Made by a program: the position numbers and the translations under genes. Of a stretch of 20,787 nucleotides of DNA, positions 1-20,787 are shown piece after piece. The stretch covers positions 1 through 20,787 of IMG/VR virus record IMGVR_UViG_3300028925_004935; one strand, written 5' to 3'. Every line of letters starts with the position of its first letter. Within the stretch, counting starts at the first letter, position 1. The notes below the pieces were generated by a model that saw only the letters and a program-made list of their open reading frames with translations, ran no database searches and was not told where the DNA came from. Source of the stretch: a virus.

Positions 1-1413
1 TGAAGCGTCCCCATTAGTGTTACTTAAATACAAAACGTCTCCAACTGCTCCAGGGTCATGGTCTAAAGTAACCATACCTCTTAAAAGCATTCCATTAGTA
101 TCAGAAGCCGCACCTAAAGCCACACCAAGTAAACCATCAGATGTCGCCACTGCGTTAGCGTTTGCCACTTCCCACGTGCCGTCAGATTTGTAGTGGTATA
201 TAGTCCCAACTGTCATCGATGTTGTGCCACCAAAATACACTACATCCCCTTCGTATGTTCCGTCTGTGTTTCCTGTAACAGTGAATCTGCGGTTAAGATT
301 AAAATTACTGTCAGTGTCTATTTTTGCGGCTATTGCATTGTTTTGACCAAATAGTAAATTATGGTCTCCAGTTGAATTAATAACAAAATCACCATCTGCT
401 GAACCGCTCATTAAATTGTCAGCAGCATCAGACACTCCAATATCAACAGTATTTTCGTCGTTTCTAAGTCTTAAATTAGGTGTTATCTCAGCATTAGCCC
501 CAATGATTAAACGATCTAATCCAAAAGTTAAATTAGCTTCAGATGTTAAAGCCCCCGTCCCGTTACCTGTTAATATTTCATTAGTACCAACGGTTGTTAA
601 CCCTGTTCCACCTTTAGCTACGGTTACCGTATCAGATAAAGTAGAACCTGCTGCTGTAACAGTTATTGCAGCAGAGCCGTCGAAGTCCACCCCGTTAATT
701 GCTCTTGGCGTAGTAAGAGTTGCTGCACTTCCTGTTGTGTCTTGATTTAAAGTTTCTACAGCTAAAACTAAAGTTCCATCTCCTACCGTGGCCGCAAGGC
801 CTGCACCCGCTAGGTTAGCCCCCGTAACTACCGCAGGTGTTGCCCCACCCACGATGACGTTTCCGCTCGCAGAAAGATCCACGGCGGATATAGCGGCTGT
901 CCCATTGCCAAACAGCACCCCGTTGTCCGTTAAAGAGCTAACGCTTGTCCCACCGTTCTGCACAGCTAAATTGTCTATCAAATTTAATTCTGTTGCGGAA
1001 ATAGTGCCCCCTACATCTAAATCTTCAGCAACCTGTAGGTCCTTAAATGCTAGTAAGTCATCGTTTTGTATAATAGCCCCAACGGTAGCATTTACATAAA
1101 CAAAATCAGATCCTCCATCCGTTGTAGATACCGATAAATTTTTTACCGCTAAGGTTATAGCTGCCTTCTCCCCAAAGTTAATTTCATTTACAAACTGCAC
1201 GAAAAATTCTTTAATAAAACCCGCAGTAGTAGCAATAATGAATCTTGTGCTAATGGTATCGTTTGGACCTCTAAAATAAAAACTAGCAGTACCATCCGCT
1301 TCACATTGTAACCCTCGTAGATACCTGATAGGGTAGTACATAGCCCCATCAGACTCTCCTGCGGCGGTGTCTGTATTTAAGAACAAAAATTTATCGTCTG
1401 GAGATAAAGCCAT
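1..1413 (-). CDS. Phage fiber-like structural protein, 3' end cut by window
   Basis: An open frame of 471 codons starts at the ATG at 1413 and runs off the left edge without a stop, so the C-terminus is missing. Residues 1-110 (KFLFL near residue 8, then ADGTASFYF and a helix ending NEINFGEKAAITLA) resemble the two stand-alone ~100-residue proteins upstream. Residues 130-300 hold GGTSVSS, AKGGTGLTT and repeated GNGTxA segments, a style common in phage tail and side fibers. Residues 380-471 form a Gly-rich beta module (YEGDVVYFGG, GLLGVALG, GMLLRGMV). The likely role is a receptor-binding or appendage fiber. It starts one base after the TAG stop of the preceding gene, which suggests translational coupling. 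Family membership is by pattern only; the phage-structural call is fairly firm, the precise fiber role less so. Confidence 0.72.
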   Translation of the reverse strand, partial: MALSPDDKFLFLNTDTAAGESDGAMYYPIRYLRGLQCEADGTASFYFRGPNDTISTRFIIATTAGFIKEFFVQFVNEINFGEKAAITLAVKNLSVSTTDGGSDFVYVNATVGAIIQNDDLLAFKDLQVAEDLDVGGTISATELNLIDNLAVQNGGTSVSSLTDNGVLFGNGTAAISAVDLSASGNVIVGGATPAVVTGANLAGAGLAATVGDGTLVLAVETLNQDTTGSAATLTTPRAINGVDFDGSAAITVTAAGSTLSDTVTVAKGGTGLTTVGTNEILTGNGTGALTSEANLTFGLDRLIIGANAEITPNLRLRNDENTVDIGVSDAADNLMSGSADGDFVINSTGDHNLLFGQNNAIAAKIDTDSNFNLNRRFTVTGNTDGTYEGDVVYFGGTTSMTVGTIYHYKSDGTWEVANANAVATSDGLLGVALGAASDTNGMLLRGMVTLDHDPGAVGDVLYLSNTNGDAS

Positions 1414-1414
1414 A

Positions 1415-1723
1415 CTATGTTAATGAGTTTGTTACGGCGGTTATATCGCCATGAAGAAAAATTGAGTTTATCTCATCTGCTATTACAATCATAGCATCTT
1501 CCCCAAACGCTATCTCCTCAGTAATAGCGGCCATAATGATCGCCCCTGAGTCCGTCGTTATAGTTAAGGGTATCATTGTTGACCCCCCTAAGGTTCCACT
1601 TAGGCTTTTAAAATGCATCTCAAGGCTGTCCCCGTCGGCATCTATCTCCATGAGCACAAGGTCGTCCGCAAGAAGCATTTCCACGTCGGCGGTGCTGTTA
1701 GCAAAGAATAAGAATTTCTTCAT
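1415..1723 (-). CDS. Small phage protein, paralog of the 2480-2779 product
   Basis: 102 residues if translation starts at MKKFLFF. An in-frame Met six codons upstream (1741) would place the start inside the preceding terminator stem region, so I prefer 1723. The pattern is KFLFF at the N-terminus, then MEIDADGDSLEMHF, a TTDSGAIIMAAITEEI helix and DAMIVIADEINSIFLHG. The product at 2480-2779 follows the same order (RFLYF, MEIADADTIELYY, helix, FIVVSDVVNGISLGHG), and the first 110 residues of the fiber gene look like a third copy. I know no function. Its position beside capsid and fiber genes suggests a virion component, perhaps a decoration or adaptor. The leader holds a TATATTTG motif and lies directly behind a terminator, so the gene may have its own promoter. 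Confidence 0.75.
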   Translation of the reverse strand: MKKFLFFANSTADVEMLLADDLVLMEIDADGDSLEMHFKSLSGTLGGSTMIPLTITTDSGAIIMAAITEEIAFGEDAMIVIADEINSIFLHGDITAVTNSLT

Positions 1724-1726
1724 ATA

Positions 1727-1735
1727 GCAAATATA
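1727..1735 (-). promoter_or_regulatory. TATATTTGC motif, possible -7 promoter element
   Basis: The minus strand reads TATATTTGC just after the terminator and 4 bases before the ATG at 1723. TAnnTTTG is the known -7 consensus of Bacteroidota sigma factors. The same nine bases occur in the leaders of the portal and of the first tandem paralog. No clear TTG -33 element is seen at the expected distance, and a start site so near the ATG would give an almost leaderless message, so this is tentative. Confidence 0.3.
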
Positions 1736-1742
1736 CGACAAA

Positions 1743-1766
1743 GAAAAAGGCCCCGAAGGGCCTTTC
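1743..1766 (-). terminator. Intrinsic terminator after the 1788-2387 gene
   Basis: On the minus strand AAAGGCCC, a TTCG tetraloop and GGGCCTTT form a perfect 8-bp stem, followed by a T-rich tail (TTCTTTG). It lies about 20 bases after the stop codon at 1788. The GC-rich stem with a UUCG loop stands out against the AT-rich surroundings. Confidence 0.85.
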
Positions 1767-1787
1767 TCGTAGTAGTGTAAGTAGTTA

Positions 1788-2387
1788 TTACGCTATAGTA
1801 ATAGCGCCTGTTACTCCCGTTCCCTTAGATACAGGTCTAAATTGAACTAACCACTGACCGTCTTTTGGACAGTAGAAGTGAATTATTGTACCTGGTCCAA
1901 AGATATTAGTTGCAGCAACAGCTGGCGTGTATATAATATCCACGGTTGTTGGAGCTAAAGCAGTTCCCGCCGTTTCTAGTTGTCTACCTGCAAGCGTTGC
2001 TCCTGTGCCGTTTAGTGAAAGTGTTTGTTTTGCAAACACATTATCAGTAGACCCTACTGCACCTACACATTTAATTGGCAAGGCACCAGTAGTGTCGTCA
2101 ACTTCACCTGTAATATCTAAGACCATGTGTGATCCTCGTGTTGCTGGAGGAAGATAACACAATGTACCAGGAGCACTGTTAGTCCCCGCAAAGGTATTAA
2201 TAGCACCATTAATAAGCGTACAATCTAAGATCTCCGCAGCGGTAGCTGTGGCTAAACCTAAGACAGCTTCAGCGTCTGTGATATCAACACCTTGAGCAAC
2301 AAGGTTGCCTTGATAGCCGCTTAAATAGTCCAAGTAATTACATGTAATTTCCCCGACTTCCAGCCTTTTTAGAATTAATTCATTCAT
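1788..2387 (-). CDS. Unknown phage structural protein, 199 residues
   Basis: I do not recognise the family. The N-terminal part (MNELILKRLEVGEITCNYLDYLSG) looks helical. The rest is rich in Ala, Thr and Gly with alternating hydrophobic beta segments (MVLDITGEV, TVDIIYTPAV, IIHFYCPKDGQWLVQF). There is no signal peptide or membrane segment. It is the next gene but one after the capsid gene and is enclosed by two intrinsic terminators (2438-2462 and 1743-1766). That makes it a separate short unit, as expected for an abundantly made virion protein such as a head decoration protein. The leader before the ATG is A-rich (AAAAAACAAAAATTAGAAAAT) without a Shine-Dalgarno site, as is usual in Bacteroidota. 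Confidence 0.78.
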   Translation of the reverse strand: MNELILKRLEVGEITCNYLDYLSGYQGNLVAQGVDITDAEAVLGLATATAAEILDCTLINGAINTFAGTNSAPGTLCYLPPATRGSHMVLDITGEVDDTTGALPIKCVGAVGSTDNVFAKQTLSLNGTGATLAGRQLETAGTALAPTTVDIIYTPAVAATNIFGPGTIIHFYCPKDGQWLVQFRPVSKGTGVTGAITIA

Positions 2388-2437
2388 ATTTTCTAATTTT
2401 TGTTTTTTTGTTTGTTAAAAAGTTAAGTTGTAAAAGT

Positions 2438-2462
2438 GAGGGGAAGACTTTTTCCTCCCCTC
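2438..2462 (-). terminator. Intrinsic terminator after the 2480-2779 gene
   Basis: On the minus strand GAGGGGAGG and CTTCCCCTC pair as a 9-bp stem with one G-T wobble around a 7-base A-rich loop, then ACTTTTAC. The T tail is weak, so termination may be partial and allow read-through into the next gene. It begins 17 bases after the stop at 2480. Confidence 0.7.
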
Positions 2463-2479
2463 CTTTCACGTCTCAGTTG

Positions 2480-2779
2480 TTAAAGAGCTATAGTTGTTAC
2501 AGTAAGACCGTGACCTAATGAAATACCATTAACCACATCAGACACCACAATAAATGGCTCTGTTGCATGATTCATAGCATCTACAATAGTTTTCATTGCC
2601 TCTTTTGAGGACCCTGACGTACAATCTATAGTGATCTTACCAGCGTTATCAATAGCGCCCATACCCTCGTAGTAAAGCTCAATAGTGTCAGCGTCAGCTA
2701 TTTCCATTCCTGAAACATCAGAAACTGGAACACAAGCCGAGTCTGTAGCAGTGAGCGCGAAGTATAAAAATCTGTTCAT
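2480..2779 (-). CDS. Small phage protein, paralog of the 1415-1723 product
   Basis: 99 residues, directly downstream of the capsid gene (25-base gap). It begins MNRFLYFALTATDSA, continues with MEIADADTIELYYEG, a helix (SKEAMKTIVDAMNHA) and ends FIVVSDVVNGISLGHGLTVTT. The order and spacing of these segments match the 102-residue product at 1415-1723 and the N-terminus of the fiber protein. The function is unknown. The gene is followed by a strong hairpin, so capsid plus this protein may end one transcript segment. Its leader (TTTAAAAAAAAGAAAAT before ATG) is A-rich. A virion accessory or head-decoration role is inference from position only. Confidence 0.77.
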   Translation of the reverse strand: MNRFLYFALTATDSACVPVSDVSGMEIADADTIELYYEGMGAIDNAGKITIDCTSGSSKEAMKTIVDAMNHATEPFIVVSDVVNGISLGHGLTVTTIAL

Positions 2780-2804
2780 ATTTTCTTTTTTTTAAAGTTA
2801 TTTA

Positions 2805-4223
2805 TTATCCTTTGATCATTACGTGCTGGTTAGCAGCGCGAGTACAAAGAGCGATCTCAGAGCGATAGTGGAAGACAGCGTTGTCTGTTCCTACATCTCC
2901 GTTGTTAGTGTGACCTAAGATGCTACCAGTTACCCAGTGCTCAAGTTCACGGTTGTACCCGTTAGCCTCCTTATAAGACATAGATAAAGCTGGTGCCTTC
3001 ATTCCGCTACGTGCGTCTGTAACCTGCGATAAAGGAATCATAGCCCCCTGTACGTAGTTAGATGCGCCTAGAAGAGTTGGGTCGTTCAATAGCTTCCAAT
3101 CGTGCTTGTGGAAAGTATATCCTCCACGAGTGAAAGATTTAAACCCAAGCTGTACAGCCATGTTTGCGTCATTGTTAAATGCTCCAAACTGTCCTGGTAA
3201 ACCAGCACTAACTGCAGAAGAGATGCCTGATGCTAACATGTCGTCGATAGCTAGGTCTTGCTTTCTGTTCACGTACATAGCGTACTCAGAAGGTGCACCT
3301 TGCTTATCAAGCTCCATGATAATATCATCGAACTCAGAGAAAGAGTCTAATGGGTTCGCGTTAGCGTTGCTTACTTGAATTCCACGATCCTCAATAGCTG
3401 AGAAGTATCCTTCAGATCCAGCAAGATCGCTACCAAGAGCTAAGCCTCCAGTCCCATCATGCTGCTGCCCTAAAAGCATCATCATTTCACGACGATCCTC
3501 AAAACGAGCGCGAGCTTCTTGCTCACCCTTCATAAACCAGCGGTATTCTCCGCCACCTACGTTTACCCAACCGATATTCGTAGCCTGTGATCCATTAACC
3601 TCGTAACGATCTTTAACGATCATATATGGGTTAGTGCGCTTCACTGCGTTGAAGTCATCGAATGCTGTGGGTTGGTTTGTTCCCTGAGCGTACATGTTAC
3701 CAAGCTTAATAAACTCTCCACCTACTAGGTCGAGGTCAGCAGAAACATCTACTGACGATCCGTCAAGCTTAACAAGTACTGCTGTAACAGGAGTCCCTGT
3801 TGCAAATCCACCAGACTGCACGAGGAATCGTGTTCCAGTAGAGCTATCCATAACTACATCGTTCTTTTGAACGTTAGATGTGAAAGCGTCTGCTCCTGCA
3901 CCCATAGTAATAGAGGATCCGTCTGCGTCACCTGTGTCACCAATTACATATGTAAATGATTTGTGACGACGACCAGCCTCCCACCAGTTTACTTCGTCAG
4001 AAGATCCACCGCTGTTAATTGCGCCTGTAAGTTTAAGAAATCCAGTGATACCTTGATCGCCGTAAGTCTCGATGAGTTGAGGCATATGCTCATCTTTAGT
4101 TGTTTTTAATAGATCGCCTACAGTTGTGTATGCTTCAGGTGTAATTCTGAAGTTACCTGCAGCTCCGTCGATTGGAGGTAAGTTACCTGTACTCGCGGTT
4201 CTATCTGTTCCTAATGTTGCCAT
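2805..4223 (-). CDS. Probable major capsid protein
   Basis: 472 residues, the usual size for an HK97-fold capsid protein of tailed phages. It lies immediately after a Gln/Glu-rich scaffold-like gene (21-base gap), the typical scaffold-capsid order. The N-terminal region (residues 25-70) contains TPEAYTTVGDLLKTT and helices typical of an N-arm. The centre contains aromatic and basic segments (GEYRWFMKGEQEARARFEDRREMM) and the C-terminal third mixes beta strands with a loop region (FGAFNNDANMAVQLGF, YTFHKHDWKLLND). There is no transmembrane segment or signal peptide. Codon and amino-acid use is balanced and the gene is uninterrupted. The call rests on size and neighbours; I cannot confirm the fold without a structure or profile search. 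Confidence 0.75.
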   Translation of the reverse strand: MATLGTDRTASTGNLPPIDGAAGNFRITPEAYTTVGDLLKTTKDEHMPQLIETYGDQGITGFLKLTGAINSGGSSDEVNWWEAGRRHKSFTYVIGDTGDADGSSITMGAGADAFTSNVQKNDVVMDSSTGTRFLVQSGGFATGTPVTAVLVKLDGSSVDVSADLDLVGGEFIKLGNMYAQGTNQPTAFDDFNAVKRTNPYMIVKDRYEVNGSQATNIGWVNVGGGEYRWFMKGEQEARARFEDRREMMMLLGQQHDGTGGLALGSDLAGSEGYFSAIEDRGIQVSNANANPLDSFSEFDDIIMELDKQGAPSEYAMYVNRKQDLAIDDMLASGISSAVSAGLPGQFGAFNNDANMAVQLGFKSFTRGGYTFHKHDWKLLNDPTLLGASNYVQGAMIPLSQVTDARSGMKAPALSMSYKEANGYNRELEHWVTGSILGHTNNGDVGTDNAVFHYRSEIALCTRAANQHVMIKG

Positions 4224-4244
4224 TGTTTCTTAGTTTTTGTTATT

Positions 4245-5396
4245 TTAAATGTTAAAAGTCATCTTATTGGAGTTAGCCCCCATGATGTTCTTCACTTGCT
4301 CCGCTAATGAATTAGTGTTGTTTTGAGCAGCGTTTTGAGAAGGTGTGTTAGTAGAGACGTTAGCCGCCTTATTAACTAGCCCTCTCTGCCCATCTCCCAT
4401 ACCTTGACGATACGCCGAAGAGACGATGTTGTCGATATTATCGATGAGCGTTTGATGAGAATTAAAGGTATCGTAATCCCAATTTCCATTAGGGTCAACA
4501 TACCTGTCTAAATAATTCTCAGCATTCTGGTGGTTGTCGACTAGAGTCTTTCTGTAGTTCTCACCTACACCAAAATTAAAATTCTTACCATTCCCTAAAT
4601 CAAACTCTAAGCCTTCAAAACTAGATGTTTCTTTTTGCATATTTTGAGCCCAATCTTCAGTAAAGTAAGATTCTTGTTGTTCAGGTGTTTCCTTTTGCAT
4701 AGGAGCGGCGTAAGTATTGCGTATCTCTTCAATATTATTACGTGCATCCGTGGCATCGATCTTTAGCTGTAAAGCTGAGACCTGTAATTCACCTTCACTA
4801 AACTCATCAGGATTCGTCTTGTATTTAGAACTAACGAGAGTATTGATCTCATTGAAGTTTAGCTGTGGGTAATCTTGTGAATATTTAATCTTCACTGCCG
4901 TCATATCATCCATTTCAGATGGGTTTAACGACTGATACTTAAACCAATCTTCAGGACCGCGACCTGTATTTTGTACAAATTCCGCAATCTTTTGGATCCT
5001 CTCATCCATAGCGTTCTGTGGTTGACTAAAATCGTCAAATGATTTAACCTCGCGTCCAAGCCTTTCGCTTACGTAGTTAAACACTGCCGACTCTATGTCG
5101 TTGTCAGAATACTGCTGAGTTGTATTATCATTATCCGTCGTCGCCTGTTGTTCGATATTATCGTCAGTCGTCGCTTGATATTGAAATTCTTCTTGTTGTA
5201 CAGGTTCGTTAGTCTGTTCCTGTACTGGCTCTACCTGAGGTGGAGCTTCCTGCTCTGTTTGTTCCTGAACGGGTTCGGAAACAGGTTGAGACTCCTGTTG
5301 TGGAGCCTCTTGAGTAGGTTGTGCGTCTGCTTGCATTGATGCAGCAAGCTGTTCGGGAGTATCAAAGATCTCCACTTTTTCGAATTGTTCTTCCAT
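4245..5396 (-). CDS. Probable capsid scaffolding protein
   Basis: 383 residues, acidic and hydrophilic. Residues 20-95 are low-complexity Gln/Glu/Pro sequence with repeated PVQEQT and QATTD(D/N) units, consistent with a flexible tail. Residues 95-340 are mostly helical with many charged residues (NDIESAVFNYVSERLG, FTEDWAQNMQKETSSFEG). The C-terminus is Asn/Gln-rich and ends with a short helix (SLAEQVKNIMGANSNK) plus KMTFNI. Scaffolds of tailed phages share this make-up: acidic, helical and located just before the capsid gene, with the C-terminal helix binding capsid. No protease signature (Ser-His-Asp or U9/U35 type) was seen, so a head-maturation protease, if needed, must be elsewhere. Assignment is by composition and synteny. 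Confidence 0.65.
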   Translation of the reverse strand: MEEQFEKVEIFDTPEQLAASMQADAQPTQEAPQQESQPVSEPVQEQTEQEAPPQVEPVQEQTNEPVQQEEFQYQATTDDNIEQQATTDNDNTTQQYSDNDIESAVFNYVSERLGREVKSFDDFSQPQNAMDERIQKIAEFVQNTGRGPEDWFKYQSLNPSEMDDMTAVKIKYSQDYPQLNFNEINTLVSSKYKTNPDEFSEGELQVSALQLKIDATDARNNIEEIRNTYAAPMQKETPEQQESYFTEDWAQNMQKETSSFEGLEFDLGNGKNFNFGVGENYRKTLVDNHQNAENYLDRYVDPNGNWDYDTFNSHQTLIDNIDNIVSSAYRQGMGDGQRGLVNKAANVSTNTPSQNAAQNNTNSLAEQVKNIMGANSNKMTFNI

Positions 5397-5416
5397 TTTA
5401 TTAAATTAGTTTATTA

Positions 5417-6166
5417 TTAATATTCATATGCTATTACACCCACGTTTAAAGAGTTTATTGACTTAAAATCTCCAGTAATGGTTTGTCCGACCTTAATATC
5501 TATTGACGTATTTGGGTTTGAGTTTGTTTCAATCCCTGACCACGCTCCAGAAAATTTAACCACGTTCATAACTTCGTACATACCAGCATCAAGATCTATA
5601 TCTTGAGCTTCTAACGTGAGAGTTGCATCACCGATACTAGAAGAACTGACTAGAACCTCAAAAGTTAAAACATCTCCTACCTGTAAATCTGCCCCTACTG
5701 TATCTGTTGGGAGTATAGCTGTTATAGAACCGTCTGCACCTGTGTCAATCCCGTCAAATGCAGGCGGGGTTACACTAGCAGTGACATCAACACCTGCTCT
5801 GGTTACAGTTACTGTATTTGCAGCAACAGTCCCGTCACTTTGATTTGCTGTAAGTGTTCCTGTTGCACTTCTATATAATATTACATCATTCTCAATAAGC
5901 TTCCCCGACAACCTTCCTTCCCATCCAAAATCTCCATATTGAGCGTACCAACTTGCTCTTCTAGCTCCGTTTGCATAGGATCCCGTAATAGAGTTAACCA
6001 TCGGAGCTTTAACTGTAATATGATGGAAGGGACTGCTTGGATTTATGTGTTCCAAACAAGTAATTTCACGAAACCTTTTGCCTGCAGCTCTTTCAAAATC
6101 AGGCATCGCACTCCCAGTGGGGGGAATTATATAAATATTAGCATTTTTGCTTGTTGGACTAGGCAT
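5417..6166 (-). CDS. Unknown beta-rich phage protein, 249 residues
   Basis: The family is not recognised. Residues 1-90 are mixed (MPDFERAAGKRFREITCLEH, then SSPFHHITVKAPMVNSITG and WYAQYGDFGWEGRLSGKL). Residues 95-180 are a Thr/Ala/Val/Asp-rich beta segment (GTLTANQSDGTVAANTVTVT, DGIDTGADGSITAILPTDT) like linkers in virion proteins. Residues 180-249 form further strands ending NVGVIAYEY. There is no signal peptide or membrane span. Its ATG overlaps the preceding stop by one base (TAATG), so it is translationally coupled to the 116-residue gene before it. It sits just before the scaffold and capsid genes, so a head or tail structural role is likely but unproven. Confidence 0.75.
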   Translation of the reverse strand: MPSPTSKNANIYIIPPTGSAMPDFERAAGKRFREITCLEHINPSSPFHHITVKAPMVNSITGSYANGARRASWYAQYGDFGWEGRLSGKLIENDVILYRSATGTLTANQSDGTVAANTVTVTRAGVDVTASVTPPAFDGIDTGADGSITAILPTDTVGADLQVGDVLTFEVLVSSSSIGDATLTLEAQDIDLDAGMYEVMNVVKFSGAWSGIETNSNPNTSIDIKVGQTITGDFKSINSLNVGVIAYEY

Positions 6167-6516
6167 TATTTGTATGCTATTGAAATATCATCGCCTGAAG
6201 AAGCAATCTCCGTAAATCTTCCGTATATAGTAACCCCAGCAGGGATAGTAATAGCAACCCCTGTTGTGCCTAAAGCTTCATAAAAACCAAGTGCATCTGT
6301 AGTTGCAGTATGAGCAACACCTGTATCTGGGTCAATATGACCAGTACCATCAGCGCCACTTGCTAGGTATACAAATATACCACTACCCTTAACCGTTAAA
6401 ACAGCATCTGCTAAAACCGTAATGGTATGAAAAAAATCACCCCCAGTAAGGGTCGCGGTTACAGCCCCCACAATATGGTGAGGATTTTTACCTATAAGGT
6501 TGCTTGGATGTGCCAT
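6166..6516 (-). CDS. Unknown small beta-rich phage protein, 116 residues
   Basis: Starts MAHPSNLIGKNPHHIVGAVT and continues as short beta strands (DFFHTITVLADAVLTVKGSG, ITIPAGVTIYGRFTEI), ending ISIAYK. The IPAGVTIYGRF segment resembles the solvent-exposed turns of small phage head or tail decoration proteins, but I cannot name a family. There is no export signal. It is coupled to the following 249-residue gene by a one-base TAATG overlap and lies 13 bases after the last of four tandem paralogs, with which it shares a general beta-rich style but no convincing alignment. Confidence 0.72.
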   Translation of the reverse strand: MAHPSNLIGKNPHHIVGAVTATLTGGDFFHTITVLADAVLTVKGSGIFVYLASGADGTGHIDPDTGVAHTATTDALGFYEALGTTGVAITIPAGVTIYGRFTEIASSGDDISIAYK

Positions 6517-6529
6517 GTCTTTATTTTAT

Positions 6530-6937
6530 TTAGCTTCCACCGTATGGTGCAGCTGAGTTATCGTTTCCGAATACCCCGTACTCGATTAATGTGTCTATTA
6601 CAGTCCCATACACTTCGTACTTCTTGTCTACAGCAACAGGAATGAAAGCAAACTCTCCCCCGCCTACTTTAGCTACTAACCCAGTATCTGTGTCGTTATG
6701 TATGTATACGTAATTCTCTAGTTGAGAATCTAAATTCTTTATGTATAGGTACGCTCTGTCGCTACACTGATTAACTATATATATAGCTAGATCGTCACTA
6801 TCGGCTGCTGTACCTTTTACTTTTGCTCTAATAAGGCTTCCTGAGTCTAATATTAAAGATGTAGCTACAGAGATATTTAACGAGCTTGAGAGCAAGTCCG
6901 TACTACTTAATGATAAGCCTACTCTAAGATTTCCCAT
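6530..6937 (-). CDS. Tandem paralog 4, beta-rich phage protein (divergent)
   Basis: 135 residues. The N-terminal LSLSSTDLLSSSLNIS corresponds to LSSADVTGHSFNM in the 7689-8099 product. Its middle YLYIKNLDSQLENYVYI matches KVYIRNTSIGNSDYILVEL. GGGEFAFIPVAVDKKYEV matches YPGDWMFIPYAGTLDIQV, and LIEYGVFGN matches SIEYGVFSQ. It is the most divergent of the four and lacks the GRLYPGDW signature. It begins with a one-base TAATG overlap with paralog 3 and has no signal peptide. The function is unknown; a virion-surface or decoration protein is a reasonable guess because the array precedes the scaffold and capsid genes. Confidence 0.77.
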   Translation of the reverse strand: MGNLRVGLSLSSTDLLSSSLNISVATSLILDSGSLIRAKVKGTAADSDDLAIYIVNQCSDRAYLYIKNLDSQLENYVYIHNDTDTGLVAKVGGGEFAFIPVAVDKKYEVYGTVIDTLIEYGVFGNDNSAAPYGGS

Positions 6938-7689
6938 TATTGGTGTATTAACATGTTTTCTATTGACATCTCAGTGTGAACGCTTGGTTTAATCCATACA
7001 TCTGATAAAGACTTTGTACCTAAAGCTGCAGATGAAACTACTGATGTTGCGTCACTACCTCCTGTTTGTACAATTACGATATCCGCCGTAACTGTTACAA
7101 CCGTACCTGTATCTATAGAGCCTCTAGCTATAAACGTTACCGCTGCACCAGATCTTGAAGTTACCCAATTAGGGAACTGAGCCGCATCTACTTGAGCTGC
7201 AATATCAGCTACAGTAGTATTAGCAGCTGAAATTAACACCCCATCAAACTCCCAGGTTTCTCCAGCTACCCAAGTGCCACCTATAGTAGCTATAAAGGTT
7301 TCTTTTGTTCCGCCAGTTGCATTCCAAGGGAAAAACGCGAAATCTCCTGCGTATATCCTACCAATTTCTGTTACACCTCCACCATCTGTTCCGCCGTTTC
7401 CAGTTAGATAAATTGTAAAATACTCAGAAGCTATAGTAGATAGGTTTCTTAAATATACTTTATTTGCCCCGTCTGCAGTATAGTCATCTCCACGGAATAA
7501 AATCGTACTATCAATAACTCCAGCGCTTGCATAAGTTGTTGTTTTTATCGCCAAACCTGTAGTTTGAGATAACCCAAGCTTAGAGGCTGCTTTTGTTAGA
7601 GTAGTAGACGCACTGATATTAGTAGGGCTACTGGTTAGGTTTGCACTAGATAAAGAAAAGCTTGCCGTTGTCGTTGCTGTTCTTGCCAT
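6937..7689 (-). CDS. Tandem paralog 3 with a ~100-residue inserted module
   Basis: 250 residues, nearly twice its siblings. Residues 1-125 follow the family: FSLSSANLTSSPTNIS, TLTKAASKLGLSQTTG, KVYLRNLSTIASEYFTIYL and GRIYAGDFAFFPWN. Residues ~135-230 are extra: GETWEFDGVLISAANTTVAD, IAAQVDAAQFPNWVTSRSG, then VTFIARGSIDTGTVVTVTAD. That is the pattern of a small beta-alpha-beta repeat (measured value, helix of variable Ala residues, then strand) seen in many phage tail and structural proteins. The family end then returns as TEMSIENMLIHQ, against NVSIEYGVFSQ in paralog 2. The gene overlaps both neighbours by one base. The insertion is in frame and intact, so it looks like a domain gain rather than damage. 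Function unknown. Confidence 0.77.
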   Translation of the reverse strand: MARTATTTASFSLSSANLTSSPTNISASTTLTKAASKLGLSQTTGLAIKTTTYASAGVIDSTILFRGDDYTADGANKVYLRNLSTIASEYFTIYLTGNGGTDGGGVTEIGRIYAGDFAFFPWNATGGTKETFIATIGGTWVAGETWEFDGVLISAANTTVADIAAQVDAAQFPNWVTSRSGAAVTFIARGSIDTGTVVTVTADIVIVQTGGSDATSVVSSAALGTKSLSDVWIKPSVHTEMSIENMLIHQ

Positions 7690-8099
7690 TATGATACAGT
7701 TGATTGAGAGAATACCCCGTACTCAATGCTTACGTTTGTAGCTATAGTAGTTACTTGAATATCTAACGTTCCTGCATAAGGAATAAACATCCAGTCGCCA
7801 GGATAAAGCCTTCCGATTATAACGTCCCCTTCAAGCTCAACTAAGATATAATCGCTATTACCAATACTTGTATTTCTAATATAAACCTTGTGGGCTACGG
7901 TAGTATCTACATATATGCTATCCGCCACAACAACCGTATCGGTTTGCGCTGATGGATACTTTCTGCTAGTAATACCTGTAAACTCGTCTAGCCCTGTTGA
8001 AGAAGCCGCCTTAGTTAAGGTAGCTGTCTGCGTCATATTAAAGCTATGTCCTGTAACGTCTGCGCTACTAAGGATTAATGTTGCTGTTGTAGTTGCCAT
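7689..8099 (-). CDS. Tandem paralog 2, beta-rich phage protein
   Basis: 136 residues, clearly related to the preceding 137-residue product across its full length. Shared landmarks are TLTKAASSTGLDEFTGIT, YVDTTVAHKVYIRNTS, IGRLYPGDWMFIPYAGTLDI and IEYGVFSQSTVS. It has no signal peptide, membrane span or known catalytic motif. The predicted fold is all-beta, and the LYPGDW segment is the best family signature. It follows paralog 1 after 11 bases and overlaps paralog 3 by one base, so all four are probably made from one message. The level of divergence, with full-length alignment, points to old tandem duplication followed by diversification. Confidence 0.8.
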   Translation of the reverse strand: MATTTATLILSSADVTGHSFNMTQTATLTKAASSTGLDEFTGITSRKYPSAQTDTVVVADSIYVDTTVAHKVYIRNTSIGNSDYILVELEGDVIIGRLYPGDWMFIPYAGTLDIQVTTIATNVSIEYGVFSQSTVS

Positions 8100-8110
8100 A
8101 GTCTATATTA

Positions 8111-8524
8111 TTATGATGCGGTTGATTGAGAGAAAACAGCATATTCAACCTTCATATTAGCTGCACTAGTATCTATATCTACGTCTAAAGTTCCGTCGTA
8201 TGGGAAGAAGCACCAATCTCCTGGATAGAGTCTACCCATTAAAACATTACTACCTCCTAACTCCACTGTTACAAAATCGCTAGACCCAGTAGCTGAATTC
8301 TTAATATAAACTTTATGAGAAGTGGTTGTATCTACATAAGCCGCAGCAGCAACAATATTTTCTGCTGTTTTAGCAGCTGCGTATACTACAGTAGTAACAC
8401 CTGTAAACTGGTCTAAACCAGTAGCAGTACCTGCTTTATTTAAGTTAGTTGTCTTACTTAAATTTAAAGGGTCCCCAGTAATATCTGGACTAGTAAGATT
8501 AATTGTCGCTGAGATCGTAGCCAT
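8111..8524 (-). CDS. Tandem paralog 1, beta-rich phage protein
   Basis: 137 residues, first of the four-member array. It opens MATISATINLTSPDITGDPL, with NLNKAGTATGLDQFTGVT, AYVDTTTSHKVYIKNSATG, then VLMGRLYPGDWCFFPYDGTL and the end VEYAVFSQSTAS. Its closest relative is paralog 2. There is no export signal. Upstream is a 44-base spacer with a TATATTTGC motif 20 bases before the ATG, so it may open a separate transcript covering the array, scaffold and capsid genes. A structural role is inferred from position. Possible identities include a head fiber, a decoration protein or a tail-tube-associated protein; the sequence does not decide between them. Confidence 0.8.
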   Translation of the reverse strand: MATISATINLTSPDITGDPLNLSKTTNLNKAGTATGLDQFTGVTTVVYAAAKTAENIVAAAAYVDTTTSHKVYIKNSATGSSDFVTVELGGSNVLMGRLYPGDWCFFPYDGTLDVDIDTSAANMKVEYAVFSQSTAS

Positions 8525-8542
8525 TTTAAGAATTATTTATAT

Positions 8543-8551
8543 GCAAATATA
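8543..8551 (-). promoter_or_regulatory. TATATTTGC motif, possible -7 promoter element
   Basis: The minus strand carries TATATTTGC in the 44-base spacer before the gene at 8111-8524, 20 bases from its ATG. It fits the Bacteroidota -7 box TAnnTTTG and a normal leader length. No TTG is evident about 19 bases upstream. The site is embedded in an AT-rich imperfect palindrome (TTATATTTGCATATAA). It is the most plausible of the three copies because of its position. Confidence 0.4.
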
Positions 8552-8568
8552 AGTATTATTACGTTGTC

Positions 8569-8760
8569 TTATTTTCCACCCTTGCTATGGTTAGAAAGTT
8601 TGAACATTGCTTTTTCTACAGACTTAGGATGAGGAGCATAAGAGCCTTCCATTAAAAAATATCTACCGCCTTCTTCCATCCAGTGGTAGCCCTTGGGAGG
8701 GGCTACTTCTATCTTCTTGCTAGATACCTTTAGCTTAGTATTTTTTTTAACAGGTTTCAT
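8569..8760 (-). CDS. Small basic phage protein, 63 residues
   Basis: Begins with a Lys-rich stretch (MKPVKKNTKLKVSSKKIEV), followed by a compact aromatic core (APPKGYHWMEEGGRYFLMEG, SYAPHP), and ends KLSNHSKGGK. The core looks like a small beta hairpin; the family is not recognised. It overlaps the preceding Lys-rich gene by four bases (ATGA), so it is translationally coupled. It belongs to a run of small basic proteins between the membrane/secreted set and the tandem paralogs. The SKGGK end echoes GGK motifs in three neighbours. Function unknown; nucleic-acid binding would fit the charge. Confidence 0.7.
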   Translation of the reverse strand: MKPVKKNTKLKVSSKKIEVAPPKGYHWMEEGGRYFLMEGSYAPHPKSVEKAMFKLSNHSKGGK

Positions 8761-9128
8761 TTTTTAGGTTTTTTTACTTTTTTCTTGCTGTAAGTATAGC
8801 TTTTTCGAGTTCCGTCAGCGTTAAGAACTTCAGTGCTAGTAGTGCTTGTGCCTCTTCTTCTCGTTCCTGATCCAAAAATCTTTGGCTTAAAGACCACTGT
8901 ATTTACAGATGTAGTGGTGGTATTTGGTTTCTCTCCATCAGGGTGTTTATGAGTGCTAACTCTAGTGTTACTGGAAGATGTAGTTGTCTTGTCTTTGCCT
9001 CTCTTATTTTTTTTTGTAGTGGTCTCCGAAGTGGTCAAATTGTTCAAGGATACGTTAACCCTAGGTTCTTTTTTGATAGACTTACCTCCGTTATTATACT
9101 TCTTAATTACCTTTTTAATTGCTTTCAT
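8757..9128 (-). CDS. Lys/Thr-rich low-complexity basic protein, 123 residues
   Basis: The N-terminus MKAIKKVIKKYNNGGKSIKK is strongly basic. The centre is Thr/Ser-rich with repeated TTTSSS and TTTTSVNTV segments. Two basic patches, FGSGTRRRG and YTYSKKKVKKPKK, end the protein. It is probably disordered with DNA- or RNA-binding capacity. The opening MKAIK and the GGK motif recur in the small basic protein at 19274-19501. It overlaps its upstream neighbour by one base and its downstream neighbour by four. No domain is recognised. The intact frame among tightly coupled genes supports that it is real despite its low complexity. Confidence 0.68.
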   Translation of the reverse strand: MKAIKKVIKKYNNGGKSIKKEPRVNVSLNNLTTSETTTKKNKRGKDKTTTSSSNTRVSTHKHPDGEKPNTTTTSVNTVVFKPKIFGSGTRRRGTSTTSTEVLNADGTRKSYTYSKKKVKKPKK

Positions 9129-9448
9129 TATTTCTTTTTTCTACAACGCCATTTACGTAAAGCTAAAGCCTTTCTTGTAGGTTTACCATTTGGCTTTTTC
9201 ATAGGTCCTTTCATCCCACTCATTCTAGCGCAAAAAGATTTGCGTCTCTTTGCAGCCTTAGACCCCGCTTTAACTTTCCCTGTTACAGCCATCTTAAGCT
9301 TGCTGCCTGGATTTGCCTTTCTGTAAGAAGCTACACCTTTTGCGTTTAATCCGCCTTTTGGATTCTTCCCTGCTTTACGTGTCCAAGCAGGAGTCTTACC
9401 TCCTTTCTTATATTCCTTTTCTTTATGTTCGCATTTACAAGCTTTCAT
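9128..9448 (-). CDS. DUF6321-like small basic phage protein
   Basis: 106 residues, extremely rich in Lys and Arg. Residues 32-100 carry the pattern GGLNAKGVASYRKANPGS, KAAKRRKSFCARMSGMKGPM, then KPTRKALALRKWRC. I recall this arrangement from short proteins of many marine phages, grouped as DUF6321. The order of GGLNAKG, RRKSFCARMSGMKGPM and LRKWRC is distinctive, so family assignment is fairly safe, although the function is not established. The N-terminus MKACKCEHKEKEYKKGGKT holds two Cys and a YKKGGK motif. High charge and conserved Cys/Trp residues suggest nucleic-acid binding, perhaps linked to packaging or the internal head. It is coupled to both neighbours by one-base overlaps. Confidence 0.78.
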   Translation of the reverse strand: MKACKCEHKEKEYKKGGKTPAWTRKAGKNPKGGLNAKGVASYRKANPGSKLKMAVTGKVKAGSKAAKRRKSFCARMSGMKGPMKKPNGKPTRKALALRKWRCRKKK

Positions 9449-9810
9449 TAGAATGCACTCATTATAACTTCGTCAACCGCATCTTGCACTTCTGATTGTG
9501 TAGCCTCAAGCTGCATCATAATGTTAGCTTGAAACCTTTCTACTTCTTCGCCTTCACTAAAAATAACAAGAGTAGGGACCACAACGATCTTATGTTCTTT
9601 TTGCATGTCAGGGTTTGACGCTATATCTATACGTCTGCCCTTACAGTCACTTAGGTTATCTAACCAGCTTACACTATTGCTAGCATTAAAACTAGCGTTA
9701 AATTCTACAACACATACACCTGAATCTGGGATATTGATCTCTTCAGGTATAGAAACATATACTGCTGTAGTGAACAAAAGAAAAGAAAGAGTGATGAGTA
9801 AAGTTTTCAT
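9448..9810 (-). CDS. Secreted thioredoxin-fold protein lacking the CxxC site
   Basis: 120 residues. Residues 1-18 are a signal peptide (MKTLLITLSFLLFTTAVYV). CVVEFNASFNAS (33-44) occupies the place of the thioredoxin beta strand and active site, where canonical members have F-x-A-x-W-C-x-x-C; here the Cys pair is replaced by Asn and polar residues. RRIDIASNPDMQKEHKIVVV followed by PTLVIFSEGEEVERF (79-93) matches the strand-helix-cis-Pro (P79)-strand-glycine-turn part of the fold. The two remaining Cys (33 and 56) are outside the active-site position. The role is therefore not classical disulfide exchange; a chaperone-like or binding role in the periplasm is inferred. It lies between the membrane protein and the DUF6321-like gene. 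Confidence 0.72.
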   Translation of the reverse strand: MKTLLITLSFLLFTTAVYVSIPEEINIPDSGVCVVEFNASFNASNSVSWLDNLSDCKGRRIDIASNPDMQKEHKIVVVPTLVIFSEGEEVERFQANIMMQLEATQSEVQDAVDEVIMSAF

Positions 9811-9816
9811 GGATTA

Positions 9817-10101
9817 TTATTTTAAAGCATCTATTTTGTCCTCAATATTTTTAAGGTCGGCTTTCATCTCCTTAACATCGTCCTGAGTAGTCATAATTGT
9901 TTGACGAACCAATTGATCTTTCATGTCAAACTCCATACGTGTAATCTCTGGATCTGGTGGCACAGGCAATTCTTTTGCTAAAGTTATGTCTGCTTGAAGA
10001 GCAAACCACATAGCAATTAATGATCCTATACCAGCAACTCCCATACCTATTGTCTTTAAGTCTAAAGTTACTTCTGTTTTCTCCCCAATCTGTTGCGCCA
10101 T
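9817..10101 (-). CDS. Single-pass membrane protein with C-terminal coiled coil (holin- or lysis-like?)
   Basis: 94 residues. A polar N-terminus (MAQQIGEKTEVTLDL) precedes one hydrophobic segment at about residues 17-36 (TIGMGVAGIGSLIAMWFALQ). Then comes a Pro-rich hinge (LPVPPDPEI) and a heptad-type charged helix to the end (DDVKEMKADLKNIEDKIDAL). One transmembrane helix plus a coiled coil is compatible with a small holin, an inner-membrane spanin-type subunit or a structural membrane anchor. No endolysin lies next to it in this window, so the lysis reading is weak. It sits in a run of envelope-directed genes (beta-barrel upstream, secreted thioredoxin-fold protein downstream). Confidence 0.72.
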   Translation of the reverse strand: MAQQIGEKTEVTLDLKTIGMGVAGIGSLIAMWFALQADITLAKELPVPPDPEITRMEFDMKDQLVRQTIMTTQDDVKEMKADLKNIEDKIDALK

Positions 10102-10104
10102 ATC

Positions 10105-10320
10105 TTATGCTTTTGATTCTAATTTAGTTCTTGCTATATACTTTCCGTCGGCATCTCTAGTTAAAATATATCCTAATTTTTGTTCGTTTGCGTCTGCCGA
10201 ACTACTCCATATTTTTTTTGCTATCTCCCTATTAACGGACATCCCTATAGACCCCTCATAGGGCATACTGTAATTTACAGTATTTTTCTTTTTCTTTTTC
10301 TTTTTAATGATATTTGGCAT
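10105..10320 (-). CDS. Small Lys-rich phage protein, 71 residues
   Basis: The N-terminus is MPNIIKKKKKKKN with eight successive or near-successive lysines. The remainder is a compact soluble part (YSMPYEGSIGMSVNREIAKK, then KLGYILTRDADGKYIARTKL). No family is recognised. It fits between the beta-barrel gene (2-base gap) and the membrane protein (3-base gap), and its reading frame fills the space without overlap, which supports a real gene. The poly-Lys start suggests an interaction with nucleic acid or acidic surfaces. Confidence 0.65.
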   Translation of the reverse strand: MPNIIKKKKKKKNTVNYSMPYEGSIGMSVNREIAKKIWSSSADANEQKLGYILTRDADGKYIARTKLESKA

Positions 10321-10322
10321 AT

Positions 10323-11360
10323 TTATAATATTACATAGTTAAGTCCCACTGAGAAATCGTGCCACTCTCTGTTCCAATACTTATTGTATTTTCCCTCTAA
10401 GAACACACCAAGACTCTTATTTAATCTCCAACCAAAGATAAGACCTCCAGAGTAATCTATCCACTGGTCCCCGCTTGTTGCTTCAAAGTAAGAGTACTCG
10501 CTGTCAACCCTTAGGTGATAAGGCATTACACTCGCCCAGCTGTGCATCCAAAAGTTTTTAGAAAATTTATAATAGTCAAATCCTACTACTATTGAGTGGT
10601 TCCATTGGCTAGGAAGCTCGCTTCTTTTACGAAACACATAATCATCTATAACCTCAGGAACAACCACCTGCTCCCAAACATCTGCACTTGTAGCAACAAG
10701 AAATCCTTCTGAATTGTAATATTCGTTAGCAGATACATCTACAGTGTATCCCTCTTGAATAGCAAGAGTGGTATAATGTAAATTCCCATTAGATAACATC
10801 CACTCTTCTAAGGCGTCATAGCCATAAGGCTCGGATATTCGTTGTGCAATGCCAAGATTAAAACTAAGCCTATCATTTACACTTAATCGTAATCTTTGTG
10901 ATCCTTCAAAATACTCTACGTCCGCAAAACCATCCTGTACATATTCCACTTTAGTTACCCAGTCCTTAGCAACGTATCTAACAAAATGATTTTGATCTAA
11001 AAAGTTTACTCCTTGTTGTCGTCTCCAATCAGCTTCAAATAAAAACTCAAAGCCTTTTACTTTACCTACTGTAGCTGCGTCACTATATGATTTTTCTGTT
11101 CCGTTATAAAAAGCATTAGCTCGGTTCTCATATCCAAACCTAGCTATTTTACGAACTCCAGCAGTAAAAGAATAATCAAAAGGAGTCTCTATAATGTCCG
11201 TTTGTAAAGAGTTAGTTACAGAATATACGCTATTATCAGAAATAGAATTCCCTCCGCTGAATGCAGTATAAAAAGTTGCAAACTTAAAAGTCTTTTTTAA
11301 GGTTTGGCTACTAACACTAAATGAAAGTAACGAGAATAATATAACTAATAAATACCTCAT
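10323..11360 (-). CDS. Probable outer-membrane beta-barrel protein
   Basis: 345 residues. Residues 1-19 are a signal peptide (MRYLLVILFSLLSFSVSSQ, cleavage likely before Gln19). The mature part alternates hydrophobic and polar residues in many aromatic-rich strands (FATFYTAFSGG, FEFLFEADWRRQQG, WNHSIVVGFDYYKFSKNFWM, DYSGGLIFGWRLNKSLGVFL). It ends WHDFSVGLNYVIL, like the last strand of outer-membrane barrels recognised by BamA. No plug or TonB box was seen. I considered a PorP/SprF-type T9SS component, because such barrels accompany T9SS cargo, but its N-terminal signature is missing. It lies just downstream of the T9SS type A protein, separated by one small gene. Roles such as surface receptor change or superinfection exclusion are inference. 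Confidence 0.68.
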   Translation of the reverse strand: MRYLLVILFSLLSFSVSSQTLKKTFKFATFYTAFSGGNSISDNSVYSVTNSLQTDIIETPFDYSFTAGVRKIARFGYENRANAFYNGTEKSYSDAATVGKVKGFEFLFEADWRRQQGVNFLDQNHFVRYVAKDWVTKVEYVQDGFADVEYFEGSQRLRLSVNDRLSFNLGIAQRISEPYGYDALEEWMLSNGNLHYTTLAIQEGYTVDVSANEYYNSEGFLVATSADVWEQVVVPEVIDDYVFRKRSELPSQWNHSIVVGFDYYKFSKNFWMHSWASVMPYHLRVDSEYSYFEATSGDQWIDYSGGLIFGWRLNKSLGVFLEGKYNKYWNREWHDFSVGLNYVIL

Positions 11361-11362
11361 GG

Positions 11363-11563
11363 TTATTGTAAAATTATTTGATTGTAAAAATTTTTATCTA
11401 TATCCTTAATAGGGTTTACAAAATTAACTTTGCAGTGCCTATTTATTTCTTGTCTCTTAGTTTTGCTATTAGTAACACAAACGTTAGCCGCTTGGTAAGA
11501 AGCGTTCTTACCTAAAAGACTATCAATACGTTTCTTAATCTTTTTATTCGTTAAATAACTCAT
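11363..11563 (-). CDS. Small basic protein of unknown function, 66 residues
   Basis: MSYLTNKKIKKRIDSLLGKN opens a basic amphipathic helix, followed by a short region with two Cys (ANVCVTNSKTKRQEINRHC) and a hydrophobic C-terminus (NFYNQIILQ). No family is recognised and there is no signal peptide. Its ATG overlaps the stop of the T9SS type A gene by four bases (ATGA), and its own stop lies 2 bases before the barrel gene start. It is thus locked between two envelope genes and probably translated from the same message. Function unknown. Confidence 0.62.
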   Translation of the reverse strand: MSYLTNKKIKKRIDSLLGKNASYQAANVCVTNSKTKRQEINRHCKVNFVNPIKDIDKNFYNQIILQ

Positions 11564-13563
11564 GACTTTATTATTTTTTTAATTAAAATTCTTCCGTTAT
11601 AATTTACAACAACCTCATAGAGGCCTTTAGGTAGATGCGTAAGGTTGATTCTTTTATCTCTAGTGCTTGGTATTACAATTTGACCAAAAGCATTGTACAC
11701 CTCTGTAAGGACGTTCTGAGAGGTCTGTATGTTTAATACGTCGCTTACTGGGTTAGGGTACACATCAAACCCATTGTTAGCTTCTGGAACTCCTGTTGGC
11801 CATCCCTGCTCACAATAGCTGTATAAATCAATACAAGCGTTGTCCCATTCTACTTCGCAACAGTATGGATCTATTGTTATTATCCACGCATAGCATGAGT
11901 CGTTTAAGTAATAAGGGGTACCTGGTTCACCTATACATCCCGCATCGTATAAACATAATTCATTACTAGGGGAGTTGGCTAACTCATTGTAATTCACTGC
12001 GTTAGGGTCCGTGCAGTCAACAACTACTTCAATGCAGTCTCCTGTATCTACGTTAGCTTCACTATCATAATTTAAGGCTAGCTCATCCATACATCCAAAT
12101 AAAGCTAATTCATTACAACTCCCATTGTCGTAGTCCGCTACATAACCCTGATTGTAGTATTCTACATATCCCGCTTGAGTGCAACCCGCAAAAAAATAAC
12201 AAGTATTATCTTCGGCGTTAGCATCTACATCGTAGTTCTGAGCTTCTATATCCATGCACCCGTATACAAATACCTCACAGTAATTAGAACACGTTGGTGT
12301 TTCAGTGTATTTATATGGAAATTTTTTAAGAGGATCTGTCCAGGGGTTTGTTCCACTCTGTAGCACCGTTCCGTTCGGGCCTTCAATTCTAAAGCCACAT
12401 TGTGAAGCTGTTGTTTCTGCATTACCCTCCGTGAAAAAATAAACACTTATCTCTTCGTTTGAGTTTAGAGTTAGATTAAAATCCTCTTCATACCCATCAT
12501 TTACTCCCATTGAGTAAGGACCGTAGACACTGTCTCCTTGAGTCATTCCTAACCAACTACCAAACCATCCGTCTGCTCCACCGTCTGTAATAGTAAGGGT
12601 GTAATCACATGAAGGGTGAACATCCATAGTGTTTGCCAAGACATCGTAATTAAACATTGTAATGTCTGTACAACCTAACGTTACAAGTGTATTACAACTT
12701 CCATCATCTGTAACTGCTAAAGGATTGTATTCTACATATCCTGGCGTAGTGCATCCTTGAAAAGATACAGGTGCACATACAGGTACTATGTAGGGATTAG
12801 AAGAAATTGTGTCAAACTGAGTTTCTCCGCCCACTGTAAAAATACTATCTCCACACAATGTTAGCACATTGAAATATCCATCTACTCCTCCCCAACAAGT
12901 ACCGCACATTCCGTCTCCGTAAGTATCATAAATAGTAGCTACAAGAGTATCTCCTTCGTTAACACATGTGTAAGTTGGTATTGTTACTCCTGTAGTTCCT
13001 TCGTACCCTCCAGATATAAGAGTGTCTCCGTTAACTGTTATCTGCCAGCTCGTTTCATTAGGATAGCTATCAGGAGTAATAAGAGAAATAATGTTAGTTT
13101 GGCCGCTAGCACAAGCGGCTGGGGGAAAGGTACAAGGAGCAGGAGAATTAGCCCAAGGATTAAAGTTTAAAGCTTCTGCTTCCATACATCCTATTACGGG
13201 TGGTGGGCAAGCTAGCAAGTCAAAGTATACAGTTGCTGTAGGACTGTTAAAATCATATACAAATGTATTTAAACCACAGTTGTTAACTAGACCAAAATAC
13301 CCTTCTCCCCAATCACAACATATACCATCACCAAATTGATCATATATAACAAAGTTATATCCTCCTGGGGGAAGAGTAACAAATATTTCATTATACGAGT
13401 TGTTTGCGTATGCCCCAGATATAGCTACAATAGTACTGTCTTCGTAAATTTCCCAGCTAGTTTCTCCTCCGTAGTTATCGGCCTGTACTATTACATTAAC
13501 CCAACTGCTTTGAGATAAAATTGTTACAGGTAAAAAAAATAAAAAGAAGATTAATTTTTTCAT
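11560..13563 (-). CDS. Secreted T9SS type A cargo protein (adhesin-like)
   Basis: 667 residues from MKKLIFFLFFLPVTILSQS, a clear signal peptide. An in-frame Met 13 codons upstream is rejected because it would bury the signal. Residues 21-118 and about 155-258 are two beta domains sharing SW(E/Q)I, (I/V)YDxxGDG and GYF motifs. Six or seven Cys repeats of the form GC(T/M)D..A.NY...A....C lie at about 125-145, 270-290, 297-320, 435-455, 460-483, 490-510 and 516-537. A CCEVEWDNAC motif is at 568-577. Residues 599-667 (FDVYPNPVSDVLNI, LPKGLYEVVV, KKIIKS) form a type A C-terminal sorting domain, which the host T9SS recognises for passage over the outer membrane and anchoring. Its place between packaging and capsid genes is unusual. 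A surface adhesin or shield role is inferred. Confidence 0.88.
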   Translation of the reverse strand: MKKLIFFLFFLPVTILSQSSWVNVIVQADNYGGETSWEIYEDSTIVAISGAYANNSYNEIFVTLPPGGYNFVIYDQFGDGICCDWGEGYFGLVNNCGLNTFVYDFNSPTATVYFDLLACPPPVIGCMEAEALNFNPWANSPAPCTFPPAACASGQTNIISLITPDSYPNETSWQITVNGDTLISGGYEGTTGVTIPTYTCVNEGDTLVATIYDTYGDGMCGTCWGGVDGYFNVLTLCGDSIFTVGGETQFDTISSNPYIVPVCAPVSFQGCTTPGYVEYNPLAVTDDGSCNTLVTLGCTDITMFNYDVLANTMDVHPSCDYTLTITDGGADGWFGSWLGMTQGDSVYGPYSMGVNDGYEEDFNLTLNSNEEISVYFFTEGNAETTASQCGFRIEGPNGTVLQSGTNPWTDPLKKFPYKYTETPTCSNYCEVFVYGCMDIEAQNYDVDANAEDNTCYFFAGCTQAGYVEYYNQGYVADYDNGSCNELALFGCMDELALNYDSEANVDTGDCIEVVVDCTDPNAVNYNELANSPSNELCLYDAGCIGEPGTPYYLNDSCYAWIITIDPYCCEVEWDNACIDLYSYCEQGWPTGVPEANNGFDVYPNPVSDVLNIQTSQNVLTEVYNAFGQIVIPSTRDKRINLTHLPKGLYEVVVNYNGRILIKKIIKS
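11953..13191 (-). repeat. Coding repeats: Cys-rich GC(T/M)D-A-NY-DGSC units
   Basis: Within the T9SS type A protein, about seven degenerate ~20-residue units begin with GC and end with C. The clearest are GCMDIEAQNYDVDANAEDNTC, GCMDELALNYDSEANVDTGD and the weaker CTDPNAVNYNELANSPSNEL. They are interrupted by a beta domain at residues 321-427. Units of this shape are common in secreted proteins of marine Flavobacteriia; Asp/Asn-rich loops suggest calcium binding, which is inference. Confidence 0.7.
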
Positions 13564-13576
13564 GTTTCCTATGTTG

Positions 13577-13747
13577 TTAAACAACCACTTGTATTGATCC
13601 AATGGATTTTTCGGTTAATATTGTTGAAGACGCAGCAGATAAACTTGCAGAAACGGAAAAGTTTTTTTTTGTAAAGCTAACAGAAGTACTGCCGCCAACA
13701 GAAACGCTAACTGTATTGTCAGATGTTGTGCTTACAGATACACTCAT
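13577..13747 (-). CDS. Small Ser/Val-rich phage protein, 56 residues
   Basis: An ATG at 13747 opens 56 codons ending TAA at 13577. The product starts MSVSVSTTSDNTVSVSVGGS, continues TSVSFTKKNFSVSASLSAAS and ends SIGSIQVVV. It fills the space between the Ig-like gene (2-base gap) and the T9SS type A gene (13 bases), with no overlap if the latter starts at 13563. Alternating Ser/Val residues predict beta strands; no family is recognised. A run of nine A lies mid-gene; frames after a slip give no sensible product, so normal translation is assumed. Function unknown, perhaps a minor structural protein. Confidence 0.55.
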   Translation of the reverse strand: MSVSVSTTSDNTVSVSVGGSTSVSFTKKNFSVSASLSAASSTILTEKSIGSIQVVV

Positions 13748-13749
13748 TA

Positions 13750-14253
13750 TTATTCAAATGCTTCGGTTACATCTGCGTTAACAGAAAACTTTCCTCTTAA
13801 AACAGTCCTGTGAGTATCTAAGCCAGAAGCGTTAGGAAGAATATACTGAAGGTCATAAGAGTAACTCCCAGAAGGAACTTTACTCATAGTTTCAGCGGAA
13901 GCTTCAATAGTTACGTTTCCACTATCATCAACGGTAGGGGTTTCAAATGTCCTTCCACTAGACGGTACAGATACTACAGGAGGCGGGATCCTAGTCTTAG
14001 ACTTAGACTTAACTCGGACCTGATCCTTTGCTGCGGCATTAGGAGTACCTAAAATTAAAGTTGATCTAACGGAACCTCCTCTTCTCGTCACCTCCGTAGA
14101 TTTTACTTGCATTAAAAAAACGTACCCGCTGGTAGACAAAGTAAGGGCCGTACCCGCAGAATTCTTTAAAGTAAGCGTAATAGAAAAGGTATCTCCTTTC
14201 CTACATGTTATATTTAAGACATCTGATCTATCTAAATTTACTGAACTAGCCAT
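13750..14253 (-). CDS. Ig-like beta-sandwich phage structural protein
   Basis: 167 residues. Residues 10-55 (LNITCRKGDTFSITLTLKNS, then TLSTSGYVFLMQVKS) follow a pattern common at the N-terminus of phage baseplate and structural proteins: R-x-GDTF, beta strand, then G-(Y/x)-x-F-x-MQV. Residues 70-110 form a basic, Pro-containing linker (VRVKSKSKTRIPPPVVSVPS). The C-terminal part is another beta segment (DDSGNVTIEASAETMSKVPS, GSYSYDLQYILP) ending with a short acidic tail. There is no signal peptide. It starts 1 base after the portal stop, so it probably belongs to the portal/neck module. The exact role (neck, baseplate or decoration) is not resolved. Confidence 0.7.
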   Translation of the reverse strand: MASSVNLDRSDVLNITCRKGDTFSITLTLKNSAGTALTLSTSGYVFLMQVKSTEVTRRGGSVRSTLILGTPNAAAKDQVRVKSKSKTRIPPPVVSVPSSGRTFETPTVDDSGNVTIEASAETMSKVPSGSYSYDLQYILPNASGLDTHRTVLRGKFSVNADVTEAFE

Positions 14254-14254
14254 A

Positions 14255-16693
14255 TTATTCGTTTAATAATGCATTAATTAGTTTGTTTGAACCTTCAGGC
14301 AGCTCCTCTCTTTTCCCTTGTCTTTGAGATATAAGTTTGCTTTGGTCGGAGGTTTGTTGATCTAGCCTGTCGTCTTTACGGGTTTCTTTTAAAACCTCAA
14401 GTTTTTCTTTAAACTCTTTATCGTCCTCTTTAAATCCAAGAGTAGCTTGAGCTTTAAGCATTTCAATTTCTTTAGTAAACTCATGCCTCATTTGCGCCAT
14501 CTTCATATCGACCTGCGCTTGCATTTGAATTTTTTGAGTGTCAATTTGACCCTGCGCTTGCATTTCAGACATTTTAGCTTGTTGTGCCTGTTGTGCTATT
14601 TGACCCTGCATTTTAGCTTGTTGCTCTGAGTTCTGCTGAGCCATCTGCTGCTGCATAGCCATTCTTTTTTTACGCCTAACAACAAGAAGCCTTTCCGCTT
14701 GGTTGATATCTTTTAAACCTCTAACAGCTATAGCGTCTTCTAAATCTAACTCTTGTTGTTGAAGGGCCATCTGGATGTTTTGTTCTAGATAAGCCTTATC
14801 TTTCTCCTCCATGTCTTTTACAACAACTACCCCAAAGTTGTACATTGGAAGGTCTCTGAAAGAAGCTAAAGCCTCCATATTTGTGTCTCCGATAGCGTTC
14901 TCATATATTTTATATAGAACAGATTCAGTAGGTATAATTTGAATGCATTTAACTATATCCTCACATACTTTTTTAAACAAAACCATAGCGGCATTTGTTA
15001 TATCATATATAGCGTTATTACCTGCAGCTATAGCTTGATTTTGAACACCAACTAAAGCATCACCTTTAGGGGAAGAAGCGTCCATTGCTTCATTGATTCC
15101 CGTTGTATCTCTTATTAAACCTAAGTAATGGTTATATAAACCTACAAGTTCATTAATGTTTCTTATGCTATTGCTTATCTCTCTAACAGGAGGGTTTTGG
15201 AATCCACCTTCGGGGTTTTTACTTCTGTAATAAAAAACACCTGTCTGCTCATATATGTCATGAAGATCTAAAGGCTGTAGCTCTCCACCTTTTCCTAGCT
15301 GTACATTCTCTAATCCTTCTATATCTATAATCAAACCATCTGGTTTGGCTTTTGCTATAGCTTGCTGTATCTTTAAGTGAGTAAGCTGAAGCATATCTGC
15401 AAATCCCACACAGCTATTTACCATAGATTTTGGCATCATGTTACGGATATTAGTTGCCGTTACAGAATAAGACAATGTAGCCTTAGATATATCGTGTATA
15501 TTTTTAGGTACGTTCTTAGTTTTGCCATACCCAAATAAATAATCACAACCTAAAACATAACTTCCGCCATAAACAGTAGACACCTCTAATTTATGAGGGG
15601 TTCTCTCAAACACACTGTTCTTGTTAGGTTGCTCCTCAAAGCCTTTAAAGTAAAACCCCGTGTTGCCATGTTTGTTTTCTTTTTCTTCAAAATGAATGCA
15701 ATCGACAGAAATAAACTCAAAGTCTAAAACCTCAACCATATAATCGTCATATCCAAATGAGGTCTTACCTAGGGCTTGACTATAGTTGTTCTTATTGTAT
15801 TTTCCAGAATCATTACCATTTCGGCCTTTAGATTTCTGAGCAATCTTTTTGTAGTCCTCCTCATTTAATTCCTCTCCAGCTAAACGTTTTAACTCTTGTA
15901 TAGAGATTTTTTTTATGTGCCCAGCGTATATAAGATCTTCGAAATTAGGGTCTTCTGTGTAGCTATGTATAAACATACACGGATCTACGTAAGATGTTTT
16001 AATGCCTTCGTTTGGATCGTTTGACCTTTTTACTACAGACATACCTAGAGTAGCCAAGTCATTTACACATCTTCGGAAAGTATTATCTACGAAGTTATTC
16101 CACGTAAGAGTAAGTTCCGTCCCTAGCTGAGCCGATATCTCCCCGTCTGTTTTAACGTTAGTGTCAAATAAAATCTCCGCTTCTTCTGGTGTATCTGGAA
16201 TAGAATCTGGATCCATATCTAAAACAACACCCGTCTTATCTTTTAGCTCTTTAAGTTTATCCTTAGAGTCAACTTGCTTTAAAATCCTTTTCTTTTTTTC
16301 ATTTTTTTCAGAAGAAGATAAAGGGTCTACCGCTTCTAAATTAGGATAAGGATTAACAGACAATATCTTGTTAACTACAATTCTTACGAATTTAGGTAGA
16401 ATAGGGACTGGGGTGTAATCCATATTTAACAAAGCTCCGTCCGCTTTATTTGGATTCAGGGAATTTAATAGCTGCTTATATATACTTGTATCTTGAACCC
16501 CAATAGCATAATCTCGGTCTTTCTCAAAAGTTTTATTTCTCTTACCTACTAAAGAAGAATCGTCCGTAGTTTTTCCCCATTGAGATTCAATAGCTTTAGC
16601 GTACTGAACACCATATTCTTTCTTTTGCTTTAATTCCGTAGATTCTAATGGATCTGGGAAACCCTGCTTGCTTTTATTCTCGTTATTATACAT
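14255..16693 (-). CDS. Portal protein
   Basis: 812 residues, directly downstream of the terminase gene, where portals sit in most tailed phages. The N-terminal region has QKKEYGVQYAKAIESQW and DRDYAIGVQDTSIYKQLL. Residues 85-130 (PVPILPKFVRIVVNKILSVN) match the early helical part of portals. The centre carries typical portal stem/wing features (SYVDPCMFIHSYTEDPNFED, NHYLGLIRDTTGINEAMDAS, GVQNQAIAAGNNAIYD). Residues ~670-790 are a long Gln/Met/Lys coiled coil (MQQQMAQQNSEQQ, then AQMRHEFTKEIEMLKAQ), which may form an extended barrel reaching into the head. At 812 residues it is larger than most portals, closer to podovirus or crAss-like lengths. Assignment rests on order, length and the RDTTGINEA-type segment common in portals. 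Confidence 0.85.
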   Translation of the reverse strand: MYNNENKSKQGFPDPLESTELKQKKEYGVQYAKAIESQWGKTTDDSSLVGKRNKTFEKDRDYAIGVQDTSIYKQLLNSLNPNKADGALLNMDYTPVPILPKFVRIVVNKILSVNPYPNLEAVDPLSSSEKNEKKKRILKQVDSKDKLKELKDKTGVVLDMDPDSIPDTPEEAEILFDTNVKTDGEISAQLGTELTLTWNNFVDNTFRRCVNDLATLGMSVVKRSNDPNEGIKTSYVDPCMFIHSYTEDPNFEDLIYAGHIKKISIQELKRLAGEELNEEDYKKIAQKSKGRNGNDSGKYNKNNYSQALGKTSFGYDDYMVEVLDFEFISVDCIHFEEKENKHGNTGFYFKGFEEQPNKNSVFERTPHKLEVSTVYGGSYVLGCDYLFGYGKTKNVPKNIHDISKATLSYSVTATNIRNMMPKSMVNSCVGFADMLQLTHLKIQQAIAKAKPDGLIIDIEGLENVQLGKGGELQPLDLHDIYEQTGVFYYRSKNPEGGFQNPPVREISNSIRNINELVGLYNHYLGLIRDTTGINEAMDASSPKGDALVGVQNQAIAAGNNAIYDITNAAMVLFKKVCEDIVKCIQIIPTESVLYKIYENAIGDTNMEALASFRDLPMYNFGVVVVKDMEEKDKAYLEQNIQMALQQQELDLEDAIAVRGLKDINQAERLLVVRRKKRMAMQQQMAQQNSEQQAKMQGQIAQQAQQAKMSEMQAQGQIDTQKIQMQAQVDMKMAQMRHEFTKEIEMLKAQATLGFKEDDKEFKEKLEVLKETRKDDRLDQQTSDQSKLISQRQGKREELPEGSNKLINALLNE

Positions 16694-16718
16694 CCTTAAG
16701 ATATGGTATTTCTATTTA

Positions 16719-16727
16719 GCAAATATA
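16719..16727 (-). promoter_or_regulatory. TATATTTGC motif, possible -7 promoter element
   Basis: The minus strand reads TATATTTGC in the 39-base spacer between terminase and portal, about 26 bases before the portal ATG. It matches the Bacteroidota TAnnTTTG -7 box and is identical to the copies at 1727-1735 and 8543-8551. A -33 TTG is not obvious, so it could be an AT-rich coincidence. Confidence 0.35.
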
Positions 16728-16732
16728 GTAAA

Positions 16733-18850
16733 TCATCCGATTACTTGATATCTCCTAAAGAATCGTTTTTCAGACAAGTCAGAAGTCTTTTTAGACTTAG
16801 CTTTTTGCGCTCCTAATAGAGCTAATCCAGAGCTAATCGTAAGGTCATATTTAGTTCTATCGTCTATCTTATAACCTATCCAATCCTCTAGTGTTTTATT
16901 AAAATACATTTTTCCAACATCTCCCGTTTCTCTATTTGTTCCTACATGGTCATGTATAAAGGCCTCTATAGCATGTGCGTGAGCTTGGATTACATCTTGT
17001 GAGTTAGATGGGATACCTTTTGTTTTAGATTTCATTCCGCTAGCGCTGATTAAATGCTTAGGCCTATCCATTAAATACCCGTCATACCCTCTGGCTTCAA
17101 AGTGCCTTGCGATACCATATTTGTTATTCTCTATTAATATAGGGTAACCATAAAACACAGAGGCCATTAAAACATCTTCGTAGAATATTTTAGCTAAAGG
17201 AGGTCTTGAAGCATACTCTAGTACAAACATGTTGCAAGGGTGCTCCATGTGAAACTTGTTGTATAGATGTAAGGAGCCTTTTGATCCTCTCCCGTCTACA
17301 GTAGCGTCAAGATCATACGAGTCAACTCCACCCACTCCAAAATTTGAATGAGGAGCTACCCTCTTGCCTCTCTCTGTTTTCTTTTGGTTTCTAAAATCAG
17401 GAGGTGGCATCCAGGCAATTTTAAATCTACCCTGAACGTTTGGGCTAAATACTACCTCAGTGTCTTTTACCCCTCCTTTCCAGACAAAGTTTCCCGCAAC
17501 AACAGGGTTAGGAAACAGCTCGTCGTTATGCTCTATCTGTTCATAGATCTGCCCGATGTTAAATACACTCCCTTCTATACTATCCCTAAAGGCTTCGTCT
17601 TCCGTAAAGGGGAATTGCCTGACCACTTCGTTTAACTCCGAAGCATCGTTTTTTAAAGAGTCTCTTTCATTCTTTAAGAATGTTTTAGCCCCGATATAAA
17701 TGTACTCGTTATCTATACCTTCTGTAGTATCTATAGGGTCTTCAACTATTGGGTGACCAAACTTATCAAAGAAACCTTCTAGAGAATTATATGCAGGAAT
17801 AAAAAGTCTATATAGACCAGTTCTAGTCCTCCCATTCGCGTTCCTCTCCAAAGGATTTGAGTCCTCCCAAAGATCCTTGTATTGACTTCCCCCTTTGTCC
17901 ATTGGGTTTACCGTGCTTCCGACCATTGCCTTCCCCACGATTTTTCTTCCGACGATCAAACAAGTCCTCTGAATCCTCCAAGCGTCTCTTATGTCTGTAG
18001 GTCTTTCCCATTTTCCTGCTTCATCTAAATACAACAGGTGTAACTTCTCCCCGTCATATGCGTTATTTGTTGTGTTTTTCCAATTTATAACCGTGTTCAA
18101 AGCTTCCCCCATTTGAGAGGTTTTGTTCTTCTTGGTTATTCTTTTCGATGGCTCTCTAAAGGCCAGCTCCATACGCGGATTGGTTGTACCGTCCTGGATA
18201 GGCTTAAAAAAGAAAGGGTAGTTTCTAAACATAAAAACAACCTTCTTCATAAATATATTTTCTTGGGCATCCTTACCAGTCTTAGACTGAATCCCCATAA
18301 GTTTGTCTTTGACTTGCGTCCCTTCGTCTACAAGCACAGATGAACACATATTTGTGTACCCACTACGACGACACTTAGTATATAGCTGACCTATACATCT
18401 AGGATCAATTTCACACGCCGCTAAGTGTAAGAAGATATCTCTTTGGAAGTTTAAAAAATACGGGTAACCAATATCCATCTTGGTCCACTGTATCATCATG
18501 TAGTGCCGCCCCGTAATATATGTAGCTGTGCCGTTGTTATAAAACCAAAAACCCTCACGCCTACGCCTAAACTCTTCCTCGATATATGGACGAAACCTTG
18601 CTCTAAACTCTCGTGGCATTTCCGCCCACTCATCCATAGAACGAATACGAGACAGTTCCTGCGGCATAAGTACCCTTCCCCACATTTGCATAGAGTTTGG
18701 TTCTTTATATCCTGAAATTTCTTTTTTCGGAGGCCTTTTTGGAAGGCAAATGAGTAGCCCACCGAGTTCAATAAGCTCACCTTCCGTACCGTTGGGACAA
18801 ATTTTAACAGCTGGTTCTTCATACTCTTTAACATCTAAAAGTATACTCAA
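16733..18850 (-). CDS. terL: Terminase large subunit (DNA packaging ATPase/nuclease)
   Basis: 705 residues, at the upper end of the family. Residues 159-166 read KCRRSGYT, a deviant Walker A in which the usual GK(S/T) lysine is Tyr and a Lys starts the motif; I recall lambda gpA having the same layout (KSARVGYS). Walker B is LLYLDEA (273-279), followed by the coupling motif GSTVNP (311-316). FTEDEAF at 416-421 marks the linker. The RNase H-like nuclease shows GVDSYD (508-513), IENNKYG (573-579) and a C-terminal KYDL (667-670) as candidates for the acidic metal ligands. It pumps DNA into the prohead through the portal and cuts concatemers. Its ATG overlaps the zinc-ribbon gene stop by 4 bases; no recognisable small terminase is adjacent. 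Confidence 0.9.
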   Translation of the reverse strand: MSILLDVKEYEEPAVKICPNGTEGELIELGGLLICLPKRPPKKEISGYKEPNSMQMWGRVLMPQELSRIRSMDEWAEMPREFRARFRPYIEEEFRRRREGFWFYNNGTATYITGRHYMMIQWTKMDIGYPYFLNFQRDIFLHLAACEIDPRCIGQLYTKCRRSGYTNMCSSVLVDEGTQVKDKLMGIQSKTGKDAQENIFMKKVVFMFRNYPFFFKPIQDGTTNPRMELAFREPSKRITKKNKTSQMGEALNTVINWKNTTNNAYDGEKLHLLYLDEAGKWERPTDIRDAWRIQRTCLIVGRKIVGKAMVGSTVNPMDKGGSQYKDLWEDSNPLERNANGRTRTGLYRLFIPAYNSLEGFFDKFGHPIVEDPIDTTEGIDNEYIYIGAKTFLKNERDSLKNDASELNEVVRQFPFTEDEAFRDSIEGSVFNIGQIYEQIEHNDELFPNPVVAGNFVWKGGVKDTEVVFSPNVQGRFKIAWMPPPDFRNQKKTERGKRVAPHSNFGVGGVDSYDLDATVDGRGSKGSLHLYNKFHMEHPCNMFVLEYASRPPLAKIFYEDVLMASVFYGYPILIENNKYGIARHFEARGYDGYLMDRPKHLISASGMKSKTKGIPSNSQDVIQAHAHAIEAFIHDHVGTNRETGDVGKMYFNKTLEDWIGYKIDDRTKYDLTISSGLALLGAQKAKSKKTSDLSEKRFFRRYQVIG

Positions 18851-19035
18851 AACGTCTGCCCATATCTATTAGATCTAAACCCAGGTGCGCCAGATTTTGG
18901 GTTAGCTAACGTCATATATTTCTCGCATTTCTCGCATTGGACGTCATGTATTACACCTTCCCCTTCAATATGCCTTATTGTTACGCCTGATTTATCTACA
19001 ACTTCGTCGTTGCAATCACATTTATACTCTGCCAT
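18847..19035 (-). CDS. Small zinc-ribbon protein upstream of terminase
   Basis: 62 residues from MAEYKCDCNDEVV. An upstream in-frame Met at 19107 would overlap the lipoprotein gene for 68 bases, so I choose 19035. CxC at residues 6-8 and CEKC at 34-37 are four potential zinc ligands. Between them SGVTIRHIEGEGVIHDV looks like the ribbon strands. The C-terminus GAPGFRSNRYGQTF is a basic, aromatic tail. The gene overlaps terL by four bases (ATGA), which suggests that the product is made in step with the terminase. A role in DNA recognition during packaging, perhaps replacing a classical small terminase, is a guess. Confidence 0.72.
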   Translation of the reverse strand: MAEYKCDCNDEVVDKSGVTIRHIEGEGVIHDVQCEKCEKYMTLANPKSGAPGFRSNRYGQTF

Positions 19036-19039
19036 CTTA

Positions 19040-19249
19040 TTAAAATTCAGCTCTAATGTAACCTCCTGCATGCTTGTACGGGGACATGTATTTTGGCGCT
19101 GGGCCATCGCAACACCATTCGGCGCCTCCTCCCCAAGAGTCTATACACCAGCATTGATTGTAATGTCTCGCTTGAGACCTTCTGTGTTTAGTTTGCACAG
19201 AACATGACGCTAATAATATAGCAGACATAAAGATAAGTAAATATTTCAT
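19040..19249 (-). CDS. Small Cys-rich phage lipoprotein
   Basis: 69 residues. MKYLLIFMSAILLASCSVQT is a lipoprotein signal: charged start, hydrophobic core and LLASC lipobox with lipidated Cys16. The mature part is short and Cys/Trp-rich (YNQCWCIDSWGGGAEWCCDG), then PAPKYMSPYKHAGGYIRAEF. The four extra Cys may form disulfides in the periplasm or on the surface. The gene ends 5 bases before the zinc-ribbon start. Small phage lipoproteins often block superinfection or act as outer-membrane spanins; spanins have a partner gene with an inner-membrane anchor, and none is adjacent here. Function is therefore open, but the lipoprotein call is clear. Confidence 0.8.
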   Translation of the reverse strand: MKYLLIFMSAILLASCSVQTKHRRSQARHYNQCWCIDSWGGGAEWCCDGPAPKYMSPYKHAGGYIRAEF

Positions 19250-19273
19250 TATATATATATTAAATTTAATAGC

Positions 19274-19501
19274 TTATACGCTATTCCTTTTTTTAGGCCT
19301 GTTGTTAGCTCTGTTTTTAGACTGAGCTTGAAGTCTAGTCTTACCCCCTTTACTAAAATGAGCCTCGTCTAATCCGTCTCCGTTCCCGTAATTTCCTTTT
19401 TCTCTGTTAATTTGATTTAGCTCCGCGCGATATTTTTTAGCTTTAAGCTTAGATCCGTACTTAGCGTACTCCTTTTTATAATCTCTTTTTATAGCTTTCA
19501 T
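19274..19501 (-). CDS. Small basic phage protein, HNH-like remnant family
   Basis: 75 residues. MKAIKRDYKKEYAKYGSKLK leads into KKYRAELNQINREKGNYGNG, then DGLDEAHFSKGGKTRLQAQS and KNRANNRPKKRN. I recall short basic proteins of marine phages with the order R-x-x-LN, NG(D)G-x-D-x-x-H, GG and Q-x-x-xNR, which look like HNH nuclease remnants. Here GDGLDEAH and LQAQSKNRANNR match, but the full metal-binding pair needed for catalysis is not seen. It lies between a T9SS protein and the lipoprotein. Nucleic-acid binding is likely from charge; nuclease activity is doubtful. Confidence 0.65.
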   Translation of the reverse strand: MKAIKRDYKKEYAKYGSKLKAKKYRAELNQINREKGNYGNGDGLDEAHFSKGGKTRLQAQSKNRANNRPKKRNSV

Positions 19502-19531
19502 AACTCTTGCAATATACTAAAAAAAATACAG

Positions 19532-20704
19532 TTAGCGAAATATTGTTACAAGCCCTTGCAGCTGGGTGGCTTTTCCAGACTGAGTCGCGTTAAGCTTCCA
19601 AGTATAAACCCCATCAGGGCACAACCAATGTTGAGAAAAACTTGTCCCTGTCCAATAACCCATTGGATCGGTTATTTCTTTTACAAGCGTCCCCCATCTA
19701 TTGTATATCTGCATATTCCACGTTAACCAACACGTTGGATCGGTTATTGCATAAAATACATCATTGACCCCATCATTATTAGGGGTAAAAGTATTAGGAA
19801 TGAAAATACTGTTATCGTCACAGTCATTAATCCCGCCTCCACCATCTTCACAAGGTAAACCTGTATAGCAATCTATATATTCAGTTGAAAATACATATTC
19901 AGTAAGCGTTAAAGTATCTGTAACATAAACGTAATTATCTACAACTACGTCTACATACATCGTATCGGTTAAATAAATATACTCGTATTCAACAAGAGTA
20001 TCTGTTATATAAACTAATTGTAATAAATATTCTATTATAGTATCTGTTGTTACCCACTCTACATCTATATACTCAATTATTGTATCTGTGATGTACTCGA
20101 TAACTTCTACGTCTACATACACTGTATCACATGCAGGCAGAGCACAATTAACAACGGTGTTATTAGAAAGATCTACGTCAGGGTAGTTCTGCGTTTGGTT
20201 AAACCCTGGATTTACCGCCCAACCGCCATCATCTATAAAAGCTGTGCGAGATAGATTAATCTGCCATACAACTAACTCAGTACATAGCGTATCGTTAGCT
20301 AATACCTCAGTCCAACAATCACTTGTACTTGCCCCTGTATCATAGACATTAGCACTCCAAGTATCCCCACTCTCTAGCATTTGATTTCCATAAAGAGTAA
20401 AAACTTTAAACGTCCATCCTGGGTGATTGACTCCAGTCAAACAATCCAACCAATTATAATCCAACCCTTCTACATGCAACCCTAAAACTATTGATGAGAC
20501 TGTTTCGTTATTAGTTACGTACGGACTAGAGCTATTCTCACACGTATTACCTTCAGTTGTAAATTCATTGCAACCACAGTTCTCACTGTTAATAGCCTCT
20601 ATAACAATATCCCCTGTTATAGCATCCCAACTACTTATAGCTACATCGCATTGTGCAGATAGCGTTGGAACCCATAAAGCTAATAGATATATTAATTTTC
20701 GCAT
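19532..20704 (-). CDS. Secreted T9SS type B (gliding-motility-type CTD) protein
   Basis: 390 residues. Residues 1-18 are a signal peptide (MRKLIYLLALWVPTLSAQ). Residues 19-190 form a Cys-containing beta domain (SNCs such as ENCGCNEF, NSSSPYVTNNETV, WTEVLANDTLCTELVVWQIN). Residues 192-279 are a stalk of degenerate (V/I)TDT..EY repeats. Residues 300-390 are a type B sorting domain: IFIPNTFTPNNDGVNDVF, MQIYNRWGTLVKEI, then WLCPDGVYTWKL and LVTIFR. This is the CHU_C/gliding-motility-associated domain, which directs export by the host T9SS, often with an adjacent SprF-like partner; none is adjacent here. The ATG overlaps the stop of the preceding secreted-protein gene by 13 bases. Presumed cell-surface or adhesin role. 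Confidence 0.88.
   Translation of the reverse strand: MRKLIYLLALWVPTLSAQCDVAISSWDAITGDIVIEAINSENCGCNEFTTEGNTCENSSSPYVTNNETVSSIVLGLHVEGLDYNWLDCLTGVNHPGWTFKVFTLYGNQMLESGDTWSANVYDTGASTSDCWTEVLANDTLCTELVVWQINLSRTAFIDDGGWAVNPGFNQTQNYPDVDLSNNTVVNCALPACDTVYVDVEVIEYITDTIIEYIDVEWVTTDTIIEYLLQLVYITDTLVEYEYIYLTDTMYVDVVVDNYVYVTDTLTLTEYVFSTEYIDCYTGLPCEDGGGGINDCDDNSIFIPNTFTPNNDGVNDVFYAITDPTCWLTWNMQIYNRWGTLVKEITDPMGYWTGTSFSQHWLCPDGVYTWKLNATQSGKATQLQGLVTIFR
19868..20131 (-). repeat. Coding repeat: (V/I)TDT-EY stalk in the T9SS type B protein
   Basis: Residues 192-279 repeat the motif TDT(I/L/M) followed by hydrophobic-EY, as in EYITDTIIEY, TTDTIIEY, YITDTLVEY, YLTDTMYV and YVTDTLTLTEY. The period is near 12-17 residues. 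It suggests an elongated beta stalk separating the N-terminal domain from the sorting domain. Confidence 0.7.
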
Positions 20705-20787
20705 ACACCGTAGCTTGATAAAAATAATAATAAATCTTGAACGTCTACCGTTCCACTATCATCCAAGTCCCCAGGGCATGTATCCTC
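20692..20787 (-). CDS. C-terminal end of a secreted protein with dockerin/EF-hand-like motif (partial)
   Basis: The last 31 codons of a gene that begins outside the right edge; TAA at 20692. The visible part is EDTCPGDLDDSGTVDVQDLL followed by LFLSSYGVCEN. CPGDLDxDGxVxVxDLLxxL-x-YG is the calcium-loop and helix pattern of dockerin-like or EF-hand-like C-terminal modules, frequent in secreted proteins of marine Bacteroidota. It overlaps the start of the T9SS type B gene by 13 bases, so both are probably co-translated. The rest of the protein and any signal peptide are not in the window, so its true length and role are unknown. Confidence 0.7.
   Translation of the reverse strand, partial: EDTCPGDLDDSGTVDVQDLLLFLSSYGVCEN

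Follow-up and report, generated by a model that had tools for sequence, protein, structure and literature searches.

Four genes, encoding a type A T9SS cargo (T9A), a beta-barrel (barrel), a coiled-coil protein with one transmembrane segment (TM94) and a thioredoxin-fold protein (Trx), form a discrete module, T9A-barrel-TM94-Trx, which is a mobile, phage-specific envelope unit carried by many Bacteroidota phages in their late-gene regions. The stretch analysed here (the window), IMGVR_UViG_3300028925_004935, is a linear phage fragment of 20,787 nucleotides from IMG/VR. All features given below lie on its minus strand, including the backbone genes for the terminase large subunit (TerL, 16733..18850; phrog_6681, E=2.6e-200), the portal protein (14255..16693; phrog_6547, E=3.7e-191) and a capsid-type virion structural protein (2805..4223; phrog_13704, E=7.9e-114). 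The original prediction had described a single envelope gene set embedded among these genes. The beta-barrel, the single-pass membrane protein and the lipoprotein that it named are indeed present on the strand of the TerL, portal and capsid genes, but the envelope genes comprise at least three units (the module, a dockerin-like/T9B pair and a lineage lipoprotein), and the two T9SS proteins are separate, with different distributions across the relatives. Counts of promoters and terminators were not above those in shuffled sequence.

The linkage of the four genes is evident from loci retrieved by TM94 alone (n=51), all of which contain Trx, while the barrel is found in 50 and a T9A homologue in 47; TM94 is linked to both Trx and the barrel in 50 of the 51. 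Also, in the TerL family the records with T9A and those with the barrel coincide in 16 of 17/18 cases (Fisher p=5e-10), and 43 of 50 barrel-bearing phages have a type A C-terminal domain (CTD), usually exactly one. Since one locus (L012) has the barrel, TM94 and Trx with T9A missing, and another (L070) has only TM94 and Trx, parts of the module may work apart. The dN/dS values of 0.00-0.18 across the four genes indicate that they are under purifying selection. Two small genes lie among them: g66 (11363..11563), between T9A and the barrel, is conserved and occurs also without these two, and g71 (10105..10320), a lysine-rich ORF found only in the closest relatives of the window, is probably not part of the module.

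The phages bearing the module have unrelated backbones and range from 20 to 170 kb, and a tblastn search of the isolated phages in INPHARED gave no match for the barrel, T9A or TM94. The module occupies either the portal-capsid interval, flanked in the window on the portal side by g167 (13750..14253; phrog_1084, E=6e-14, and synteny), or a position directly behind the holin, which is the end of the late operon. The gene order of the window recurs in contigs nearly identical to it and in many divergent relatives. The expectation that related phages would hold these genes in the same place was thus borne out in part, as many keep the module in the exact slot, but it is missing from Elemovirus and from G003, whose TerL is 98% identical. 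Given these close relatives without it, the module is best described as an accessory cassette.

T9A (11560..13563, 667 aa) consists of a signal peptide, GC(T/M)D cysteine repeats, a Cys-rich helical domain and an Ig-like CTD (residues ~599-667), and in the structure model its passenger is predicted to form three beta-sandwich domains. Its N-terminal Sec signal peptide, MKKLIFFLFFLPVTILSQ, follows the Q-rule at the cleavage site, as read by inspection. The CTD is a genuine type A T9SS signal: it scores above the cut-offs of PF18962 (E=9e-11, 42.3 bits against 27) and TIGR04183 (34.8 bits against 23), its profile matches the solved T9SS CTDs 8glk_D, 8glj_D and 5hfs, and its model superposes on the translocon-bound CTD 8glk_D with a TM of 0.74 at 2.2 A. 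The protein ends in KKIIKS, with a Lys near the end, as described for type A CTDs (PMC10994853). No enzyme domain was found in T9A with Pfam or Foldseek. Judged from these sequence features, the host T9SS would export T9A to the surface of the cell. Such export is perhaps not universal in the family, since in a sister clade, some members of which have MAM domains, the CTD is replaced by a short tail that resembles half a CTD and is matched by none of the libraries.

The barrel (10323..11360, 345 aa) is predicted to be a signal-peptide outer-membrane beta-barrel, as indicated by the AF2 model, Foldseek and its relatives. The model has 12 strands and moderate confidence (pLDDT 73.8, pTM 0.69), and the top Foldseek matches are the 12-strand barrels NanC, NalP and EstA. 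The family has no match in Pfam, NCBIfam or PHROGs; the best BFVD match, A0A516LKJ4 (E=6e-21, 22% identity), is a record without a name. Two candidate identities were rejected on the strength of model and sequence comparisons: a PorV/FadL-like carrier appears improbable, with no sequence match and FadL only 11th in Foldseek (TM 0.32), although with a model of moderate confidence a remote relation may still exist; and for a PorP/SprF-type T9SS part supplied by the phage, sequence support is absent and the fold matches favour generic 12-strand barrels. The mature N-terminus is Q in 34 of 38 barrels, which corresponds to the Bacteroidota export rule (PMC10653852). At least 452 IMG/VR stretches contain relatives, and none of 50,697 phage records does; the barrel is all but absent from 84,980 bacterial and archaeal genomes, the only five relatives in bacterial genomes all being in MAG contigs. 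Its loops are highly conserved, which is unusual for surface proteins in an arms race and counts against the preferred reading given below.

TM94 (9817..10101) has a single transmembrane segment and a conserved coiled coil (ITRMEFDMKD...IEEKID), a layout that, in a 20-member alignment, is i-spanin-like, with a putative topology of N-terminal segment and periplasmic coiled coil. No family in the searched libraries matches it, and it is essentially absent from bacterial genomes. Trx (9448..9810) is an exported or N-terminally anchored protein, and the thioredoxin fold originally proposed for it is real (profile against solved thioredoxins, E=1e-8); to this we add that the CxxC site is missing in 21 of 21 aligned members, a pattern that marks Trx as a predicted redox-dead member of the fold.

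The second T9SS protein, T9B (19532..20704, 390 aa), is a type B cargo with a signal peptide, an N-terminal domain, a TDT/IEY-rich stalk of variable length and a CHU_C CTD that, in addition to its alignment, exceeds the cut-offs of PF13585 (E=9e-14, 51.8 bits against 27) and TIGR04131 (40.1 bits against 35). The presence of both type A and type B sorting domains, as first predicted, is thereby confirmed with all four models where tested. Likewise, what had been noted as the tail of a third secreted-type protein is the 3' end (20692..20787) of a dockerin-like partner that overlaps the start of T9B and is whole in near-identical contigs (L002, L004, L006 and others), where it has 120 aa, a signal peptide and a dockerin-like end. 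This pair may be another surface unit of this phage, one that depends on T9SS and is independent of the module. No PorP/SprF-type partner barrel was found beside T9B, the barrel of the module being without a Pfam/NCBIfam match and linked to T9A rather than T9B. In the isolated-phage collection, T9B has only CTD-level matches, in two huge uncultured phages. The short lipoprotein (19040..19249, lipobox LASC) is carried by many TerL relatives without the module, and is a gene of the window's phage lineage that is independent of it.

Our preferred reading, which we hold to be evenly poised between right and wrong, is that the module encodes late-made envelope proteins with which the phage remodels the surface of infected cells by way of the host T9SS. 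The four proteins would be made late in infection, TM94 going to the inner membrane, Trx to the periplasm, the barrel to the outer membrane and T9A to the surface, with the barrel as a seat or partner for T9A. Together they would rebuild the cell surface, and the likeliest benefit, in our view, would be to block adsorption or entry of further phages, released progeny included. A bolder version, which we put forward tentatively, would have the phage-only barrel, TM94 and redox-dead Trx assemble with the exported T9A into one complex, a trans-envelope machine that would have moved horizontally among phages with unrelated backbones.

Lysis genes lie near the module in some phages, a proximity that fits a lysis role too. 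In two-component spanins, a late gene, commonly close to those for holin and endolysin, encodes a protein with a transmembrane segment and a coiled coil. TM94 could act as an i-spanin that Trx connects to the barrel and, once holin and endolysin have done their work, help to breach or weaken the outer membrane, with T9A as the surface part. Besides the TM94 layout, this reading has the position of the module on its side, which comes immediately after the holin in G035, G046, G052 and G073 and is flanked by holin- and endolysin-type genes in G065 and G075, and a lysis gene is present in 26 of 51 module loci against ~19% of random windows, an enrichment inflated by seed choice and related loci. 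However, ~20 or more genes separate the module from the holin in the window and in several relatives, G003 has kept its holin with no module, and no lipoprotein o-spanin was found next to or inside the TM94 gene in the window's module and the loci read; unlike spanins, the module instead has a barrel, Trx and a T9SS cargo. Since the neighbour enrichment is biased by seed choice and the spot behind the holin is simply the late-operon end, an aid to lysis is kept as a rival only, and we regard it as rather unlikely.

Less probable still is a host origin of T9A and T9B as adhesins or binding proteins that alter attachment, aggregation or nutrient capture of infected cells, with no anti-phage role. 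The beta-sandwich and cysteine-repeat domains of T9A, without enzyme families, the MAM domains in part of its sister clade and the glycoside hydrolases among known phage T9SS cargo (PMC7468147) would all suit such a lifestyle function. Yet the barrel and TM94 are not distributed like ordinary host-derived auxiliary genes, and the linkage of T9A to three phage-only genes would be left without a reason. The suggestion of the original prediction that T9A or T9B is a virion-linked adhesin aiding attachment has in its favour their location among head genes in the window and the fibre-like genes that fill the same slot in relatives; it is very improbable, as signal peptides or transmembrane segments are present in all module genes and point, together with the CTD, to Sec and T9SS export rather than cytoplasmic virion assembly, and as in relatives the module, uncoupled from head genes, also sits at the late-operon end. 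Finally, T9SS cargo is characteristic of host genomes, but a chimera of host and phage contigs, named at the outset as a possible refutation, has a negligible chance and is ruled out, since the same order recurs in independent near-identical and divergent contigs, the barrel is hardly ever found in cellular genomes and the dN/dS values are low, so that the locus is neither chance nor chimera.

Outer-membrane barrels encoded in the late regions of phages are known to alter the surface, such as Lom of lambda and the porin of phage PA-2. The barrel of the module shows no sequence relation to these and has a linked T9SS cargo, TM94 and Trx. T9SS cargo as such is already published for phages (PMC7468147, PMC6949934), so the earlier claim of an undescribed system does not hold in this respect, and the original prediction is, as a whole, partly supported. 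In cryophages, the type A cargo, encoded in variable islands, comprises an endoglucanase, a GH39 and a PA14 protein, and superinfection exclusion or competition was suggested for it (Bellas et al. 2020, PMC7468147). As here, these are Bacteroidota phages that presumably use the host T9SS, whereas T9A, compared with the published description, has barrel, coiled-coil and Trx partners. Cluster 2 of the crAss-BACON phages, from gut Bacteroidota, has T9SS sorting-domain ORFs near head genes as well, which are linked to BACON repeats, and the four-gene module is not described there (PMC6949934). With the Flavobacterium johnsoniae type A substrates RemZ, NucA and FspA (structures 8glk and 8glj, PMC10994853), T9A shares the CTD fold, the Lys of the C-terminal region and, presumably, the PorV/SprA route, but it is phage-encoded and has a phage-specific barrel partner and other passenger domains.

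No description of the linked T9A-barrel-TM94-Trx module was found in the literature. Phage T9SS cargo has so far consisted of isolated cases without partners, whereas here a cargo family is tied to phage-exclusive genes, two of which, the barrel and TM94, are families without a match in the libraries searched. That hundreds of environmental phages share this linkage to a conserved barrel, coiled coil and Trx speaks for a specific envelope function maintained by selection, and makes the module a four-gene target for asking about T9SS in superinfection control, lysis or aggregation. If the trans-envelope machine is real, it would be a class of phage envelope takeover without a counterpart in the phages studied.

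The original prediction placed a single envelope- and surface-directed gene set within a phage packaging/capsid operon; when 80 TerL relatives were mapped, this set split into three units with different distributions. The lipoprotein is a lineage gene, common among the TerL relatives. The type B T9SS cargo (T9B, 19532-20704, minus strand) occurs in 10 of 50 records, with a dockerin-like partner upstream in every contig extending that far. Among the same 50 records, the type A cargo (T9A) was found in 17 and the signal-peptide outer-membrane barrel in 18, both being present in 16 (Fisher p=5e-10), and absences of either are weak evidence because many of these records are fragments. The exception is the 51 kb record G003 (TerL 98% identical), which holds neither T9A nor barrel anywhere, and in which g167, the gene bordering the slot on the portal side, is followed by a 56-aa gene and g106. 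In L006/G003, T9B is present and the module, composed of T9A, the barrel, a single-TM coiled-coil protein (TM94) and a thioredoxin-fold protein (Trx), is absent. At the T9B locus (19532-20787; L006:1374-2953), accompanied by the small exported dockerin-like protein, close relatives hold two alternative CTD versions and the stalk of TDT/IEY repeats varies in length, which looks like allele swapping.

The window is a linear virus record of 20,787 bases with all substantial genes on the minus strand, and it matches phrog_6681 (TerL), phrog_6547 (portal) and phrog_13704 (capsid-type), each with E <1e-110. At 49% identity, the TerL of a spring-water podovirus record is the closest annotated one, followed by Elemovirus phages of Flavobacterium (39%); Cellulophaga phages match as well, and the host is therefore likely a member of the Bacteroidota. 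In the nearest annotated relatives, L240 and L239 (Elemovirus, MW202828), GroEL and GroES are encoded near the terminase, and portal, structural and capsid genes adjoin each other without the module.

Both sorting domains, type A and type B, proved genuine and pass curated cut-offs. The T9A CTD matches in sequence the CTD structures determined within the F. johnsoniae translocon, where PorV loops hold CTDs inside SprA (PMC10994853), and in fold 8glk_D (TM 0.74). The predicted T9A model contains an Ig-like CTD, cysteine repeats and three beta-sandwich domains (pLDDT 77.8), their arrangement being uncertain given a pTM of 0.41, and no enzyme family was found in T9A. The predicted barrel, Trx-fold and single-pass proteins were also confirmed, the Trx fold having lost its CxxC, and the tail of a third secreted-type protein belongs to a gene that the end of the window truncates and that is whole in near-identical contigs, encoding an exported protein of 120 aa whose end is dockerin-like. 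Type B-like CTD sequences were also seen in two uncultured phages of >630 kb (LR756502.1, 519118-519387; LR745206.1, 15118-15396).

Barrel relatives are encoded in at least 452 IMG/VR stretches, the best 80 of which lie on contigs of 4-170 kb with 61-100% identity. Most of them, even on unrelated backbones, preserve the gene order T9A, (small gene), barrel, TM94, Trx, and 43 of 50 barrel-bearing records carry a type A CTD, almost always exactly one. Independently of barrel and T9A, loci of at least 9 kb fetched by TM94 alone (n=51) contained Trx in every case (immediately adjacent in 50); 50 also had the barrel and 47 had a T9A homologue. Across 84,980 bacterial and archaeal genomes, the barrel matched only five stretches, all in MAG contigs: four lie among phage-like genes or carry the module, and L166, the fifth, is a short fragment amid chromosomal genes; no match was obtained among 50,697 phage records. 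The module is widespread and phage-specific. Many relatives have, next to the barrel, a protein of 57-63 aa (IxWINSWxAGNKKEKYE...CPC...FRFMIxNFGFE); in L102, L103, L115 and L149 its gene either separates T9A from the barrel or follows the barrel directly, and in the window the small gene g66 takes its place.

Estimates of dN/dS were 0.03-0.08 for the barrel, 0.06-0.18 for T9A, 0.00-0.11 for TM94 and 0.09-0.18 for Trx, with several dS values near saturation. The long loops of the barrel are conserved nearly as strongly as its strands, which suggests that they may bind a constant partner. Q occupies the presumed mature N-terminus in 34 of 38 barrels, as the Q-rule predicts for Bacteroidota (PMC10653852). 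In a sister clade of T9A (L264-L342, e.g., L268:6814-9033), the full CTD, retained in 6 cases, is replaced by a short C-terminal tail, 'DILGRP..LLFYIY.DGTVEKK' (40 cases by pattern and 3 by eye). This tail had no match in Pfam or NCBIfam and, in one hhalign comparison, aligned with the C-terminal half of the type A CTD; MAM domains occur in 3 of 20 sister-clade proteins.

The module bears sorting signals, is linked, conserved and mobile, and lies in the late region. Its four proteins would be synthesised late, occupy four envelope layers, with export through the host T9SS, and cooperate to the benefit of the phage. We favour a putative role in remodelling the infected-cell surface, limiting further phage adsorption or entry, since this is an accessory, envelope-wide and apparently late module with no tie to the head genes. 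The main rival is that it assists lysis. In the window and in G080, G032, G028, G059 and G077, the module has g167 on one side and the decoration genes on the other, and in G035, G046, G052 and G073 it lies immediately behind the holin; in G080, G028, G077 and G032, the holin is the operon's last gene, directly followed by opposite-strand genes. On other backbones (G065, G075, G056, G057), the module adjoins endolysin or holin genes, their families verified by Pfam and PHROGs. A lysis gene was present in 26 of 51 loci versus ~19% of random windows, a figure inflated because some of the lysis seeds came from loci of this kind and because the loci are not independent of one another; testing placement contig by contig gave a weaker result. 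Near the module slot, small, strongly basic Lys/Arg-rich proteins (g106, g123, g63; 8569-9448) are possible minor virion or DNA-binding proteins. A row of four small paralogues (v135, v250, v136, v137; 6530-8524), found again in other module-bearing phages, may be decoration proteins.

As for surface remodelling through a previously undescribed system, the prediction stands in part: the searched literature, whose scope left out preprints and most subscription journals, yielded no description of a conserved module combining the cargo with the barrel, the coiled-coil protein and Trx; phage-encoded T9SS cargo as such has already been published (PMC7468147, PMC6949934).

Follow-up and report, generated by a model that had tools for sequence, protein, structure and literature searches.

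A T9SS cargo cassette carried by viruses of marine Bacteroidota appears to put a phage protein on the host surface

Results

Gene content of the window and the T9SS cargo

The window, by which we mean the whole 20,787-base IMG/VR viral fragment analysed here, carries the features collected in Table 1. PHROG matches on either side place the gene of interest between portal and capsid genes, as the initial annotation had it, and late expression is therefore probable on gene order; scans for promoters and terminators gave no signal above shuffled sequences. Relatives of TerL in named phages (100 records) all fall below 60% identity, and belong mainly to phages of Flavobacterium and Cellulophaga, with a few of Bacteroides and Azobacteroides.

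Table 1. Positions of genes, open reading frames (ORFs) and protein domains in the window
Feature	Position	Strand	Basis or remark
Second T9SS cargo, type B CTD, 390 aa	19532..20704	minus	PF13585, TIGR04131
Terminase large subunit (TerL)	16733..18850	minus	phrog_6681, E 2.6e-200
Portal protein	14255..16693	minus	phrog_6547, E 3.7e-191
T9SS type A cargo, 667 aa	11560..13563	minus	PF18962 and TIGR04183 over cut-off; viral relatives
Signal peptide, cargo residues 1-19	13507..13563	minus	by eye and hydropathy
Beta domain 1, cargo residues 20-116	13216..13506	minus	model; related to domain 2
Beta domain 2, cargo residues 155-254	12802..13101	minus	weakly CBM60-like; 2xfd and 2xhh matches
Beta domain 3, cargo residues 318-421	12301..12612	minus	model
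CCxxxWDxxC domain, small, helical, cargo residues 551-585	11809..11913	minus	model; invariant Cys and Trp
T9SS type A CTD, cargo residues 597-667	11563..11775	minus	profiles and structure superposition
66-aa ORF	11363..11563	minus	ATG overlaps cargo stop (ATGA); near relatives only
Type I outer-membrane beta-barrel, 345 aa, signal peptide	10323..11360	minus	alignment, model, structure matches
71-aa ORF between barrel and 94-aa gene	10105..10320	minus	in L002 and L004; not in L003 or L005
94-aa protein, predicted membrane helix at about 17-35, then coiled-coil-like stretch	9817..10101	minus	
Secreted thioredoxin-like protein, 120 aa, without CxxC	9448..9810	minus	
Capsid-type virion structural protein	2805..4223	minus	phrog_13704, E 7.9e-114

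The cargo gene is a real, intact ORF of 667 codons, which opens with an ATG at 13,563, closes with a stop at 11,560-11,562 and has zero internal stops; the initial annotation had the ORF right and left out only its strand. Its C-terminal sorting domain, also claimed at the outset, is of T9SS type A by the curated cut-offs of both PF18962 (Pfam; residues 601-665, 42.3 bits against 27) and TIGR04183 (NCBIfam; 34.8 bits against 23). The seven Cys repeats, CCEVEWDNAC (an instance of CCxxxWDxxC) and the YPNP...KKIIKS segment can be read straight from the protein, and the signal peptide, visible by eye and in the hydropathy, has a counterpart in the hydrophobic N-terminal core that a crude rule finds in 89 of the family's 96 distinct cargo ORFs.

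The AlphaFold2 model of the cargo (49-row alignment, mean pLDDT 79.5, pTM 0.39), a check that the initial annotation had suggested, predicts three beta domains, the Cys repeats, a small helical CCxxxWD domain and the CTD. Two related beta domains had been proposed; the relationship between domains 1 and 2 stands (35% over 88 aa, E 2e-8), and the count does not, as the model adds a third. The modelled CTD superposes on solved CTDs of T9SS complexes (8glk, 8gl8, 8gl6 and 8glj; Z 8.3-8.9), among them NucA (8glk; Z 8.8, rmsd 2.2 over 70 residues), RemZ (8gl8; Z 8.9) and RemA (8gl6; Z 8.7), and equally on the RgpB CTD (Z 8.6). Foldseek with the whole cargo returned mostly multi-domain chance matches. 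Domain 2 resembles CBM60 at Z 7.7 (2xfd) and 7.1 (2xhh), both under Z 8, and none of 49 cargo members matches CBM60 in Pfam; because the likeness stops at these scores, sugar binding is a lead and not a result.

Relatives of the cargo are encoded at 31 viral loci, seven of which (L026-L032) match through the Cys repeats only. Across 27 viral members the Cys and Trp residues of the CCxxxWD domain are invariant, and within the cassette described below no part varies more than the N-terminal part of the cargo (mean identity 0.49 vs 0.59-0.81). Against its relatives in L003, L005 and L006, the cargo gave dN/dS ratios of 0.05, 0.12 and 0.10, respectively, consistent with the earlier view of an intact, probably functional gene. 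Together these sequence data support a secreted, surface-sorted and phage-borne protein under purifying selection.

Four linked genes

Portrayed at first as a lone oddity within a structural block, the cargo is instead one of four linked genes, which elsewhere often lie beside a holin or endolysin. On sequence, they form a viral cassette of the cargo, a predicted outer-membrane barrel, a 94-aa protein and a thioredoxin-like protein. The neighbouring genes had been overlooked in the initial annotation.

The cleanest test of linkage was seeded from the 94-aa protein alone, and is preferred because the set of barrel loci includes some found through the cargo. Among 59 such loci with enough flank, the barrel and the thioredoxin-like gene were each present in 59 and a T9SS cargo in 56. 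The 96 distinct barrel loci agree: within the 75 that are well flanked (1 kb upstream and 2 kb downstream), a CTD cargo lies within 2 kb in 72, both small genes are present in 71 and all four genes in 68, and the loci without a CTD (L017, L095 and L106) each encode a CCxxxWD protein with a different tail. A CTD cargo sits directly upstream of the barrel, at no more than 400 nt, in 78/96, and in 47/96 the stop codon of the cargo gene shares 1 or 4 nt with the start of the barrel gene. Of 50 records with a barrel, 45 contain PF18962, which exceeds cut-off in 41. Conversely, a barrel gene shares the block in 23 of the 24 cargo-relative loci beyond L026-L032, the exception being a contig (L013) that ends about 0.4 kb past the cargo. 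Gene order follows two main arrangements, and the cassette also occurs on contigs without the window-type TerL and portal in view. There are at least 564 viral relatives of the barrel, the best 80 of which were surveyed, and at least 592 of the 94-aa protein. Searches of PHROGs gave no significant match for any of the four proteins, and PADLOC gave none.

Modelled from 16 sequences (pLDDT 62.8), the barrel shows about 12 strands, and its best structure matches are Tsx, EstA, KdgM, NanC, NalP and FapF (Z 12-15), with FadL chains among the weaker Foldseek matches. PorV and PorP/SprF are absent among the matches listed, an absence that proves nothing, and the PorP/SprF family of T9SS shuttles in Pfam matched none of the 16 members at E up to 0.1. 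A cysteine after residue 25 is absent in 11 of these 16, and a lipobox-like motif occurs in just 5 of 135 barrels; a strong relative in BFVD is A0A516LKJ4 (E 9e-22). The long and conserved insert at residues 177-251 would be an extracellular loop if both barrel ends are periplasmic.

The smaller proteins are distinctive in other ways. Compared by profile with PDB thioredoxins, the thioredoxin-like family reaches a best E of 3.8e-7; a CxxC motif occurs in none of its 122 distinct members, in which an FNxxFN-type motif (116/122) and VPT (121/122) prevail, so that it looks like a thioredoxin fold that is redox-dead. The 94-aa protein combines one predicted membrane helix with heptads that suggest a coiled coil; its match to a spanin PHROG (E 0.77, one member) is at chance level, and a lipoprotein of the window (19,040-19,249) reaches only E 0.046 against phrog_6073.

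Cargo presence and barrel type

The three 94-aa-seeded loci without a cargo encode a divergent barrel, which we call type II. One phage with such a barrel, L120, is close to the window in TerL (90%), portal (90%) and 94-aa protein (86%), but has a barrel of 39% identity and no cargo; L018, though more distant (TerL 82%, portal 71%), retains a barrel of 80% identity and the cargo. Seeding from the portal yielded 21 loci with 6.5 kb downstream, in which the cargo accompanies nine of nine type I barrels, neither of two type II barrels and none of ten barrel-less loci; searching whole records for PF18962 gave 0/10 for type II, 0/10 for barrel-less portal relatives and 1/1 for a further type I, where several of the contigs compared are short fragments and single absences are no proof. 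Cargo presence thus follows barrel type. In the 10/21 well-flanked portal relatives without the cassette at this site, the barrel is nowhere in the record; the portal lineage has the cassette in some members and not in others. Persistence of the thioredoxin-like gene in cargo-less type II cassettes makes a role as cargo chaperone alone unlikely for its product.

Across 85 cassettes, barrel identity correlates with that of the cargo C-terminal part (CCxxxWD domain and CTD) at r 0.84 and with that of the N-terminal part at 0.43; given TerL, in the 15 phages that have it, the values are 0.64 and 0.10. The barrel co-diversifies with the C-terminal part of the cargo, and shared ancestry explains part of the correlation. 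Between barrel types it is the 177-251 insert that differs most (22% identity between types; 59% and 79% within). Correlation with the C-terminal part and divergence of the insert would be the pattern expected from contact between cargo and barrel, with ancestry partly excluded only.

Lysis neighbourhood

A holin of family phrog_3427 (E 1.1e-31 in L106, 5.5e-22 in L123), some named-phage relatives of which are annotated as a holin overlapping the endolysin, recurs near the cassette; Pfam GTA_holin_3TM falls slightly below cut-off for L106 and L092. In several loci the holin gene overlaps the cargo or barrel start, in others it follows the thioredoxin-like gene, and an amidase endolysin begins 14-18 nt after the latter in L020, L022, L023 and L083. 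A holin was found in 39 of 50 cassette records, no more than 3 kb from the cassette in 23 and farther in 16. The cassette is lysis-associated in many lineages and not in all, because in the group to which the window belongs (portal-cassette-capsid) the holin is far off, at 23-30 kb in the seven relatives with the portal in view.

Distribution

A missing CTD match, or homologs confined to near-identical host genes, had been named at the outset as grounds for giving up the reading; the CTD does match, and the homologs are not confined to such genes. The barrel profile hit two of 395 Bacteroidota genomes, one of them a MAG already known to hold a barrel, the CCxxxWD domain also hit two of 395, and a scan of a species-genome collection found five barrel loci, all in MAG contigs. 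Homologs in other phages, which the initial annotation had thought worth seeking, exist in viral contigs and are missing from named phages: tblastn of the cargo gave no match there, and tblastn of two barrels gave none beyond chance-level matches at E up to 10. As the cultured relative elemoE also lacks the barrel, no isolate with the cassette is found among named phages.

Discussion

Our preferred reading, to which we attach about an even chance, is that the cargo is the surface member of an envelope cassette borne by the phage, exported by the host T9SS and held by the phage barrel. At a late stage of infection, the cargo would reach the cell surface through the Sec system and T9SS of the host, and the barrel encoded downstream would act as its dedicated outer-membrane partner, either shuttling or anchoring it, in the way that SprF serves SprB. 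Pairing may proceed via the long barrel loop (177-251), and the 94-aa and thioredoxin-like proteins may serve the barrel from the periplasmic side. Both export and retention are inferred here from sequence, and the comparison with known systems cuts two ways. Accounts of F. johnsoniae describe cognate pairs, each of a type B cargo and a SprF/PorP-like barrel encoded just downstream of it, as required for secretion, with PorP-like barrels anchoring the type B cargos (PMC12618676, PMC9143113). Like SprB-SprF and PG1035-PorP-PorE, the cassette joins a T9SS surface cargo to an outer-membrane barrel directly downstream, with paired behaviour, and its 94-aa and thioredoxin-like proteins would correspond to PorE, the periplasmic partner in the second of these systems. 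Unlike both, its cargo is of type A and not B, and it is phage-encoded. Three further differences count against the preferred reading: the barrel as modelled has about 12 and not 14 strands; it has no match in any Pfam family of T9SS shuttles; and mature cysteines are mostly lacking, whereas the SprF tail is described as bearing a conserved pair (PMC12635249). The barrel may act like SprF by analogy though it is not classed as one. Further, all type A CTDs are said to use the host shuttle PorV (PMC12618676), so a dedicated barrel would be dispensable for export; a type A cargo with a barrel of its own would therefore be new, or the barrel would be a final anchor after PorV.

What the cargo might do on the surface is more tentative. 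It is possible, if somewhat short of an even chance, that its variable and perhaps sugar-binding N-terminal domains mask or reshape host surface glycans around lysis, such that masked receptors on dying cells and debris would neither trap progeny nor admit rivals. Phage envelope proteins are reported to keep progeny from binding debris (PMC13164509, PMC9586334), as is said of Cor and Llp, the envelope proteins of superinfection exclusion in T1 and T5, and the Cor gene is described as adjoining genes for a membrane protein and an outer-membrane protein, as in the cassette. In contrast to the cassette, Cor/Llp is a small lipoprotein that reportedly blocks FhuA from the periplasmic side without T9SS, and known receptor-masking proteins such as Llp are described as acting early, unlike masking at the lysis stage. 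The CBM60 likeness below Z 8 and, in the group of the window, the distance of the holin (23-30 kb) weigh against this view as well. Rather doubtful still is the fuller proposition of a phage add-on to the host T9SS, in which a dedicated non-PorP barrel would receive a type A cargo from the host translocon and fix it on the surface, would be wired to an inner-membrane coiled coil and an apparently redox-dead thioredoxin, and would be fired with the holin. Were it true, secretion and lysis would be one programme, and a type A CTD would for the first time have a cognate shuttle, which would act at the lysis stage.

T9SS cargos of phages are already in print. The Cryophage genes (PMC7468147) likewise pair type A CTDs with variable cargo, for which superinfection exclusion was proposed; their products are an endoglucanase, a GH39 protein and a PA14 protein, encoded within variable islands, and the available text mentions no barrel, small partners or lysis link. 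Cluster 2 of the crAss-like phages (PMC6949934) also has T9SS sorting-domain proteins near head genes, there upstream; these are gut phages with BACON domains, and the portions available mention no cassette. Within the literature searched, mostly open-access and without preprints, we came across no account of the cassette of four genes, of pairing between a phage barrel and a T9SS cargo or of a link to lysis genes.

The proximity of lysis genes raises another explanation, which we judge unlikely and still well worth weighing: the barrel, the 94-aa protein and the thioredoxin-like protein would form a spanin-like complex that disrupts the outer membrane, with the cargo as an outer part loosening surface glycans or the membrane itself. 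It would account for the holin within 3 kb in 23/39 records, for the several arrangements in which it overlaps or abuts one of the genes for cargo, barrel and thioredoxin-like protein, cargo-less type II cassettes included (L123, L194 and L198), and for the endolysin that closely follows the thioredoxin-like gene in four loci. Two-component spanins are similar in pairing an inner-membrane protein, for which the 94-aa protein with its one helix and coiled-coil-like stretch is a candidate, with an outer-membrane partner in a lysis neighbourhood, and Kongari et al. (PMC6139136) list Croceibacter and Bacteroides phages as spanin-less and allow that an outer-membrane protein could be the o-spanin. 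However, the cassette partner is a predicted beta-barrel and not a lipoprotein, spanin PHROGs match at chance level only, and the coil of some 45 residues seems, on our estimate, short to span the periplasm; the holin is far in 16/39 records, the window group included; no known spanin step requires a T9SS surface protein; and in phages of Bacteroidetes one survey (PMC12596118) found no spanins other than unimolecular ones.

A role in adhesion, whereby the cargo would stick infected cells or fragments together, to particles or to new hosts and so aid virion transfer, we regard as improbable. It would suit a repeat-rich surface cargo with a weakly CBM60-like domain and the most variable N-terminal part in the cassette, and adhesins are listed among T9SS surface proteins (PMC12618676), but the family search found no adhesin domain in the cargo and timing near lysis leaves little time. 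The location in the head gene block might instead mean that cargo or barrel is packaged in or attached to virions; this is very improbable, as signal peptides and the CTD point out of the cytoplasm, and the block sits elsewhere in other phages and is missing at this site from nearly half of the well-flanked portal relatives (10/21). T9SS cargos are typically host genes and the species-genome barrels all lie in MAG contigs, but, barring a systematic assembly error, we give practically no credence to a host gene present through contamination or chance pick-up, in view of the viral barrel contigs (at least 564), the block shared with TerL and portal in many contigs and the near absence from 395 Bacteroidota genomes.

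If the preferred reading of an exported cargo held by its own barrel is right, then a common module of marine phages, with at least 564 viral barrel contigs, redirects late in infection the host T9SS that serves gliding, adhesion and polymer breakdown in Bacteroidota. Two questions would become testable: by what means Bacteroidota phages deal with the outer membrane and surface during lysis, and whether, in addition to PorV, a type A cargo may possess a barrel partner of its own; the contrast between type I and type II barrels offers a ready natural experiment.

Upstream of TerL, the window encodes a further T9SS cargo, overlooked in the initial annotation, with a type B CTD by PF13585 (51.8 bits; cut-off 27) and TIGR04131 (40.1; cut-off 35). 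A type B CTD exceeds cut-off in 8 of 50 cassette records, and the type B cargo is an occasional extra outside the conserved cassette.

Variation among cargos and accompanying genes

Three cassette cargos on other viral contigs (loci L017, L095, and L106) retain the CCxxxWD domain and end in C-terminal tails different from that of the 667-aa cargo, with DGTVERKYFQ, DGSTERKLIINK, and DGSVDKKYMR as the tail types among them; these tails possibly constitute a different sorting signal. Tandem pairs of T9SS type A cargos lie upstream of the barrel at L058, L059, and L060, at L069, and on the L274 contig. Viral proteins of 211–317 aa (L026–L032) resemble the cargo only in their GC[MT]D...NY...DNGSC repeats, and their gene context differs from that of the cargo. 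At L077, a staphylococcal-nuclease-like gene is flanked by the thioredoxin-like gene and the cargo, and L112:2277-2630 resembles it.

The window carries a second, type B T9SS cargo, within which TDTxxEY-like stretches recur, and no PorP/SprF-like barrel was seen adjoining it; a type B CTD scored above the cut-off in 8 of the 50 cassette records.

Features of the window and of related cassette loci
Feature	Position	Strand	Remarks
Paralogous beta-rich proteins in a row (135, 250, 136, and 137 aa)	window 6530-8524	-	
106-aa basic protein	window 9128-9448	-	phrog_4689 group, E 2.6e-28
69-aa predicted lipoprotein	window 19040-19249	-	LLASC
Second T9SS cargo	window 19532-20704	-	type B CTD; upstream of TerL
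Cassette cargo	L017:10001-12241		CCxxxWD domain, different C-terminal tail
Cassette cargo	L095:7432-9498		CCxxxWD domain, different C-terminal tail
Cassette cargo	L106:6487-9165		CCxxxWD domain, different C-terminal tail
Staphylococcal-nuclease-like gene	L077:5542-5889		PF00565, E 2e-13

Other proteins of the window

In the PHROG comparison, the group matched by the basic protein elsewhere forms the C-terminal part of larger, function-unassigned phage proteins, and the predicted lipoprotein matched the Rz-like spanin phrog_6073 very weakly (E 0.046). The beta-rich paralogues share a MATTTATLxLSSADxT-like N-terminal start, and other cassette contigs carry rows resembling them.
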